From: Mariprofundus ferrooxydans PV-1
Lineage (GTDB): Bacteria > Pseudomonadota > Zetaproteobacteria > Mariprofundales > Mariprofundaceae
Direction: 5' to 3'
Length of the DNA stretch: 64,000 bases
Assembly: GCF_000153765.1 (NCBI RefSeq)
Contig: NZ_DS022294.1
Location: 62,001-126,000, forward strand
Shown: positions 1-64,000 of the stretch, piece by piece
Layout of the letters: each line of letters starts with the position of its first letter
Position numbering within the stretch: position 1 is the first letter of the stretch
The notes under the pieces: generated by a model
Database searches by the model: none
What the model saw: only the letters and a program-made list of their open reading frames with translations
What the model was told of the DNA's origin: nothing
Made by a program: the position numbers and the translations under genes

Positions 1-121
1 CAATGATCCCTGTTCCCTATGGATTGATGAAATACCCCTGTTCCAGGCCACTCCCGGAGAGAAAAATGGCGGGCTGGCCGCAGAAATTACCGAACCCGTA
101 CAACCCGGAGGCATATCATGA
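1..121 (+). CDS. fliM: Flagellar motor switch protein FliM, C-terminal end (partial)
   Basis: The second reading frame is open from the window edge to a TGA at 119-121 and encodes about 39 residues. The segment LWIDEIPLFQATPG resembles the C-terminal SpoA (surface presentation) end of FliM, where a hydrophobic strand is followed by a G-x-P-x-F-x-x-x-P-G pattern. Its stop codon overlaps the ATG of fliN (ATGA), which is the usual fliM-fliN order. FliM forms the C-ring with FliG and FliN and binds CheY-P. Most of the protein lies outside the window, so the call rests on position and this short tail. Confidence 0.72.
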   Translation, partial: NDPCSLWIDEIPLFQATPGEKNGGLAAEITEPVQPGGIS

Positions 122-414
122 GTGACACAGCAACGGCTACCGAGCATCCACAAACAGCCAACCTCGAGGCCATTATGCATGTGCCGCTGGAGATAAGCGT
201 GGAGCTTGGTCGCATCAAATTGCCATTGCATACCATCGCACGGCTGAACCGCGGCATGGTCATCGAAATGAACAAGGAAGCCAACGCCGAAGTGCAAATT
301 CTCGCCAATGGCAGCATATTCGCCAAAGGCGAAGTCGTTTCCACCGGCGACAAGCTGGGAGTACGTATCACAGAGATTGTGCCGGCTTCAGCCCGTATCA
401 GCAGCCTCTCCTGA
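118..414 (+). CDS. fliN: Flagellar motor switch protein FliN
   Basis: 98 residues, the normal size for a short FliN. After a variable 20-residue N-terminus comes a single SpoA domain (residues about 20-95) with the typical pattern of a V-x-L-G-R-x-x-L-P start, an L-N-R-G-M/V-I-E-M core and GV-R-I-T-E-I near the end. FliN makes the lower part of the C-ring and docks the FliH/FliI export ATPase complex. The start codon overlaps the fliM stop and fliO begins five bases after its stop, so translation is probably coupled along the operon. Confidence 0.95.
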   Translation: MSDTATATEHPQTANLEAIMHVPLEISVELGRIKLPLHTIARLNRGMVIEMNKEANAEVQILANGSIFAKGEVVSTGDKLGVRITEIVPASARISSLS

Positions 415-419
415 TCACT

Positions 420-722
420 ATGGAACACAGTATGTTCGCCATGGTATTGCAATCAATACTGGGTCTGGCCTTCGTGCTCGGGCTGTTTGCCCTGATTGTA
501 TGGGGCATGCGTCGCATGCAGGGGCGTCAAATCAACGGTCCGGCTGATTTTCGCATCGTGCAAAAAATTCACATCGACAATCGCAACAGCCTTGTCGAAA
601 TCCGGCATCATGGCAGATGCTACCTGCTTGCCCTGTCGCCCGGCGGCATCACCCAGCTGCGCGCGGATCACAGTCAGCCGGAGACAACAACAGTAGTAAA
701 CAAGCAGGCAGCAGCCTTATGA
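420..722 (+). CDS. fliO: Flagellar biosynthesis protein FliO
   Basis: 100 residues with one membrane helix (about residues 6-30) followed by a short cytoplasmic FliO domain containing the I-D-N-R-N-S-L-V-E-I and YLLALSPGGI segments typical of the family. FliO is a scaffold that helps assemble the FliP pentamer of the export gate. It sits between fliN and fliP and shares a 4-base ATGA overlap with fliP. A second in-frame ATG at 432 would shorten it by four residues; neither start has a strong Shine-Dalgarno. Confidence 0.9.
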   Translation: MEHSMFAMVLQSILGLAFVLGLFALIVWGMRRMQGRQINGPADFRIVQKIHIDNRNSLVEIRHHGRCYLLALSPGGITQLRADHSQPETTTVVNKQAAAL

Positions 723-1468
723 ACAAGCGATTCGCGTTACTGATGCTGGGCCTTGCGGCTCTGACGCTACCCCAACTGGTGCAGGCTGCTGATATTCCTA
801 CCCTGTCACTGAGTCTGGGCAATGGCGACGACCCTGACGCATGGTTCACCGGCCTGAAGATACTGGCCATGCTGACCATACTGACGCTGGCCCCCTCGAT
901 TCTGGTGATGATGACCTCATTCACACGCATATTGATTGTTTTTGCCTTCCTGCGCCAGGCGCTGGGCACACAACAGGCGCCACCCAATCAGATATTGATC
1001 GGCCTCTCCCTGTTTCTGACGCTGTTCATCATGATGCCCGTATGGCAAAAAATTGACACCACTGCACTGACCCCTTATCTCAATGAGGAGATCAACCAAT
1101 CCGTCGCCTTTGAGCGTGGCATTGCGCCGCTACGGGACTTCATGCTCAAGCAGACACGCGAAGATGACCTGCTACTCTTTCTCAATGCAGCCAAACTGAA
1201 GAAACCGGCCAAGGCTGAAGATATGCCCATGCATGTACTGATTCCATCGTTTGTCATCTCCGAGCTGAGGACGGCCTTTGAAATCGGTTTTCTGATCTAT
1301 ATTCCCTTTATCGTACTTGACCTGATTGTCGCCAGCGTACTGATGAGCATGGGTATGATGATGCTGCCGCCGGTCATGATTTCACTACCGCTGAAAATCA
1401 TCCTGTTCGTACTGGTTGATGGCTGGCACTTGATCACAGCCAACTTAATCGCCAGCTTCAAGGTCTGA
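719..1468 (+). CDS. fliP: Flagellar export gate protein FliP
   Basis: 249 residues from the ATG at 719, which overlaps the fliO stop (ATGA). An upstream in-frame ATG at 617 lies inside fliO and is rejected. A cleavable signal peptide (about residues 1-23) is followed by the first membrane helix, the conserved LAPSILVMMTSFTRI and ALGTQQAPPNQILIGL segments, a periplasmic domain, and two C-terminal helices. FliP forms the pentameric core of the type III export gate with FliQ and FliR. Unusually, the next gene is not fliQ but a large histidine kinase. Confidence 0.97.
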   Translation: MNKRFALLMLGLAALTLPQLVQAADIPTLSLSLGNGDDPDAWFTGLKILAMLTILTLAPSILVMMTSFTRILIVFAFLRQALGTQQAPPNQILIGLSLFLTLFIMMPVWQKIDTTALTPYLNEEINQSVAFERGIAPLRDFMLKQTREDDLLLFLNAAKLKKPAKAEDMPMHVLIPSFVISELRTAFEIGFLIYIPFIVLDLIVASVLMSMGMMMLPPVMISLPLKIILFVLVDGWHLITANLIASFKV

Positions 1469-1533
1469 TGACTGTATAAAGGTCTGACTGCATATCCCGG
1501 CTGGAACAAAATCAACACGACAACGGCCCCACG

Positions 1534-4530
1534 ATGGAGCGTATGGACGAGCAAGCGATGAATGACAAGATGGGCATCATGGCGACTGTTAACCGGCAAA
1601 TGTCTACCTCCATCGTAGTTTCCGTACTGATTGCAGCCATGCTGGCTGCTGCATTGTGGCCTCACACCGCAACTGCGCCTCTCGCCTGGTGGCTGGTCAG
1701 TCTGTGTGTGCTCTCCCTTCTCCGCCTGGCCAGTCTGAGCCCTCAGCTACCATTTAGCCGCAACAGGCACCTGCAAACCATATTGACAGCTGCCGCCGGA
1801 GTGACCTGGGGCACCTCGGCCCCTCTGTTTCTCCCCACACTGGATCCACACCACCAGATGTTGGTTATCCTTGTACTGATCGGCATTGTTGCCAGCAGCA
1901 GCAACGCCTATGCCGGCCGTATGGAGCTATTTTATGCCTTTACGCTGCCGCTACTGATACTGCCCTGTATCTGGTTTTTTGCCCAGAACACAGAGGTTTA
2001 TATGACTCTGGGCGGCATGGACCTGTTGTACATCCTGTCGCTAAGTATTTTTGCACGTCGAAATACCCGTCTGCTACAGCTGAGCATGGCAAAAAATGAA
2101 CAGCTTGAGACAGAAATCGGACAACGTGAAGCACATGAATATACGCTTGGTCTGCAGCGCGCCATTCTGGATGCCATTGCCCGCCATAGTGGAAACCTCA
2201 ATGCATTACTGACAACGATCACACAACAGGTAGAGAGCGAGCGCCCGGGAATGTTCGCGTCGGTACTGCTGCTCGATGAAACCGGTAAACGGCTGCAGAC
2301 CGGGGCTGCGCCAAGCCTGCCGGATGCATGGAACGCAGCAGTTGATGGCGAAGAGATCGGGCCAAAAGCGGGCTCCTGCGGAACTGCAGCCTTCCTCAAT
2401 GAAAGAGTTATCGTCACCGATATTGCCATCGACCCACTTTGGGAGAGCTATCGCGAGGCAGCCCGCGCTTTTAATCTGAGCGCCTGCTGGTCAGAACCTG
2501 TACGCGATGCTGCAGGGGAGGTGCTGGGCACATTTGCCATGTATTATAACGAACCGCGCTGCCCGACTAAAACGGATATTGATCTGATCGAGAATATTGC
2601 CAGTCTGACCAGCATCGCTATAGAAAACTGTCGCAAAAAAGATCAGCTGGCAGCCAGCCGCCAGCATGAGTCGGAGTTGGCCGCCATGGTCGAGCACAGC
2701 TCCGACATGATTTATGCACATGATCTGGGCGGCACTATCATCACCGCCAATACGACATGCACACGCAACTTCGGCGGCGATATCATCGGCCGAAACATCA
2801 ACACAATCATCGTGCCGGAAGAGGCGGAGAAAGTGCGCTCGATGATGGCGCAAAAAGCAGAACAGGGCGGCAGTACCGTCTATGAGTTGACGGTCATGGA
2901 TAGCGAGGGAAATCGCCACATACTGGAAATCAACTCCAACCTGATCCTGCGCAACGACAAACCGGTTGCCGTGCAGGGCGTGGCACGCGATATTACCCGT
3001 CGCAAACAGGCTGAAGCAATGATGACTCTGCTGGAGCAAGCTATTCACGCCAGCGATGAGAGCATCATGATCCTGGATGCTCAGGGACGCATTGAATTTG
3101 CCAACCCTGCGGCAGCATCCCTGTACAAATATCCGGCCACAGAGCTGATCGGAACCTCTATCGCCAGATTACGCGGCGGCTATGAGGGCGATGATACCTA
3201 CCGTGCCATCGTATCAGCCATCGCCTCCGGAGAAAACTGGGCCGGAGAGATGTCATTCCACCCTGCCGGCGGTCTCAAAACAGTAATAGCCCGTCGCGTT
3301 TCCCCAATCATGGATGAGATGGGCCATGTGCATCACCAGATCTGTATTGATCGCGATATTACGGCTGAAAAGAAGCAGAACGAACAGCTGGAGCATACCC
3401 AACGTTTGGAAAGTCTCGGCATTCTGGCGGGCGGTATCGCGCACGACTTCAACAACCTGCTCACCGCCATCATGGGCAATGCGGCCATCGCCGAGCGCAA
3501 GATGGATAATTCGGTATCGGCAAAACCATATCTGGCACGTATTGAGGAATCCAGCCAGCGAGCAGCGGACCTGTGCAAACAGATGCTGGCCTATTCGGGC
3601 AAGGGTCGCTTTATCGTCAAACCGGTAAATCTGAGTCACCTGATTGAGGAGATGACACGGCTGATGGAAGTCTCCATCGAAAAAAACATCGTTATCCGCT
3701 ATGAACTGAACGACCAGCTGCCGCTGATTGATGCCGACAGAGCCCAGATACAGCAGGTTATTCTAAACCTCATTACCAATGCCAATGAAGCCATTGGTGA
3801 GAAGAGAGGTATGATCAGTTTTGTCACCGGCACCATGCATGTCGATCGTGCCTATCTGGAGAGTACGATAAACAATGATACCCTGAGTGAGGGCGAATAT
3901 GTCTATATGGAGGTCTCCGACAATGGCTGTGGCATGAATGCCGCAACCATGGAGAAGATGTTCGATCCGTTTTTTACCACCAAATTTACCGGCAGGGGGC
4001 TCGGCATGAGCGCCATGCTCGGCATTATACGCGGCCATCATGGCGCCATTCGTGTCTACAGTGAGCCGGGCCAGGGCACCACCTTCAAGGTACTGCTACC
4101 GACAAGCTCCTGTCAGCTTGTGCCGGGGCAGAATCCGTCAGGCGTCGATCCCGACTGGCAAGGTCGTGGCACAGTACTTGTGGTCGATGATGAGGCAACG
4201 ATCCGCGAAGTCGCCACCGCTATGCTCGAAGAGATGGGATTTGACACCATCTCCGCCACCGACGGTGAAGAAGCGGTAGACCTGTACCGTCGCCACGGAC
4301 AAAAAATAGTGCTGGTGCTGCTGGATTTAACGATGCCGAAAATGGATGGTAAAGCATGCCTGGCCGAATTACTGTGCATTAATCCCGATGTCAAAGTCAT
4401 CCTGTCCAGCGGCTACAATGAAGAGGAAACCGGTGAACAGTTCGCCTTCGGTATTCTTGCCGGCTTTATCCAGAAACCCTATAGCCCGGAAGCCCTGCAA
4501 CAAGTCATACGTCACTCCCTGACCGACTAA
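1534..4530 (+). CDS. Membrane-bound hybrid sensor histidine kinase (GAF, two PAS, receiver)
   Basis: 998 residues, inserted between fliP and fliQ. Residues about 25-175 hold five or six membrane helices resembling a MASE-type sensor. A coiled linker follows, then a GAF domain (about 210-365, ending in AIENCRKK), a PAS domain (about 375-500), a second PAS (about 505-620), a HisKA domain with the phospho-accepting His in GGIAHDFNNLL (about His637), an HATPase domain (N-box around 742, VSDNGCGM G1 box) and a C-terminal receiver with the phospho-acceptor Asp in LLDLTMP (about Asp931). The HDFNN box places the core close to NtrB-like or PAS-rich hybrid kinases. No partner regulator is adjacent. 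The ATG at 1534 is supported only weakly; other in-frame ATGs lie at 1543 and 1558. Position inside the export-gate genes suggests a link to flagellar control, but this is inference. Confidence 0.9.
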   Translation: MERMDEQAMNDKMGIMATVNRQMSTSIVVSVLIAAMLAAALWPHTATAPLAWWLVSLCVLSLLRLASLSPQLPFSRNRHLQTILTAAAGVTWGTSAPLFLPTLDPHHQMLVILVLIGIVASSSNAYAGRMELFYAFTLPLLILPCIWFFAQNTEVYMTLGGMDLLYILSLSIFARRNTRLLQLSMAKNEQLETEIGQREAHEYTLGLQRAILDAIARHSGNLNALLTTITQQVESERPGMFASVLLLDETGKRLQTGAAPSLPDAWNAAVDGEEIGPKAGSCGTAAFLNERVIVTDIAIDPLWESYREAARAFNLSACWSEPVRDAAGEVLGTFAMYYNEPRCPTKTDIDLIENIASLTSIAIENCRKKDQLAASRQHESELAAMVEHSSDMIYAHDLGGTIITANTTCTRNFGGDIIGRNINTIIVPEEAEKVRSMMAQKAEQGGSTVYELTVMDSEGNRHILEINSNLILRNDKPVAVQGVARDITRRKQAEAMMTLLEQAIHASDESIMILDAQGRIEFANPAAASLYKYPATELIGTSIARLRGGYEGDDTYRAIVSAIASGENWAGEMSFHPAGGLKTVIARRVSPIMDEMGHVHHQICIDRDITAEKKQNEQLEHTQRLESLGILAGGIAHDFNNLLTAIMGNAAIAERKMDNSVSAKPYLARIEESSQRAADLCKQMLAYSGKGRFIVKPVNLSHLIEEMTRLMEVSIEKNIVIRYELNDQLPLIDADRAQIQQVILNLITNANEAIGEKRGMISFVTGTMHVDRAYLESTINNDTLSEGEYVYMEVSDNGCGMNAATMEKMFDPFFTTKFTGRGLGMSAMLGIIRGHHGAIRVYSEPGQGTTFKVLLPTSSCQLVPGQNPSGVDPDWQGRGTVLVVDDEATIREVATAMLEEMGFDTISATDGEEAVDLYRRHGQKIVLVLLDLTMPKMDGKACLAELLCINPDVKVILSSGYNEEETGEQFAFGILAGFIQKPYSPEALQQVIRHSLTD

Positions 4531-4566
4531 AAGCAATCGCTACAACGTTTCGCCAAACAACACCTT

Positions 4567-4648
4567 GGAGGTGAAGTGACGGGTTGGCCTGTCATGGTTG
4601 CTGCCCGAGCCCGGTAGCGGCGCAACAGCGTGAATCACGCCTCCCTCC
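4567..4648 (+). other. Candidate structured RNA region upstream of fliQ
   Basis: Between the kinase and fliQ lies a GC-rich stretch that can fold into a multi-branch structure. An outer GGAGG/CCTCC pairing (4567-4571 with 4644-4648) encloses three successive hairpins. Their arms are TGAC/GTCA (4577-4594), GCTGCC/GGTAGC (4600-4618) and GCGTG/CACGC (4628-4640). I do not recognise it as any riboswitch, SRP RNA or tRNA I know, and there is no following T-tract, so it is not a simple terminator. It may be a leader element, a small RNA or chance pairing in GC-rich DNA. Confidence 0.35.
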
Positions 4649-4686
4649 TGTACTTATCATACAGTAAAACAAGCTTGCCGACATCA

Positions 4687-4705
4687 TTGGCACGGGGGTT
4701 GCTGA
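4687..4705 (+). promoter_or_regulatory. Sigma-54-type (-24/-12) promoter match before fliQ
   Basis: TTGGCACGGGGGTTGCTGAA matches the RpoN consensus TGGCACG-N4-TTGC. The GG at 4689-4690 and the GC at 4701-4702 are separated by exactly ten bases. Transcription would start near 4713-4714, that is, at the fliQ start codon, giving a leaderless or nearly leaderless message. Many flagellar genes of gamma- and deltaproteobacteria use sigma-54, so the location makes sense. The overlap with the start is odd and the match has not been tested. Confidence 0.5.
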
Positions 4706-4714
4706 ATAGTGGAT

Positions 4715-4984
4715 ATGACTCCTGATTCCGTTATTCAAATTGGCAGTGAAGCACTCAAGGTAGTATTGATGATTTCCCTGCCCATGCTGGGCGTTGCTCT
4801 GGTCGTCGGCATCGCCATTTCGCTGTTTCAGGCTGTCACCCAGATTCAGGAAATGACGCTGACATTCGTTCCCAAAATTATTGCTGTCTTTGTAGCCATG
4901 ATTCTTGCCGCACCGTGGATGAGCGATCAGATGATCTCATTTACCCGTGAACTGTTCTCGATGATTCCTACCCTGACGCGGTAA
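4715..4984 (+). CDS. fliQ: Flagellar export gate protein FliQ
   Basis: 89 residues from the ATG at 4715, or 91 from a GTG at 4709. The family normally begins MTPE/D-x-V, which favours the ATG. Two membrane helices flank the conserved IQEMTLTFVPKI segment (Q-A-x-T-Q-I-x-E-M-T-L). FliQ packs around FliP/FliR in the export gate. There is no Shine-Dalgarno before either start, and a sigma-54 promoter match runs up to the start codon. fliR begins six bases after the stop. Confidence 0.95.
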   Translation: MTPDSVIQIGSEALKVVLMISLPMLGVALVVGIAISLFQAVTQIQEMTLTFVPKIIAVFVAMILAAPWMSDQMISFTRELFSMIPTLTR

Positions 4985-4989
4985 CAACA

Positions 4990-5772
4990 GTGGATGTACC
5001 ATGGCCTGACATTGAGCAGATCATTATCGGCCTGCTGGTGATGTTGCGCGTCAGCGCCCTGATCATGATGCTGCCGATTCTCGGTCATCAACTGGTCCCC
5101 GCACAGATCAAAAGAGGTCTGATTGTATTGCTGACGATCCTGATCTTTCCGCTGGTCGCAGACAAGGTGGCCGCCATACCGCTGAAACCCGTTGCGTTTG
5201 TCATCGTCGCTATCCATGAAATCCTGGTTGCTGCCGCTATTGCCCTGTTCGCCCAATTGATCTTTGCCGCTATCCAGCTTGCCGGACAACTGATCAGTTT
5301 CCAGATGGGCATGAGTGTTGCCAACGTCTTTGATCCCATGACCCATTCCCAGCAATCGGTTGTCTCACAACTGGCCGTGACACTGGCTATGCTGCTGTGG
5401 ATATCGGTCGGGGCGCACCACATGTTTATTACCGCTCTGATCGAATCATTCACGCTGTTTCCGATTCATCAGGCCATTTACTTCCCGGCCCTGTCAACAT
5501 TGACCGATGCTGCCGCAACAATGTTTGTGCTGGCGCTGAAAATCGCCGCACCGCTGATGGTACTGATGACGCTGGTGTATGTGGCACTTGGTCTGTTATC
5601 GCGCGCGGTACCACAAATTCAGGTGTTTTTTGTCAGCTTCCCCCTTACCGTCGGTCTTGGCCTGCTTACTTTCGCCCTCGGCATGCCTGCCTTTGTCTAC
5701 CTGGTCAGCGATGCCTTCTCCACCCTGCCCAATCAAATCCCCCTCTTTTTGCGGCACATGAGCGGCGTGTAA
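4990..5772 (+). CDS. fliR: Flagellar export gate protein FliR
   Basis: 260 residues, normal length, starting at a GTG. At least five membrane helices are visible, with the family pattern of R-V-S-A-L near the N-terminus and the AGQLISFQMGMSVANVFDP segment in the centre. FliR completes the FliP5Q4R1 gate and contacts FlhB. It ends three bases before flhB and belongs to the same export-gate operon. Confidence 0.96.
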   Translation: MDVPWPDIEQIIIGLLVMLRVSALIMMLPILGHQLVPAQIKRGLIVLLTILIFPLVADKVAAIPLKPVAFVIVAIHEILVAAAIALFAQLIFAAIQLAGQLISFQMGMSVANVFDPMTHSQQSVVSQLAVTLAMLLWISVGAHHMFITALIESFTLFPIHQAIYFPALSTLTDAAATMFVLALKIAAPLMVLMTLVYVALGLLSRAVPQIQVFFVSFPLTVGLGLLTFALGMPAFVYLVSDAFSTLPNQIPLFLRHMSGV

Positions 5773-5775
5773 AGC

Positions 5776-6843
5776 ATGGCTGACGAACAGGATAAGAGCC
5801 AACAAACCGAAGAGGCGACCCCGAAGCGGGAAGAAGACGCGCGCAAGAAGGGGCAAATTGCTACCAGCAAGGAGCCATCCACGGCCATTGCCTTCACCGT
5901 CATCAGCCTGATCGTCATCACCGGCCTTGGCAGCTGGTTCGGTGAACAGATGCAGCACATGCTTACGAACTATTTGTCCGGAGCCGTACATATCAAGGCG
6001 ACCGGCGAAGGTATGCAGAAGTTGCTTATCTCTGCAGTTACCGACATGGCCATGGTTGTACTACCCATTGCCGTACCCATTATGCTGCTGGGCCTACTGG
6101 TAACTTTCATGGTCAGCGGCCCTGTATTCACCTTTGAAACCATGATACCCAAATTTGAAAAAATCAGTCCCCTGAAAGGGATCAAACGCCTGTTCTCCAC
6201 CAAGGCGCTGGCTGAATTTATCAAATCCGTGTTGAAACTTGTCCTGATTTCCGTGGCATGCGCGACCATCGTCAGCGGCATGTTTTCCGAAATTCTGCAT
6301 ACCGCCCTGAAAGACCCGGCGGATATTGCCGCCCTGACCCTTTTCGGAAGCGTCAAAATCACAACGCTAGTGGCTGTTATTTTTGTCGTCATCGCACTGG
6401 CAGATGTACTTTATCAACGATGGGAGCACGCAAAATCACTGCGCATGTCAAAGAAAGAACAGCGCGATGAACACAAGGACAGTGAAGGCGACCCACAGCT
6501 GAAAGCTAAAATTCGTCAGATTCAGATGCAGCAGGCACAGAACCGCATGATGTCCGATGTGCCTGATGCAGATGTGATTATTACCAATCCAACCCATATC
6601 TCCATTGCCCTGGCCTACGATCCTTTAAGCCCGGGTGCTCCGCGCGTACTGGCAAAGGGTAAGGGACATCTTGCTGCGAAAATCAGGGAGATCGCGCGCG
6701 AGCACCATATTCCGATGCGCGAAAACAAACCTTTGGCAAGGTCCTTGTTTAAGCAGGTCAAGGTCGGCGATGAAATACCGGAAGTACTGTTTGAAGCGAT
6801 CGCCATCATTCTGGCCGAAATATTCCGCTTGAAGCAGCGATAA
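5776..6843 (+). CDS. flhB: Flagellar export switch protein FlhB
   Basis: 355 residues: a lysine/glutamate-rich N-terminus, four membrane helices (about 30-210) and a cytoplasmic C-terminal domain. The autocleavage motif NPTH is present at residues 271-274 in the context VIITNPTHISIALAY. Cleavage between Asn and Pro switches export from rod/hook to filament substrates. The charged linker before it (SKKEQRDEHKDSEGD) is typical of the family. It sits between fliR and flhA as in most bacteria. Confidence 0.97.
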   Translation: MADEQDKSQQTEEATPKREEDARKKGQIATSKEPSTAIAFTVISLIVITGLGSWFGEQMQHMLTNYLSGAVHIKATGEGMQKLLISAVTDMAMVVLPIAVPIMLLGLLVTFMVSGPVFTFETMIPKFEKISPLKGIKRLFSTKALAEFIKSVLKLVLISVACATIVSGMFSEILHTALKDPADIAALTLFGSVKITTLVAVIFVVIALADVLYQRWEHAKSLRMSKKEQRDEHKDSEGDPQLKAKIRQIQMQQAQNRMMSDVPDADVIITNPTHISIALAYDPLSPGAPRVLAKGKGHLAAKIREIAREHHIPMRENKPLARSLFKQVKVGDEIPEVLFEAIAIILAEIFRLKQR

Positions 6844-6875
6844 CAGTCGAACAAGGCAAGGAGCGACACAAAACA

Positions 6876-8960
6876 ATGCAACAAGCTGCCGTTATGACAC
6901 TACAGCGCATCGGGAAACAGCCGGATATTCTGCTGGCAATCAGCGTGCTCGCCGTGCTGCTGGTCATGATGGTGCCACTGCCTACATGGCTGATGGATGT
7001 GATGCTTGCCGCCAATATCACCGTCGGCGTTCTGATTCTGCTCACCGCATTGTATGTGCTTAAACCGCTTGAGTTTTCAGTATTTCCGTCCCTGCTGCTG
7101 CTAACCACACTGTTTCGTCTCTCGCTGAATGTGGCCACCACCCGCCTGATTCTGTTGAACGGTCAGGATGGACCTGCGGCAGCCGGCCATGTTATCGAAG
7201 GGTTCGGTCAGTTTGTGGTCGGCGGCAATACCCTTGTCGGCGTGATTATTTTCATCATTCTGGTGCTGATTAACTTTGTCGTCATCAGTAAGGGCTCCAC
7301 CCGTATTGCCGAAGTGGCTGCCCGCTTCACACTGGATGCCATGCCCGGCAAGCAGATGGCTATCGATGCGGATATGAATGCAGGTCTGATCAATGAAGCC
7401 GAAGCCAGAGTTCGCCGTGAAAATGTGGCGCGCGAAGCGGAATTCTACGGTGCCATGGATGGTGCTTCCAAATTTGTACGCGGTGATGCGGTAGCCGGCC
7501 TGATCATCACGGTCATCAACCTCGTTGGCGGCCTGATCATCGGCGTGATGCAGCATGGCATGTCGGTCACCGATGCCATGTCCGTGTTCAGCCTGCTAAC
7601 GGTCGGTGACGGCCTGGTCTCACAGATTCCGGCTCTGGTGATCTCCACCGCAGCCGGCATTATCATCACCCGCGCCAGCAGCAACAAATCGCTGCCTATT
7701 GAGCTCAAGGCGCAGTTCACCGCTCACCCCAAAGTACACTGGGTCGCTGCCGGCGCACTGTTCCTGATGAGTCTCGTCCCCGGTCTGCCCTTCATCCCCT
7801 TCCTGATCCTCTCCCTTGGCCTGGGTGCCAGCGGCTATTATCTGCAGCTGGGACAGCAGCAGAAAGGTCTGGAAACCATCGCCGAAGATGTCACCCCGCT
7901 GGCCGAACCGATGGGCGAAGAGGAGCTCGATGATCTGCTGGTGGAAGATCCGATCCGACTGGAAATCGGCTATGGCCTGATCGACATGGTGGAAGGCGGT
8001 CGCGAAGGCAACCTGCTCGACCGGATGAAAAAAGTGCGGCGACAGATCACCCAGGAGATCGGCTTCGTGCTGCCTCCGGTACATATCAAGGATAACCTGC
8101 AACTGGGAGTAAGCGATTATCAGATTCTCATTCGCGGCGCTATTGTCGGCAAGGGTGAAATCCGGCCACGCAATCTGCTGGCACTGGAAAGCCAGATCAG
8201 CGGCCCGCCCGTAGAAGGTATCGCCACACAGGAACCTGCTTTCGGACTGCCGGCGGTATGGATTTCTGAAGATAAACGGCAACAAGCCGAGCTTTCCGGT
8301 TATACGGTGGTCGAGCCGACAACTGTGATTATCACCCATCTGACCGAGCTGTTGCGTGGCCAGGCGGCCGAAATGCTGGATCGTACTCAGGTCCATGACC
8401 TGCTGGAGAAATTTGCTCAGCGTCACCCGAAAGTGGTCGAGGAGATCGTGCCGTCACAGGTGCCTGTCGGCCTGCTACAAAATGTATTGCAGCGGTTGCT
8501 GGTTGAATGGGTACCGATTCGAGACCTGATGCTGATTCTCGAGGCGCTCTCCGATCATGCCGGAGAACATCTGAGCATTGATGATCTGGTTGAGAAAGTG
8601 CGCACACGGCTTGGTCGCACCATTACCCAACGCTACCTGAACGCACAGGGTGAACTGGCTGTATTCATGCTCGATGGAGAGCTCGAACAACGTATGAGCG
8701 AGCGCATGAGCCAGCAACAGGGCTGGGCACTGCCGCTGGATATGCCCGAATGGCAGCGCTTCATCTCCCGGGTTAATGAAATCTCCTCGCATTTTGATGT
8801 GGATATTCCGGTGCTGCTGACAACGCCGCAATTGCGCGGTCACCTGACCCGGGCCCTGCGCAAGGTGATGACCCGCATCGCTGTCTTATCGATTGCCGAG
8901 ATTCCTCCCCAAACCAATATTCAGTCATTGGCCAAAGTGAGCCTGTACGATGCGAATTAA
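6876..8960 (+). CDS. flhA: Flagellar export apparatus protein FlhA
   Basis: 694 residues. The N-terminal half (about 15-320) has some eight membrane helices and the FHIPEP-family signature around AMPGKQMAIDADMNAG. The C-terminal half is the cytoplasmic nonameric ring domain that receives chaperone-substrate complexes. A Shine-Dalgarno (AAGGAG) lies twelve bases before the first ATG; the next in-frame ATG at 6894 is also possible. The 3' end overlaps flhF by 11 bases. Confidence 0.97.
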   Translation: MQQAAVMTLQRIGKQPDILLAISVLAVLLVMMVPLPTWLMDVMLAANITVGVLILLTALYVLKPLEFSVFPSLLLLTTLFRLSLNVATTRLILLNGQDGPAAAGHVIEGFGQFVVGGNTLVGVIIFIILVLINFVVISKGSTRIAEVAARFTLDAMPGKQMAIDADMNAGLINEAEARVRRENVAREAEFYGAMDGASKFVRGDAVAGLIITVINLVGGLIIGVMQHGMSVTDAMSVFSLLTVGDGLVSQIPALVISTAAGIIITRASSNKSLPIELKAQFTAHPKVHWVAAGALFLMSLVPGLPFIPFLILSLGLGASGYYLQLGQQQKGLETIAEDVTPLAEPMGEEELDDLLVEDPIRLEIGYGLIDMVEGGREGNLLDRMKKVRRQITQEIGFVLPPVHIKDNLQLGVSDYQILIRGAIVGKGEIRPRNLLALESQISGPPVEGIATQEPAFGLPAVWISEDKRQQAELSGYTVVEPTTVIITHLTELLRGQAAEMLDRTQVHDLLEKFAQRHPKVVEEIVPSQVPVGLLQNVLQRLLVEWVPIRDLMLILEALSDHAGEHLSIDDLVEKVRTRLGRTITQRYLNAQGELAVFMLDGELEQRMSERMSQQQGWALPLDMPEWQRFISRVNEISSHFDVDIPVLLTTPQLRGHLTRALRKVMTRIAVLSIAEIPPQTNIQSLAKVSLYDAN

Positions 8961-10011
8961 GGTATTTACAGCGCCGCACCTGCATGAGGCTCTGGCCAAA
9001 GTGCGCAAGGACATGGGACCGGAGGCACTGATTCTGGATCGCCAGCAGTCCAAGGATGCCAGCGGCTCAAGCCTGTGGCATGTGCATGCGGCACTGGACA
9101 ACAGCAACCCCGTTGAAACGGCAAAACCGACTGTCAAAGAGGTCAAACCCGCTGATACAAGGACGCAAGCATCCCCCCATGTCGATGCCACCATCAGGCG
9201 TCTGGAGCGCCTGGTTGAAGGGCTGGGCAACAGGGAGAGTGACAGCCTGCGTCAGGCACTGACCGATAACGCTGAACAGCTGGCCTTCGATCATCTGAGC
9301 AAGCTGGGAATCGCTGCCAGTCATGCTTTTGACATGGCTGGCGATTTTGCACAAAGAAAACCGACAGGCAGCAAGACCATTCGTTGGAGCAGGCGTATCA
9401 ACCCCGGCCAACAACAGCACACCGTACTTTTCAGCGGCCCTGCCGGCTGTGGTAAAAGCACATTGATTGCCAAGCTGGCAGCCCATTACAGCATGAAAGG
9501 TATTCGTATCGCACTGATCTCCACCGATACCGAGCGCATGGGCGGGCTGGACAGCCTGAAGGCGTATGCCAGCACACTCGGCGTACCCTTTTTCCCGCTG
9601 AACAAGCTATCGGATGCCGCCAATATACTGCGCCAGACACAATCGGCACAACTCCTGCTAATAGACTCTGAAGGCTGGAGTCCGCGACGCGATATCGGGT
9701 TGCGGCGGCAAACCGGATTATGGGATGCCATGCAATGCACCGAACGTTTTCTGGTGTTACCTGCCAACATGGATGAGGAGGATGGCATGCAATTACTGGC
9801 ACATCATACAGCATCGGCCATGACACATCTGGCATTTTCCAAGCTGGATGAAACACAGAAGCCGGGGAAAATTGTCAACTGGTCGATTGCGGCCGGGATG
9901 CCTTTGGGATATTGCAGTTTCGGACCGGAAGTGCCGGAGCAGATGGGCTGGCTGACTGATCAGGCACTCACCGCCATGTTAAGTAAAGCCAGCCGGGATG
10001 TTACCGCGTGA
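8950..10011 (+). CDS. flhF: Flagellar SRP-like GTPase FlhF
   Basis: 353 residues. The N-terminus MRIKVFTAPHLHEALAKVRKDMGP is the standard FlhF B-domain start, followed by a variable linker, an N-domain-like helical region (about 75-140) and the G domain. The P-loop reads GPAGCGKST (about 163-171) and the next motif DTERMGG replaces the usual D-T-Y-R-x-G-A. The G3 motif, normally DTAGR, reads DSEGW here (about 239), and G4 is SKLDE. FlhF normally sets flagellar position and number together with FlhG. The weakened G3 motif could lower GTP hydrolysis. Its stop overlaps the GTG start of flhG. Confidence 0.93.
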   Translation: MRIKVFTAPHLHEALAKVRKDMGPEALILDRQQSKDASGSSLWHVHAALDNSNPVETAKPTVKEVKPADTRTQASPHVDATIRRLERLVEGLGNRESDSLRQALTDNAEQLAFDHLSKLGIAASHAFDMAGDFAQRKPTGSKTIRWSRRINPGQQQHTVLFSGPAGCGKSTLIAKLAAHYSMKGIRIALISTDTERMGGLDSLKAYASTLGVPFFPLNKLSDAANILRQTQSAQLLLIDSEGWSPRRDIGLRRQTGLWDAMQCTERFLVLPANMDEEDGMQLLAHHTASAMTHLAFSKLDETQKPGKIVNWSIAAGMPLGYCSFGPEVPEQMGWLTDQALTAMLSKASRDVTA

Positions 10012-10916
10012 GCACTCCGGCTACCGTCTCCGCAGCAACAGCTGAAACAAACATTATGACTACGCGCTCTCCCCGTGTTATTTCCATCAGCAGCGGTAAA
10101 GGCGGCGTAGGAAAAACCTTTGTCTCCGTCAATCTGGCCGCGCATGCAGCAGCCCAAGGTCATAAAGTACTGCTTATTGATGCCGATCTGGGACTGGCTA
10201 ATGTTGATGTCATGCTTGGCCTGCAGACATCCGGAAGTATCCGCGACCTGCTCACGGAAGGCACGAGCCTGGAAGAGCTGATTGTACCCTGCAAACAGGG
10301 TTTTGATGTATTGCCGGGTGGCAGCGGCCTGCATGAGTTGACCAACCTGAATGTCCGCGAGCAACAGACCATTCTCGACACACTGCGTGAGACCGGTCGT
10401 GATTATGACCTGATCCTTATCGATACGGCAGCCGGCATCGGTGAAAATGTGCTCTATTTCGCCTCCGCATCGGAAACCGCGCTGGTCGTATTAACGCCTG
10501 ACCCGACCGCCCTGACGGATGCCTATGCACTGATCAAGGTCATGTCGCAGCAGCGTGGTGTGCGCCGCTTTATGGTGCTCGTCAATCAAACCGATGAAAT
10601 TGACGGCCAGATTACCTTCAAGCGTTTGTTATCGGTCAGCGACCGCTATCTTGATATTTATCTGGACTATATCGGCTATGTCCCGCAACACACCGATGTG
10701 CGCAAAGCCATTCAACGCCAAAAACCACTAATCCATAATGGCACCGATCTCTCCCGCCATCTGGAAAAGCTGTTTGACAGCCTGCTGGATCGCCCGCGCG
10801 ACAGTTCCCGCTCGGCCGGCTTGCAGTTCTTCTGGGAGCACAGTCTGGCCGCTTCTCTGGGTGATGATGATGCCCTGAACACCACTGCCTTACAGGCAGA
10901 AGGAAAACTGCAGTGA
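10008..10916 (+). CDS. flhG: Flagellar number regulator FlhG/FleN (MinD-like ATPase)
   Basis: 302 residues from a GTG overlapping the flhF stop; an ATG at 10056 just before the conserved domain is an alternative start. The deviant Walker A is SGKGGVGKT, followed by LLIDADLGLANVDVMLGL and the DTAAGIGENV switch. This is a ParA/MinD family ATPase. FlhG acts with FlhF to limit flagellar number and in some species restrains the sigma-54 flagellar activator. The position flhA-flhF-flhG-fliA is the classic polar-flagellum arrangement. Confidence 0.94.
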   Translation: MSTPATVSAATAETNIMTTRSPRVISISSGKGGVGKTFVSVNLAAHAAAQGHKVLLIDADLGLANVDVMLGLQTSGSIRDLLTEGTSLEELIVPCKQGFDVLPGGSGLHELTNLNVREQQTILDTLRETGRDYDLILIDTAAGIGENVLYFASASETALVVLTPDPTALTDAYALIKVMSQQRGVRRFMVLVNQTDEIDGQITFKRLLSVSDRYLDIYLDYIGYVPQHTDVRKAIQRQKPLIHNGTDLSRHLEKLFDSLLDRPRDSSRSAGLQFFWEHSLAASLGDDDALNTTALQAEGKLQ

Positions 10917-11131
10917 AACCTGTCCATGCCGCTCTTACCGGCAGCCTGACAGGCTTGCTCTTCGGCCTCGCTGTCTGCCTGATTCAGAATATCCCGATCT
11001 CTGATGCACTATTGCGTATGCTCACGCTGACATTTGCCGGCGGCTGGATGGGCGTGCTGCTGGCATGGCTGAATCTGCTGCTTCCGACCCACCATGACCG
11101 GAACTCAGGAACACAGGATTCCGGTGCATGA
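10913..11131 (+). CDS. Small membrane protein between flhG and fliA
   Basis: 72 residues, beginning at a GTG that overlaps the flhG stop and ending in an ATGA overlap with fliA. Both overlaps support it being translated. Two hydrophobic segments (about residues 7-26 and 34-57) predict a two-helix inner-membrane protein with a short polar tail. I do not recognise a family. Its place in the operon suggests a flagellar or regulatory accessory role, without direct evidence. Confidence 0.65.
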   Translation: MKPVHAALTGSLTGLLFGLAVCLIQNIPISDALLRMLTLTFAGGWMGVLLAWLNLLLPTHHDRNSGTQDSGA

Positions 11132-11859
11132 ATACCATGCCTAACTACAGCATCACACCGACACCGGATGAATTATTGGAGGAGTACCTGCCTCTGGTGC
11201 GCTACCATGCAGACCAATTGATGCGGCGCACTCCCGACTCCATAGAGTTTGATGATCTGATCAATGCCGGTGTGCTCGGCCTGCTCGATGGGGCCCAGCG
11301 CTTCGATCATAGTCGCGACGTCCAGTTTAAAACCTTTGTATCCTACCGGGTTCGCGGTGCCATGATCGACTATCTGCGGGCATTTGACTGGATGCCGCGC
11401 GGCCTGCGCGATCATGCCAAGGAGATGCAGACTGCCTTTCAACAACTGGAACAGGTCTATGGACGCCCGGCAGAAGAGACCGAAATCGCCAAACACCTTA
11501 ATATTTCGCTGGATGAATACCGGACGCGCCTGACTAATGTGCGCAGCATGTCGATTATTCACTTTGATGATCTGCCGGTGAACAATGATTTTGACGATGA
11601 GATAAGCATACTGGAAACACTGGCAGGAGATCCGGCCGATACGCCTGAGGCGCAGAATTCGCTGATGCAATTTGTACAACAGCTGGCCGACGGCATTAGT
11701 CGCCTGCCGGCACGCGAACAGGTTCTGGTCACGCTCTATTATTATGAAGAACTGACGATGAAAGAAATAGCTCTGATTCTCGGTCTCACTGAATCCCGCG
11801 TATCACAGCTGCATTCGCAAATGGTAGTGCGCCTGCGCGGCCTTATGGGGCTGGATTAA
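11128..11859 (+). CDS. fliA: Flagellar sigma factor FliA (sigma-28)
   Basis: 243 residues, the usual length. Region 2 (EYLPLVRYHADQL...FDDLINAGVLGLLDG), the MIDYLRAFDWMPR segment characteristic of sigma-28, region 3 and the region 4 helix-turn-helix (MKEIALILGLTESRVSQLHSQ) are all present. FliA directs RNA polymerase to late flagellar and chemotaxis promoters. FlgM, its anti-sigma factor, is not in the window. Confidence 0.97.
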   Translation: MNTMPNYSITPTPDELLEEYLPLVRYHADQLMRRTPDSIEFDDLINAGVLGLLDGAQRFDHSRDVQFKTFVSYRVRGAMIDYLRAFDWMPRGLRDHAKEMQTAFQQLEQVYGRPAEETEIAKHLNISLDEYRTRLTNVRSMSIIHFDDLPVNNDFDDEISILETLAGDPADTPEAQNSLMQFVQQLADGISRLPAREQVLVTLYYYEELTMKEIALILGLTESRVSQLHSQMVVRLRGLMGLD

Positions 11860-11864
11860 CAGCT

Positions 11865-12353
11865 ATGGAAGCTATCATTCCCGGACTGAGCCTCTCCGGC
11901 AGAGAGTGGCTAAGCCTCTGCATCGACCTGACCCTGCTGATCGGTATTTTCATGCTGTGGCTGACCTGGTATCGCAATGGCAAACGCCAACAGGCGATGG
12001 AGCAACTGTTGGCTACAACGGCCGCACAACTGGACGAGGCAACCCGACACCTGGCCGAGGCAACCCACAGTATGCAGCAACTGAAATCCCGACAGGAGCA
12101 GAGTCAAGCACCCGGACGGCCTGTAGAAAAGCAGGCTACAGCACAGCGCGTACAGAGCCGGACAGATAGCCCCCGACCAACGTTCAACGACGCTCCTCCG
12201 CCCCAGAACAGTACCCAGGCAACCATGATTTTACGCATGCACCGGGAGGGAGACAGGCCGGAAACCATCGCCGATCGACTCGACATGCCGTTGGCACAGG
12301 TCAAACTGATGCTGAAACTGCACGCCTCCTCCACGGCAACCGCTGCACGCTAA
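11865..12353 (+). CDS. DUF2802-like membrane-anchored protein with C-terminal HTH
   Basis: 162 residues. One N-terminal membrane helix (about 14-36) is followed by a helical, probably coiled-coil stretch rich in A/E/Q (about 42-82), a proline- and glutamine-rich linker, and a C-terminal 35-residue segment (I-L-R-M-H-R-E-G...A-D-R-L-D-M-P...K-L-M-L-K-L) that resembles the small helix-turn-helix of DUF2802 proteins. Such genes often close flagellar/chemotaxis operons in proteobacteria. It follows fliA by five bases. The precise function is unknown. Confidence 0.7.
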   Translation: MEAIIPGLSLSGREWLSLCIDLTLLIGIFMLWLTWYRNGKRQQAMEQLLATTAAQLDEATRHLAEATHSMQQLKSRQEQSQAPGRPVEKQATAQRVQSRTDSPRPTFNDAPPPQNSTQATMILRMHREGDRPETIADRLDMPLAQVKLMLKLHASSTATAAR

Positions 12354-12384
12354 CAGGCTGCTCTCACTACCGTTTTCACTTGTT

Positions 12385-13224
12385 TTACAGTTCGTATCCA
12401 ATGATGAATTTCAGCATCCCTTTATCGGTCACCGGTGTCAGACCGAACAGATAACCGATCTCATAACTGAAACCGCCATGCAATTTTCCAAGCAGTACAA
12501 TACCGGCCTGCTGAGACTGTCTGGATGGTACGAGCGTTTGAGAAACATCTCCCAGCCCGCCGTACAGCTCGATGGCCGGCTCTATCTCCCGCCGCCAACG
12601 CCATTTACTCCGCCACGCGTAGCCTGCAATGACGTGAGGGAGCGCGTTGCGACCCAGCTCTTTCGTCAGAATCAGGTTGGCAGTGTGCGTCAGACCGCCA
12701 CTCTCTTTCTCCAACAGCAGCTTGAATTCCAGTGCATCGGGTAAATTCAGTCCGGCTCGCGGCCTGAAATATTCCAGATATAACCCTGCATCGAGCCACT
12801 GCTCTCCCGGTTTGGTCAGCACATAGACGTTTTCCCATTTCACCCCCTGCCAGGTGAACTTCTGTCCCGGATTCTTGCGAAAGTCACCATAGACAGCAGT
12901 CAACCAACGATCCGTGACTCCCAGTTCGTACTCAAACTGATGCCGTGCTCCGGCATTTCTGGCCGGATCGGTGTTGACGCTGTAGTCCAGTAAATATCCG
13001 ATTTCTGCCTCTCCCTTCTCAACCGCAGGGGAGTACACCTTTCGTGCCAGTGCATCAGCCGGCAACATGAAGTTAGTTAAACCGGCCAGTATAACGATTA
13101 CAGCAACGCTTATTGATGCAGACTGCTTGCGTGCATGCATTAGCAGCCGTTTTGATCCCGGTGCCAGCCCCGTGAACAGCTTCCCTGCCCTGATCATTGA
13201 AACGGTTTCAGAATATGCCCTCAT
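12385..13224 (-). CDS. Iron-regulated outer-membrane beta-barrel protein, unknown function
   Basis: 279 residues from the ATG at 13224, preceded by a GAGG Shine-Dalgarno at five-base spacing; a GTG at 13230 is upstream in frame. A long basic N-region and a hydrophobic stretch (VAVIVILAGLTNFMLPADALA) form the signal peptide. The mature part alternates aromatic and polar residues (GYLLDYSVN, HQFEYELGVTDRWLTAVYGDF, GLYLEYFRPR) and ends in FIIGYEL, an aromatic-rich terminal strand as in outer-membrane barrels. Two Fur boxes lie just upstream, so repression by iron is likely. It is too short for a TonB receptor; a porin-like or electron-transfer-associated role is possible but unproven. Confidence 0.75.
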   Translation of the reverse strand: MRAYSETVSMIRAGKLFTGLAPGSKRLLMHARKQSASISVAVIVILAGLTNFMLPADALARKVYSPAVEKGEAEIGYLLDYSVNTDPARNAGARHQFEYELGVTDRWLTAVYGDFRKNPGQKFTWQGVKWENVYVLTKPGEQWLDAGLYLEYFRPRAGLNLPDALEFKLLLEKESGGLTHTANLILTKELGRNALPHVIAGYAWRSKWRWRREIEPAIELYGGLGDVSQTLVPSRQSQQAGIVLLGKLHGGFSYEIGYLFGLTPVTDKGMLKFIIGYEL

Positions 13225-13243
13225 GACCACCTCGCTGGGTGTG

Positions 13244-13289
13244 AATGATAATCATTATCATTAATCAGTCAATGATAATGATTATCACT
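13244..13289. promoter_or_regulatory. Double Fur box
   Basis: Two 19-base operators, 13244-13262 (AATGATAATCATTATCATT, a perfect 9-1-9 palindrome) and 13271-13289 (AATGATAATGATTATCACT), match the Fur consensus GATAATGATAATCATTATC. They lie 20-65 bases upstream of the minus-strand outer-membrane barrel gene and about 95 bases upstream of the plus-strand slyD-like gene. They most likely repress the barrel gene when Fe(II) is plentiful; control of the divergent gene is possible. Confidence 0.88.
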
Positions 13290-13381
13290 ACTCGCTGCAT
13301 CGGACAAAGTAACAGGTCACCCTTTTTTCCGCCCTGACATAGGTTAGCCTGCCAGCCATTATCGGCGCATCAGGAGTTCAT

Positions 13382-13825
13382 ATGCATATAGAGGACAACA
13401 GTATCGTCACCATTCACTACACGCTGACAAAACCGAATGGCGATATAATTGAATCATCACGCGACGGCGAGCCACTGGATTACACTCACGGCACCGACGC
13501 ACTGGTACCAGGCCTGGAACAGGCGTTGAAAGGCAAAAAGGCCGGCGACCGTGTTACCGTCAGCGTGCAACCGGAACAGGGGTATGGCGAATGCAGCGAG
13601 CAGTTGCTCCAGCAGGTTCCGCGAGACATTTTTCAGTTTGACGGCCCTATCGAACCCGGTATGCGATTTCAGGCCGATACCGGTCACGGCATCGAACTGG
13701 TCACCGTGATCGGAGCCGATGAGACTTCGGTCACCGTCGATGCCAACCACCCGCTGGCCGGCGAAGTACTGAATTTTGATGTTGATATTATCGCCGTCCG
13801 CGCACCTGCAGAGGCTGAAGCTTAA
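13382..13825 (+). CDS. SlyD-type FKBP peptidyl-prolyl isomerase
   Basis: 147 residues with a clear AGGAG Shine-Dalgarno. The FKBP core is split by an insert-in-flap domain as in SlyD: the N-terminal part (IVTIHYTL...DGEPLDYTHGTDALVPGLEQAL, GDRVTVSVQPEQGYGE) is followed by the flap (about 68-125) and a short closing strand. The histidine/cysteine-rich nickel-binding tail of E. coli SlyD is missing; the protein ends soon after the domain, so a role in nickel delivery is unlikely. It catalyses proline isomerisation and chaperones folding in the cytoplasm. Confidence 0.9.
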   Translation: MHIEDNSIVTIHYTLTKPNGDIIESSRDGEPLDYTHGTDALVPGLEQALKGKKAGDRVTVSVQPEQGYGECSEQLLQQVPRDIFQFDGPIEPGMRFQADTGHGIELVTVIGADETSVTVDANHPLAGEVLNFDVDIIAVRAPAEAEA

Positions 13826-13896
13826 CCACCCCGACAGCTGATGACTATAATTACCCCCCTGTTCGGGTCTGCTTCAGATATACTGATTCGATGCGC

Positions 13897-13926
13897 AAAA
13901 AAAAAGGCCGCATATGCAGCCCCTTT
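13897..13926 (-). terminator. Intrinsic terminator of the grpE-dnaK-dnaJ-dapB unit
   Basis: Read on the minus strand, GGCTGC-ATAT-GCGGCC forms a six-pair stem followed directly by a run of nine T residues. It lies 24 bases after the dapB stop. It may also stop plus-strand transcripts from the slyD-like gene less efficiently. Confidence 0.8.
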
Positions 13927-13949
13927 CGATGGATTAGTGTTGTAGCAAC

Positions 13950-14759
13950 CTAGTTTTTCAGCCCCAGCATATCCTGCATATCATACCAGCCGACAGACTG
14001 AGCGGAGAGCCAGCCTGCAGCACGCACAGCGCCACGGGCAAAGACCATACGATCCGATGCCATATGGTTGATCTCAATGCGCTCTTCATCGGCGATGAAC
14101 ATCGCCTGATGTTCACCCACGATATTACCGCCACGCACAACTGAAAAACCGATACTGCCGGGTTTACGAACGCCGGTGATGCCTTCGCGTGACAAGACCG
14201 CTACATCATCCAGCTCCACACCTCGACCTGACGCCAGCGCCTTGCCCATAGCCAGCGCCGTACCGCTTGGCGCATCCACCTTGTGCTTGTGATGCGCTTC
14301 AAATATTTCGGCATCGTAGTCGTCGCCCAGCACCTGTGCCGCCCGCTCAATCAGGCTCAGTGCCAGATTCACGCCGACCGAATAGTTGGCCGCCATGACA
14401 ACCGGCGAATCGGCCAGGATATCTCGCAACTGCTGCATTTGCCCTGCATCAAAGCCGGTCGTACCAATCACCATGCCCATACCGCGCTCGGCGACAAAGG
14501 CTGCATGCTTCAGTGTCGCAGCCGGTGCTGTGAAATCGATCAGCACATCGGCAGCAGGACACTGCTGAATATCATCAATAATACGCACAGCCAATGTCTC
14601 CACACCGGCCATCTCACCGGCGTCGCGGCCCAAAAACTCCGAGCCCGAACGCTCGGTAGCGCCGACCAGGTCGCAGCGGCTGCTTTCCGCTACCGCACGT
14701 ACCAGCATACGCCCCATGCGCCCGGAAGCTCCGACGACGACAACCCTGACGCCACTCAT
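13950..14759 (-). CDS. dapB: 4-hydroxy-tetrahydrodipicolinate reductase DapB
   Basis: 269 residues. The N-terminal Rossmann fold has GASGRMGR, and the catalytic region reads [15 protein letters not shown], including the His/Lys pair of the family. The enzyme reduces HTPA to tetrahydrodipicolinate in the lysine and meso-diaminopimelate pathway. The start overlaps the end of dnaJ by four bases, so it is probably co-transcribed with the chaperone genes, an uncommon but known arrangement. Confidence 0.97.
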
Positions 14760-15916
14760 GGCTTGGCATCCCCGGACAACTCATCCCACAGATCTTTCAC
14801 CTTGCCGAGGAAGGAAGAACGCTCGGGATAAATCTCATCTCCAGCCTCTGCAGCGAACTGGCGTAACAACTCTTCCTGCCGTCCGCTCATCTTCTTCGGT
14901 ACGGCAATCTGAACGCGTACATAGAGATCACCCTTGTGGCCGGATGCGCGAATATCCGGCACACCGTGACCGCGCAAACGGAATACCCGGCCGCCTTCGG
15001 TGCCGGCAGGAATTTTGATCTTCACCCGGCCATCGAGCGTCGGCGCATCCACCTCGGCGCCCAGTGATGCCTGTGGAAAAGTGACCGGCATCGTGCAGTG
15101 CAGATCCGCACCATCACGCTCAAAAATGGAGTGTTTCTTCAGCGAAATCACAATATAGAGATCGCCCGGTGCCGTACCCTGTTGGCCGGCTTCGCCTTCA
15201 CCGGTAACACGCACCTGTGCGCCGTCATAGACGCCTGCCGGAACCTTGACCTTCAGCTTCTTGCTGGTCTTCACACGGCCTGCGCCACCACAATTGATAC
15301 AAGGCGAATCAATTCGCGTACCGCTGCCATGACAGGCGGGACAGGTACGCCGTACAGCGAAAAATCCCTGTTGCATCTGTACCTGACCATGACCACCACA
15401 GGTCGAACAGGGTACCGGATTCGTGCCGGGACGCGCGCCGCTGCCGTGACAGGTATCGCAACCGACATGCTTGGGGATCTCGAGTTCGACCTCCTTGCCA
15501 TTGGCGGCCTCTTCCAGCGACAAACTCAGGTTGTATCGCAGATCCGCACCACGGGAGGCACGCTGACCACCGCCATTGAACACATCACCGAAGACGTCGC
15601 CAAACAGATCGCCGAAGTCACGGAACGCATGCGAATCCTGGAAGCCGCCAGCACTGCCACCGCGCCAGAAATCCTGCATTTGGTCATCCACACCGGCATG
15701 ACCATATTGATCATAACGGGCACGCTTGGCTGAGTCGGACAATACTTCGTACGCTTCAGTCACTTCGCGAAAGTTTTCCGCAGCCTTTTTATCATCCGGA
15801 TTGCGGTCCGGATGAAATTTCATAGCCAGTTTACGATACGCCCGCTTGATAGTGTTTTCATCGGCATCCTTGGCCACACCCAGCACTTCATAATAATCGC
15901 GATTGGTCACTGTCAC
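14756..15916 (-). CDS. dnaJ: Chaperone DnaJ
   Basis: 386 residues. The J-domain with the HPD motif (KFHPDRNP) is followed by a G/F-rich region, four CxxCxGxG zinc repeats ([32 protein letters not shown], about 150-215) and the two C-terminal beta-domains. It stimulates DnaK ATPase and delivers substrates. It lies downstream of dnaK, separated by 234 bases that contain a terminator and a degenerate repeat. Confidence 0.98.
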
Positions 15917-15944
15917 TCCCTGCTTTCAAATCAAATCTATTTTT

Positions 15945-16058
15945 ACCACGGAGCAAGACAGCTATTCCAGCAGTGCGTGTTATTCGCCCGGCACATCCAC
16001 GGCCAAACCATCCACCCTGCAGAGTTTCTCTCCATGTTCACCCTGTCTACTCTGTGGT
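15945..16058. repeat. Degenerate CCACAGAG-type inverted repeat
   Basis: ACCACGGAG (15945-15953) and CTCTGTGGT (16050-16058) form imperfect inverted arms. The sequence between them contains further CAGAG/CTCTG and ACAGGG/CCCTGT pieces. Related ACCACRRAG...CTYYGTGGT elements are common in intergenic DNA of many proteobacteria, and a second, perfect example lies at 23342-23401. Confidence 0.5.
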
Positions 16059-16103
16059 GCATCTCTGTTTTAACTATTAAAACCATTCTTTAAAACGTGA
16101 AAA

Positions 16104-16131
16104 GGAGCGGGGAGTTTACACTCTCCGCTCC
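16104..16131 (-). terminator. Terminator downstream of dnaK
   Basis: On the minus strand GGAGCGGAGAG pairs with CTCCCCGCTCC (one mismatch) across a six-base loop and is followed by TTTT. It lies 20 bases beyond the dnaK stop. It could reduce dnaJ-dapB expression relative to dnaK. Confidence 0.7.
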
Positions 16132-16150
16132 CTACACTACAGCTTACAGC

Positions 16151-18079
16151 TTACTTCTTGTCTTTTTCATCGACAACTTCGGCATCCACCACATCGGCAT
16201 CGGTTGCAGAACCGGATGACGCATCGGTTGCTCCTTCTGCAGCCGATTCACCACCGTCTGCCTGCTCGCTCTGCATATGCTGATAGATCGCTTCACCCAG
16301 CTTCTGCGACTTCTCGGCCAGCTTCTGCTCGCCTGCGCTGATCGCTTCCACATCACCGCCTTCAATTGCTGTCTTCAGCTCTGCCAGTGCTTCCTCGATA
16401 CTCTTGCGGGTATCCTCATCCACCTTGTCGCCATGCTCCTTGAGCGATTTCTCCGTCGAGTAGACCAGAGCGTCGGCACGATTCTTCGTCTCGATCTGCT
16501 CTTTCTGCTTCTTGTCCTCTTCGGCATGCGCCTCGGCATCCTTCTGCATGCTTTCAATCTCTTCCTTGGACAGACCGGAGCCGGACTCAATGCGAATCGA
16601 GGTCTCCTTGCCGGTACCCTTGTCCTTGGCGTGCACATGAATAATACCGTTGGAGTCGATATCGAAGGTCACTTCAACCTGCGGCATACCGCGCGGTGCC
16701 GGCGCAATCCCTTCCAGGTTGAACAGGCCCATCTGCTTGTTGGCCGAGAAGATTTCACGCTCGCCCTGTGCAACCTTGATGGTTACAGCCGTCTGATTGT
16801 CTGCAGCCGTGGTATAGGTCTGGCTCTTCTTGGTTGGGATCGTGGTGTTCTTTTCAATAATCTTGTTGAACAGACCACCTTCAACTTCGATACCGAGTGA
16901 GAGCGGCGTAACGTCCAGCAGCAACACGTCGGTCACATCACCGGTCAGCACAGCGCCCTGAATTGCAGCACCAATCGCCACCACTTCATCCGGATTCACA
17001 CCCTTATGCGGCTCGCGACCGAAGAATGACTTCACCTTCTCCTGTACCAGCGGCATACGGGTCTGACCACCGACCAGCACAACCTCATGGATATCGGATG
17101 CCTTCACGCCCGCATCTTTCAATGCCTGCTTGCATGGCGCCAGCGAACGCTCAACCAGATCACCGACCAGACTTTCGAACTTGGCGCGTGTTACCTTGAT
17201 CAGCAGATGCTTCGGACCGGAGGCATCGGCCGTGATAAACGGCAGGTTCACTTCTGTCTGCTGACTGCTGGAGAGCTCAATCTTGGCCTTTTCAGCCGCT
17301 TCCTTCAGGCGCTGCAGTGCCAGTTTGTCGGCCATCAGATCAACGCCGTGCTCTTTCTTGAACTCTTCGGCCAGATATTTAATCAGCACCTGATCAAAAT
17401 CTTCACCACCGAGGAAGGTGTCGCCGTTGGTGGATTTCACTTCAAATACGCCATCACCAATTTCCAGCACCGAGATATCAAACGTACCGCCACCCAGATC
17501 GTAAACGGCAATCAGATGGTTCTCTTCGGTCTTGTCCAGACCATAGGCCAGTGCGGAAGCAGTCGGCTCGTTGACAATACGCAACACGTTCAGACCGGCA
17601 ATAGCGCCTGCATCCTTGGTCGCCTGACGCTGGGAGTCGTTAAAATAGGCCGGTACGGTAATCACCGCATCCTTGACCTCTTCACCGAGATACTCTTCGG
17701 CTGTCTTTTTCATCTTCTGCAGCACAATGGCACTGACTTCCTGCGGGCTCATCTTCTTGCCATCCACTTCAACCCAGGCATCTCCGTTATCCGCCTTGAC
17801 GACAGGATAAGCGACCAGCTCACGATGATGTTTGGCTTCAGCAGCCTCATACTTGCGACCGATCAGACGCTTTACCGCGTAAAAGGTTTTATCGGGGTTG
17901 GTGACCATCTGACGCTTGGCGGAAGCACCGACAAGACGCTCGCCATCTTTGGTGAATGCCACAACCGACGGCGTGGTGTTATCACCTTCACTGTTGGGAA
18001 TTACTTTGGCCTTGCCGCCTTCCATCACGGCAACACATGAATTGGTTGTGCCGAGATCGATACCGATTACTTTTGCCAT
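16151..18079 (-). CDS. dnaK: Chaperone DnaK (Hsp70)
   Basis: 642 residues from the ATG that begins [18 protein letters not shown]; an upstream in-frame ATG would add nine residues and has no support, whereas AGGAG lies ten bases before this ATG. The ATPase domain (1-385) has [10 protein letters not shown], the [10 protein letters not shown] phosphate loop and the GGQTRMP segment. The substrate domain and helical lid follow, and the C-terminus is acidic, ending EVVDEKDKK. DnaK folds and disaggregates proteins with DnaJ and GrpE. Confidence 0.98.
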
Positions 18080-18139
18080 TTTGTTTACACTCCTGTTGTG
18101 CATGCAATGATGCGAAATTAAAATATCTGTAGATGCTTT

Positions 18140-18166
18140 ATGGGGAGAGCGAAAAGCGAATTCAAC
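18140..18166 (-). promoter_or_regulatory. Sigma-32-like promoter of dnaK
   Basis: On the minus strand GTTGAA (18161-18166) and CCCCATAAA (from 18145 down) are separated by 15 bases, close to the heat-shock consensus CTTGAA-N13-17-CCCCAT. It lies about 60 bases before the dnaK start, inside the grpE-dnaK gap. Confidence 0.65.
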
Positions 18167-18230
18167 CCCTGTCTGCTGTTTACCTTCTTACAGGGAAACG
18201 ATCGATTCCCTGCTCCTGGCTTTATTTCTG

Positions 18231-18776
18231 CTATTTCTGCGGACCACTGGAAACCAAAACCTTGGCGGGCCGTATCAAACGCCCGTGCAGGCTGTATCCG
18301 GCCACATGCTGGGCGACCACGGTACCTTCCGGCTCATCGCTGGGCATCTGCGTCAGTGCTTCATGCCAGTTCGGATCAAACTGCTGACCGACCGCATCAA
18401 TACGTTCAACGTGGAAGCGTTTCATCAGGTCATGCCAGCTGTTGAGAGTCAGTTGCACCCCTTCGCGTAGCGCCTCCTCGTTTCCTGCTTCCACTTCCAG
18501 CGCCCGCTCCATATTATCAGCCACATCCAGCAGCGCCGAGGCAAACTTCTCGATGCCGAATTTGTGTGCATCGGCCACCTGTCGCTCACTACGTTTGCGC
18601 AGATTTTCCATCTCCGCATGTGTGCGCAGCAGCCGGTCTTTCAGCTCATTATTCTCCTGCTGTAGCTGCTCAAGCGGATCCACTGCATCGTCCACCGTAA
18701 CTTCATCAACATCAACGGCCGCATCCAACTCCTGCGACTCTTTCTGCTTACCGGATTCCTTACGCTTGTCGCTCAA
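18231..18776 (-). CDS. grpE: Nucleotide exchange factor GrpE
   Basis: 181 residues. The acidic N-terminus is followed by a long helix (LEQLQQENNELKDRLLRTHAEMENLRKR) and the C-terminal beta-domain (FDPNWHEALTQMPS, GTVVAQHVAGY, LIRPAKVLV). It releases ADP from DnaK. An AGGAGG Shine-Dalgarno lies just before the ATG. It is the first gene of the chaperone unit; hrcA is not beside it. Confidence 0.97.
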   Translation of the reverse strand: MSDKRKESGKQKESQELDAAVDVDEVTVDDAVDPLEQLQQENNELKDRLLRTHAEMENLRKRSERQVADAHKFGIEKFASALLDVADNMERALEVEAGNEEALREGVQLTLNSWHDLMKRFHVERIDAVGQQFDPNWHEALTQMPSDEPEGTVVAQHVAGYSLHGRLIRPAKVLVSSGPQK

Positions 18777-18855
18777 ACCATCCTCCTCAAATTCACTATG
18801 CGGGGATTATCCCTGCTCCATCTCTCACTTATGATTCCTGCAAGACCGCCCCTGT

Positions 18856-18884
18856 GTAGGGACATTAAACTGCGCTTTCAAGTG
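18856..18884 (-). promoter_or_regulatory. Sigma-32-like promoter of grpE
   Basis: On the minus strand CACTTGAA (18877-18884) is followed after 15 bases by CCCTACA (18861 down to 18855). The -35 is a perfect CTTGAA and the -10 is a weaker match to CCCCAT. It lies about 80 bases before the grpE start. The spacing equals that of the dnaK promoter. Confidence 0.6.
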
Positions 18885-19018
18885 CGTTCGCCCACAAAAG
18901 ATCATCCTTAGGATATCAGAAGGACTCATACGCATAGTCTCATAAGCACTCTGTCGATTGATTTCCCCCTCAACACTCACGAGGTGCAGTCGGACAACCG
19001 GCGAGGTAGATTACCGGC

Positions 19019-19483
19019 ATGATCGAGATCCGCATCGCCGAACAGCAGCTTCACCATCGCCGAGCTACCGGCGTGTGGTATAGTTATCCGATATCTACCG
19101 CAGCCCGGGGTACAGGCAATCAGCGGGACAGCCTGCAAACACCACTCGGCCACCATCGCATTGCAGCCATGATTGGAGCCGATGCGCCGATATTCACCGC
19201 TTTTAAGGCACGCAAACCATTTACCATCTTCGACCCGTTACATGACGACCCGGAGCGCGACTGGATACTCTCCCGTATTCTCTGGCTTGGCGGCTGCGAA
19301 ACCGGCAAAAACCGGCGCGGAGCAGTTGATACACTCTCCCGCTATATCTATATCCACGGCACCCACGCCGAAGCGCTGGCAGGTACCCCCGCCTCCCACG
19401 GCTGCATCCGCATGCGTAACGCTGATATCATTGAACTCTTCGCACATGTACGCATAAATGAAAGGGTCAACATTCGCCCCTGA
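19019..19483 (+). CDS. L,D-transpeptidase-like YkuD protein
   Basis: 154 residues forming essentially one YkuD domain. The catalytic signature HGT (His113) followed by SHGCIRM (His127, Cys129) is complete. These enzymes form 3-3 peptide cross-links in peptidoglycan or attach lipoproteins to it. No signal peptide or membrane helix is seen from this start, and no longer in-frame start is evident, so the route to the periplasm is unclear. The Shine-Dalgarno is weak (GAGG). Confidence 0.8.
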   Translation: MIEIRIAEQQLHHRRATGVWYSYPISTAARGTGNQRDSLQTPLGHHRIAAMIGADAPIFTAFKARKPFTIFDPLHDDPERDWILSRILWLGGCETGKNRRGAVDTLSRYIYIHGTHAEALAGTPASHGCIRMRNADIIELFAHVRINERVNIRP

Positions 19484-19966
19484 ACCAGGGCAATCGCATT
19501 AAAACGACTCTTTATTCATTGTGCTTAATATTCAATCCGTAGCCATGCTGCAGCTGGTCGGAATATTGCAAGTAAGGACTTGTATCAGCCATGGACTGTT
19601 GGTGTTGTTTAACAAATCCTCCTTTTAGATCTGCCTCGGCATGAATATTTTAGCGGAGTAGAGCGGCGGAGCCGTGGCCGTTAAAATGTTTATGCCGAGG
19701 GCACCCGAAGGGCAGAGATAGCGGAGGCGGCTTTCTTTCGTCCTTTCTTTGCCGCCAAAGAAAGGACAAATATATCTCATATACATTGCGCCAGCCTGGG
19801 GGCACCCATCTATTCAATATTGCTTGACTACAATATTTTAATGGATTGTCCTGCCGCCCAGACATCGTGCCTTATCCCCGTGCTGCCGGGCTGTCGGGAT
19901 GAGCCCCGGTTTGCCCGAACAGGCCTCTGACGCTATGATCCACCCCCCAATTGAAGGAGTTCGTCT
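19484..19966. other. Non-coding gap with inverted repeats before pycA
   Basis: A 483-base gap without a convincing gene. A CCCTG-AAC-CAGGG hairpin overlaps the end of the transpeptidase gene. The centre (19631-19767) is a compound inverted-repeat element, listed separately. The rest is AT-rich. A minus-strand ORF across the centre is considered a by-product of the repeat. Confidence 0.6.
19632..19767. repeat. Compound inverted-repeat element
   Basis: Two palindromic parts lie side by side. The first has arms TGCCTCGGCAT (19632-19642) and ATGCCGAGGGCA (19692-19703), with inner arms ATTTTA/TAAAAT (19647-19652, 19682-19687) and a GC-rich core. The second is a perfect 11-base inverted repeat, GTCCTTTCTTT/AAAGAAAGGAC (19740-19750, 19757-19767), around a GCCGCC loop. 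The second part resembles the TTTCTTTGCNNNNGCAAAGAAA-type intergenic elements found in several proteobacteria. It may be a mobile repeat (REP/MITE-like) or a bidirectional terminator. Confidence 0.6.
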
Positions 19967-21385
19967 TTGTTTAAACGTATTCTGGTAGCCAACCGTGGTG
20001 AGTGTGCCATTCGAATTATCCGTTCATGTCGTGAGCTGGGTATCGAATCGGTTGCCATCTATTCTGAAGCTGATGCCCATGCCCTGCATGTGAAAAAAGC
20101 CGATCGCGCTGTGATGATCGGTCCTGATCCGGTCAAGAGCTATCTGAACATTCACAGGATAGTCGGCGTCGCACTGGACTCCGGTTGCGATGCTGTACAT
20201 CCGGGCTACGGCTTCCTCTCTGAAAACGATGAATTTGCGCGGGCGATTATCGATGCAGGACTGACCTATATCGGCCCCTCCCCCGACGCAATCCGTGATA
20301 TGGGTAGCAAGACCAAGGCACGCGAATCGATGATTGCCGCCGGCGTTCCGGTGATTCCCGGTTCGGACGGAGCTCTCAACAATGTCGATGAGGCGCTGGA
20401 GCTGGCGCATAAAATGGGTTACCCGGTCATGCTCAAGGCGGCGGCCGGCGGCGGCGGACGCGGCATTCGTCGCTGCGACAGCGATGCTCAACTGCGCGAA
20501 AATTATGTCGTAACCCAGCGCGAAGCGATGGCTGCATTCGGCTCCGATATCCTGTTCATGGAAAAATGCATTGTCGAACCGCATCATATTGAATTCCAGG
20601 TTCTGGCCGACAGTCATGGCAATACCGTGCACCTGTTTGAACGCGACTGCTCAATTCAGCGACGTAACCAGAAGCTGATCGAAATTGCCCCGAGCAACTT
20701 TCTCACCCCCAAGCTGCGTGAGAGCATGGGCGCCATTGCGGTCAAGGCAGCTCAGGCTGTGGGCTATGTCAATGCCGGTACCGTCGAATTTCTGGTCGAC
20801 AAGGACAGAAACTTCTGGTTCATGGAGATGAACACCCGCCTGCAGGTGGAGCATACCATCACCGAAACCATTACCGGCGTCGATATTGTCGCCCAGCAGA
20901 TCTCGATTGCAGCAGGTGAAGCCCTTCCCTTCACGCAGGCGGATCTGAGCTTCCGTGGCTTTGCCATCGAGTTTCGCATCAATGCCGAAGATCCGAAAAA
21001 CAACTTCCTGCCGATGCCCGGTCGTATTACCCGCTATATATCTCCCGGCGGCATGGGTGTGCGCGTGGATGGCTGCGTCTATGCCGGCTACGAAATCCCG
21101 CCCTACTACGATTCGATGTGTGCCAAACTGACGGTATCCGGTCTGAACTGGCATAACACCGTCATGCGGGCCCAGCGTGCACTCGGCGAATACGATATTC
21201 GCGGCATGAAAACCACGCTACCGTTTTACCGTACTATCGCCTCATCGGAAGTGTTCATGCAGGGTGAATTCAACACCGGCTTTATGGATCAGCATCCGGA
21301 GCTGCTGGATTACAACGATAATGAGCGGCGTGAAGATATCGCTGCTGCGGTGGCGATGGCCATCGCCGTGCATGCCGGCCTGTAA
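19967..21385 (+). CDS. pycA: Pyruvate carboxylase subunit A (biotin carboxylase)
   Basis: 472 residues from a TTG start (FKRILVANRGE follows, the invariant family start), with GGAG upstream. The ATP-grasp fold shows HPGYGFLSEN, the glycine-rich AAAGGGGRGIR loop, FLVDKDRNFWFMEMNTRLQVEH and EFRINAEDP. It carboxylates biotin carried by the partner protein using ATP and bicarbonate. The gene 90 bases downstream encodes a pyruvate carboxyltransferase with a biotinyl domain, which favours a two-subunit pyruvate carboxylase over acetyl-CoA carboxylase AccC. It would supply oxaloacetate. Confidence 0.9.
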   Translation: MFKRILVANRGECAIRIIRSCRELGIESVAIYSEADAHALHVKKADRAVMIGPDPVKSYLNIHRIVGVALDSGCDAVHPGYGFLSENDEFARAIIDAGLTYIGPSPDAIRDMGSKTKARESMIAAGVPVIPGSDGALNNVDEALELAHKMGYPVMLKAAAGGGGRGIRRCDSDAQLRENYVVTQREAMAAFGSDILFMEKCIVEPHHIEFQVLADSHGNTVHLFERDCSIQRRNQKLIEIAPSNFLTPKLRESMGAIAVKAAQAVGYVNAGTVEFLVDKDRNFWFMEMNTRLQVEHTITETITGVDIVAQQISIAAGEALPFTQADLSFRGFAIEFRINAEDPKNNFLPMPGRITRYISPGGMGVRVDGCVYAGYEIPPYYDSMCAKLTVSGLNWHNTVMRAQRALGEYDIRGMKTTLPFYRTIASSEVFMQGEFNTGFMDQHPELLDYNDNERREDIAAAVAMAIAVHAGL

Positions 21386-21474
21386 TCGGGTCGGGAAGGT
21401 TAACGTCGCTGGCACGCCCGTGTGCCAACATGCGGATAAGCAAACACAACATCGCGTAAAAAAGGTATAGAGAT

Positions 21475-23328
21475 ATGACTGACACAAAGAAAAAACTGGC
21501 AATTACCGAACTGGCTCTGCGTGACGGACATCAGTCGCTGCTGGCTACGCGTATGCGGCTCGACGACATGCTGCCGATTTGCGAGAAGCTCGATACTATC
21601 GGCTACTGGTCGATTGAAGCGTGGGGCGGCGCGACCTTCGATACCTGCCTGCGCTACCTGAAAGAGGGTCCGTGGGTACGCTTGCGTGAGCTGAACAAGG
21701 CGCTGCCGAACACACCCATCCAGATGCTGCTGCGCGGCCAGAACCTGCTTGGCTACCGTCATTATGCCGACGATGTGGTGAAGAAGTTTGTCGATATGGC
21801 TGCCGCCAACGGCGTTGACGTATTCCGTGTATTCGATGCAATGAATGACCTGCGCAATGTGCGTACGGCCGTGAATCAGGTCAAAGCCAACGACAAGCAC
21901 GCCGAGGGCACCATCTGCTACACCACCAGCCCGGTACATACGCTGGAATACTTTATCGATCTGGGTAAGGGCTTCGAAGATATGGGCTGCGACACGCTGG
22001 CGATCAAGGATATGGCGGGACTGCTTACGCCGACGGCTACGCGTGAACTGATCCTGGCCCTGAAACAGTCTGTCTCCATCCCGCTGCATCTGCACTCCCA
22101 CGCAACAGCCGGCGTGGCCGAGATGGTACAGTGGGAAGCGGTGCATGCCGGTTGCGACATCATCGATACCGCCATCAGCCCGCTGGCCGGCGGCACCAGC
22201 CATCCACCGACAGAAGCCATGGTCGCGGCCTTTGCCGGTACTGAATACGACACAGGTCTGAATCTGGTAGCGTTGCAGGAAATCGCCGCCTACTTCAAGG
22301 AAGTGCGTAAAAAATATGCCCGTTTTGAATCCGATTCAACCGGCGTGGACACCCGCGTATTCGTCAACCAGATCCCTGGCGGCATGATCTCCAATCTGGC
22401 CAATCAGCTACGTGATCAGGGCGCACAGGATAAGATGGACGCCGTGCTCGATGAAATTCCACGCGTCCGCAAGGATTTCGGCTACCCGCCACTGGTCACA
22501 CCAACCAGCCAGATTGTCGGCACCCAGGCCGTGCTCAATGTCATGTCCGGCAAGAAATACAAGGTCATTACCAACGAGACGCGCGACTACCTGAAAGGCT
22601 TGTATGGCCGTGCACTCGGCGAAATCAATGAAGAGGTGCGCAAGCTGGCCATCGGCGATGAAGAGCCGATTGATATCCGTCCTGCCGACCTGCTGGTGCC
22701 TGAGCTCGATGCCCTGACCCGTGAAGTCGGTGATCGGGCTACTTCGGTGGAGGATGTACTCTCCTATGCCCTGTTCCCGACCATTGCTCTGGAGTTTTTC
22801 GAAGAGCGGGCCAGCGGTCAGTTCAAACCTGAATCACTGGACACGCCTCTGGAAGCCAGTTCCACACCTGAGGTTGTTACCGCACCGTCCCTGGCGCCTA
22901 CCGAATTCAACATCATCATTCATGGTGAAGAATACCATATCAAGATCGAAGGTTCCGGTCACAAGAGCGATGATGTGCGTCCGTTTTATGTCAAGGTGGA
23001 TAATGTACTGGAAGAGGTCACCGTTGAGACGCTGACCGAGGTCGTACCTACCCATAACGGCAATTTTGATGTCAGCAAGGCATCCAAGGGTTCACGCAGG
23101 CCGAAAGCAACCAGCGACAGCGATGTAACAACGGCCATGCCGGGTCGTATCGTGGCGATCAATGTCGCCATCGGCGACCAGGTAGAAGCCGGCACCACCG
23201 TCCTGACCGTGGAAGCGATGAAGATGGAAAATCAGGTGCATGCACCGGTTTCCGGTACGGTCACCGCCATCAATGTCGCAGTCGGCGATAGCGTCAATCC
23301 CGATGAGTGCCTGATGCAGATCGACTGA
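21475..23328 (+). CDS. pycB: Pyruvate carboxylase subunit B (carboxyltransferase plus biotin carrier)
   Basis: 617 residues. The N-terminal HMGL-like TIM barrel has TELALRDGHQSLLATR, the FRVFDAMND segment and HLHSHATAG metal ligands. A carboxylase-conserved region follows, then an Ala/Ser/Pro linker and a C-terminal biotinyl domain with the biotinylated lysine in EAMKMEN. The architecture is that of OadA/PycB. No membrane decarboxylase subunit (OadB/OadG) is nearby, so pyruvate carboxylation is more likely than sodium-pumping decarboxylation. birA, needed to biotinylate it, is also in this window. Confidence 0.9.
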   Translation: MTDTKKKLAITELALRDGHQSLLATRMRLDDMLPICEKLDTIGYWSIEAWGGATFDTCLRYLKEGPWVRLRELNKALPNTPIQMLLRGQNLLGYRHYADDVVKKFVDMAAANGVDVFRVFDAMNDLRNVRTAVNQVKANDKHAEGTICYTTSPVHTLEYFIDLGKGFEDMGCDTLAIKDMAGLLTPTATRELILALKQSVSIPLHLHSHATAGVAEMVQWEAVHAGCDIIDTAISPLAGGTSHPPTEAMVAAFAGTEYDTGLNLVALQEIAAYFKEVRKKYARFESDSTGVDTRVFVNQIPGGMISNLANQLRDQGAQDKMDAVLDEIPRVRKDFGYPPLVTPTSQIVGTQAVLNVMSGKKYKVITNETRDYLKGLYGRALGEINEEVRKLAIGDEEPIDIRPADLLVPELDALTREVGDRATSVEDVLSYALFPTIALEFFEERASGQFKPESLDTPLEASSTPEVVTAPSLAPTEFNIIIHGEEYHIKIEGSGHKSDDVRPFYVKVDNVLEEVTVETLTEVVPTHNGNFDVSKASKGSRRPKATSDSDVTTAMPGRIVAINVAIGDQVEAGTTVLTVEAMKMENQVHAPVSGTVTAINVAVGDSVNPDECLMQID

Positions 23329-23341
23329 TTCCTGATACCTG

Positions 23342-23401
23342 TTTCACCACGAAGAGTATGCATTCCGGGTAACCTCTTTCTTCGCGCCCTTCGTGGTGAA
23401 A
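23342..23401. repeat. Perfect 13-base inverted repeat after pycB
   Basis: TTTCACCACGAAG (23342-23354) and CTTCGTGGTGAAA (23389-23401) are exact reverse complements separated by 34 bases. It lies between the convergent pycB and the receiver gene and could act as a transcription barrier for both. It belongs to the same loose ACCACRRAG family as the element near dnaJ. Confidence 0.7.
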
Positions 23402-23449
23402 CGGATTTTCAAATCTCCAATCACGCGCTCGCTTGACGCGCGGACAGGT

Positions 23450-23851
23450 TTAATTGCTCCCGACAGACTGCAGGGAATCAAGACATTGATACAAAGCCCG
23501 GAAATCGATCGGTTTTTCAAACAGCGTTGCGTTGCAGGCTTCAATCTCGATGACCAGATCCGGATCGGCGTAACCGCTCACTACAATGATCGGCAGACAC
23601 TGATCCTGCCTGCGAATCTCACGTATCAAATCACATCCGTTCATCTCCGGCATGCATATATCCGTCATCAGCAGGTCAAAACCACCGGCTGCATGTCGGT
23701 ACAGCTCCAGCGCCCTTTTGCCATCCTCCGCATCCGTCACGTCGAACCCTTTTTTCGTCATTATCTTGACCAACAACTTGCGAACTGCAGTGTCGTCATC
23801 GGCAATCAGTACGCGTCTGTTTTGAAGCGCTTCTGTTATATAATCACTCAT
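23450..23851 (-). CDS. Stand-alone response-regulator receiver protein
   Basis: 133 residues from the ATG at 23851, which overlaps the preceding gene's stop (ATGA) and has a GAGG Shine-Dalgarno; a GTG at 23860 is also in frame. It is a single CheY-like domain with the acidic triad ADDD, the phospho-acceptor in MTDICMPEM, VSGYA (Ser switch) and the conserved Lys in FEKPI. No output domain is present, so it probably passes a signal by protein contact. Its partner kinase is not adjacent. Confidence 0.88.
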   Translation of the reverse strand: MSDYITEALQNRRVLIADDDTAVRKLLVKIMTKKGFDVTDAEDGKRALELYRHAAGGFDLLMTDICMPEMNGCDLIREIRRQDQCLPIIVVSGYADPDLVIEIEACNATLFEKPIDFRALYQCLDSLQSVGSN

Positions 23852-24285
23852 ACGCCGCACCTCTCCCGCCTCTCTAAAAGACCGGGGGCAATGCCGGCCG
23901 CCATGCCGCGGCTGGTATCGATATCATGACTGTCATTGGCCAGATAAAAATAGCCGCGGCATCCGCCCAGATCACGCGCCAGTTTTTTCCGGTACCCGTC
24001 ATCAATCGGGGTAACCGCATAGGTTTCAATCGATCGATCATGATGGTGACAGTATGACAGTACGCCCAGTCCTCCCAGATCCACGCCATCAATGTCGGCA
24101 ATCACTGCATCGATATTTTCCCGCAGCATCCGCTCATAGGCCTCACGATCACTGTGCACCTGAGAGATTTTCCACCCATGCGACTCCAGCAACATGGCAA
24201 GCTGCTCCCCTGTGTGGGCATCTCCGGTCAGGATCAGACATTTTTTCCATCGTTTTTGCCTCTGATCGTTCATCGGTGAAAACAT
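23848..24285 (-). CDS. Degenerate receiver-like (pseudo-receiver) protein
   Basis: 145 residues. The order of strands and helices resembles a receiver domain: LILTGDAHTG, a helix, WKISQVHSD, a helix, AVIADIDGVD, and so on. The acidic pocket is reduced (one Asp after strand 1) and the conserved Lys after strand 5 is not evident. The C-terminal part (GCRGYFYLANDSHDID...) is unlike standard receivers. It overlaps its neighbours on both sides, so the three small genes 24503-23450 form one operon. Function unknown; it may be a phosphorylation-independent binding partner. Confidence 0.6.
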   Translation of the reverse strand: MFSPMNDQRQKRWKKCLILTGDAHTGEQLAMLLESHGWKISQVHSDREAYERMLRENIDAVIADIDGVDLGGLGVLSYCHHHDRSIETYAVTPIDDGYRKKLARDLGGCRGYFYLANDSHDIDTSRGMAAGIAPGLLERRERCGV

Positions 24286-24503
24286 CAGGCCTGGTTGAGC
24301 AGCAAGCGGTTAATTTCATCCTCGGCCGCCAGCCAGTCCAGCATCGCATCTCCCCCGTTAAAGCCCCGCGCCAGCGCACGGTAATAGGCCGATTCCGCGA
24401 TCATCTGCTCGCGCATATCAGCATTCAGACGGCCGACGTTGTGTTGCACCCTGTTGCCGGGCTTCCTGCGATTTACACCTTTCTCTTTCGTCGTACTGCG
24501 CAT
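24285..24503 (-). CDS. DUF2934-like small protein
   Basis: 72 residues. A basic N-terminal tail is followed by a helical segment (about 28-70, with AESAYYRALARGF, MLDWLAAEDEI) that follows the DUF2934 pattern of I-x-x-x-A-Y-x-x-A-x-x-R-G followed by D-W-L-x-A-E. The stop codon shares one base with the next gene's start (TGATG). The family function is not known to me; members are often found near signalling genes. Confidence 0.65.
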   Translation of the reverse strand: MRSTTKEKGVNRRKPGNRVQHNVGRLNADMREQMIAESAYYRALARGFNGGDAMLDWLAAEDEINRLLLNQA

Positions 24504-24925
24504 CCTCTCTCCCTACTACTGTCCATAAAAAAATAACAGCAAGGCTGTCAATGCTTTTACGTCGATATCAATCAATGGTGACACTGCGTCGTTCGCTCTT
24601 TTCATCACCTTCAGGGGATTCGGCCATGGTGTCATCTCCTTTGGCGTGCAGCTTGTCGGTATGCACCTTATCTGCAGGTACATTCTCCCGACTCGACGGC
24701 TGATTGTAGATTAGCTTTGCAGCGATCAGTATCGGAATAATTCTGATCTTTTCTGAACGTGGATGTCGCTACAGGAAAATCAGCCTGAAAGAGAGTACCT
24801 GAGCCGGACAAGATGGCTCACTACTGCATGGAAATGGTCGGCCCAACCGTAATGCATCAAAGATAGACAGAAGCAGACAGGCATTCGTGTGCCCGCCAAG
24901 GAAAGAAAGCCGTTATTTTACCCGC
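24504..24925. other. Gap holding only a doubtful small ORF
   Basis: A 422-base gap between the DUF2934-like gene and the YbaK-type gene. Apart from the small minus-strand frame described at 24568-24768, nothing convincing is seen. Confidence 0.5.
24568..24768 (-). pseudogene. Possible small membrane protein lacking an ordinary start codon
   Basis: A 66-codon open frame on the minus strand reads like real protein: a hydrophobic segment (IRIIPILIAAKLIYN) is followed by a charged tail (NVPADKVHTDKLHAKGDD, MAESPEGDEKSERRS). No ATG, and no GTG or TTG at a suitable place, precedes the hydrophobic part; a CTG lies at 24729. A well-placed GGAG precedes an internal ATG at 24627, which would give only 19 residues. 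It may be a decayed gene, use a rare start, or be chance. Confidence 0.25.
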
Positions 24926-25390
24926 TTAGCAGGCAAAACAGAGGCGTCTCGCGCCCTTTAGCAGCGTCTGGAAGTCCGTGCCGCCTACCCGCACCAGCTC
25001 AACATGATCGCCTGCTTCAAAATAGATGTCGGGCTCATCCAGCAGACTGACTTCGAGCGCCACCTCCAACTGGTATGCCCCGCCGACCGGCGGCACTGCG
25101 CCCGCATCGCAGTCGGGAAACAGTGAGGCGATTTCATCTTCATCGACCAGCTCAAGATTCCGGTCGAGCTGTTCGTTGAGCGTCTCAACAACAATATGCA
25201 GCGGCGATGGCAATACCGCCAGCAGGTAGCCCAGATCATCACGGAGCAGAACCCCTTTGGCGAGTCTGTGTCCGGGAACATGTGCAACTTCCGCGATCAA
25301 CTGACTGGAGACCGAGAAGGGATGCGGCACGGTTTCATAAGCAATGCATGATTGATCCAGATAACGCTTGAGTGTGTTGGCGATAGACAT
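24926..25390 (-). CDS. YbaK/ProX-type aminoacyl-tRNA deacylase-like protein
   Basis: 154 residues from the ATG at 25390, chosen because a perfect AGGAGG lies seven bases before it; 16 further upstream codons are open but not supported. The YbaK fold is seen from SIANTLKRYLDQSCIAYETVPHP through VSSQLIAEVAHVPGHRLAKGVLL to LLKGARRLCFAC, including the conserved Lys of AKGVL. Such proteins hydrolyse mischarged aminoacyl-tRNA in trans; the exact substrate cannot be read from sequence. Confidence 0.85.
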   Translation of the reverse strand: MSIANTLKRYLDQSCIAYETVPHPFSVSSQLIAEVAHVPGHRLAKGVLLRDDLGYLLAVLPSPLHIVVETLNEQLDRNLELVDEDEIASLFPDCDAGAVPPVGGAYQLEVALEVSLLDEPDIYFEAGDHVELVRVGGTDFQTLLKGARRLCFAC

Positions 25391-25527
25391 CAAAGACCTC
25401 CTGTTTATCTCTTCTGGGGCCATAAAAAAGCCGATCATGCAGGTAATCGCTGCTGATAAAGCTCCAGCTCACTATAGCAATATTTTTGCAAATCTGCAGC
25501 AAGTCCAGTCCATCAATCCGGGCGGAC

Positions 25528-26181
25528 TCAACCGCCAGAGAGGATGCCCATGCGTGTAGCGACCTGTACCAGTTCGGCCATCGTCGCCACGCCCAGTTTT
25601 TCCATAATGTGCTGACGATGGGAATAGACGGTCTTCTCGCTCAGATGCAGAGCTGCAGCGATATCGCTCACGCTTCGCCCATCGGTGAGCAGCAAGCATA
25701 CCTCCAACTCGCGCCGGGTCAGCGATGATGGCAGCGGCTTGAGCGTTTCGGAGGCTGAGTGTAGCAAAGGCAGTTGCACGCCCGTTTCATCATCGAGATA
25801 GCGTCTGCCTGCCATCACCTCGTGAATGGCTGAGATGAGTAATCTGGCGCCGCTACGCTTGCAGACGAATCCACGCGCGCCCATCTGCATGGCGCGCTCG
25901 GCCACCATGCCGCTATGCATACTCAGCATCAGAATACGTGCCTCGGGATGTGCCAACAGGATGCGGCGCATGACTTCAAGCCCGCTAATATCAGGCAGGG
26001 AGATGTCCATAATCACGATGTCCGGCAGCCATTTTTCATAATCCCGACAGGCCTGTTTGCCGCTGGCCGATTCGGCCACCACCTGCATCAGGTCGTCTGC
26101 TTCCAGCAGATAGCGAAACCCGATACGCACGACTTCATGATCGTCCACAAGCTGCACGGTAATGGCCCGCGAGCCGCTCAT
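25528..26181 (-). CDS. NarL/UvrY-type response regulator
   Basis: 217 residues. The receiver domain (1-125) has VDDHEVV, phospho-acceptor Asp59 in IMDISLPDISG, and K in CKRS. The LuxR-type helix-turn-helix (about 150-210) reads LTRRELEVCLLLTDGRSVSDIAAALHLSEKTVYSHRQHIMEKLGV. It overlaps the downstream end of the sensor kinase gene by four bases, so the two form a matched pair. Target genes are unknown. Confidence 0.93.
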   Translation of the reverse strand: MSGSRAITVQLVDDHEVVRIGFRYLLEADDLMQVVAESASGKQACRDYEKWLPDIVIMDISLPDISGLEVMRRILLAHPEARILMLSMHSGMVAERAMQMGARGFVCKRSGARLLISAIHEVMAGRRYLDDETGVQLPLLHSASETLKPLPSSLTRRELEVCLLLTDGRSVSDIAAALHLSEKTVYSHRQHIMEKLGVATMAELVQVATRMGILSGG

Positions 26182-28184
26182 CCCCCGCTATCCTCGCTGT
26201 GATCCAGCGGCAGCATGGCCTTGATACGCACGCCATCCTCAGGCACATGCGTCAGCATGAAGGTGCCGCCCAGCGCATGTACGCGCTCGCGCATACCGAT
26301 CACCCCCATCCCCGTAGGTGTTCTATCCGCCTCTGCGTGCACTCCCTTGCCGTTATCACTGATCTCGACCTGCAGCTGTCCATCACGCCCGGCATGTGCA
26401 GGCAGCGCCCTGATGATCACATTCACACAATCCGCTTTGCCATGGCGAAAGGCATTGGTCAGTCCCTCCTGTACCAGCCGGTAGATCGCGATAGCCCGCA
26501 TATCATCCAGAGCATCAATATCCCCGTCGATACGCAGCGAGCAGACGATACCGGCCTGCTTTTGCCTCTCTCCTGTCAGCTCGGTCAGAGCCGCTGTCAG
26601 CCCCAGCGTATCAAGCGTAGCCGGCCTCAAGCGCAATAGCGAGGCATGGCTGGCGTTAAACGAAGCACTGGTACTACGCACAATCTCTTCACCCATGATG
26701 CGCACTTCGGAGTCGATGGCATGCATGGTGATATACTCCCCACGCGTCTGGATTCCGGTTAGCAGCTGCCCCAGTTCATCATGCAGGTCGCGGGCCAGCG
26801 TGCGCCGTTCATCCTCCTGCACCTGCATCAACTGTCGCATCAGTGCGCGATTCTCCTGCAACAGTCTCGCCTGATCCGCCTCAGCCTGTTTACGTCTGGT
26901 GGCATCTCGCTCAACCGAATAGATCATGCTGCTGTCGCCGATCGACACATATCTGGCAACTGCATCCGCCCAAAAGGTGCTGCCATCGCTGCATGTATGC
27001 TTCGTCTCGAAGTAGACCGGATCACCCGATTGAAGCAGGCGCACTCTCTCCGCCACTGCCTCAGGAGATATGTTGGTATCAATGAATGTAATCGGTTTGC
27101 CAATCAGATCGTCGGCAGCATAACCGTGCTTTTCAAAAGCGGCCTGATTGGCATCAACAATGACCGGCACCGCATCAGTGCGGGGCTCCATGACAAGCAC
27201 GTAATCTGACGTCTGCTCAAACAGTACCCGGTAACGTGCCTCACTCAGGCGCAGCTGCTCCTCCACCTGCTTGCGTACGGTGATATTGCGCAGTATGCCT
27301 TCAATAGCGACCGGTTTACCCGCCTCATCGCACAGCAATGTGCAGCTCGCCGATGCAATGCGCGGCGTCCCGTTCTTATGCGCAAGCATCAGCTCAAAAT
27401 CATTCACCTTCCCTTTCCGCAACAGTGCGCTGAGCAGCTGGTCCCGCTGCGCCGGGTCGATATAAAACTCCATCACCCGCCGCCCCAGCAACTCTGCCTG
27501 CGTATAGCCTGTCTGAGCCAGACACGACGGGCTGACAACCTCGATGCGGCCATCCATATCGGTTTTGTAATAGATATCCACCATATTTTCGAATAGAGAG
27601 CGACACTGTTCCTCGTATCGCCTGTTTTCTCTCTCTATTCTCCTGCGCTCACTGATATCCACAAGCGTGATACGGATGGTCTTGCTTTCCTCTGTGCATA
27701 CGGACAGACAATGGAGCTGGGCGTAACAGATCGAGCCGTCCTCACAGTTGAGCGCCAGCTCGGTCTGTTGACGCGAATTGAGTCTGAACAGCGTGACGGT
27801 CAACAGATACCATGCATCGCAATCCTGCGGCACGATAAACTGGGAGAATCGCTGCCCGATCAGTCTGTTGCGCTCCAGGCCGAGCATGCCGGCCAATATC
27901 AGGTTAGCCTGCGTAATCATCCCTTTATCGTTAATAGTGGCATAACCGACCGGAGCAAAATCGAAAAAATCGGAGAAACGATCGCGCGACTCGATCAGTT
28001 CATGCTCCGCCCGATGCAGCCCTTCGTTCTGCATCTCCAGCTCAGTCATATGCATACGCAGTTCGTGAATTAGCCCCTGTAAATCTGCTGTCTTGCTCGC
28101 CTCTGCAGATTCATCCATGCCAGCCAAGCGGGCTTCGATACGCTTGCGCCGCTCATCTACCGACAAGTTACGACCCTCTTCCAT
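26178..28184 (-). CDS. PAS-rich sensor histidine kinase (NarX/HisKA_3 type)
   Basis: 668 residues, without clear membrane helices, so probably cytosolic. A coiled N-terminus (1-65) is followed by three PAS domains (about 68-185, 190-310, 320-440) and a HisKA_3 domain with the phospho-accepting His468 in ERRTLARDLHDELGQLL. The HATPase domain ends the protein (VQEGLTNAFRHGKA N-box, ISDNGKGV, MGVIGMRERV). It overlaps its response regulator. No heme or iron-sulfur ligand set is obvious in the PAS domains, so the signal is unknown. Confidence 0.92.
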   Translation of the reverse strand: MEEGRNLSVDERRKRIEARLAGMDESAEASKTADLQGLIHELRMHMTELEMQNEGLHRAEHELIESRDRFSDFFDFAPVGYATINDKGMITQANLILAGMLGLERNRLIGQRFSQFIVPQDCDAWYLLTVTLFRLNSRQQTELALNCEDGSICYAQLHCLSVCTEESKTIRITLVDISERRRIERENRRYEEQCRSLFENMVDIYYKTDMDGRIEVVSPSCLAQTGYTQAELLGRRVMEFYIDPAQRDQLLSALLRKGKVNDFELMLAHKNGTPRIASASCTLLCDEAGKPVAIEGILRNITVRKQVEEQLRLSEARYRVLFEQTSDYVLVMEPRTDAVPVIVDANQAAFEKHGYAADDLIGKPITFIDTNISPEAVAERVRLLQSGDPVYFETKHTCSDGSTFWADAVARYVSIGDSSMIYSVERDATRRKQAEADQARLLQENRALMRQLMQVQEDERRTLARDLHDELGQLLTGIQTRGEYITMHAIDSEVRIMGEEIVRSTSASFNASHASLLRLRPATLDTLGLTAALTELTGERQKQAGIVCSLRIDGDIDALDDMRAIAIYRLVQEGLTNAFRHGKADCVNVIIRALPAHAGRDGQLQVEISDNGKGVHAEADRTPTGMGVIGMRERVHALGGTFMLTHVPEDGVRIKAMLPLDHSEDSGG

Positions 28185-28401
28185 AAGCCATTCGTGGAGA
28201 AATCATTGCCTCCCCTCCTTCAGCTCTCTGATTAAAGTCACTAGTACTGCAAAAGTACAGTCTTGTGACAATCTGGAGTCGGGAATAACTCAGCCAGCGA
28301 GCATTTTCGCCACATTTTCAGCATCGCTTTGTAGGACAGAAACCCAGAACTATCGTTGCCTGAGCGGTTTCTCTGAATCAAAAAAAGAATGAAAAAGCCA
28401 A

Positions 28402-29112
28402 CTACTGCTGCTGTAAAATCCAGCAGCCGATATCACGATACAACGGTAAGGGATCAAACGGTTCACGCCGTCTGAACGGATTCAACCAGATATTCAGCGA
28501 CATCAGTTCAAAATGATCGGCCGGAACGACCGAAACAAGATCACCCCATGCGGCCGACTGCCTTGATACCTGGGAATCATTGTCACCTTCCGCTTGCTCA
28601 ATGATGCGGGCATAACGACGCATCAGCCAGGGCAACTGAGCAAGTGGCCGCGCGCCCGCATAACTGCGATAGATAACACCATCATGATCGGGGGTATCTG
28701 CATTAAACTGCCGCATGGCTATTGTGGTCAGCGCGTGGACGCCGGCAAACAGGCGGAATGGAGAAAGGGTTGAACAGACATGATCGGCGACCGGTGAGCC
28801 GTGGTGCGGTGTGCCCAGCGTCGTCAGGCTGGCCACTTTAGCCCCGCCACCCAGGTGCGTGATCCAGTAGCGGGCATCCACACCACCCATCGAGTGAGCG
28901 ATCAGATGCAGAGGCCCCGGCTGTGTAGCCAGTTGCTCGGCCAGTGCGCTGGCGCGCTGCTTGATTGTGCCGGCCCATGGCAGCTTCGGTACGATAACAC
29001 GCATGCCCATCTGCCCGTAGAGTGAACGGGCCTGACGAAAATACTCCAGCCACAGCAGACGATCAAAGCCGAAGAGGCCGTGAATCAGAACGACCGTCGG
29101 CTGTGCGGACAC
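28402..29112 (-). CDS. Lipase-like alpha/beta hydrolase
   Basis: 236 residues from a GTG that shares a base with the purF stop. The oxyanion segment VVLIHGLFGF, the nucleophile elbow AHSMGG, and LTTLGTPHHGSPVAD are those of triacylglycerol lipases of the LipA/EstA group. A late Asp (VSVVPADHFELM) and His complete the triad. No signal peptide is visible, so it may act in the cytoplasm on esters or acyl-glycerols. Co-transcription with purF seems incidental. Confidence 0.82.
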   Translation of the reverse strand: MSAQPTVVLIHGLFGFDRLLWLEYFRQARSLYGQMGMRVIVPKLPWAGTIKQRASALAEQLATQPGPLHLIAHSMGGVDARYWITHLGGGAKVASLTTLGTPHHGSPVADHVCSTLSPFRLFAGVHALTTIAMRQFNADTPDHDGVIYRSYAGARPLAQLPWLMRRYARIIEQAEGDNDSQVSRQSAAWGDLVSVVPADHFELMSLNIWLNPFRRREPFDPLPLYRDIGCWILQQQ

Positions 29113-30545
29113 TATTCGCTGCGGCGACTGTGAAAGTGCAGCAGGGAGAGCTGAGGGGAGCGCTTGCCTTCAACCGGCACCGGATAATCACCGGAAAAGC
29201 AGGCATCACAATGGAGGGAGCGCTGCTTGCCAACAGCCCGATACATGCCTTCAAAACTGACAAAGGCCAGCGAATCGGCACCAATCGCCTTGCACATTTC
29301 ATCCAGATTCATCTTGTTCGCCATTAACTCATTGGCATCGGGCGTATCCACCCCGTAAAAGCAGGAGTGCTTTGTCGGCGGACTGGAGATACGCATATGA
29401 ATCTCTTTGGCACCGGCTGCGCGCACCATCTCAACGATCTTGCGACTGGTTGTACCGCGTACAATCGAGTCATCCACCAGAATCACCCGCTTGCCCTTGA
29501 TCAGTTCCCTGTTCGGGTTGAGCTTCAGCTTCACGCCAAAATTGCGAATTGACTGTTTCGGTTCGATAAAGGTGCGTCCGACATAATGATTACGGATAAG
29601 CCCCATCTGAAACGGAATACATGAGGCCTCGGCGTAACCCATCGCCGGCGGCACGCCGGAGTCCGGCACAGGAATCACCAGATCCGCCTCTACAGGCGAC
29701 TCTTTAGCCAGTTCCACGCCGATCCGGTAACGGGCCTGATACACATTGACCCCTTCCAGCGTGGAGTCCGGACGGGCAAAATAGACATACTCGAACACAC
29801 AGAACTTGCCGGCTGATTCCGAAAACGGGTGCAGACTCTGCAGGCCATGCTCATCAATCACGACCATTTCACCCGGTTCGACATCACGTACAAAGGTGGC
29901 TCCAATCAGGTCAAAGGCACAGGTTTCGGAGGCCAGCACCCAGGCTCCGTCGAGTTGACCCAGCACCAGCGGTCGGATGCCGTTCTGATCACGTACGCCA
30001 ACCAGTCGCTTCTCTACCAGCACCAACAATGAAAAACCACCGGAGAGGCGGTTGACAGCTTCAGCAAGACGATCCTGCATCGTAGCACCCGGACTTCTTG
30101 CCACCAGATGAATCAGCACTTCGGTATCCGAGGTGGACTGGAAGATCGAACCTTTCTTCTCCAGCTCATCACGCAATTCCGGGGCATTGACGATATTGCC
30201 ATTGTGACACATGGCAATGCCGCCATGTGCGTACTGATAACAGAACGGCTGACAGTTGCGCAGACCCGAATCGCCCGAAGTGGAGTAACGCACATGTCCG
30301 ATGCTGTGGCGACCGGTCAACTCCTTGATAGCCGATTTCTGAAAAATATCGGCGACCAGTCCCATGCCGCGATGGGTATTGAACTGCTTGCCGTCGGTAC
30401 TGACGATACCGGCCGACTCCTGTCCGCGATGCTGCTGCGCATACAAGCCAAGGTAAGTCAGATTTGCCGCTTCAGTATGGTCGAAGACACCAAACACGCC
30501 ACATTCGTCGTGAAAATGATCCGCCTTATCAGACTCTGGTATCAT
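29112..30545 (-). CDS. purF: Amidophosphoribosyltransferase PurF
   Basis: 477 residues. The catalytic cysteine is Cys15 (ECGVFG), behind a 14-residue propeptide, as in the Bacillus-type enzyme. The glutaminase domain has QHRGQES and the phosphoribosyl-binding site reads VILVDDSIVRGTTS. Cysteines in KFCVFEY, KHSCFYG and HCDACFSGDYP sit where the [4Fe-4S] ligands of the Bacillus enzyme occur, so an oxygen-sensitive cluster is likely. It makes phosphoribosylamine, the first step of purine synthesis. cvpA is seven bases upstream, the classical pairing. Confidence 0.97.
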   Translation of the reverse strand: MIPESDKADHFHDECGVFGVFDHTEAANLTYLGLYAQQHRGQESAGIVSTDGKQFNTHRGMGLVADIFQKSAIKELTGRHSIGHVRYSTSGDSGLRNCQPFCYQYAHGGIAMCHNGNIVNAPELRDELEKKGSIFQSTSDTEVLIHLVARSPGATMQDRLAEAVNRLSGGFSLLVLVEKRLVGVRDQNGIRPLVLGQLDGAWVLASETCAFDLIGATFVRDVEPGEMVVIDEHGLQSLHPFSESAGKFCVFEYVYFARPDSTLEGVNVYQARYRIGVELAKESPVEADLVIPVPDSGVPPAMGYAEASCIPFQMGLIRNHYVGRTFIEPKQSIRNFGVKLKLNPNRELIKGKRVILVDDSIVRGTTSRKIVEMVRAAGAKEIHMRISSPPTKHSCFYGVDTPDANELMANKMNLDEMCKAIGADSLAFVSFEGMYRAVGKQRSLHCDACFSGDYPVPVEGKRSPQLSLLHFHSRRSE

Positions 30546-30552
30546 ACCACCC

Positions 30553-31149
30553 TCATTTACTGCTATTCTGGATTATTGATTTCAGCGCCTGCCGGTCTTT
30601 CACGGGAATCAGGTTCTGCATACGTTCGTTGTTCGTTTGCGGAGAGACATATTGTGCTGCCGCACCCTGTCTTGAAAATGGATACCCCTCAGGAATCATC
30701 CGACCCAGCATATCGCCGAGGTTGATGGCATAAGGTACCAGTCGGCTCTCTTTCAACCAGCTGGCGTCGGGTTTGGTGTACGATGTGTAAACCAGAAAGC
30801 AGAGGGCGATCAGCAGCATACCGCGGGCTGCGCCAAAAAAGATACCCAGCGTACGATCGGTCGCCGTCAGAGCCGCCAGATCGACCAGCCGACAAATCAG
30901 CGCACCAATCAGACCAACCACAATCATGACAACAATAAAGATCAGCGCAAAACCGGCGATATCGGCCACAGTTCCATTGGTAATCCACTGACCCAGAAAA
31001 TCACCGGTCTGACCGGAGAGACGGCTGGCCAGCAAAAAGGCGGCGACCAGACCAATTAACGAAATCACTTCACGGACAAAACCGCGCCATAGCGATAGCA
31101 CCATCGACAAACCCACGACAGCAATAAGAATGTAATCTACAAAGTTCAA
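30553..31149 (-). CDS. cvpA: CvpA family membrane protein
   Basis: 198 residues. The start MNFVDYILIAVVGLSMVLSLWRGFVREVI is the family signature (D-x-x-I-x-x-x-x-x-x-S-x-x-x-G-x-x-R-G). Four membrane helices fill residues 1-120, followed by a polar cytoplasmic tail. CvpA was named for colicin V production and is linked to envelope stress tolerance; its biochemical role is not settled. Position directly before purF is widely conserved. Confidence 0.93.
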   Translation of the reverse strand: MNFVDYILIAVVGLSMVLSLWRGFVREVISLIGLVAAFLLASRLSGQTGDFLGQWITNGTVADIAGFALIFIVVMIVVGLIGALICRLVDLAALTATDRTLGIFFGAARGMLLIALCFLVYTSYTKPDASWLKESRLVPYAINLGDMLGRMIPEGYPFSRQGAAAQYVSPQTNNERMQNLIPVKDRQALKSIIQNSSK

Positions 31150-31201
31150 ATCAGCCCTCTATCCATTACGACCTGTTATTCATATCAGGTTCGGATGCGT
31201 T

Positions 31202-32590
31202 TCAAGTCAATAGCGTCTGAGCCGCTTCCGACAAATGCCTTACCGGCATCAGCGCAAGCGGTGTCCGTGTGTCGGTGCGCATATTAGCAATGATATTCGC
31301 CTTCTGCACCCTCTCGTGATTTTCCTTCGGCATCAGGATGCGGGCAAAGCCCAGATTGGCTGCCTCCCTCGCCCTCGCCTCAGGCTGTCCAACCGGACGC
31401 ACTTCACCGGTCAGCCCCACCTCTCCGAACACAGCAATATCAGCGGCTACCGGCTTTTCCTGGAAGGCCGACAACATGGCCAGCAACACAGCCAAGTCCA
31501 CGGCCGGTTCGGCAATACGGGCGCCACCGGCTATATTGATATAGACATCGTACTGACTCAGCGGCAGGCCCATTCGCCGCTCCAGTACCGCAGTCAGCAT
31601 GGCCACGCGGCCGCCATCGACACCGACAGCCGAGCGTTTGGGCGTGGCATAGACCGTAGGCGCAATCAATGCCTGCACTTCCACCAGCAACGGGCGCGTA
31701 CCCTCCATGCAGGCCAATACCACCGAACCCGGCACATCCTTGGCCCGCTCGGCCAGGAACATGCGCGATGCATCGCGAATACCGACCAGACCGGCATCCG
31801 ACATCTCAAACACGCCTATCTCTCCTGCCGGGCCGAAGCGATTCTTGACCGCGCGCAGAATACGGTGCGCATGACCGCGATCACCTTCAAAATAGATCAC
31901 CGCATCCACCATATGTTCGAGCACGCGGGGACCAGCCAGCGCCCCGTCCTTGGTGACATGGCCGACAAGAATCAGTGCATGGCCGACCGCCTTGGCCTGC
32001 TGGATCAGGGCAGCCGAGCAGTCCCTGACCTGCGATACCGTACCCGGTGCACTGGTCAGACGATTACTCACCGTGGTCTGGATGGAATCAATAATCACCG
32101 TTGAGGGACGGGTTTTATCGATGGTCGCAAGCATGGACTCCAGCTCGCAGGCGGAGGCCAGCTGCAACGATGCATGCATCGCGCCAATACGCTGACCGCG
32201 CAGGTTCACCTGCTGCATCGATTCTTCACCGGTAATATAGAGCACAGCGCCGCCGCTGTTTTCGGCAAGCTTTGCAGCCGCCTGTAACAAGAGTGTGGAC
32301 TTGCCGATGCCCGGATCACCGCCAATCAGTACCGCCGAACCCGGCACCAGTCCACCGCCAAGTACGCGATCGAGCTCCTCAATACAGGTGGAACGGCGAG
32401 GACTGTTTTCGCTGCTGATCTCGGTAATCGCCGATGTCGCCAGCGCCTTGCCCTTACCTGCAGCCCGTATGGATGCAGCTTCAATCACCTGTTCGGCAAT
32501 CGAGTTCCAGGCGCCACAATCGGGGCACTGGCCCATCCACTTGCGATGTTCAGCGCCGCAGCTCTGACAGACAAACAGGGACTTGGCCAC
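31202..32590 (-). CDS. radA: DNA repair ATPase RadA
   Basis: 462 residues. The N-terminal four-cysteine zinc finger (CQSCGAEHRKWMGQCPDCG) is followed by a RecA-like ATPase with Walker A GGDPGIGKST, Walker B STVIIDSIQT and the RadA-specific KNRFG motif (about residue 250). The C-terminal part is a Lon-protease-like domain. RadA drives branch migration in recombination. It is unrelated to its envelope-protein neighbours. Confidence 0.97.
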   Translation of the reverse strand: MAKSLFVCQSCGAEHRKWMGQCPDCGAWNSIAEQVIEAASIRAAGKGKALATSAITEISSENSPRRSTCIEELDRVLGGGLVPGSAVLIGGDPGIGKSTLLLQAAAKLAENSGGAVLYITGEESMQQVNLRGQRIGAMHASLQLASACELESMLATIDKTRPSTVIIDSIQTTVSNRLTSAPGTVSQVRDCSAALIQQAKAVGHALILVGHVTKDGALAGPRVLEHMVDAVIYFEGDRGHAHRILRAVKNRFGPAGEIGVFEMSDAGLVGIRDASRMFLAERAKDVPGSVVLACMEGTRPLLVEVQALIAPTVYATPKRSAVGVDGGRVAMLTAVLERRMGLPLSQYDVYINIAGGARIAEPAVDLAVLLAMLSAFQEKPVAADIAVFGEVGLTGEVRPVGQPEARAREAANLGFARILMPKENHERVQKANIIANMRTDTRTPLALMPVRHLSEAAQTLLT

Positions 32591-32630
32591 CTAGCCGCGC
32601 CCCGGATATGGCAGCATCAACAACACCTAC

Positions 32631-33836
32631 TTAATTCACCTGTTCCAGCCAGCAACCGCTCAGTTGCAGTGTTGCACAGATTGAGGTCATCGCCGCATTC
32701 GCAGCCGCCTTGTCATCATAGATCCCCATACGCACCCGGTGGACCACTTTTCCGCCTACGCTTGTATCGGCGACAGACGGGGTGCGGCCGCCTGACGACA
32801 CCTGCATGCCTGCAACCATCCTCTCGGCTGCTTCTTTTGAGTCGAAGGAGGCCAGATTAATCACCCATGCAGAGGCAGGTGACGGCTGTTTATGTGCGGC
32901 CAACCGCCTGTCGATCGCGCGTCCGAGGCTCAGGTTGCGCCCTCCCTCGCTGAGTATCAGCCATGGATCGCCCGGCCGTGCACGCACCAGATAGAGCTTC
33001 TTGAGACTGTTGGCCGAATAGTTACTCGATTCATATTTCTGGGTAAATGCCACCAGCACCGCTTCACCCTGTGCAACCTGTATCGGTCCGCCAACGATTC
33101 TGAGGTTCGAAATATTGATGTGGATATAGGTTTTATTGCCGTTCACCCGTCGCTTGTAGGCTGACCAGGCTGCCAGATCGCGGCCGCCGGCAGAAAACTG
33201 CGCATGATAATGCGCGAGATAGGCGTCGGTATTAAGCGACGCCCAGTCCCTGCGCCAACGCTCAACCGACTGACGTACGCTCTGCAACAGTGATACGGAT
33301 GCAGCAGCCGGCACGGCCGCTGCAGGTGCTGTCACTGTTCGAGCAACCGGAGACGGCTTTGCTACTGCAACACGCTGCGGCGCGTGAGCACTGCTAACCT
33401 GATCAATAAAAGCCTGCAAACGCAAGGTAGCTGATTCCAGTTCAATCCCTGCATGCTCCAGTTTGCCGATATCCGCCGACACCGCATGTGCATATTTTCC
33501 AGCCCGTATCGCCGCCTGTATCGACTGCCGGCGATACGCCTCCGCCCGCAGACGGGCCGCAACCGGATCCTTGCCGACGTTCGGACTGCTGAGTAACTCG
33601 ATCGCCTCACTGCTGCGGTTATTTTCCAGCGCCACGGTGGCCATCAGGATCTCCCGCTCTCCCTGAGGCAGGCTGCGCACAAGCGGAGCACTGTCCTTCT
33701 TCAGCATCTGATACGCCTGCTCATGACTGATCTTCGCAGCAGACGCCGCCAAAGCCGGGGCGATTATGGACAGATGACAGACGATAAGCGCTAATAACAG
33801 CGATAAAAAATTCATTAACCCTCTCAGTTGTTTCAA
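32631..33836 (-). CDS. Secreted SPOR-domain protein with NTF2-like domain
   Basis: 401 residues (or 394 from the second Met). A signal peptide (about 1-31, ending APALA) is followed by a helical repeat region (35-145), a Pro/Ala-rich linker (150-182), an NTF2-like domain (about 185-300; WRRDWASLNTDAYLAHYHAQF) and a C-terminal SPOR domain (about 322-400; WVINLASFDSKEAAERM, VRMGIYDDKAAANAA). SPOR domains bind denuded glycan in the septum. NTF2 modules of this kind accompany L,D-transpeptidases. It overlaps the M14 peptidase gene by four bases, suggesting a joint role in peptidoglycan remodelling. Confidence 0.8.
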   Translation of the reverse strand: MKQLRGLMNFLSLLLALIVCHLSIIAPALAASAAKISHEQAYQMLKKDSAPLVRSLPQGEREILMATVALENNRSSEAIELLSSPNVGKDPVAARLRAEAYRRQSIQAAIRAGKYAHAVSADIGKLEHAGIELESATLRLQAFIDQVSSAHAPQRVAVAKPSPVARTVTAPAAAVPAAASVSLLQSVRQSVERWRRDWASLNTDAYLAHYHAQFSAGGRDLAAWSAYKRRVNGNKTYIHINISNLRIVGGPIQVAQGEAVLVAFTQKYESSNYSANSLKKLYLVRARPGDPWLILSEGGRNLSLGRAIDRRLAAHKQPSPASAWVINLASFDSKEAAERMVAGMQVSSGGRTPSVADTSVGGKVVHRVRMGIYDDKAAANAAMTSICATLQLSGCWLEQVN

Positions 33837-34978
33837 TGAACAGGCTTGCCGTTCCCGATGACCTGCGTACCCGAACCGGCAGGTGACTGAAGATCGCTGT
33901 CAACCTGCGTCGTCACAGCATTCTCATTTACTGCCGCAGGCGGCGCCTTTTCCGGCCGCACCATTGAACCCGTTAATGCCTGAGCAATTTCATCGAATCG
34001 GGCCTGTGCCTCGATCGTACTCTGTTTGGGTATATTCCGGCGCAGCCAGCGCACCAGGTCCACCCACATGGTACTGACCTGCTCATTCGACGGCATGATG
34101 CCCGCATAGGGCAATTCGACGGTAATCACCGGAATATGGTGCTGCACGCCGGCACAGTTACCCAACGACCCCGGATAGGTACCAATCAGTTTCAGATGCA
34201 GAAATCCCAGGTCACTCGGCCCCACCGGAGGCCCGTCAAAATCGAGTACGCCAAAGGGTGCATGCACCGATACAATGGCATCCGGTTTGAATTGTCGGAT
34301 CTGTTCATACAGCCAGCTGCTCTCCGGCTCACTCAATGGAGCCGTGCCCGGATAGCGCCGTGGGTCCTTGCCTGTACTCTGCCAGTATTCCCTGCTTTTC
34401 ACGTACCAGTCGGGCGTAGGCATATTGCGGTTCAGATCCACGCCGTGTGCGTTCAGGCGTTGTGAATGTTTCTGCAACAGGCCATCCGGATTCAGCAACG
34501 GTGTAACATGCCAGTGAAACAGACCCGAGTGATAGCGATCCAGCGTTTCCATCCAGCGGAAGACAATACTGACGGCCGAATACTCATCGCCGTGGGTGCC
34601 GCCAATCAACAGAATGCGTCCGATCGGTTTACGACCGGGCAACGGCGGATACTCCTTCATCATGATCGCCTGACCATTCACCGAGCGGCTGCCCGTGTCA
34701 GAGAGGTGGCGGTCCAGACAATCGGCCAGACTGACGCTGCCGAGTTTATGACCGATGCGCGTGCATTCATCGATCACCGGTTGCGTATTTGATGATGCCG
34801 CGGCAGTTACTGCTGCGGCCGCAGCACTCTGGCCGGCCAACAGCAACATAACAGTTGCAGGCAACAGGGCAAAAATCAACTTGTCACGGACGGAGGCAAG
34901 ACGCATGCGGCCAACGATAGCTGTCGCATGTGCCCGTGCCAATCGATTCAAAACGGGCATGCCTGAAGTATCAATCAT
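33833..34978 (-). CDS. Secreted M14-family zinc carboxypeptidase (MpaA-like)
   Basis: 381 residues. A hydrophobic segment (about 32-55) acts as a signal sequence or anchor; an internal ATG at 34906 would give a more typical signal peptide. Zinc ligands are seen in GGTHGDE (His129, Glu132) and SVHAP, with substrate-binding VDLNRN and the catalytic Glu in TVELPY. Relatives such as MpaA and Csd4 cut peptidoglycan peptides at the D-Glu/meso-DAP bond. It is coupled to the downstream SPOR protein. The C-terminal 60 residues are low-complexity. Confidence 0.83.
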   Translation of the reverse strand: MIDTSGMPVLNRLARAHATAIVGRMRLASVRDKLIFALLPATVMLLLAGQSAAAAAVTAAASSNTQPVIDECTRIGHKLGSVSLADCLDRHLSDTGSRSVNGQAIMMKEYPPLPGRKPIGRILLIGGTHGDEYSAVSIVFRWMETLDRYHSGLFHWHVTPLLNPDGLLQKHSQRLNAHGVDLNRNMPTPDWYVKSREYWQSTGKDPRRYPGTAPLSEPESSWLYEQIRQFKPDAIVSVHAPFGVLDFDGPPVGPSDLGFLHLKLIGTYPGSLGNCAGVQHHIPVITVELPYAGIMPSNEQVSTMWVDLVRWLRRNIPKQSTIEAQARFDEIAQALTGSMVRPEKAPPAAVNENAVTTQVDSDLQSPAGSGTQVIGNGKPVH

Positions 34979-34996
34979 TGTCGCGATCAGAGCTGA

Positions 34997-35806
34997 TTAG
35001 TGGCTGCTGAAATGACGATCAGCCAGCAGGTTCAACCCGTCGAGCGTCAGGTATGGCAGGTGATGATTGATGCAGGGCAAATCCCCGATCAGTAACGGCA
35101 CAAGACCGCCGGTGGCCACAACCGGTGCCTGTTCATAGCCCGGCTGACTGCGCAGGCGCGCGATCAGGCCCGTCAGCGCATCCACTGTTGCCCAGTAACT
35201 GCCCGCCTGCATGCTGGTGGCAGTATCGCGCCCGATCAGCGTTGCTGTTCGGGCCAGCGTCACTTCCGGCAACTTGGCTGCTCTCAGACACAATGCCGCC
35301 AGCGCCACATCGGGACCGGGAACAATCAAACCGCCGGCATAATGACCTGCCGCCGAAACCACATCGAATGTGGTTGCCGTGCCGCAATCCATGACAATCA
35401 CCGGTGAGCCGAATCTCTCGCGTGCTGCAACCGCATTGACAATCCGGTCCGCCCCCACTTCGCGCGGGTTTTTATAATCCACGGCCATGCCGGTTTTTAC
35501 TTCCGGATCACCGACAAAGACCGGACGAAGGCCGCAGATACGTTCACAGGCGCCGGCAAGCGGCGTGTCCAGATGCGGTACAACGCTGGCCACCATAATG
35601 CCGGTAACCGCAGTTGCCGCATAACCGGACTGTACGAACATGCCATGCAGCTGCCAGGCCAGTTCATCCGGCGTATTATCGCGAGCGCTGGACAAACGCC
35701 AGTGCGCCAGCAGCGAAGTGTCGTCATAAAGGCCGAACACCATATGCGTATTGCCGACATCGGCGACCAGCATCAGTTTATCGGTTCGATTCAAATCCGT
35801 CGTCAT
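34997..35806 (-). CDS. coaX: Type III pantothenate kinase CoaX
   Basis: 269 residues. The ASKHA-fold phosphate motifs are seen in VADVGNTHMVFGLYDD, the PREVGADRIVNAVAA segment and VMDCGTATTFDVV. It phosphorylates pantothenate in coenzyme A synthesis and is insensitive to CoA feedback. The start overlaps birA by four bases; birA-coaX pairs are common. Confidence 0.96.
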   Translation of the reverse strand: MTTDLNRTDKLMLVADVGNTHMVFGLYDDTSLLAHWRLSSARDNTPDELAWQLHGMFVQSGYAATAVTGIMVASVVPHLDTPLAGACERICGLRPVFVGDPEVKTGMAVDYKNPREVGADRIVNAVAARERFGSPVIVMDCGTATTFDVVSAAGHYAGGLIVPGPDVALAALCLRAAKLPEVTLARTATLIGRDTATSMQAGSYWATVDALTGLIARLRSQPGYEQAPVVATGGLVPLLIGDLPCINHHLPYLTLDGLNLLADRHFSSH

Positions 35807-36762
35807 AGTATTTCCAACTCACCTGCGATAATCCGTCGCATCCCCTCTTCCGTCTCCAGCAGCAGCGCACCGTCATGATCCAGCCCCCTTGCCATACCAT
35901 GGAGATAACCCCTGCCATCGTGTACCCGCACAGCCTGATCACTGGCTGCATGCGCTTGCCACCACGCTTCCCGCACCGGATCAAACCCCTGTCGCAAATA
36001 GCGATCATACCAGGCATCCAGCACATTGAGCACGCCTGCCACCACCTCCAGACGCGACATAGAGCGTCCGGCAGCCGTGGCAAGGTCGATAGCCGGCTGC
36101 GTAATATCCGCCGGCCAACCATCTGCCGGAGGATTCAGATTAATGCCAAAACCAAGGACAACTGCGTGTACACTTCCCGGCTCCGCCCGCATCTCGGTCA
36201 AAATACCGGCCAGTTTGCCACCATGGCACATCAGGTCATTGGGCCATTTGATGCGCAGCGCCGGCACATAAACCTGCAGAGCTTCATGCAATGCCACCGC
36301 AGTCAGCAACGAGAGTTGCGGCACCTTCTCCGGCGGCAAGGCCGGGCGCAACAACACACTGACAGCCAGTGACTCTGGCACCGTATGCCACCGACGCCCC
36401 AGGCGACCACGGCCCGTGGTCTGCCGTTTGGCAATCATCACCAGCCCGTCAGGCTCGCCATGCTCAGCCAGCCGCATGACATCCTGATTGGTGGAACCGG
36501 TCTCATCAACCAACAGCAACCGATGCCCCAGATGGGTTGTCGACAGGCGCGCCTGCAACTGTGCGGCCGTCAATACCGGAGCAGGCAACATATAACCCTT
36601 GCCGGGATATGCCTCGATTGCCTCACCACCTTTTTTCAGCGCCTGAATATGCTTCCAGACAGCAGCACGAGAGAGGCCCAGCTCGGCCGCTATTGCATCA
36701 CCGGAAACAGGCGACTGACTGAGGCTTAAACGATTGAGAATATGCTCGCGTACGTTATGCAT
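35803..36762 (-). CDS. birA: Biotin ligase/repressor BirA
   Basis: 319 residues from the ATG at 36762 (MHNVREHIL...), which overlaps the nadC stop by eight bases; a longer frame to 36876 lies inside nadC and lacks homology. An N-terminal winged helix (SGDAIAAELGLSRAAVWKHIQALK) precedes the ligase domain with GRGRLGRRW and KWPNDLM. It attaches biotin to the carrier lysine of proteins such as PycB and may repress biotin genes. Confidence 0.95.
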   Translation of the reverse strand: MHNVREHILNRLSLSQSPVSGDAIAAELGLSRAAVWKHIQALKKGGEAIEAYPGKGYMLPAPVLTAAQLQARLSTTHLGHRLLLVDETGSTNQDVMRLAEHGEPDGLVMIAKRQTTGRGRLGRRWHTVPESLAVSVLLRPALPPEKVPQLSLLTAVALHEALQVYVPALRIKWPNDLMCHGGKLAGILTEMRAEPGSVHAVVLGFGINLNPPADGWPADITQPAIDLATAAGRSMSRLEVVAGVLNVLDAWYDRYLRQGFDPVREAWWQAHAASDQAVRVHDGRGYLHGMARGLDHDGALLLETEEGMRRIIAGELEIL

Positions 36763-37621
36763 CGGCCGTAGCCGGGGATGGCAGGATACGCATGGAGAGA
36801 TCCAGCACCGGTGCGGAATGGGTAATCGCACCAATCGCGATCCTGTCCACGCCGGTTTCGGCATAGTCACGCGCATTGAGCAGCGTGATATTGCCGCTGG
36901 CCTCCAGCAGGATCGAAGACGGCACCATCACCCGCGCCTGCGCCACCACGGCCGGATCCATATTATCCAGCAGAATGATATCCGGACAGACATCCACCGC
37001 TTCTCTTACCTCTTCCAGCGTTTCGCACTCGACCTCAACCCATACCGCATGGCCGGCCCGGTAGCAGGCCTGCACAGCCGCAGAGATCGAGCCGCATGCC
37101 TCAATATGATTTTCCTTGATCAACATGCCGCTCTGCAGGTCCATGCGGTGATTAACGCCGCCGCCATGCAGCACCGCCTGCTTCTCCAGCAATCGAAAAC
37201 CAGGCGTAGTCTTGCGCGTATCGGCAACCCGGCAACCTGTGCCCTCCACCGCATCGACAAAGGCACGCGTCGCCGTGGCAATGCCGGAGAGATGCTGCAG
37301 AAAATTCAGCGCTGTGCGTTCAGCCGCCAGTAACGAGACCACCGGCCCGGCCAGTTCACACACAATATCGCCGCAATGTACCCGATCACCATCATGAGCC
37401 AGCCATTTACGCTCAATCGTCGAATCCAGTGCGGTAAATACAGCATCCGCCATCTCCACGCCGGAGAGTACGCCGTCCGCCTTGGCACTGATACGCGCCA
37501 CCGCCGAACTCTCTGTCGGCATCGTCGCCAACGCGGTCAGGTCATGCGCTGCCGCATCCTCCAGCAAGGCTTGACGTATTAGTATATGCTGCCACTCATC
37601 CATGCCACGAACACTAGCCAT
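36755..37621 (-). CDS. nadC: Nicotinate-nucleotide pyrophosphorylase NadC
   Basis: 288 residues from the ATG at 37621, preceded by GGAAGG; an upstream ATG at 37651 adds ten residues. The type II PRTase fold shows ERTALNFLQHLSGIAT, ADTRKTTPGFRLLEKQAVLHGGG, HRMDL and KENHI. It converts quinolinate and PRPP to nicotinate mononucleotide in NAD synthesis. It forms a compact vitamin/cofactor group with birA and coaX. Confidence 0.96.
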   Translation of the reverse strand: MASVRGMDEWQHILIRQALLEDAAAHDLTALATMPTESSAVARISAKADGVLSGVEMADAVFTALDSTIERKWLAHDGDRVHCGDIVCELAGPVVSLLAAERTALNFLQHLSGIATATRAFVDAVEGTGCRVADTRKTTPGFRLLEKQAVLHGGGVNHRMDLQSGMLIKENHIEACGSISAAVQACYRAGHAVWVEVECETLEEVREAVDVCPDIILLDNMDPAVVAQARVMVPSSILLEASGNITLLNARDYAETGVDRIAIGAITHSAPVLDLSMRILPSPATADA

Positions 37622-37753
37622 ATTGCCTTCCGTTGATAAGGGGATGGGCATTCAGGCCCTGCCCGCATCACTGTAGGGATGCGCAGATATATTCGCCCTG
37701 CACTTGCTCCACACTATTTATCCGGCAGCTGTCGGCGTAAATACAAAAACCGG

Positions 37754-38665
37754 TCAGAACTGATGGTAAAAGTTCAGGGAGATTTGATCGCCGGTATAGG
37801 CTGGAATAAACATGGTGCTTGGTGCCGTTGCTGCATCCTCAGCATTGTCGGCAACCACACCGCCGATCACCGTTCCGATCAGGGCGCCGGCCACCATATC
37901 GGAGACCCAGTGGCGATGGCCCTTTATATCGGATGCAAGCAGGGCTGCAGCAACGCCATAAGGTATCAGATAATTATCGTACACCTCGGCGTAAACCCGC
38001 GCCACGGCAAAATACTGTGTGAAATGATATGATGGCATCGAACTGCCACCGGCAAAAGAACCCAGACGTGGCTTGCTGAAATGGCCAAATGCGTAGGGGT
38101 TGGTGGTAAACGGCGGCTGATCGCCGGTCGCCGTCCTCAAATTCGATACCGGCCTCTGCCTACCGGTAATCGTCTTCAGCAAGAGGTGAGAGATCATGAT
38201 TGAGTAAGCAGTAGCCTTGCCGGCCAACAACGCTGCTTTTTGCGATTTCTCATCATTGAAGGCGACACCCAACGCATACGAACCGGCTATACCGAGTACC
38301 AGGTAGCTGTCGGCTCCGTTTAAACCCAACCCTTTTGCAGCAGCAGGGGTTTTCAATGCATAGCCGTTAAAGATGGGTTCAACTTTATCCTGATAGTAAC
38401 GTGTTACCGGCTTGTCTGCGGCCACCAGAGCCCCGATACCTCCCAGAAAAAAAAGGGTCTCTCGGGGGTGTTCAAACGGATAGAGAGCCATTCCCTTAAA
38501 GTCGTCATCAATGTTGAAAAAAGCTTCGCCAATCAGCCTGGATGACTTCTGAACGCGCCCTTCATCCTGTACCGGAGAAGCCGCTGCATCATTCAGCTCT
38601 GAGGCCAATGGCGCAGAGAGATGTGTAAAACTGAAAAACAGCATGACCAACAATAAACGGAGCAT
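37754..38665 (-). CDS. PAP2-superfamily phosphatase, membrane/periplasmic
   Basis: 303 residues from the ATG at 38665, which has a GGAGGGG Shine-Dalgarno; 58 open upstream codons lack support. A signal peptide (MLRLLLVMLFFSFTHLSAPLASE) precedes the domain. PAP2 motifs are KTITGRQRP (C1), SSMPSYH (C2, where Gly of the usual PSGH is Tyr) and GHRHWVSD (C3). Likely substrates are undecaprenyl diphosphate or phosphatidic-type lipids on the periplasmic side. The C-terminus ends in QISLNFYHQF, an aromatic-rich end reminiscent of outer-membrane proteins. Confidence 0.82.
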   Translation of the reverse strand: MLRLLLVMLFFSFTHLSAPLASELNDAAASPVQDEGRVQKSSRLIGEAFFNIDDDFKGMALYPFEHPRETLFFLGGIGALVAADKPVTRYYQDKVEPIFNGYALKTPAAAKGLGLNGADSYLVLGIAGSYALGVAFNDEKSQKAALLAGKATAYSIMISHLLLKTITGRQRPVSNLRTATGDQPPFTTNPYAFGHFSKPRLGSFAGGSSMPSYHFTQYFAVARVYAEVYDNYLIPYGVAAALLASDIKGHRHWVSDMVAGALIGTVIGGVVADNAEDAATAPSTMFIPAYTGDQISLNFYHQF

Positions 38666-39118
38666 TTCCCCTCCCAGGGAGCAATTACACCCAGGAGCCA
38701 GTGACGGGCTTAGCGTGATCACAGCCGGGCAGGAACATACCTTTGACTCCATACTCGCCGAGCAAGCAGCACTTATAAGCCCGATTGACTCCTGATCGGT
38801 GCATTCGGCCAAAGTACAGGCCTGTGTATCCGGCGTCAATCGAAGTCACTTATGTTCTGCCATTGCTCTGTCGGGGCAATATGCGCTTCGTGCAGCCGTT
38901 GCAACTCCGGCCGATCCTTCCCGCCTGCAATAGCGCGGAACAGGCAGGCTCTTCAGCCGGCAGAAAATCAGGCCGACACCAACAGACGTCGTCACCATAC
39001 ACAATTCACTTTCAGGGTTAACAGCCGCCCTTCCCATCGCTGCCGCGTCATTCCGCACTTGCATAGTCTCATAAAAACAGTCTAATTGCTTTTAATCATA
39101 ATCAAGGAAGGAAAGCCG
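38666..39118. other. Divergent gap between the PAP2 gene and secB
   Basis: A 453-base gap that must carry both promoters; I could not fix either with confidence. It contains one doubtful decayed minus-strand gene (38836-39051), listed separately. No repeats or strong hairpins were seen otherwise. Confidence 0.45.
38836..39051 (-). pseudogene. Possible decayed small gene with three in-frame TGA codons
   Basis: One minus-strand frame begins MTRQRWEGRLLTLKVNCVW, is broken by TGA three times within about 16 codons, and then continues as a protein-like tail (LFRAIAGGKDRPELQRLHEA, then HIAPTEQWQNISDFD) to a final TGA at 38836-38838. A neighbouring frame is open across the same stretch (38846-39064) but uses many rare codons. 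I do not recognise the product. A frameshifted or decayed gene is the simplest reading; chance cannot be excluded. Confidence 0.22.
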
Positions 39119-39592
39119 ATGACAGACCATAACGTGCAGGATGCTGATACTGACGCACCTGCTTTCAGCTTGCAGAAAATATACGTAAAGGACATCTCGT
39201 TTGAGAATCCGAATGCACCGGGCATCTATACCCTCCCGGCCAGTCAGCCTAAATTTGAGATCAACATGGGCGTGGCCCACAAGCAGGTTGATGCTGATCA
39301 CTGGGAAGTATCGTTAAAGATTTCAATCACGTCTCACGAGAGCCAGAACGAACAGTTGCTGTTTGAAATAGAAATTGAACATGCAGCAGTATTTTATATC
39401 AGGCATATTGACGAAGAACAGATGCCGATACTGCTTGGCGTAGAGTGCCCCACGATTATTTTCCCTTATGCTCGCCAGCTCATCAGTCAATTGACAATTG
39501 ATGGCGGTTTCATGCCCCTGTTACTTGAACCGGTGAATTTCAGGGCGCTATTTGAAAACAGCCGCGCACAGGCCGAACACCAGGTTCACTAA
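39119..39592 (+). CDS. secB: Protein-export chaperone SecB
   Basis: 157 residues from the ATG at 39119, preceded by AAGGAAGGA; an upstream ATG is not needed. The family pattern FSLQKIYVKDISFENPNAPG, the acidic LLFEIEIEHAAVF strand, the ECPTIIFPYARQLIS segment and LLLEPVNFRALF are all present. SecB keeps preproteins unfolded and hands them to SecA, and so serves the many secreted proteins seen here. Confidence 0.97.
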   Translation: MTDHNVQDADTDAPAFSLQKIYVKDISFENPNAPGIYTLPASQPKFEINMGVAHKQVDADHWEVSLKISITSHESQNEQLLFEIEIEHAAVFYIRHIDEEQMPILLGVECPTIIFPYARQLISQLTIDGGFMPLLLEPVNFRALFENSRAQAEHQVH

Positions 39593-39597
39593 GCAAT

Positions 39598-41007
39598 ATG
39601 AACAACGAACAAGCTACAGTCCTGGTTGTTGATGATACACCGGAAAATATCGATGTGCTGCGCGGTATCCTGAAAGGCACATACAAGGTCAAGGTTGCCA
39701 TCAACGGCATGCAGGCGCTGAAACTGTGCGCCACCGATACGCCGCCGGATCTGATACTGCTGGATGTAATGATGCCCGGCATGGACGGGTACGAGGTTTG
39801 CCGGAAGCTGAAGGAAGATCCGCGCAGCGAAGGCATCCCGGTCATCTTTGTCACCGCGAAAAATGAAACACGCGATGAGATTCTCGGTTTCGAAGTCGGC
39901 GGCGTGGATTATATTAGCAAGCCGGTAACGCCTGCAGTGGTACTGGCGCGGGTTGCCACACATTTGAAGTTGCGTTCGGCCTACCGGTTTATCCGCGAGA
40001 CGTTCGGTCGCTATCTGTCGGAAGATATCGTCAATGCGCTGATTGATACCCCGCACGGCCTGAAACTGGGCGGGGAAAAGCGCAAGGTCACCATCATGAT
40101 GGCCGACCTGCGCGGGTTCACATCCATTGGCGAGCGACTGCCGGCTGAAACGGTTGTTGAGATGATCAATATCTTTCTCGCCACGATGACCGATGTGATC
40201 CAGCAGCATCAGGGCACCATCGATGAATTTATCGGCGATGCGATCCTCGTCATCTTCGGTGCCCCGCTGCAGCGGGCCGATGATAGCCTGCGTGCCATCC
40301 GCTGCGCCATTGATATGCAGGTGGCCATGAAAGAGGTTAATCGACAATTCCGGCAACGCGGTTATCCGGAGGTGGAGATGGGCGTTGGGCTGCATACCGG
40401 CGAAGTCATCGTCGGCAATATCGGTTCTCACAAACGCAGCAAATACGGCGTAGTCGGTCGCGTTGTCAACACAGCCTCCCGTATCGAGTCCTATACCATC
40501 GGTGGTCAGATCCTGATTTCGGAAAGCACACTGGCCGATTGCGGGGCAGAACTGCGTATTGACGGAAAAATGTCGGTGATGCCCAAGGGTATCTCCCATG
40601 AAATGACCCTTTACGATATTGGCGGTATTATCGACCGCGATGCCGCCGCTCACCTCCCCGAAAAGGTCGATGGAGTACTGACCGAGATGACACCACCTCT
40701 GTCGATCAGGATTATGCAACTGACCGAAAAGCATGGAACCGAATCTGTTTCCGGAGTCATCCTGCGCGCAGGCAGACGGGATATGCATATCAGGGCGGAT
40801 CAGCCATGTGACGACTTCAGCAATATCCGCATCAGCCTTACCGGCATATCATCACAAAACAGCGACGCATCATTCTATGCCAAGGTTACCGGTCAACTTG
40901 ACGATCAGTCGGGCCCCGCCTTTCAGGCTCATGCAACCAGTATTTCCGGAGACCTCTCCGCCCGGCTGCGTCAACTCGCAGAAAAAGCAGCAGGTAACAG
41001 GTCATGA
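39598..41007 (+). CDS. Receiver-linked class III adenylate/guanylate cyclase
   Basis: 469 residues. The N-terminal receiver (1-125) has phospho-acceptor Asp56 (LLDVMMPGMDG) and the Lys of ISKPV. A short linker leads to a class III cyclase domain (about 155-345) with metal ligands Asp170 (MADLRGFTS) and Asp214 (FIGDAILVIFGAP) and the KYGVVGRVVNTASRIE segment. The base-selecting position before VVG is Gly rather than the usual Asp, so cAMP as product is likely but not certain. The last 115 residues are a beta-rich domain I cannot assign. It overlaps a CpdA-like phosphodiesterase gene by four bases. Confidence 0.9.
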   Translation: MNNEQATVLVVDDTPENIDVLRGILKGTYKVKVAINGMQALKLCATDTPPDLILLDVMMPGMDGYEVCRKLKEDPRSEGIPVIFVTAKNETRDEILGFEVGGVDYISKPVTPAVVLARVATHLKLRSAYRFIRETFGRYLSEDIVNALIDTPHGLKLGGEKRKVTIMMADLRGFTSIGERLPAETVVEMINIFLATMTDVIQQHQGTIDEFIGDAILVIFGAPLQRADDSLRAIRCAIDMQVAMKEVNRQFRQRGYPEVEMGVGLHTGEVIVGNIGSHKRSKYGVVGRVVNTASRIESYTIGGQILISESTLADCGAELRIDGKMSVMPKGISHEMTLYDIGGIIDRDAAAHLPEKVDGVLTEMTPPLSIRIMQLTEKHGTESVSGVILRAGRRDMHIRADQPCDDFSNIRISLTGISSQNSDASFYAKVTGQLDDQSGPAFQAHATSISGDLSARLRQLAEKAAGNRS

Positions 41008-41801
41008 GCCTGCAACTGCTGCATATCAGCGATTCACACCTTTACAGCGATCCTGCCAGCCTGCTCAAGGGTATCCGCCCCCACGACAGTTTCACTGCTG
41101 TTCTCGCCGATGCCTACCGCAGTTTTCCTGTCGTGGATGCTGTCATTCTGGGCGGCGACATGGCTCAGGATGAGCAGCCGGAAACCTATCACCGGCTTGT
41201 TTCCATGCTGCCCGACTGGCAGGCACCCATGATGCTGACACCGGGCAATCACGCCGCATTGGGTTACCTGAGCGGCACACTGATCCCCGCCCTGAGAGCG
41301 CGCGGGGCGTACAGCGACCGGCTACTGTCCGGACGCTGGCAGATCATCACACTGAACTCGCATCATCCCGGACACATATCCGGCCTGCTGCCCGCATCCG
41401 AGCTGGAGAGACTGCAGCAACTGCTATCGGTATCGGCCGGAATCCATACCCTGATCGCACTACATCACCACCCCATTCCCATCGGCAGCCGCTGGCTCGA
41501 TGAGATCGATCTGGTAAACAGGGATGCACTGTGGGAAATCGTTCACAAGCACTCACATGTGCGTGCTCTGTTGTGTGGCCATATTCATCAGTCCTTCGAT
41601 ACCATACATGATGGCGTGCGCGTGTTAGGCAGCCCCTCCACCTGCGTACAGTTCACTCCCGGCACAGACAACTTCGCGCTTGCCGACATCTCGCCCGGCT
41701 ACCGCTGGCTGGAACTGCTGGATGATGGAAACATCAGTACAACGGTTCACAGAATTACCGGCTTCATTCCGCCCGACCTGCTTAATAACGACCCCTATTA
41801 A
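41004..41801 (+). CDS. cpdA: CpdA-like 3',5'-cyclic-nucleotide phosphodiesterase
   Basis: 265 residues. Metallophosphoesterase motifs are in order: HISDSHL, GGDMAQD, TPGNH, LHHHP and CGHIHQ, matching class III phosphodiesterases such as CpdA rather than Icc-unrelated phosphatases. It would hydrolyse cAMP in the cytoplasm. Its ATG overlaps the cyclase stop, so enzyme pairs for making and destroying the same messenger are translated together. Confidence 0.88.
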   Translation: MSLQLLHISDSHLYSDPASLLKGIRPHDSFTAVLADAYRSFPVVDAVILGGDMAQDEQPETYHRLVSMLPDWQAPMMLTPGNHAALGYLSGTLIPALRARGAYSDRLLSGRWQIITLNSHHPGHISGLLPASELERLQQLLSVSAGIHTLIALHHHPIPIGSRWLDEIDLVNRDALWEIVHKHSHVRALLCGHIHQSFDTIHDGVRVLGSPSTCVQFTPGTDNFALADISPGYRWLELLDDGNISTTVHRITGFIPPDLLNNDPY

Positions 41802-41843
41802 ACTGTTTGAAGCTTTTGGGGGAGCACGTAGCATACCTGCACT

Positions 41844-42875
41844 ATGAAGATACCTGTAGCCATTCTTGGCGCGACCGGTTACACCGGCGCAGAACTGATC
41901 CGGCTGATCGACGGCCACCCCCATTTCACCATTGCCCATCTGGCTGCACATTCGCAGGCCGGCAAAGCAGCCGGTGCCGTATTGCCCGGCTGTGGCGGAC
42001 GCACCGCTGACATGACACTGGCTGCCGCCGATGCGCCGTTGCCGGAAGCTGTGCAGCTGGTCTTTACCGCCCTGCCGCATGCCGCAGCCGCAACCAGCGT
42101 GGCCAACGCCCTGTCTCAGGGAAAAAAAGTCGTGGATCTGTCAGCGGATTTTCGCCATCAGTCAGCGGCAGTTTATCAGCAGGCTTATGCAGTGGAGCAC
42201 CCCTGCCCGGAGCTGTTCCAGCAGGCTGTCTACGGACTGTGCGAACACGCCCGTGACCGGGTCGCCGCCACTTCACTGGTCGCCAACCCCGGCTGTTACC
42301 CTACATCAACACTGCTGCCGCTGATTCCGCTGCTCAAAGCCGGACTACTGGATACCGACGGTATTATTGTGGATTCCAAATCAGGCGCATCGGGGGCCGG
42401 ACGCAGCGCCAAAACAGATCTGCTCTATTGTGAAATCAACGAATCGGTAAAAGCCTATGGCATGCCCCGGCACAGACATGCATGGGAGATGGAGGAGTGG
42501 GCTGAGGGTTTTACCGGCTCCCCCGTCCGCATCCGCTTTGTCCCGCATATTCTGCCGATGACTCGCGGTATGCTGACCACCCTGCATCTCTCAGGGAAGC
42601 AGGTGGATCGCTGGCATGCTATCCTGCAGGAAGCTTACAGCGACGAGCCGTTTGTGCGCGTTCTGGCGGCAGGCGAACTGCCCTCTACAGGCGGCGTATG
42701 CGGCAGCAATCGCTGTGACATCGGCATCTCGGTAGTTGGTGAGCATGAAGTTGTCATTGTCAGCTGTATCGACAACCTGCTCAAGGGCGCTGCAGGGCAG
42801 GCCGTACAGAATGCAAATTTGATGTTCTCGCTGGATGAAGGTGCCGGGCTGAGTGTACATGCAACCTGGCCATAA
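41844..42875 (+). CDS. argC: N-acetyl-gamma-glutamyl-phosphate reductase ArgC
   Basis: 343 residues. The Rossmann start AILGATGYTGAELIRL, the catalytic Cys151 in ANPGCYPT, and KSGASGAGR identify the long-form ArgC. It reduces N-acetylglutamyl phosphate in arginine synthesis. The 3' end overlaps the next gene by 23 bases. Confidence 0.97.
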   Translation: MKIPVAILGATGYTGAELIRLIDGHPHFTIAHLAAHSQAGKAAGAVLPGCGGRTADMTLAAADAPLPEAVQLVFTALPHAAAATSVANALSQGKKVVDLSADFRHQSAAVYQQAYAVEHPCPELFQQAVYGLCEHARDRVAATSLVANPGCYPTSTLLPLIPLLKAGLLDTDGIIVDSKSGASGAGRSAKTDLLYCEINESVKAYGMPRHRHAWEMEEWAEGFTGSPVRIRFVPHILPMTRGMLTTLHLSGKQVDRWHAILQEAYSDEPFVRVLAAGELPSTGGVCGSNRCDIGISVVGEHEVVIVSCIDNLLKGAAGQAVQNANLMFSLDEGAGLSVHATWP

Positions 42876-43611
42876 GCCAGGCCGCGCGAAACATGCGTCA
42901 AAGCCACTGGTTCCCCCTTTCGGTAAAGCCTCGGACCGTAAAGACAGCAGGTCTTTCAGTGCTCACCCGGCGACCGTACTACTGGCCGCTGCCGCCCTCG
43001 CCGGTATTGCCCTGTATGCCGGATTCCATTTGGGAGTCACCAGACAGGAGGAAGGAGTTGTCCGGCAGACCAACACCCTGAAAGCGGCACAACAGAAACT
43101 GCAATCTCAACTTGCCAGCGCAGAAGCCGAAATCTCACTGCGGGATAGTCAGATCAGCGGCTTGAAGCAGCAAATCCATCAGGATATCAGAGACCGCCAA
43201 CTGATCCGGCAACGCCTCTCCATGTTTGATGATGTGCTGGCGGCTCGGACCGTACGCGGTGTGCATGTACTCCATCCCGAAGCGCAGTGGCAAAAAGATA
43301 AAGGGGTCATTGAATATCAGCTGGTGCTGGTCAAGGGAGAGAATTACCCGCGCTGGGCACTGGGACACCTGCAGTTTTCCACCCGCATGCCCGACGGGAC
43401 GATTCTTAGCCTGACCGACCCGCATGGTAAAACGGATATCAAATATGAGATGACCACGCATTTGTTTATGGAGGGTACGCTGTTATGGCATGAGAACACA
43501 CCACCATCGGCACTGCATGTTACGCTTATCAATCATCTGGATAAAAAAATACGCGAAGCCGAGTTTCCTGTTGTCACCCTCGCCGTCGCCCCCACTCAGG
43601 AGCAACCATGA
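42853..43611 (+). CDS. Membrane-anchored coiled-coil protein (DUF6776-like)
   Basis: 252 residues. A basic, proline-rich cytoplasmic tail (1-38) precedes one membrane helix (about 41-62), then a coiled coil (about 70-125; LKAAQQKLQSQLASAEAEISLRDSQI) and a periplasmic beta-domain (about 135-245) with LVLVKGENYPRWALGHLQF. The plan matches uncharacterised proteins seen in operons with bactofilin or cell-division genes in other proteobacteria. It overlaps argC and is overlapped by the following gene. Function unknown. Confidence 0.72.
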   Translation: MYMQPGHKPGRAKHASKPLVPPFGKASDRKDSRSFSAHPATVLLAAAALAGIALYAGFHLGVTRQEEGVVRQTNTLKAAQQKLQSQLASAEAEISLRDSQISGLKQQIHQDIRDRQLIRQRLSMFDDVLAARTVRGVHVLHPEAQWQKDKGVIEYQLVLVKGENYPRWALGHLQFSTRMPDGTILSLTDPHGKTDIKYEMTTHLFMEGTLLWHENTPPSALHVTLINHLDKKIREAEFPVVTLAVAPTQEQP

Positions 43612-44117
43612 TCAAGCCCTATCTGCACTGGCAACCTGAGATAGCCGCATCCGTATTTATCGCAAACTCGGCCGATGTCATCGGGCGGGTCCGTATCGGC
43701 AAAGACTCCAGCATCTGGTACCAGAGTGTGCTGCGTGGCGATGTGGGCGACATCAGCATAGGCGAGCGCAGTAATATCCAGGATCACTGTATGCTGCATA
43801 CCAGTACCGGCGTAAGCGATTGTATCATCGGTAATGATGTCACCATCGGTCATCGGGTTCTCCTGCATGGTTGTGAGATTCAGGATGGCTCTCTGGTAGG
43901 CATGGGTTCGATTATTATGGACCAGGCCGTACTGGAAGCAGGCTGCCTGCTGGCCGCAGGCTCCCTGGTGACCGAGCGCAAGATACTGCGCGGCGGCTAT
44001 CTGTACGCCGGCAGCCCGGCCACAGAAAGGCGCGAACTCAGCGAGGAAGAGAAACTGTTTCTGCAGCGCTCCGCCAGCCATTATGTCGAGGTAGCAAGAG
44101 ATCATATGTATGACTAA
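43608..44117 (+). CDS. Gamma-carbonic-anhydrase-like hexapeptide protein
   Basis: 169 residues of left-handed beta-helix with hexapeptide repeats (IGRVRIGKDSSIWYQSVLRGD, IGNDVTIG, GSLVGMGSII). Putative metal ligands His64, His82 and His87 are arranged as in the YrdA/CaiE/PaaY group (CMLH...GHRVLLHGC). Members are trimeric; some have carbonic anhydrase or thioesterase activity and many are inactive. It overlaps both neighbours by a few bases, so the genes from argC to ppx form one unit. Confidence 0.9.
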   Translation: MIKPYLHWQPEIAASVFIANSADVIGRVRIGKDSSIWYQSVLRGDVGDISIGERSNIQDHCMLHTSTGVSDCIIGNDVTIGHRVLLHGCEIQDGSLVGMGSIIMDQAVLEAGCLLAAGSLVTERKILRGGYLYAGSPATERRELSEEEKLFLQRSASHYVEVARDHMYD

Positions 44118-45057
44118 GCGTTTCGCCGCCATTGATATCGGCTCCAACACATTCCGCATGCTCATCGGTGAAACAACCGCCACCAACCACCATACGCCGT
44201 GGCGCACGGTATATTATACCCACCGCATTATCCGTCTCGGCGAAGGACTGCATCATAGCGGCCGGCTGGCCGACGCTGCCATGAGCCGCGCAATGACGGC
44301 CTTTGCTGAATTCGCAGAAATCCTCAGCCAGCATCAGGTGTCTGCCGAAAATACGCTGGCAGTCGCCACCGCCGCCATGCGCGAAGCGGCCAATGGCGTA
44401 GCCTTTCGCGACCGGGTGCAGACTGAAACAGGCATCGCCATCCGCATCATCGACGGGGACAGCGAAGCCTGCATGTCACTGTCCGGCGCAGGCGCCGTGC
44501 TCAAACCGGCAACGCGTGCAGATATGCTGCTATTTGATATAGGCGGCGGCAGTACCGAGTTTATCCGTGCAAATAATCACCACTGCCGGGATGCGATCAG
44601 CACAAGAATGGGTGTTGTCCGTCTGGTTGAAGCACACCTGAACTCCGATCCGCCATCAGCAAGCGATTACCAGGCGATGCTTGCTGCCGCCAACCTGCAT
44701 CTGGCCGATGTCGAGGCGCACTGGGGCATCGTTGCACCGCCCCGGCATCTGGTTGGTACTGCCGGCACCGTAACAACGCTGGCTGCCACCGAGCTGGATC
44801 TCTGCCCCTATAATGCAGACACCATCAACAATCACTGGATGAGTCTGACTGCATTTGAATCACTGCGTGAGCGGCTGCTGTCTATGGACCATACCGAGCG
44901 GCAAGTCATCCGCACCATTGAGCCCGGTCGAGCCGATTTGATTATCGCAGGTCTTGCCATTGTTGAAACGGTACTCACTCGCTGGGGTTATGCAGGCATG
45001 TATGTTGTCGATGCCGGCCTGCTCGAAGGCGCCTGGCTGGAGATCAGTCATTCCTGA
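44110..45057 (+). CDS. Ppx/GppA family exopolyphosphatase
   Basis: 315 residues, the short form without a C-terminal HD domain. The ASKHA-fold motifs are AAIDIGSNTFRMLIGE, ATAAMREAANG, LFDIGGGSTEF and VGTAGTVTTLAA. Such enzymes hydrolyse polyphosphate or pppGpp; sequence alone does not separate them. It is the last gene of the plus-strand unit and converges on the following minus-strand gene. Confidence 0.93.
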   Translation: MTKRFAAIDIGSNTFRMLIGETTATNHHTPWRTVYYTHRIIRLGEGLHHSGRLADAAMSRAMTAFAEFAEILSQHQVSAENTLAVATAAMREAANGVAFRDRVQTETGIAIRIIDGDSEACMSLSGAGAVLKPATRADMLLFDIGGGSTEFIRANNHHCRDAISTRMGVVRLVEAHLNSDPPSASDYQAMLAAANLHLADVEAHWGIVAPPRHLVGTAGTVTTLAATELDLCPYNADTINNHWMSLTAFESLRERLLSMDHTERQVIRTIEPGRADLIIAGLAIVETVLTRWGYAGMYVVDAGLLEGAWLEISHS

Positions 45058-45097
45058 AGACCAGTGACTCACAAACAGAGAGCGTGATTAACACTGT

Positions 45098-45574
45098 CTA
45101 TAAACGAATCTTAAAATGTGCTTTCTTATTATTGCTTATCTTTTCAGGAGGCAGTTTTTCCTCCATTTCAGAAACAAGCAGGTCGATATCTTCGTATTTC
45201 GGCATTTCTTCCGTCATACCTTTCCCTCTGTCTATGATTATGCATCGAATTTCTTCGCCTTCCCACTCAATAGTAACGCTTTGTATAGCTGAAAATTTAA
45301 GCCTGCTTGCAGTCCCGTCATTGAGATAAATTAAAGATTCCTCTTCAACTTTAAGCCTGTGTTTTTGCTCCCAGGGAAGCTCAATGCGAAAAATGAGCCA
45401 TAACATAGGAGCCAGAGCTCCCGTAAGCACAATAAATATTATTGCACGAAGAAATACGGATGAAACAACGTAAAACATTGACACCCCGAGAATCAAAGCC
45501 ATGGCTATCATGAAATAGCCCTTTCTTTTAATACGATTCAGTTGCATATCAGAGATACGGTATTCCATATTCAC
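45098..45574 (-). CDS. Two-helix membrane protein of unknown function
   Basis: 158 residues. Two membrane helices (about 20-42 and 45-65) are followed by a beta-rich cytoplasmic domain (about 70-145; HRLKVEEESLIYLNDG...SRLKFSAIQSVTIEWEGEEIRCIIID) that looks like a small PH-like fold, with an acidic then basic C-terminus. Its composition is clearly more AT-rich than the flanking genes (many AAA, ATA and TTT codons), which hints at recent acquisition. It stands alone between convergent and co-directional neighbours. I cannot assign a family. Confidence 0.65.
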   Translation of the reverse strand: MNMEYRISDMQLNRIKRKGYFMIAMALILGVSMFYVVSSVFLRAIIFIVLTGALAPMLWLIFRIELPWEQKHRLKVEEESLIYLNDGTASRLKFSAIQSVTIEWEGEEIRCIIIDRGKGMTEEMPKYEDIDLLVSEMEEKLPPEKISNNKKAHFKIRL

Positions 45575-45787
45575 TCCAGCTTTAATCCTACGCTCTTGGA
45601 GTTGATATTTGAAACCCCGGCTGAGAGATTTAATACACCTATTGCATCAATCAGTTGAACTGAAAACAGACAGCCCTTAACCCTGTATTACAAGGACAAT
45701 TCGTGACTGCTCTCTCACATAGCAAGATTTATGTTCATCATATGATTATCAATATTGAACACCCTGTGCTGATCACACTCCCTGCCT

Positions 45788-46432
45788 TCAGTCTTGATCG
45801 AAAAAACTGTCCGCTGTTTGTTGTGCATCATCCATCGCCTGTTGAACGCGCCTGAGCGCATCGTCCATATCATCGCCTTCTGATACACTGACCGGATCGC
45901 CCATAACAAATACGCCCCTGGAAAACGGCTGCGGGATATAAAAACGGTCCCATGAATTCACACGCCAGTGACGCTTTGTGGCGTAGCAGACCGGCACAAC
46001 AGGTAACCCGGCTTTCATGGCCAGCTGAACGGTCCCCTTCTGCACCACTTCGCGCGGCCCCTTCGGGCCATCGGGCGTGATTGCCAGATGCCGGTTCTCA
46101 TCCCTGACCGCCCTGAGCATTTTCAGCATGGCACGTGCGCCTCCGCGCGTGGTTGATCCACGCACCGTGTCGATCCCCAGCAGATGCATGGTATCGGCAA
46201 TATATCCGCCGTCCCGATGCTCGGAAATCAACATGTAACCGTGCCACGCACGATTTCTCGATATACGCGGAATCATAAGCATACGCGCATGCCAGAAGGC
46301 ATAGAGGTATCGTTTCGGATCTTGACGGGAATAAGGTTCGCCAACCACCTGCCAGCGTATTGTATTGACCAGAAACAGAAAAATAAGTCGGATCAGGCGC
46401 GGAATAAGCCAGGTAACAAAGCGATCTTTCAC
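45788..46432 (-). CDS. DUF374 lysophospholipid acyltransferase-like protein
   Basis: 214 residues with an N-terminal membrane helix. Conserved blocks YAFWHARMLM, ISEHRDGGYIA, RGSTTRGGARAML and AITPDGPKGPR are those of the DUF374 branch of the PlsC/LpxL acyltransferase superfamily, where H-x5-D is replaced by the HARM/SRDG pattern. It overlaps msbA by four bases, so a role in lipid A or lipopolysaccharide acylation is reasonable though unproven. Confidence 0.85.
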   Translation of the reverse strand: MKDRFVTWLIPRLIRLIFLFLVNTIRWQVVGEPYSRQDPKRYLYAFWHARMLMIPRISRNRAWHGYMLISEHRDGGYIADTMHLLGIDTVRGSTTRGGARAMLKMLRAVRDENRHLAITPDGPKGPREVVQKGTVQLAMKAGLPVVPVCYATKRHWRVNSWDRFYIPQPFSRGVFVMGDPVSVSEGDDMDDALRRVQQAMDDAQQTADSFFDQD

Positions 46433-48210
46433 CCGCCGTTCTCTCCGTCCACCCCCCTGTCAGGTACCTCACGCGCCTCGAACTGCAGATGATAGAGCTC
46501 GGCATAGAGGCCGCCGGCACTCAAGAGCTCTTCGTGACAGCCCATCTGGGCAATATGTCCATCCTCAAGCACGACAATGCGGTCGGCATTGCGAATCGTG
46601 GAGAGGCGATGGGCAATCACGATCACTGTGCGCCCCTGCATTAATCGATCAATAGCCTGCTGTACCAGTCGCTCGGATTCGGTATCCAGCGCACTGGTTG
46701 CTTCATCCAGAATCAGAATCGGCGCATCCTTGAGCAGGGCTCGCGCCAGAGAGATGCGCTGACGCTGGCCGCCGGAGAGAATAACCCCCCGCTCGCCCAC
46801 CATCGTGTCATACCCTTGCGGCAGCTTGCAAATAAACTCGTGTGCGTTTGCTGCCCGGGCAATCTCTTCAACTCTGTCCCGGTCAATCGGATCGTGGCCG
46901 TAAGCAATATTATTCAGGATGGTATCGTTAAACAGGATGATCTCCTGCGTCACCAAAGCAATCTGGTTACGTAGCGATTGCTGACTGAGCTCACGCACAT
47001 CCACACCATCAATCAACACGCTACCGGCGCTGACATCCATAAAGCGCGGCACCAGATTAACCAGCGATGTTTTGCCTGCGCCACTGCGCCCTACCAGCGC
47101 CACCACTTCACCTGCCGCCACATCAAAGCTGACATCATTGAGCACGGACTTCTCTGTCCCGGCATAACGCAAGTCGACATGGTTAAAGGAAACACACTGT
47201 GAAAAGGGCGCGGCGCTTAGCGCGTCAGGCTTGTCCTCTACATCAACCGGTTCATCAATCACCTCAAACACGCGCTCGCCGGCAGCCAGCCCCTGCTGTA
47301 TATCATTATTAGCCCGTGACAGGCGCTTGACCGGCTCATAAAGCATAATCACCGCCGCCAGAAAGGATACCAGCGTACCGGCGGTGGTTTCACCTGAGGC
47401 CACGCGCATACCGCCGTAAAACAGTACTCCGGCAATGCCGAAACCGGCCAATAGCTCCATAATCGGAAAAGAGAGTGCATTGACACGAAATACACGCAAT
47501 TGATGCACCAGAAAATCACCGGTAAAGCGGCGAAAACGCGAGCGCTCATACTCTTCCATACCAAAAGCCTTAACCACGCGAATACCGCTGACCGTCTCCT
47601 CCAGCAGGCTGGTCAAATCCCCCATCGCAGCCTGTCCATCCAGTGTTGCATGGCGCATTTTCCGGCCGAAACGGGCAATTGGATAGATCACGGCAGGAAA
47701 CACCAGCATGGCAATCAGTGCCAGCAACCAGTCCTGCACAAATACGACACCAAGCAGAAACACAATGGATATTGCATCACGCATCAGCGCTGTCACGGCG
47801 GTACTGACCGCAGCCTGCACCAGCGACACATCATAGGAGAGGCGTGCCAGTAACTCACCGGTCTTGCGATGAGCAAAAAATGACAGCGACTGGGCCGTCA
47901 AACGTTGATACAGCAGGTTACGCATATCAAAGATGACATGCTGGCCGATATAACCCATCAGATAAGCCTGACCAAAATAAGCTGCTCCCTTGATCAGGTA
48001 GAGACCGATAATCAACAGAGGAATCAGGTAGATCAGGTGCGTATTCTTGCCGGTTAATGCCTCATCGAGTACCGGCTTAAGCATCCACGCCATTGCAGCC
48101 GTACAGGCGGCCAGCACAACCATACAACAGATCGCAGTAATCAACCGCCCCTTGTAGGGCATCAAAAAACCCAGCAGGCGCCGGTATAAACCCATTGATG
48201 AACGTGTCAC
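46429..48210 (-). CDS. msbA: Lipid A export ABC transporter MsbA
   Basis: 593 residues. Six membrane helices (about 20-310) are fused to an ATPase domain with Walker A GRSGAGKTS, signature LSGGQRQRI, Walker B ILILDEATSALD and the H-loop AHRLST. It flips lipid A-core across the inner membrane. Amidase amiC lies upstream and an acyltransferase downstream, an envelope-biogenesis group. Confidence 0.94.
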   Translation of the reverse strand: MTRSSMGLYRRLLGFLMPYKGRLITAICCMVVLAACTAAMAWMLKPVLDEALTGKNTHLIYLIPLLIIGLYLIKGAAYFGQAYLMGYIGQHVIFDMRNLLYQRLTAQSLSFFAHRKTGELLARLSYDVSLVQAAVSTAVTALMRDAISIVFLLGVVFVQDWLLALIAMLVFPAVIYPIARFGRKMRHATLDGQAAMGDLTSLLEETVSGIRVVKAFGMEEYERSRFRRFTGDFLVHQLRVFRVNALSFPIMELLAGFGIAGVLFYGGMRVASGETTAGTLVSFLAAVIMLYEPVKRLSRANNDIQQGLAAGERVFEVIDEPVDVEDKPDALSAAPFSQCVSFNHVDLRYAGTEKSVLNDVSFDVAAGEVVALVGRSGAGKTSLVNLVPRFMDVSAGSVLIDGVDVRELSQQSLRNQIALVTQEIILFNDTILNNIAYGHDPIDRDRVEEIARAANAHEFICKLPQGYDTMVGERGVILSGGQRQRISLARALLKDAPILILDEATSALDTESERLVQQAIDRLMQGRTVIVIAHRLSTIRNADRIVVLEDGHIAQMGCHEELLSAGGLYAELYHLQFEAREVPDRGVDGENGG

Positions 48211-48232
48211 TCAGACTCCCGTTGGAAATATA

Positions 48233-49426
48233 TTATAACGAAGCATAAGGGGAACGTACCGACGACTGATCTCTGGCTGATGTTTTCAGACGTCCCATCT
48301 TCTCAAAGAAACCGACGCTGCCATCCAGCAGAGCTTCCGCCAGCGCCTTCTGATGCTTGCTGCTTCTGAGCTGCCTTTCGCGTGACGGATTGGAGATATA
48401 ATCCAGCTCAACCAGCACGCTGGGAATTTCCATGGCCAGCAACACGACAAAACGGGCACGTTTGGGCGATGAGTATTTGATCGGCCCGGCTTTTTTCAGC
48501 CTGTGCAACATCTCTTCAGCCAGCATCTGTGAACTATTGAGACTGTCACGCCGGAACATATCGCCAAGAATCCGGCTCACCAGAGGGTCAGACACCTGAT
48601 CCAGCGGCGTCACACCACCCACCTCATCGGCGGCATTTTCCTTGGCAGCCAGCGCTCTGGCTGCCCTATCCTGCGTCGCACCGCGATCGGAGAGCATGTA
48701 CACACTGGCTCCTTTCACGTCTCTTTGACGCACTGAATCAGCATGGATGCTGATCATCATGTCGGCATGCGCTTTTCTGGCCAGTGCTACCCGGCGCTTT
48801 AACGGCACAAAGTAGTCACCCTTACGCGTCAGTACAGCACTCATTCCGGGCATCTTGTTAATAGCAGCAGCCAGTTTTTTCGCCACCGCAAGTGTGACAT
48901 CCTTCTCCATCACCCTGTGTGGCCCGATTGCACCCGGATCTTCACCACCGTGCCCTGCATCCACCGCAACGATAATTCCTTTTTTCGAGCGACTGCTTGC
49001 AGCCACGGCATCCCTCTGTGTCTGCTCCGGCCGCATCAGATCCAGCACCAGCCGGTATGGCTTTCCCTGCATAGGTTTAAGGAGAAAGGAGCGCGGCTGC
49101 ACCTTCTCCTTTACATCCAACACCAGACGCAAAACGCCTTTTTCAGGTTTGCCATGACGAATGGACTTCAACACCGGATCCGGCAGCGCCAGTTTACCCA
49201 GACTCGCCTGCATTGTTGTGTGCATCATATCAATGACAATGCGTTCCGGTTTATGCAGGCGAAACAGTTTGTAGGAAATTTGACCACTGAGATCCAATAC
49301 CAGCCGGCTATGATCGGGAGCCGTCCACAAACGGATATCCCGCACAGCACTGCCGGCATATGCAGCGGATGCATTCAATAGCGCCAGTAGTATACCGATG
49401 CTAATCATGAAACGATTCAGGCTCAT
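48233..49426 (-). CDS. amiC: N-acetylmuramoyl-L-alanine amidase AmiC-type (AMIN domain)
   Basis: 397 residues. A signal peptide (1-24) precedes an AMIN domain (about 25-120), a basic linker and an amidase_3 domain (about 148-375). Zinc ligands are in VDAGHGGEDPGA, MEKDVTLA and SIHADS, and the catalytic Glu is in VLVELDYISN. The helical insert (about 235-295) is where E. coli amidases are held inactive until an EnvC/NlpD activator binds. The enzyme splits septal peptidoglycan during division. Confidence 0.93.
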   Translation of the reverse strand: MSLNRFMISIGILLALLNASAAYAGSAVRDIRLWTAPDHSRLVLDLSGQISYKLFRLHKPERIVIDMMHTTMQASLGKLALPDPVLKSIRHGKPEKGVLRLVLDVKEKVQPRSFLLKPMQGKPYRLVLDLMRPEQTQRDAVAASSRSKKGIIVAVDAGHGGEDPGAIGPHRVMEKDVTLAVAKKLAAAINKMPGMSAVLTRKGDYFVPLKRRVALARKAHADMMISIHADSVRQRDVKGASVYMLSDRGATQDRAARALAAKENAADEVGGVTPLDQVSDPLVSRILGDMFRRDSLNSSQMLAEEMLHRLKKAGPIKYSSPKRARFVVLLAMEIPSVLVELDYISNPSRERQLRSSKHQKALAEALLDGSVGFFEKMGRLKTSARDQSSVRSPYASL

Positions 49427-49494
49427 CAGGACATACTCGCGAGGCGAACTGCCATTGCAAGTGCATATTGCATCAGCAGCGAATCAATAAACGT

Positions 49495-50910
49495 CTATTT
49501 TTTCCTACCGTAACTGTCCTCAAAGCGTTCGATATCATCTTCACCGAGGTAATCTCCCACCTGCACCTCAATCAACTGCAACGGCATCTTGCCGCGGTTT
49601 TCCAACCGGTGCACTTCACCGATAGGGATATAGGTACCGCCATTCTTAGGTACGGTACGGGTCAAATCACCACATGTAATGGTGGCCGTACCGGAAACAA
49701 CGACCCAGTGCTCGGCACGATGTTGATGCGACTGCAGGCTAAGGCGCCCTCCCGGCAACACATCAATGCGTTTAAGCTTGTAACCCTGTCCCGAATTTTC
49801 CAGTACCGTATAACTACCCCACGGCCGGCGCACAGTCACATGCTCCAGATGCAGCGTCCCCTTGGTTTTCACCAGTTCGCCAACAATTTCCTTCACCCGC
49901 TGACTCTGACCTGCCCTGGCCAGCAGGATGGCATCCGGCGTTTCCACCGCGATAATATCTTCCAGACCGATTGCCGCCAGCAAGCGACCTTCGCTACGCA
50001 GCAGTGAGTTTTTGCAATCGATTGCCAGCACATTACCGCTGATTTCATTGCCGTCTTCATCGTGTTTGGCCATTTCATGCACGGCATCCCAGCTGCCGAC
50101 ATCTGACCAGCCGATATCAGCTGCTACCAGCGACACCCTCTTTGATTTTTCCATCACGCCATAATCAATGGAGACATCAGGCATATCGGCAAATGAGTCC
50201 CGAACAACCTCCTGCCACGGCTCTCCAGTCTGCCAGCGGGCACGCATGCGCTCCAACACTGTCCACAGGCTGGGCAGATACTGTTTAACTTCTTCCAGGA
50301 TTACCGAACACTTCCAGACAAACATGCCCGAGTTCCAGTAATAACCGCCCTCCTCCAGCATCTGCTCAGCGGCAGCAATATTCGGCTTTTCAACAAAACG
50401 GAGTACCTTGTGAATCGCACCCTCTTCCGGCTCGGCCTGCACATAACCGAAGCCTGTTTCCGGCGCATCCGGAACCAGCCCGAAGGTAACCAGCTGGTCT
50501 GTCATCGCCACCTCAATAGCCTGCTTCAGACACTTCTGAAAAGCCTCTTTTTTGGTGATCAGGTGGTCTGATGGCAACACGATCATCACAGGGTCATCTT
50601 TATTGAAGTCGAGCATAACAGCAGCTGCTACAGCAATCGCAGGTGCCGTATTACGGCCACACGGCTCCAAAATCAGATGCAAACCATCCAGCTCCGAAAA
50701 TGCCTCACCTGTGGCATGCTTTTCACCGGTGATGACCCAGGCGTCACTACGCTCCACCAACGGTGAGAGTCGGGATATTGTCGCTCCCAGCATACTCTCG
50801 TCTCCATTGAGTTTGAGAAACTGCTTGGGCAACTGCTGGCGTGACAGCGGCCACAAACGGGTACCGGAACCCCCGGCAAGTACTACTGCTTTGATACTAT
50901 TATAATTCAT
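49495..50910 (-). CDS. manC: Mannose-1-phosphate guanylyltransferase/mannose-6-phosphate isomerase
   Basis: 471 residues from the ATG at 50910 (AAGGG seven bases upstream); an ATG at 50937 is also in frame. The nucleotidyltransferase domain begins AVVLAGGSGTRLWPLSRQQLPKQFL and has VEKP at the sugar site. The C-terminal cupin (about 345-470; RPWGSYTVLENSGQGYKLKRI, LQSHQHRAEHWVVVSG) is the type II isomerase domain. It makes GDP-mannose and interconverts fructose-6-P and mannose-6-P. Position beside the polysaccharide cluster suggests mannose or a derivative as a building block. Confidence 0.95.
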   Translation of the reverse strand: MNYNSIKAVVLAGGSGTRLWPLSRQQLPKQFLKLNGDESMLGATISRLSPLVERSDAWVITGEKHATGEAFSELDGLHLILEPCGRNTAPAIAVAAAVMLDFNKDDPVMIVLPSDHLITKKEAFQKCLKQAIEVAMTDQLVTFGLVPDAPETGFGYVQAEPEEGAIHKVLRFVEKPNIAAAEQMLEEGGYYWNSGMFVWKCSVILEEVKQYLPSLWTVLERMRARWQTGEPWQEVVRDSFADMPDVSIDYGVMEKSKRVSLVAADIGWSDVGSWDAVHEMAKHDEDGNEISGNVLAIDCKNSLLRSEGRLLAAIGLEDIIAVETPDAILLARAGQSQRVKEIVGELVKTKGTLHLEHVTVRRPWGSYTVLENSGQGYKLKRIDVLPGGRLSLQSHQHRAEHWVVVSGTATITCGDLTRTVPKNGGTYIPIGEVHRLENRGKMPLQLIEVQVGDYLGEDDIERFEDSYGRKK

Positions 50911-50978
50911 ATCCTCACCCTTGTTTGTGATCATCAATGATCATCTTTTTTCATATAATCGTAGTCGCCCCGGTATCA

Positions 50979-52268
50979 TCACTCTCCGGAGTTCAAATTC
51001 CTGGCATAGCCATGTTCCGAAGCCTGCTCGGAACGATATTTAAACTTGCGGCTAACCCTGATCGTCACCAGTAACCATAACAGGCACAGACCGATATTGG
51101 TGCCGACGAGATACATCGTTGGCAACCCCATGATGTGAACCACCAGATAAATAATACCACCCTGAATCAGGTCGCCAAAGCGCGTAAAAAAGGTATTGAT
51201 CGCCTGCATCCCCTCATAGCGTGTAAAACGATCCAGCGGCAGAAATAAAATCTGTTTGGTCGTATTGGCTACGGAGTAATCAATACTGTTATCTGCCATC
51301 TTCACGATGGCAAACCAGGCCAGAACAGGGAAGAACAGTACCGAAAGATACATCGACAGGTTGATCACAGCCAGACTGATCAGTGCGCCGCCGACGCCTA
51401 TAACCTGATATAGCGGGCGCACAATAAATGCCTGTAACAACAGTGCAGCAATATTCACATAGAGATAGAATGTCGCGTAGAACTCACCTATTTGAGCGCC
51501 ATGTTTTTCCGCTGTGACAAAGTCTGCCAGAACAAATTCGCCGGTGGAGTTAATCAGATTCAGCAGCACCACTGATGCTGCAATCCAGCGCAGATATGGT
51601 ACATCCATAACACGCTTGAGACCGCCAAGCAGATGCTGGATCGACTCCGAACTTGATTCCTGACTCTCCCGCTTCATGGCGATATTGGCGCCTGGCATCA
51701 TCACAGCCAGCAGTAACATTCCGATAGCCACCAGCATCAAGCCATAAGTGCCCAGCTGCAAAAACATAAACTTGGCCATCATCGCACCAAACATCGCACC
51801 CAGCGAACCACCTATCGCAATATATGATGTAAGCTGCTTGCCTTTCTCAACGCAGTGATAATCACTGACCATGGTCCAGAACTGGGAGATCTGAACCACT
51901 GAGAAAATACCCAGCCAGATGAAAAAAATCACGCCAATGTGCAACCCGTATAAACCGGCGATGTAAAACAGCAGAATATTTCCGGCAAGAAATACCGTAA
52001 CCCAGTGAAACAGCCTGTCTCCATGAAGATGGCGAATAAGTACACTGTAAAAGGGCACCAGCAACAGTAATAAAGCCGCCTGACCGGCAAGCGCATAGCT
52101 CCTGATTTCGGCGCTGCCACCGACAAGAATCAACGCCTCACGAACAGGCTTTAACAGATAATATGCAAACAGGATCAGAAACAGCCGCAGGGCAAACATA
52201 AAGGTTGCCTTGCCTTCCGGCCCTCTCATGTTGTCCCAGACACCATGCATCAGCTGTGTAATTTTCAT
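50979..52268 (-). CDS. ADP/ATP translocase (Tlc/NTT)-like membrane carrier
   Basis: 429 residues with about twelve membrane helices. The segment TTKQILFLPLDRFTRYEGMQAINTFFTRFGDLIQGG matches the Tlc/nucleotide-transporter pattern of T-K-x(5)-P-L-D-x(3)-R-x(2)-G followed by R-x-G, and the N-terminal YYLLKPVREALIL also fits. Distantly related MFS proteins share some of this. The classical proteins exchange ATP and ADP across membranes in intracellular bacteria and plastids; the substrate of free-living members is rarely known. It lies directly downstream of a gene for a secreted CotH-type kinase. Confidence 0.78.
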   Translation of the reverse strand: MKITQLMHGVWDNMRGPEGKATFMFALRLFLILFAYYLLKPVREALILVGGSAEIRSYALAGQAALLLLLVPFYSVLIRHLHGDRLFHWVTVFLAGNILLFYIAGLYGLHIGVIFFIWLGIFSVVQISQFWTMVSDYHCVEKGKQLTSYIAIGGSLGAMFGAMMAKFMFLQLGTYGLMLVAIGMLLLAVMMPGANIAMKRESQESSSESIQHLLGGLKRVMDVPYLRWIAASVVLLNLINSTGEFVLADFVTAEKHGAQIGEFYATFYLYVNIAALLLQAFIVRPLYQVIGVGGALISLAVINLSMYLSVLFFPVLAWFAIVKMADNSIDYSVANTTKQILFLPLDRFTRYEGMQAINTFFTRFGDLIQGGIIYLVVHIMGLPTMYLVGTNIGLCLLWLLVTIRVSRKFKYRSEQASEHGYARNLNSGE

Positions 52269-52501
52269 TATCGTCGTGTTCCACCCTCTGTTTTAATCGA
52301 ACGCATCATGACAGAACGAACTACCGATACGTTTTCCACCATGATATACAGGAGCGATTCGGGCTGCCTGCAGAAAACCGGAACTGTTGTTACACCTGCA
52401 ACTTCACAGGCGGGCATATTAGCAGCAACTCAAGTCGAATGCATGAGAGCAGACTGGTCGGCCCCGGTTTCCTGTTGAACACAACTTCTTTCCGGATAAA
52501 G
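52269..52501 (-). promoter_or_regulatory. Gap with long-range inverted repeat before the carrier gene
   Basis: The 233-base gap separates the CotH/SH3 gene from the carrier. On the minus strand CAGGAAACCGG (near 52473) pairs with CCGGTTTTCTG (near 52377), ten of eleven bases matching across about 85 bases. A separate promoter for the carrier-manC group may lie here, but no clear -35/-10 was found. Confidence 0.35.
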
Positions 52502-55500
52502 CTAGAACGGGCTACAGGCAACAAAGCGTTTGGCTTCTCCGTATTTCATATCGATATCTCTGGCCATCAATGTATTGGAGTACTGATTCACATCAGTCTT
52601 TAAAGGCTTCCAGCGATTACCGTCAAGCAACCATAATTCCAGCAAATCCTCATGCAGCGTCTGCGGTACCTCGGTGCGCCTTGAGTTCTCCTGTATATAT
52701 TCGAACATCACATCACCATGTACGTCTGCACCGGGAGTCTCGGCAGAGACAACCCATGATCTCTGGATGCATTGACTGGCCGACTTCGTCGGAGGCAGAT
52801 ACCTGGGCGCAGCCCCGCCCTCAACCATCACCTTGAATGCAGTATCTTTTTTCAACGGCTTATCCAGGTTCAAATCAGCCACAAAATAGCCCCAGCCCGT
52901 ATCAACCATATGAGTCTGGCTCGTACCTGCCTTAATGACGCCCTGACCGACAAGCTCTTTCGGCAACGGCCAGTCAATCAGAGGTGGATTGGGCTGGTCC
53001 GGCTGCCAGTCGAATCTGCCAAACAACTTGTATTTGAGAAAGTAATCGTGTGCCTTTGTGTAATGCATCAGCGATTCATAGGTTTTGGTAAAATCCTCTT
53101 TTCCATAAGAGAGGAATGTATCCTTACTGACTTCCTTGCCGATCACTGAAGCAAGATTACCGATCCTCGCCTCCATCACTGTCGGTGAAAACCAGCCGAA
53201 TGTGTCTGCCGGACCATTGGGTTCCAGGCCAATCAGATGCTTGATCTTCGCATCAATACGCGCACGCAGTACGGGGTTACGCAGCGCCTTGTCTTTGAGC
53301 GGGTTACCTGCACCGACATCGGGCGCGTAATAATACTGAAAGTTATCATTGAAAATGGTGAACGGCCTGACGCCATACGGGTCATAGGTCCGACCAAAGG
53401 TCAGATTGTAATCCCATGGTACCATAGTCCACTTTCCGCCACCCGGCTGATGATATAGCCAGTAGTTTTTGTTATAGGTATCACCGTTGGTCACCAGAGC
53501 ATTGGCAACAATCCAGTTCAACACCGTTTCATCATCAAAATACTCTTCGAGCACCTGATCCATATTCTCGGATGTGGCCGCATTCATGGCTTTTGCCATG
53601 TTACTGAGCGAACTGTAATCACCATCCTGAGGCGTGATTTTATCAAAGCAGATATCCATATTATCCGCAGTATAGAGATCGCCGCAGTGCGCCGCGTCAT
53701 TAGGCTGGAAGAACTCGCCTTTTGGATCCAGACCGTTGGAAGCAAAAAACTCCTTACCCATCCACTCGACAGAGAGGTATAGCGCGACTTTTTCTCCGTG
53801 ATTAAATCGAACACGGGTAAAATGCACATCCGGCACTTTCATGCCCATGGCTTCCATCAACTTCCAGGCCATCCATTCCCGCATCATCGCCTTATCGGAG
53901 CTCATCGACCGCAGCGCGATATCACGCCGGCCGAACCAGCGACCGCCATCCTTGTCCAGCTTGATACGCAACGACTTCTTACGAAATACGCGCGTGGAGC
54001 TGCCCAGCACCTGAATTGTACCGGTGAGTTTGCGTTTATCCTGCAGGATATCGACAGGAAAAGCTGACTGGTCATATATACCCTTGCGAAACAGCGCCTT
54101 GAGATCATCCTCGCCGATCGTCAATTCAATTTCCTCAATCGGAATTCGATAAAGGGCCTGCTCAAGCGCTGCATGAGAGTAATTGAATGTTTTTCCATGT
54201 GTAATCAGATTGCTGTATGCCGATGCAGGCTGCCCGTCACCGATCATGGTAACGCCCGGCGGAGCATTGATTAATGTCAGATAACTGCCTCTGATCCAGC
54301 CTGGTTTTTCACCAACCTGTTGCGGGTTTACCCGCATCCACCCGTCCTTCTGCTCCAGTACGCTAACCCTCTCCCCTTTAGCTACCCAGCCTACCATGCC
54401 CGAGTCAATACTCGGCACCGTACGCAGTGTGGCTGTTTTCACAACCCGTGCCTGCTGATAATGACTGAACGCAGCAATAGCGGTTTTTTTGACAGGAGCA
54501 GTCGACTTAGCGTCATCAACTATGATCTCGCCTGTTGCCAGCGCCAACTTCAACAGGTCAGCCGGAACCCAACCGCGTTTTCCGCTAATGGTCATGTTGA
54601 CTCTTCGCCAGTCACCCTTGCTGTCAATGATCGTTGCCGACTCATCACGTCCAACCCAGCCAATTCTGTCAAACTGCCTGCCCGGCCCGGCAAGCAGATC
54701 GCTGGTCTGACTGAAGAAATACAATTGATCCGGGTTAATCTTCGCAACCTTCTCAGCAGCGACCGTCACAGGAGCGGATCTGTTCCGGCCCGCCTTGGCC
54801 AAAACCAGAGATGAATGATACACCCAGCCAATGCGTTTGCTCACCTCCATTTCCACCCTGATCCAGTCACCCTTCAGCTCCAGTTCACTGGCATATGAAT
54901 CCACCCCGCCCCAAGCTACGACATCATAATTGGCGCCCGGACCGGCACGTAATGTTGAGTTGCGAATGAACCGATAAAGATTTCTTTCCGGTGCAGTTGC
55001 AGTGCTTGCTGTCGGCACGGCCTCCGCCTTCGGAGTAGCGGACTTCAGCGCAACCACTTCCGGAACAGCCGCCTTACCCTCTGCGGCTGGGCTCTCTGCA
55101 GCAGCTGCCGGTGCTACCGATTTCTGCTTTACGGCTGCTTCTGCCGGTGCGGCCTTTTGCTTCACAGCAACCACTGTCGCCGGGGCTTCTTTCTGTATGG
55201 ATCCGATATCAATCCAGCCGGTCCGCCCACTCTCCTGCATGCGAACATTCACCCATCCACCCTGCTGGGCCAGTACCGTGACCATTGCGCCTGCACCAGC
55301 CCACCCCATGATGTCAGAGAGTGATCCGGGTCCTTTACGTATCGTCGTGGTACGATAAATCGCATGCTCGCTTTGCGGCGCTACCTTGATTGATTCCGGC
55401 TTTGCAGCAGTTTTAGTGCCTGATGTGAGTACCGGCGGCTGCGCTGCAGCTATTGGTGCAGGCTTTGCTGTCATCACCGGCCCGGGTTCGACCGCAGTCT

Positions 55501-57280
55501 TGGCAGCAGTTGCAGCCACCGGAGTAGATTCTGTCGGAGAGGCAGCGGCACCTGATCCCTCTGCACTGTTAGCAGTTACAGATACGGCGGGCTCCTTTGG
55601 CAATACTGCCGCTTTCACAAGCGTCAACGATGGCTGGTAAACCCAGCCGATACGTTTGCTGACCTGCATCTGTATCTTGACCCAGTTCCCTTTATGGTCG
55701 ATCTCGTCAGCATAGGAGTCCACCCCGCCCCAGCCTACGATATCATATTTCGAATCGGGGCCTGCGCGCAGTTTGGACGGACGGTTGAAACGATAAACCG
55801 TGCCGGCTGCATCTGAAGTTGCTGTCGTTTCAACAGCTGCCGGAGCGCTGACCTTGTCGGCAGCAGGCTCTATAACAGTGTCTGAGGCAGTATGATCCAC
55901 CGGAACACTTGGCGACAGCGCATCGCTCAAGCCTACCTGCTGACCATGCTCATCGCTGAGCAATTTCATCGCTGGTTCATCTGCGGCTGTCTGTACGGAG
56001 TCAACTTTCCCGCCGGCCTCCAGGGCCTGGTCGGTTGTCTTTGCCGCTGCCTTCTCCGAAGCTGGCGTTTCGTTAACCAACACCTGTGCACCAGGAGAAG
56101 CAGGGTCTGCCGGTGCAGCAACTTGTTTTGGCAGTTCTTTCGCTTTCACAGGCGTCAACGATGGCTGGTAAACCCAGCCGGTACGCTTACTGACCTGCAT
56201 CTGTATCTTGATCCAGTTCCCTTTATGGTCGATCTCGTCAGCATAGGAGTCCACCCCGCCCCAGCCTACGATATCATATTTCGAATCGGGGCCTGCGCGC
56301 AGTTTGGACGGACGATTAAAACGATATACCGTAGTATCAGCAGCGCGGGCGACAGTCGGATCAGAGGCCGGTGCAGGTGTTACATTTTCGGGCTTTGTCG
56401 ATGCGGATGCAGTGTCTGTTGCTGCAGCGGTATCATGCGAGGGGCTCGCTGCTGCCGTCTGACTACTGCTTCCTGTTTGATTCTGCCCGAAAACAGCATC
56501 ATCCCACAGCATAATCGGCGTTGTTGCCGTTTTTTCGGCCGGCACTGAAGCCTGTTGGTCACCTGCCGGCGAATCAGCAGCACGGGTGGGCGTCACTACG
56601 GGCGATGCCTGCGCTGGAGAAAGAGTCTTTCCCTGATCTTGCTGCACAGGCATGACGGCAGTTGTATCGACAGCGGGTGTGTTTGACTCTGCAGCCAGGG
56701 GATGATGAGACGCAGCAGGTGCCGGCGACGGCGATACAGACTGCTGCTTCGCGGGAGCCGCAATCGGCTGCGACTGCGGTGCATCAAGCAAATCGGTCGC
56801 TGTGATCGTCTGACCTTTTCCCTGATATATCACATTCGGTACAACAGGTTCAGTAACCACCGGCACAGCAGGCTTGCTCTCCTGCGCGTTCTGTCCGCCC
56901 GGGGGGATGGTCGGCGTCGATTGAGTAATCGCTACCGGTGCAACCGTCTGTGTAGGGACTGCCGATGCAGCAGCCGATCCGGCAGCAAGAATCGTCTGCC
57001 CACCTTTCGCACTCACCTGCTCCACCGACGCAGCATAGAGCCAACCATCCGCCGAACCTGAAGCCTGTCTTACTTTAATCCAGTCACCTTTTCTGGCCAC
57101 CTCTATCACCCGGTCACCGGCGGATAGCGCGGCAACCGGCGCATAGGCGCTATCCGGACCGTTACGCAGACTGGATGCCGCCAGCAACGCATACGTATCC
57201 CCTTCCGCAGCACTAAGTGAACCTGCAGATAGCGCCACCCAGAGCAGCGCACAAGCCAGAATCGCGTTACGATTGATCAA
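52502..57280 (-). CDS. Secreted multi-SH3b protein with CotH kinase domain
   Basis: 1592 residues from a TTG start, supported by GGAG seven bases upstream and by a following signal peptide (ILACALLWVALSAGSLSAAE). Seven bacterial SH3 (SH3b) domains lie at about 29-90, 317-380, 494-557, 641-698, 766-828, 851-911 and 942-1001, each with an L-R-x-G-P motif and a G-W strand. Low-complexity Ala/Pro/Thr/Val linkers join them. Domains 2 and 3 are almost identical. Residues about 1044-1345 form a CotH domain: RKKSLRIKLDKDGG, RREWM-like MMREWMAWKLM, NGDTYNKNYWLYH and WTMVPWDYNLTFG keep the Lys, Asp and Asn/Asp positions expected of the fold. The C-terminal 240 residues are unassigned. CotH proteins of Bacillus phosphorylate secreted proteins. 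It begins directly after the outer-membrane barrel gene. Confidence 0.9.
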   Translation of the reverse strand: MINRNAILACALLWVALSAGSLSAAEGDTYALLAASSLRNGPDSAYAPVAALSAGDRVIEVARKGDWIKVRQASGSADGWLYAASVEQVSAKGGQTILAAGSAAASAVPTQTVAPVAITQSTPTIPPGGQNAQESKPAVPVVTEPVVPNVIYQGKGQTITATDLLDAPQSQPIAAPAKQQSVSPSPAPAASHHPLAAESNTPAVDTTAVMPVQQDQGKTLSPAQASPVVTPTRAADSPAGDQQASVPAEKTATTPIMLWDDAVFGQNQTGSSSQTAAASPSHDTAAATDTASASTKPENVTPAPASDPTVARAADTTVYRFNRPSKLRAGPDSKYDIVGWGGVDSYADEIDHKGNWIKIQMQVSKRTGWVYQPSLTPVKAKELPKQVAAPADPASPGAQVLVNETPASEKAAAKTTDQALEAGGKVDSVQTAADEPAMKLLSDEHGQQVGLSDALSPSVPVDHTASDTVIEPAADKVSAPAAVETTATSDAAGTVYRFNRPSKLRAGPDSKYDIVGWGGVDSYADEIDHKGNWVKIQMQVSKRIGWVYQPSLTLVKAAVLPKEPAVSVTANSAEGSGAAASPTESTPVAATAAKTAVEPGPVMTAKPAPIAAAQPPVLTSGTKTAAKPESIKVAPQSEHAIYRTTTIRKGPGSLSDIMGWAGAGAMVTVLAQQGGWVNVRMQESGRTGWIDIGSIQKEAPATVVAVKQKAAPAEAAVKQKSVAPAAAAESPAAEGKAAVPEVVALKSATPKAEAVPTASTATAPERNLYRFIRNSTLRAGPGANYDVVAWGGVDSYASELELKGDWIRVEMEVSKRIGWVYHSSLVLAKAGRNRSAPVTVAAEKVAKINPDQLYFFSQTSDLLAGPGRQFDRIGWVGRDESATIIDSKGDWRRVNMTISGKRGWVPADLLKLALATGEIIVDDAKSTAPVKKTAIAAFSHYQQARVVKTATLRTVPSIDSGMVGWVAKGERVSVLEQKDGWMRVNPQQVGEKPGWIRGSYLTLINAPPGVTMIGDGQPASAYSNLITHGKTFNYSHAALEQALYRIPIEEIELTIGEDDLKALFRKGIYDQSAFPVDILQDKRKLTGTIQVLGSSTRVFRKKSLRIKLDKDGGRWFGRRDIALRSMSSDKAMMREWMAWKLMEAMGMKVPDVHFTRVRFNHGEKVALYLSVEWMGKEFFASNGLDPKGEFFQPNDAAHCGDLYTADNMDICFDKITPQDGDYSSLSNMAKAMNAATSENMDQVLEEYFDDETVLNWIVANALVTNGDTYNKNYWLYHQPGGGKWTMVPWDYNLTFGRTYDPYGVRPFTIFNDNFQYYYAPDVGAGNPLKDKALRNPVLRARIDAKIKHLIGLEPNGPADTFGWFSPTVMEARIGNLASVIGKEVSKDTFLSYGKEDFTKTYESLMHYTKAHDYFLKYKLFGRFDWQPDQPNPPLIDWPLPKELVGQGVIKAGTSQTHMVDTGWGYFVADLNLDKPLKKDTAFKVMVEGGAAPRYLPPTKSASQCIQRSWVVSAETPGADVHGDVMFEYIQENSRRTEVPQTLHEDLLELWLLDGNRWKPLKTDVNQYSNTLMARDIDMKYGEAKRFVACSPF
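55611..55801. repeat. Direct repeat, copy 2 (SH3b domain 3 coding segment)
   Basis: About 190 bases that match 56142-56332 with only a few mismatches. It encodes SH3b domain 3 of the large secreted protein. The near identity, including synonymous positions, points to recent duplication or gene conversion. Confidence 0.85.
56142..56332. repeat. Direct repeat, copy 1 (SH3b domain 2 coding segment)
   Basis: Partner of 55611-55801 at an offset of 531 bases, encoding SH3b domain 2. Recombination between the copies would remove or add exactly 177 codons in frame. Confidence 0.85.
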
Positions 57281-58228
57281 TTAGTCTCTCCAACGATAAC
57301 TCAGGCCCATGCCTGCAAAGTAGTCAATCGGGTTATTCCGGCCGAAGACGGTCTTTCCTGCATGCACGCTCGTCGACCAGCCGGTACCTGTAAACGCATG
57401 CGAATAACGCAGTTGGACCGTGATTTGGTCGGAGTTAGTCATACTCCTGGGTACCTGGTTAAAAAATAGCTGCCTCTGTAGTCCGTTTCGACCGAAGCTG
57501 ACACTGTGATTGATGCGCAAGCCGGCATAGTCACCGGTTTGCTGAAAATCGGTCGAGGTAAAGGCATATTGCGTCTCCAGAAATGAGGTCAGAACGTTGC
57601 CCTTGCCGCTGAAAAAGTAGACATAACGCGTGCCAAGGGTCCAACCCCATGAACTGCGCTTCACAAGCATATTCGGCACATCAGATGAGAACTTCAGCCC
57701 CAGCCCCAGCCCCAGCGCCCCGCGCCCCAGTCGCGAAGGATTATTATTATCGTACCCGGTCGGGATGATCAACAGCGCCTCCCAGGCAGCCGTACCACGA
57801 TGATTCAGGCGTGTTCTTACACCTACCTGTACATCGCCAATACCTGCATTCGGGCCGCCAATCAGGGTGTAGCCCGGCCTGACCCGACCGGTGATCGGAT
57901 TCACCCTCGCCGCACGGTTGATCTGTCCGCACCTGCGATAGGCAAAGTTCACACTGGCAAAAATCGTGTGGAAATAGGAGTAACCATACTCATACCCCTG
58001 CAGCAGACTGACGTTTCTGCGCTGACAAACCGATGTAATGACCTGACGCTGTACGTCCCAATGCTTATTGCCTCCGGAAAAGTTCACACTTCCGTTATAC
58101 AAGGACTCCCCCTGATCGAGCATGCCGACGCCTGCCTGAACCGACGGAGCAAGAGCGAAGAAAATTGTGATAATGCCAGCTACACGCGACAGCATGAGAG
58201 CGGGCCGGCATACTGCTTTGAATATCAT
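57281..58228 (-). CDS. Outer-membrane beta-barrel protein of the polymer cluster
   Basis: 315 residues with a signal peptide (about 1-32, ending PSVQA) and an AAGGGG Shine-Dalgarno. The mature protein has alternating-pattern strands (YGYSYFHTIFASVNFAYRR, GIGDVQVGVRTRLNHRG, GWTLGTRYVYFF) and ends in FAGMGLSYRWRD, with an aromatic-rich last strand. Transporter-like families for phenolics or heptose (DUF3187/MetA-pathway-like) have a similar look, but no family can be fixed. In the cluster it is the only candidate for an outer-membrane pore. Its stop directly abuts the TTG start of the CotH gene. Confidence 0.75.
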   Translation of the reverse strand: MIFKAVCRPALMLSRVAGIITIFFALAPSVQAGVGMLDQGESLYNGSVNFSGGNKHWDVQRQVITSVCQRRNVSLLQGYEYGYSYFHTIFASVNFAYRRCGQINRAARVNPITGRVRPGYTLIGGPNAGIGDVQVGVRTRLNHRGTAAWEALLIIPTGYDNNNPSRLGRGALGLGLGLKFSSDVPNMLVKRSSWGWTLGTRYVYFFSGKGNVLTSFLETQYAFTSTDFQQTGDYAGLRINHSVSFGRNGLQRQLFFNQVPRSMTNSDQITVQLRYSHAFTGTGWSTSVHAGKTVFGRNNPIDYFAGMGLSYRWRD

Positions 58229-58240
58229 ACCATCCCCTTG

Positions 58241-59245
58241 TTAGTTCCAATAGCGCCGGATAATGCGTTCTGCCGGCTTGTTCTGTGGCGTATAGTCCGC
58301 ATCATTGATTCTACCGGGTTTATAATCGCTGTACCAAACCCATATAAATGCGCCGTCAACCCATGGTTTGTCCAGCGCACGCAACCAGATATCCAGAGCA
58401 TCTCTTTGCACATTAAAATCAACTTGCGCATGCCGAAGCCCCTGCCAGGCCCAGGGGCGTGCAGAAGCCCCTCTGGCCGATGGCATACCAAACTCCAGCA
58501 CCCAGAGTGGCTTGTTATATGCGGAAACCGCTTGATGCAAGTTCTCGACGGCCTGATCCACATAGAGCTGCATATCGTCCCTGCTGCCGCTGGAGCCCAA
58601 TGAAGGGTAAAGTGTCAGCGAAACTGTATCCAGCATGTTCCAGTACGGGAATTTTTTAACCCCTTCCACATTATGTGCCGCATAAGTGATTGTTCCTGAA
58701 TAAACCGCGCGCACCTTACGGATCAATTCGGGCCAGTCTACCTGATCACGGGCATGAACCAGTTCTGTTCCTATGACCAGTGCCTGCACCCGCTGTTCTG
58801 ATGCAAATCGAGCAAAAGCAACAATTTCCCGCGAATAGTTCTCAAACCATTGGTGCCACGCCTGTGGCCGGCCAGGATCCACATCACCGGCCCATGACCC
58901 CTGTACCAGTATTTGCGGTTTAAGCACCGTATACAGACCAAGCTCACGAGCGTACCTGATCGCCTTTTTCAACTCATTAACAGACACCGCATCTGAACGC
59001 GTGACCTCTACAGAGTCGGGCCTCGGTTGCTTGAGAAAGCTGATCAGCACAACGGCATTAGCGCCTGTCGACACCATCTCTCTGAGTGACCGACGCGCCT
59101 GAGGGTCCTCCCACGACATCGAGGCATGCTGCATGACATTAAAGCCATGTTTCATTGAACTGTTCTGCAACAGGCCGTGACTTGCACAGCCTGTCATCAA
59201 CAGAGCCAATGCCAGAGCAACGGGAAAATAACGCCGATCAGACAT
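58241..59245 (-). CDS. Lipoprotein glycoside hydrolase (clan GH-A, GH113-like)
   Basis: 334 residues from the ATG at 59245, which overlaps the preceding stop by eight bases. The N-terminus is a lipoprotein signal with LMTGC (Cys20). The mature protein is a TIM barrel with the two glutamates expected in clan GH-A: Glu161 in VIGTELVHA (acid/base) and Glu251 in WVLEFGMPS (nucleophile). WVDGAFIWVWYSDY near the end is the strand-8 Trp region. Relatives act on mannans or related beta-glycans. In this operon it could trim or release the polymer, as BcsZ does in cellulose systems. Confidence 0.78.
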   Translation of the reverse strand: MSDRRYFPVALALALLMTGCASHGLLQNSSMKHGFNVMQHASMSWEDPQARRSLREMVSTGANAVVLISFLKQPRPDSVEVTRSDAVSVNELKKAIRYARELGLYTVLKPQILVQGSWAGDVDPGRPQAWHQWFENYSREIVAFARFASEQRVQALVIGTELVHARDQVDWPELIRKVRAVYSGTITYAAHNVEGVKKFPYWNMLDTVSLTLYPSLGSSGSRDDMQLYVDQAVENLHQAVSAYNKPLWVLEFGMPSARGASARPWAWQGLRHAQVDFNVQRDALDIWLRALDKPWVDGAFIWVWYSDYKPGRINDADYTPQNKPAERIIRRYWN

Positions 59246-60743
59246 GCTTTTTCCTGTAAACTCGCCAGCCAAGATGGTCGTAGACGATGCTGAAGCCTTT
59301 CATGCCAAAGTCATACAGGTTTGGATAACGAATATTCAACTTGTCACGGCGCCCGCGAACAGTCGTCGGGTCGGGCACTGCGATCTGCGCCACATTCGGG
59401 ATACGCTCGCGAATATTCGATTTATATTCGTTGGAAAACGACAGCACCAGCCCTTTCGCATCGCCTCTGGCGGCAATCACCTCGTAGGCGTCCCGATCGT
59501 AAAGCATTGTTTGCTGGCGATTATGCTTCAACCAGAGTCCCAGCGCCAAATCAGCATCATTCGATGAGTCCTGATGCGTGTCCCCCTGCAAGGCCTGCAT
59601 CCAGTGCTTCATCTCAGGGTTACCCGCCTGTGAAAACAGCCACCAGCCACCGACACTGCTGATGAACATAAAGATGACCAGCAAAACAAACTCTCGCCGG
59701 CTCTGCATCTTGATAAAGGTCAACTCGGCCATCACGCCCGCACTGAGAAGGCCCAGAATTTCAAATGGGTGCATCAGATAATATTGGCTGGTGGCAATAG
59801 CGATAGCGATAAGAGGGTGCAACAGCAACACAAATGAAGCACGAAAACGGTAGCTGTTATCCATTGTATCCAGCAGCAGATATACTGAAACAGGATAGGC
59901 AACCAGCATATAACCGGTCGCCGCAATCAGCGGCATAAAAAACTGACCGCCATATTGCTGCAACCACGGGAAATCCTGAATATGCAGCATACCACCCATA
60001 AAGGCTGAGTCTGCATTGGTGATAAAGAAGAGAGGATCACCTTCAAAGATCCAGTTCATATAGGCCCATGTACCCACAGCAAATGCAAACGGGGTACCCA
60101 CAATCAGGTAGAGACCGACCGGTGATACCATCACCGTTCTGATCGGAGCGATCACAACCAACAGCGGAAGCAGGGCCACAAAAATAAAGATGGCCGAACT
60201 ATCCACAAAAAAGAAGATCAGAAACACGACAGCCAGCGAGATATAGGAGTGAATATCGTGCTCTGTGATAACATGCTGAGCGCTTCGGTAGAGCATATAA
60301 AATGCAATCATACTCAGCATCAGGTGGCCGCCGGATGTTGCCGCCCATAAAAATGCCGGGTGACTTACAATCAAAATGGCCAACAATGCATGCCTGAATC
60401 CGCTTATCTCCACCTCTTTCAGATGGCGATCCCACATAAACAGCAGGAATGTCGCTGCCAGCAATGCCACCAGATAGGGCGCTGCTCCGGTATCCAGGCC
60501 GGGAATAAAATAAAATGGTACCAGCACATAGAGGGGAAAATGTGGCTGCAGAAAGCTCAGATTTTCCAACAGCACATCACTTGCTCCAAGTGCACCGGTC
60601 ACCATGGCCCAACGCTGGGTGGCTGCTGCAAGCTGAAAGTCATTGGATAACAACCAGATTGTTACGCCGCACATCGCCAGAGCAATGAGAGCAAGCACAG
60701 CCTTGCCTCCGTAATTACGCTGGCGAACAGGTGATATATTCAT
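59238..60743 (-). CDS. Multi-spanning membrane protein, GT-C glycosyltransferase-like
   Basis: 501 residues with about ten to twelve membrane helices (20-375) and a soluble C-terminal domain (about 385-500). The arrangement, with a long first periplasmic loop and a C-terminal periplasmic domain, resembles GT-C enzymes such as ArnT or PMT. The usual acidic pair in the first loop is not obvious, so transferase activity is uncertain. It overlaps the GT2 gene by four bases and the hydrolase gene by eight, so it belongs to the same operon. Confidence 0.65.
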   Translation of the reverse strand: MNISPVRQRNYGGKAVLALIALAMCGVTIWLLSNDFQLAAATQRWAMVTGALGASDVLLENLSFLQPHFPLYVLVPFYFIPGLDTGAAPYLVALLAATFLLFMWDRHLKEVEISGFRHALLAILIVSHPAFLWAATSGGHLMLSMIAFYMLYRSAQHVITEHDIHSYISLAVVFLIFFFVDSSAIFIFVALLPLLVVIAPIRTVMVSPVGLYLIVGTPFAFAVGTWAYMNWIFEGDPLFFITNADSAFMGGMLHIQDFPWLQQYGGQFFMPLIAATGYMLVAYPVSVYLLLDTMDNSYRFRASFVLLLHPLIAIAIATSQYYLMHPFEILGLLSAGVMAELTFIKMQSRREFVLLVIFMFISSVGGWWLFSQAGNPEMKHWMQALQGDTHQDSSNDADLALGLWLKHNRQQTMLYDRDAYEVIAARGDAKGLVLSFSNEYKSNIRERIPNVAQIAVPDPTTVRGRRDKLNIRYPNLYDFGMKGFSIVYDHLGWRVYRKKHV

Positions 60744-62794
60744 GCTTTCGGCTTCTCGGGTTGAGTTGCACTATGCGTCACTTCAAAACTGGTCAGGCCG
60801 TGATGCGTTTTTTCCCAGTAAAAGGGGTTATGAATCAGCTGCCAGAACCCCTTATATCCAGCCCATGACTGCAGCAACCAGTAAAACGGCACGGTCAACG
60901 CCCATGGGATCAGACCGAAATACCTGCGCTTGAATCCGCTGAGCATAAACAGGTAAATCAGCATGCCGTTAGCAATCAACAGATTAAACAGTGTAATATA
61001 GAGGACAAAAGATGGGAAATAAGGATCAAACGCGAAAGTACTGGTCAGCAACCAGATAATATACATCAGAAACAGCACCGGGGTCAGCATGGCACTGACA
61101 ATTGTGCCGCCAATAAAAAACTGGAAGCCCCAGAAACCCACATGACCCAGCTCGCCATAGAGCTTGAACGGCGAGCGCATATGAACCAGATAACTCTGCA
61201 TATAGCCCTTCAGCCAGCGGGAGCGCTGACGAATCCAGTTAGGAATAGAGTTGTTTGCTTCCTCAAATGTGGTGGAATTCATGACACCAACCCGGTATCC
61301 CGCCTGCGTAAGACGCACACCAAAGTCGCAATCCTCCGTCACATTGTAGGGATCCCATCCACCCATTTCCCGGAGGACACTCATCTTGAAGTGATTGGAT
61401 GTGCCCCCCAGCGGAATAGGAATGCGCAGATAATCCAGTGCCGGCAGATAAAAATCGAACCACAGAGAGTATTCCATGGTGAACATACGAGTCAGCCAGT
61501 TCTCAGCCACATTAAAATAATTCAGTCGCCCCTGAATCACCGCCGTATTTTCCGGCGATTTCCGGAAAGCGATCACCGCCTTCTTCAGCTGATCCGGTTC
61601 CGGCGCATCCTCACCGTCATAAATCGTCGCCATCTCGCCCCGGCTAAAATGCAGCGCATAGTTACAGGCTTTCGGCTTAGTCTGCGGCAGGGATTCGGGT
61701 ACCCGGATGATTTCGAAGATGCCTTCGAGTCCAAGCTCTTTGGCAGCATCAATCGTTTCATCATCCTCCTGTTCCAATATCAATTTGATATCGAGCTTGG
61801 AGAGCGGATAATCAAGCGTGCGCAGCGCCTGAGCAATATTGGGCAGCGTAGCCGCCTCATGAAACATCGGGAGCAAAATGGTATAAACCGGCAGGTCACG
61901 ATCATCCAGAGCCAGCACTTCCTCATCCGTCACATACTGATCAAAATGTTTCTCACCACCGACCCAGCCGAGCAACATGCGCAAGCCAAAATTCAGCATC
62001 AGAAACGCTGAAATACTCAGATTCAACACCACCAGCGACTGAATCGGCCATATCGCCAGAATGATAATGCTCAGCGTCATCCAGACAAACAGGAATGTCA
62101 GCTGTTTGACGGTGAACACCTCGGATGCCGAATATTGCGGCAACGTATTGGCCAGTTCATGCACTGCTTTTCCGCTATAATATGTACCGCCGATCTCCTG
62201 TAGCAACCAGATAATATCGAATTTTGAAGTCACAATAAAATCAAACGGCTCGTCCACTGTTTCATTAACGATTTTCAGCAGCTCGGGCGTCACGTCCACT
62301 ACGGCGACCTTCAACAGACCATCTTCCCGCTGCCAGGGCATAAACAGGTTTTCCGAATAGACAGAAAGCTTGCTTCGGTCGAGCAAGCTAATGTCCGGCC
62401 GTCTGTCCATCAGATCTACATGCGGTTTATCAAAATGCTCGGCCAGCACCTGCCCCATCACATAAGGGCTCACCCACCCTTTGGCCAGAATGATATCACC
62501 GAGACGGGTACCCCATTCAGACTGAATCTGGACGGCTTCCTCCATCTGCTCATTGCTTAACACACCTTTGCTGACAAGCAAATCGCCAATCCGACCACGC
62601 CTGAAGTGATCCGTAAGTGCATCATAGAACGCAATTGTACTGACCAGGCGATTAGCCAGAATAATGTGCCCGATAGGCCCACCTTCCCGCTTCTGCTGAG
62701 CAAGCACCCGCTCGAGTTGCTCCTCGCTGATGAGCCCGCGGCTCACCAGCAATTCGCCAATTCGAGGTTTAGCCCCCCCTCCGGTCTTGCTCAT
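60740..62794 (-). CDS. Cellulose-synthase-like GT2 glycosyltransferase with N-terminal MshEN module
   Basis: 684 residues. The N-terminal 200 residues contain tandem GspE-N/MshEN units: RIGELLVSRGLISEEQLERV (from 11), a degenerate copy at 40-64, RIGDLLVSKGVLSNEQMEEA (from 68) and a degenerate copy at 97-121. These follow the R-L/I-G-x-x-L-x-x-x-G...L-x-x-x-x-x-Q pattern that binds cyclic di-GMP in MshE. Two membrane helices (about 228-275) lead to a family 2 transferase with YDGEDAPEPD, VTEDCDFGVRL (TED) and RQRSRWLKG (QxxRW), the hallmarks of processive synthases. Four or five further helices follow. The C-terminal PilZ domain of BcsA is absent. The product polysaccharide is unknown. Confidence 0.9.
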   Translation of the reverse strand: MSKTGGGAKPRIGELLVSRGLISEEQLERVLAQQKREGGPIGHIILANRLVSTIAFYDALTDHFRRGRIGDLLVSKGVLSNEQMEEAVQIQSEWGTRLGDIILAKGWVSPYVMGQVLAEHFDKPHVDLMDRRPDISLLDRSKLSVYSENLFMPWQREDGLLKVAVVDVTPELLKIVNETVDEPFDFIVTSKFDIIWLLQEIGGTYYSGKAVHELANTLPQYSASEVFTVKQLTFLFVWMTLSIIILAIWPIQSLVVLNLSISAFLMLNFGLRMLLGWVGGEKHFDQYVTDEEVLALDDRDLPVYTILLPMFHEAATLPNIAQALRTLDYPLSKLDIKLILEQEDDETIDAAKELGLEGIFEIIRVPESLPQTKPKACNYALHFSRGEMATIYDGEDAPEPDQLKKAVIAFRKSPENTAVIQGRLNYFNVAENWLTRMFTMEYSLWFDFYLPALDYLRIPIPLGGTSNHFKMSVLREMGGWDPYNVTEDCDFGVRLTQAGYRVGVMNSTTFEEANNSIPNWIRQRSRWLKGYMQSYLVHMRSPFKLYGELGHVGFWGFQFFIGGTIVSAMLTPVLFLMYIIWLLTSTFAFDPYFPSFVLYITLFNLLIANGMLIYLFMLSGFKRRYFGLIPWALTVPFYWLLQSWAGYKGFWQLIHNPFYWEKTHHGLTSFEVTHSATQPEKPKA

Positions 62795-62802
62795 ACGGAT
62801 AC

Positions 62803-64000
62803 TTACCTGTGCTCATCAAGATGATCCAGTGAATCACCCATATCCGCCGCTGCGCTCGCTCGCATTTTTTCTTCTTCCGACTGATAGAATGAGTCATCGG
62901 CCTCACGCGCTATCTTGTTGGATCTGGACATACGATAGAGATACACAACGACCATGGTCAGCAGGAACCACAGTGCCACCATCAGCCAGAATTTGTATTT
63001 ACCGAGCACATCAAACCAGTCCTCCACATCCGGATAATAAACCTGGGCCAACGACGGCTCGGCGCTGTTCATAGTCTTGATTACACCCTGCGAGTCAATG
63101 AATGCAACGTTATCCTCAGCCAGGTCCAGTCGGTTTGTTACCGGCAACTCGGCGTTGTCAGCCGGAGTAATCCACATACCGAAGGCCGATGGTGCCTTGA
63201 CGATTTCAGCCACCGTCACCTTGGTCAGGTTGCTTAGATCAAAGTAGGTTTGGCCTTTCGGAGTCTGAATCTTCACATGACCTTTATCAAAGCGAACTGG
63301 CGCTTCTATGCTCTCACCCATAGGGAAATGTCCAACAGCGACAAATGGACCGTCCGGATTCACCACCTCGGATGAAGAGACAAAATGCAGCCTGCTATGA
63401 TCAATTACCAGCGGGAAGTCAGATGCCAGCCGCGCCATCAGATGCAGCACCTGCTCAGGATGATCCAGATAGGATGACTCCATATACGTATCAAAACCGG
63501 ACAGGAAATATCTCGACAAGTCAGAGAATTTAGCTGGAGAAACAGTCGATTCTTTTTTCACAACCAGTGCGCTATCCGGCATGATCTGCACATAGTCACT
63601 CGGCATCACACCATGACAGTCACCTTCTTCGATATCGTGCTGGATAACCACACGAATGTCGTTGAACTGCTTCTGATATTCCGACGGCAAATTAACAGTA
63701 AAATGCTGCTTAACACCGTTGTCCGCCAAGCGTGCAGATTTCACCAGCACATCGTTCAGGAAGACGTACAACTCATAGTTGGGATCATCCTTCCAGCGAA
63801 CAGGAGCCACAACCTCCAGGTTCAGGAAGTCCGGCTGTGTCCCCATAGGCAAGGCAAAGGGGCTCACCATCGTCCGCCAGCTGACTTCCCGGGTCAGGTA
63901 CTTAACATCGGTATTCATACCCAGCGTGGAGAGCGGCAGCGAATAAAATCCGGCGTCACCCTCCAACCCCATAGGGCCGCCATGGGCCCGCAGGCTGTCT
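62803..64000 (-). CDS. BcsB-like membrane-anchored periplasmic protein (5' end outside window)
   Basis: At least 398 residues are open to the window edge, with the frame continuing upstream of the first in-window ATG (63972). The part seen has beta-rich periplasmic domains (YELYVFLNDVLVKSARL, QHFTVNLPSEYQKQFNDIRVVIQHD, ending before residue about 320), one C-terminal membrane helix (FWLMVALWFLLTMVVVYLY) and an acidic cytoplasmic tail. This is the layout of BcsB, which guides glucan through the periplasm beside BcsA. It lies eight bases before the GT2 gene. Similarity to BcsB is at the level of plan and short motifs, so the exact family is uncertain. Confidence 0.78.
   Translation of the reverse strand, partial: DSLRAHGGPMGLEGDAGFYSLPLSTLGMNTDVKYLTREVSWRTMVSPFALPMGTQPDFLNLEVVAPVRWKDDPNYELYVFLNDVLVKSARLADNGVKQHFTVNLPSEYQKQFNDIRVVIQHDIEEGDCHGVMPSDYVQIMPDSALVVKKESTVSPAKFSDLSRYFLSGFDTYMESSYLDHPEQVLHLMARLASDFPLVIDHSRLHFVSSSEVVNPDGPFVAVGHFPMGESIEAPVRFDKGHVKIQTPKGQTYFDLSNLTKVTVAEIVKAPSAFGMWITPADNAELPVTNRLDLAEDNVAFIDSQGVIKTMNSAEPSLAQVYYPDVEDWFDVLGKYKFWLMVALWFLLTMVVVYLYRMSRSNKIAREADDSFYQSEEEKMRASAAADMGDSLDHLDEHR

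Follow-up and report, generated by a model that had tools for sequence, protein, structure and literature searches.

The sfz1-sfz6 cluster of Mariprofundus ferrooxydans PV-1 as a candidate c-di-GMP-gated exopolysaccharide machine, probably of the stalk matrix

Introduction

Six contiguous genes of Mariprofundus ferrooxydans PV-1 constitute the published sfz1-sfz6 cluster, and it is likely that they encode a c-di-GMP-gated, synthase-dependent exopolysaccharide machine of the stalk-type Mariprofundus, the product being probably the matrix of the stalk. Twisted iron stalks are read as biosignatures in the fossil record and serve as a model of controlled biomineralisation, and sfz is the leading published candidate for their synthesis in marine iron oxidisers; in the literature on sfz we found neither genes shown to make twisted stalks nor a genetic test of the cluster. 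The system itself is known; new here are the tandem MshEN modules of Sfz2, the homology of Sfz5 to XagA, a distribution that reaches beyond stalk formers, the existence of two cluster types and the contrast between their Sfz6 SH3 domains. These refinements make sfz more testable, with a defined candidate receptor site for c-di-GMP and, in the SH3 array of Sfz6, a specific protein difference between stalk-type and dread-type clusters. They also carry a warning for metagenomes, in which presence of the cluster alone should not be taken to mean "stalk former".

Locus identity and layout

The window (the whole stretch of DNA analysed, 64,000 nucleotides) contains the following features, listed with the evidence for each:

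46429..48210, minus strand: MsbA-like ABC exporter (ORF; position and product as in the published cassette)
48233..49426, minus strand: N-acetylmuramoyl-L-alanine amidase (ORF; position and product as in the published cassette)
49495..50937, minus strand: bifunctional mannose-1-P guanylyltransferase/mannose-6-P isomerase, GMP/PMI (TIGR01479)
50979..52268, minus strand: NTT/TLC-family ADP,ATP-carrier-like transporter (PF03219, structure match)
52502..57280, minus strand: sfz6, secreted SH3-array/CotH protein of 1592 aa (Pfam, 5jd9 alignment, motifs)
57281..58228, minus strand: sfz5, 315 aa, signal peptide and predicted 12-strand outer-membrane beta-barrel (structure model, profile match)
58241..59272, minus strand: sfz4, GH113 lipoprotein of 343 aa, XagD-like (PF22612, PDB alignment)
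59238..60743, minus strand: sfz3, GT-C-fold integral membrane protein of 501 aa, XagC-like (structure model)
60740..62794, minus strand: sfz2, 684 aa, two tandem MshEN modules followed by a processive GT2 domain (domain, structure and motif matches)
62803..63999, minus strand: sfz1, BcsB-like periplasmic subunit, 3' part only (ORF, PF03170)

ORF calling recovered sfz1 to sfz6 as six genuine long reading frames that abut or overlap, as the initial annotation had described: 8 bp separate sfz1 from sfz2, sfz2 and sfz3 share a 4-bp overlap, the overlap of sfz3 with sfz4 reaches at most 35 bp, according to the start codon chosen, and sfz5 and sfz6 abut. The window edge truncates the BcsB-like gene, leaving 1.2 kb of it outside; in full the gene encodes 804 aa and extends to G000:C4:127217 (L002:10803-13217). 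The BcsB-like, MshEN-GT2, glycoside hydrolase lipoprotein and SH3b-CotH assignments made at that stage are borne out by Pfam, and the GT-C-like and outer-membrane barrel readings of the third and fifth genes by structure models. Scans for promoters, which returned promoter-like sites only at shuffle level, and for terminators (22 hits against 12.7 expected, mostly weak intragenic stems), were uninformative.

The operon had been taken for an undescribed one, a view that must be abandoned: the number of genes here, their order, lengths and domains, and the cassette beside them all agree with the published sfz1-sfz6. The six genes have been published as a candidate stalk cluster of Zetaproteobacteria (Koeksoy 2021, PMC8250860), and sfz1-4 had already been described (Kato 2015, PMC4643136). 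The lengths of sfz1 to sfz6 at this locus (2415, 2055, 1506, 1032, 948 and 4779 bp) all fall inside the published ranges of 1067-2576, 2051-2084, 1499-1535, 971-1037, 929-983 and 3311-7352 (PMC8250860), respectively. The published cassette of ATP-ADP antiporter, PMI, amidase and MsbA is present at 46429-52268 of the window, the first two being assigned by domain search and the last two by ORF and position. Since the order of the sfz genes is kept in every Mariprofundus cluster with sufficient contig, their order and linkage are not due to chance.

The synthase and its BcsB-like partner

Sfz2 carries MshEN modules at residues 11-63 and 68-120 ahead of its GT2 domain (Pfam E-values of 2.5e-9 and 1.3e-23, respectively), and scores 109.6 bits, in two stretches, against NF053729, the c-di-GMP motif model with an NCBI cutoff of 38. 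Among solved structures it matches MshE (5htl, E 5e-10) and BcsA (4p00, E 2e-5), and the GT2 motifs YDGED, VTED and QRSRW are intact. An MshEN receptor is defined by two 24-residue motifs with a 5-residue spacer and R..Q ends; in Sfz2 motif I is exact, and motif II has H where its final Q is expected, nearly all members having this replacement at the last position of the second half-motif, which might weaken c-di-GMP binding. These matches suggest that Sfz2 is a candidate c-di-GMP receptor through its two tandem MshEN modules. The N-terminal part of the protein was read as a T2SS ATPase domain by Koeksoy 2021 (PMC8250860), a role that is rejected here, the region being MshEN with no ATPase domain. 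Its partner Sfz1 has an N-terminal SH3 domain, a match to the BcsB family (PF03170, E 1.4e-8) and a C-terminal TM, and shares 57-78% identity among stalk-type clusters.

Sfz3, Sfz4 and Sfz5 and the nature of the polymer

The products of sfz3 and sfz5 matched no Pfam family and were assigned from structure models. That of Sfz3 (AlphaFold2 pLDDT 89.4, pTM 0.89) has ArnT as its best PDB match (Foldseek, E 6.5e-5, probability 1.00), followed by OST and AftA. A GT-C enzyme is recognised by its fold together with an acidic residue in the first periplasmic loop, for which E60 is the candidate, acidic in only 29/34 members (27 E and 2 D); D181 is found in 33/34. It is possible, going by the model, that Sfz3 is a branching enzyme dependent on polyprenyl-phosphate sugars. 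The Sfz5 model (pLDDT 81, 12 strands) best matches the COG4313 channel 4rl8 (E 2e-11) and FapF (2e-9), and the Sfz5 profile aligns with the XagA-position proteins of Xanthomonas and Pseudomonas (probability 96.9, E 1.3e-10). By this profile comparison Sfz5 is homologous to XagA, so that sfz2-5 correspond to the xagBCDA genes of Xanthomonas.

Sfz4, with the lipobox MTGC, belongs to GH113 (PF22612, E 4.9e-46). Among the structures that align to it is 5yli, with Ala in place of the second Glu. Its PDB matches within GH113 are beta-1,4-mannanases, 5ylh aligning at E 4e-30 with both catalytic Glu in register, and the GMP/PMI gene (548.8 bits against TIGR01479, cutoff 373) adjoins many Mariprofundus clusters. 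The GDP-mannose enzymes and the mannanase-family hydrolase together point to a mannose-rich polymer, a beta-mannan, which would refine the exopolysaccharide reading and not compete with it. We regard this identity of the product as doubtful, however: most gammaproteobacterial clusters have no adjoining GMP/PMI, and the GH113 fold does not determine the substrate. GDP-mannose dehydrogenase was not found in the genome, where the sole clear nucleotide-sugar dehydrogenase is of the UDP-glucose type, and an alginate-like polymannuronate is accordingly unsupported.

Distribution and cluster types

It had been supposed that this could be the proposed stalk cluster, which the match to sfz upholds, and the genome lies in the stalk-type Mariprofundus clade, its Sfz2 grouping with those of P3, ET2 and EBB-1, isolates described as stalk formers (SH-aLRT 100). 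Among Zetaproteobacteria, Sfz2 and Sfz3 are confined to this genus and one other genome, G002; elsewhere among the 78 genomes, scored by genome and not by phenotype, no Sfz3 was found, which would agree with the claim that stalk-less Zetaproteobacteria do not have sfz, although dread formers too have the six genes, as the B-type cluster. Zetaproteobacterial CotH follows the same set of genomes, the one exception being a fragment at an edge in G066. The proposed test of co-occurrence gave a divided answer: it is tight within Zetaproteobacteria, but MAGs of Gammaproteobacteria, 'Azoarcus' and Desulfobacterota, none of them known for stalks, have the entire six-gene cluster in unchanged order. 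Because of these MAGs and the dread formers, the cluster by itself cannot diagnose stalk formers.

This spread speaks for another explanation, in which the sfz product is a general xag-type polysaccharide for attachment or biofilm, with which many bacteria adhere; sfz would then accompany stalk formers only because they live attached, the stalk being some other product. The sfz2-5 core is present in Xanthomonas, Pseudomonas, Halopseudomonas, Niveispirillum and Gluconacetobacter, and xag is known to act in biofilm (PMC3609779). The tight restriction, within Zetaproteobacteria, to a genus of stalk and dread formers and the independent presence of sfz in stalk-forming Gallionellaceae (PMC10734462) count against it, and we consider it unlikely. 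Against the main reading stands the report that stalk-forming Ferriphaselus has neither sfz5 nor sfz6. Mariprofundus has two cluster types, stalk-type and dread-type, both of which are held by M. micogutta ET2. SH3 domains number 6-13 in the Sfz6 of 12/12 stalk-type clusters and 0 in 6/6 dread-type ones, a contrast that is effectively one evolutionary split. A rather more speculative idea is that the generic polysaccharide machine extends well beyond stalk formers and that the SH3-array Sfz6, as scaffold or kinase, makes its product a twisted stalk, strains with both types, such as ET2, making two kinds of fibre.

Sfz6 and the adjoining carrier

In PV-1, Sfz6 has 7 SH3 domains within low-complexity linkers (SH3_3, E 1.9e-38 over six stretches) and a C-terminal CotH domain, Fam20C-like kinase in type (PF08757, E 7.4e-53). 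It aligns to CotH 5jd9 (E 2e-14) with the active-site K, E and two Asp kept, in the motifs FRKKSL, NGDTYNKN and PWDYNLTF. The next gene encodes an NTT-type carrier (PF03219 in 14/14 members; solved ADP,ATP carrier 9j3n, E 4.7e-27), found in that position in 19/22 clusters across Zeta-, Gammaproteobacteria and Desulfobacterota and in 0/29 of the clusters with no sfz6. The conserved active site, this linkage and the homology to solved ADP,ATP carriers would suit a genuine kinase outside the cell that receives its ATP through the neighbouring carrier, again as a refinement of the main reading. We nevertheless judge it improbable, since the sfz6-bearing clusters are largely one clade, so that the carrier counts are not independent, and in 397 genomes of the phylum 0/9 with other CotH genes have a carrier beside them. 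The pairing of CotH with an ATP carrier is thus not a general rule, being unseen outside the sfz cassette.

Proposed mechanism

The identity of the cluster, its domains and folds, the conserved catalytic motifs, and its linkage and distribution are direct results of the analysis; for the machine as a whole we infer c-di-GMP activation, a division of labour and an export route as follows. Binding of c-di-GMP to the tandem MshEN modules of Sfz2 would switch on the GT2 domain, which would polymerise the glycan and extrude it across the inner membrane beside the BcsB-like Sfz1. In the periplasm Sfz3 may attach side groups from a lipid-linked sugar; the outer-membrane lipoprotein Sfz4 would trim or release the chain, the barrel Sfz5 would be its exit, and the secreted Sfz6 may organise or phosphorylate the emerging fibre. 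In the stalk-type clade the product would probably be the organic matrix of the twisted stalk. This scheme draws on the identity with sfz, the stalk-former clade, the zetaproteobacterial restriction, the intact GT2, GH113 and CotH residues, the MshEN score, the NfrB precedent and the role of xag in biofilm. Of the regulated fibre or matrix assembly machine first suggested, exopolysaccharide synthesis is well supported, and the stalk as product stands as probable.

Comparison with known systems

In no tested feature does the locus differ from sfz (PMC8250860): the six genes, their order, domains and cassette are shared by both, and the gene lengths lie within the published ranges; what is revised are domain readings, with MshEN for the T2SS ATPase, GH113 for GH10, a GT-C fold for Sfz3 and an XagA-type barrel for Sfz5. 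Position and homology pair Sfz5 with XagA, Sfz2 with XagB, Sfz3 with XagC and Sfz4 with XagD of the Xanthomonas xagABCD operon (PMC3609779), and the Sfz profiles match all four genes in Xanthomonas loci. Deletion of xagA/xagB abolishes the extra biofilm of a Xanthomonas rpfG mutant (PMC3609779). The Xanthomonas clusters examined, however, have no adjoining sfz1, no sfz6 and no ATP/ADP carrier, and their synthase has one MshEN module as against two in Sfz2. NfrBA of E. coli (PMC8669469) shares the MshEN-GT2 fusion with processive motifs, and its exopolysaccharide synthesis is activated by c-di-GMP through NfrB; in NfrB, however, MshEN is C-terminal, whereas in Sfz2 it is N-terminal and doubled, and NfrA is a TPR barrel, with no BcsB, GT-C, GH113 or CotH partners in the system.

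The Bcs system resembles sfz in its GT2 synthase with a BcsB-type partner, periplasmic hydrolase and outer-membrane barrel, but sfz has no PilZ, BcsC or BcsZ, uses another hydrolase family and adds the GT-C and CotH proteins. A divergent cellulose synthase operon making cellulose or a beta-glucan is very improbable and is rejected, despite the BcsB match and the BcsA-like GT2 core with D..D, TED and QxxRW, given that Pfam finds no PilZ on Sfz2, that neither the BcsC TPR-barrel nor the BcsZ GH8 enzyme was found in the locus, that Sfz2 reaches 36 bits against a cellulose synthase model with a cutoff of 699, and that the accessory hydrolase comes from the GH113 mannanase family. The initial description of a cellulose-like logic lacking BcsC, BcsZ and PilZ, with an added kinase-fold protein, holds here; by analogy, MshEN would take the place of PilZ, the GH113 lipoprotein that of BcsZ and the small 12-strand barrel that of BcsC.

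Identity and Anatomy of the Locus

The region under study is filled by six long open reading frames that overlap or are separated by gaps of a few bases, the first of which in transcription order (sfz1) is truncated at the window edge and encodes 804 aa in the surrounding contig. The G+C content of the window is 54.2%, near the 54.0% published for M. ferrooxydans. The features are:

52502-64000, minus strand: the six genes sfz1-sfz6
46429-52268: neighbouring cassette with an ATP-ADP antiporter, a mannose-P enzyme, an amidase and MsbA

Pfam searches identified BcsB in gene 1, MshEN and GT2 in gene 2, GH113 in gene 4, and SH3 and CotH in gene 6, and matched no family for genes 3 and 5, whose structures were predicted from family alignments of 34 members. 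The gene 3 model has a GT-C fold (pLDDT 89), the nearest solved structure being ArnT, followed by oligosaccharyltransferases and AftA; gene 5 is modelled as a 12-stranded barrel (pLDDT 81), nearest to a COG4313 outer-membrane channel and FapF. The six-gene anatomy described in the initial annotation is thus borne out by the reading frames, Pfam and both fold models.

The locus is the sfz1-sfz6 cluster for which Koeksoy et al. 2021 (PMC8250860) proposed a role in stalk synthesis, and part of which had already been reported as 'xag-like' genes by Kato et al. 2015 (PMC4643136). All six window genes have lengths inside the published ranges, the neighbouring cassette is present, and in the Sfz2 tree the window protein falls in one clade with the isolates P3, ET2 and EBB-1, described as stalk formers. 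The earlier suggestion that stalk polymer is a candidate product agrees with this literature, which already treats the locus as a stalk candidate and in which we found no genetic test. The refinements reported here beyond the known cluster do not appear in the main texts of the published sfz papers.

Distribution and Cluster Types

Real Sfz2 copies (E below 1e-100) were found in 20 of the 78 genomes of the class, all in the window's genus except for one genome of another family. Eighteen of these 20 also carry Sfz3, which is found nowhere else among the 78; the two exceptions are fragmented assemblies in which sfz2 reaches the contig end. CotH exceeded the cutoff in 18 class genomes, namely 17 of the 20 with Sfz2, plus an edge fragment in genome G066. 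The six-gene order is constant in zetaproteobacterial clusters wherever the contig is long enough.

The gene following sfz6 encodes an NTT-type ADP,ATP carrier homologue. It takes this position in 19 of the 22 clusters whose flank is long enough, and none of the 29 clusters lacking sfz6 has it alongside; nor was it found beside CotH genes outside sfz clusters (0/9 genomes). The carrier might supply ATP to Sfz6 acting as a secreted kinase, an appealing hypothesis of low probability.

Outside the class, Sfz2 relatives, mostly of 47-62% identity, were found in gammaproteobacterial MAGs, an 'Azoarcus' MAG, Desulfobacterota MAGs, Xanthomonas, Pseudomonas, Niveispirillum, Gluconacetobacter and others. 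All six genes occur in the same order on seven gammaproteobacterial MAG contigs, the 'Azoarcus' contig and one Desulfurivibrionaceae contig, taxon labels that depend on binning, and most of these contigs also carry the ATP/ADP carrier. Of 397 evenly sampled genomes of the phylum, only one outside Zetaproteobacteria contains Sfz3, which makes the system rare and patchily distributed. The cluster is not confined to iron oxidisers, and to read stalk formation from its presence alone, as recent metagenome papers do with caution, can mislead. In Niveispirillum-type clusters and genome G334 (loci L097, L086, L077 and L175), sfz4 lies on the strand opposite to the rest of the cluster.

Within Mariprofundus, Sfz2 forms two clades: the stalk-type clade A, which includes the proteins of the window and of the stalk-forming isolates, and the dread-type clade B. 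We infer that two single-contig clade-B genomes are those of CP-5 and CP-8, described as dread formers in 2021 (PMC8250860). Both cluster types are present in MAG OFTM123 and in M. micogutta ET2, an isolate described as producing thin filaments unlike stalks, plus some stalks; the second ET2 cluster is not mentioned in the main text of that paper (PMC8250860). OFTM123 also has a third, partial cluster on a short contig (L174, G057:C24), comprising the sfz3 end, sfz4, sfz5 and an sfz6 without SH3.

When SH3 domains were counted with a model built from the repeats of the window's Sfz6, clade-A Sfz6 proteins had 6-13 (12/12 distinct proteins) and clade-B-type proteins none (6/6). The zetaproteobacterium of another family (G002) has three, and Sfz6 proteins of other classes and phyla have none in nine of ten cases and one in the tenth. 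Sfz1 has one SH3 domain in clades A and B alike. The Sfz6 count is the sharpest difference seen between stalk-type and dread-type clusters, as a correlation only, because it reflects effectively one evolutionary split.

Sequence Upstream of sfz1

Outside the window and close upstream of sfz1, a segment bounded by two 100-N gaps (L002:14269-15979; G000:C4:128269-129979) contains 791 bp identical to part of sfz1, which join an IS4-type transposon at the element's edge; elsewhere in the genome this transposon has five near-full copies (99%) and a partial one. The likely readings are that the sequenced culture contained an sfz1::IS variant, or that this piece of the scaffold is misplaced or chimeric. 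An IS1182-like element adjoining sfz1 (L002:13256-16955) is broken by the same gaps, and the 102 bp overlap of its two parts suggests that the scaffolder inserted the small piece into a continuous element.

Predicted Mechanism and Relation to Known Systems

Where cellulose synthase has a PilZ domain, Sfz2 has MshEN, with two modules; most relatives outside Zetaproteobacteria have one, and the G002 protein (L128) carries three. Sfz2 scores 109.6 bits against the NCBI c-di-GMP motif model (cutoff 38). Motif I is canonical, and motif II ends in His rather than Gln in nearly all members, a change that might lower the predicted affinity for c-di-GMP. An earlier suggestion made the N-terminus a T2SS ATPase and placed c-di-GMP binding at RxxD-type sites, including in periplasmic Sfz1 (PMC8250860); it is revised here, the N-terminus being MshEN. 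NfrB, likewise an MshEN-GT2 protein, provides a tested precedent: its EPS requires c-di-GMP binding (PMC8669469).

The GT2 motifs of Sfz2 are intact, Sfz6 retains the CotH active-site residues, and Sfz4 retains both GH113 glutamates and has a lipobox. The Sfz4 family suggests, and does not prove, a beta-mannose linkage. A GMP/PMI gene is adjacent to the cluster, and the single clear nucleotide-sugar dehydrogenase found in the genome belongs to the UDP-glucose type.

Kato et al. found no XagA in freshwater stalk formers (PMC4643136), and Koeksoy et al. assigned no function to Sfz5 (PMC8250860). Sfz5 is XagA-like, because its profile matches that of the XagA-position proteins of Xanthomonas and Pseudomonas (probability 96.9, E 1.3e-10). 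Some 2.4 kb downstream of xag in many Xanthomonas (L056:16536-21394 and similar loci) there is another GT2/BcsB pair, which matches weakly and is probably the bcs cellulose operon. Folds and known systems suggest a division of labour among Sfz3-Sfz6. In Xanthomonas the order sfz5-sfz2-sfz3-sfz4 is that of the xagABCD operon.
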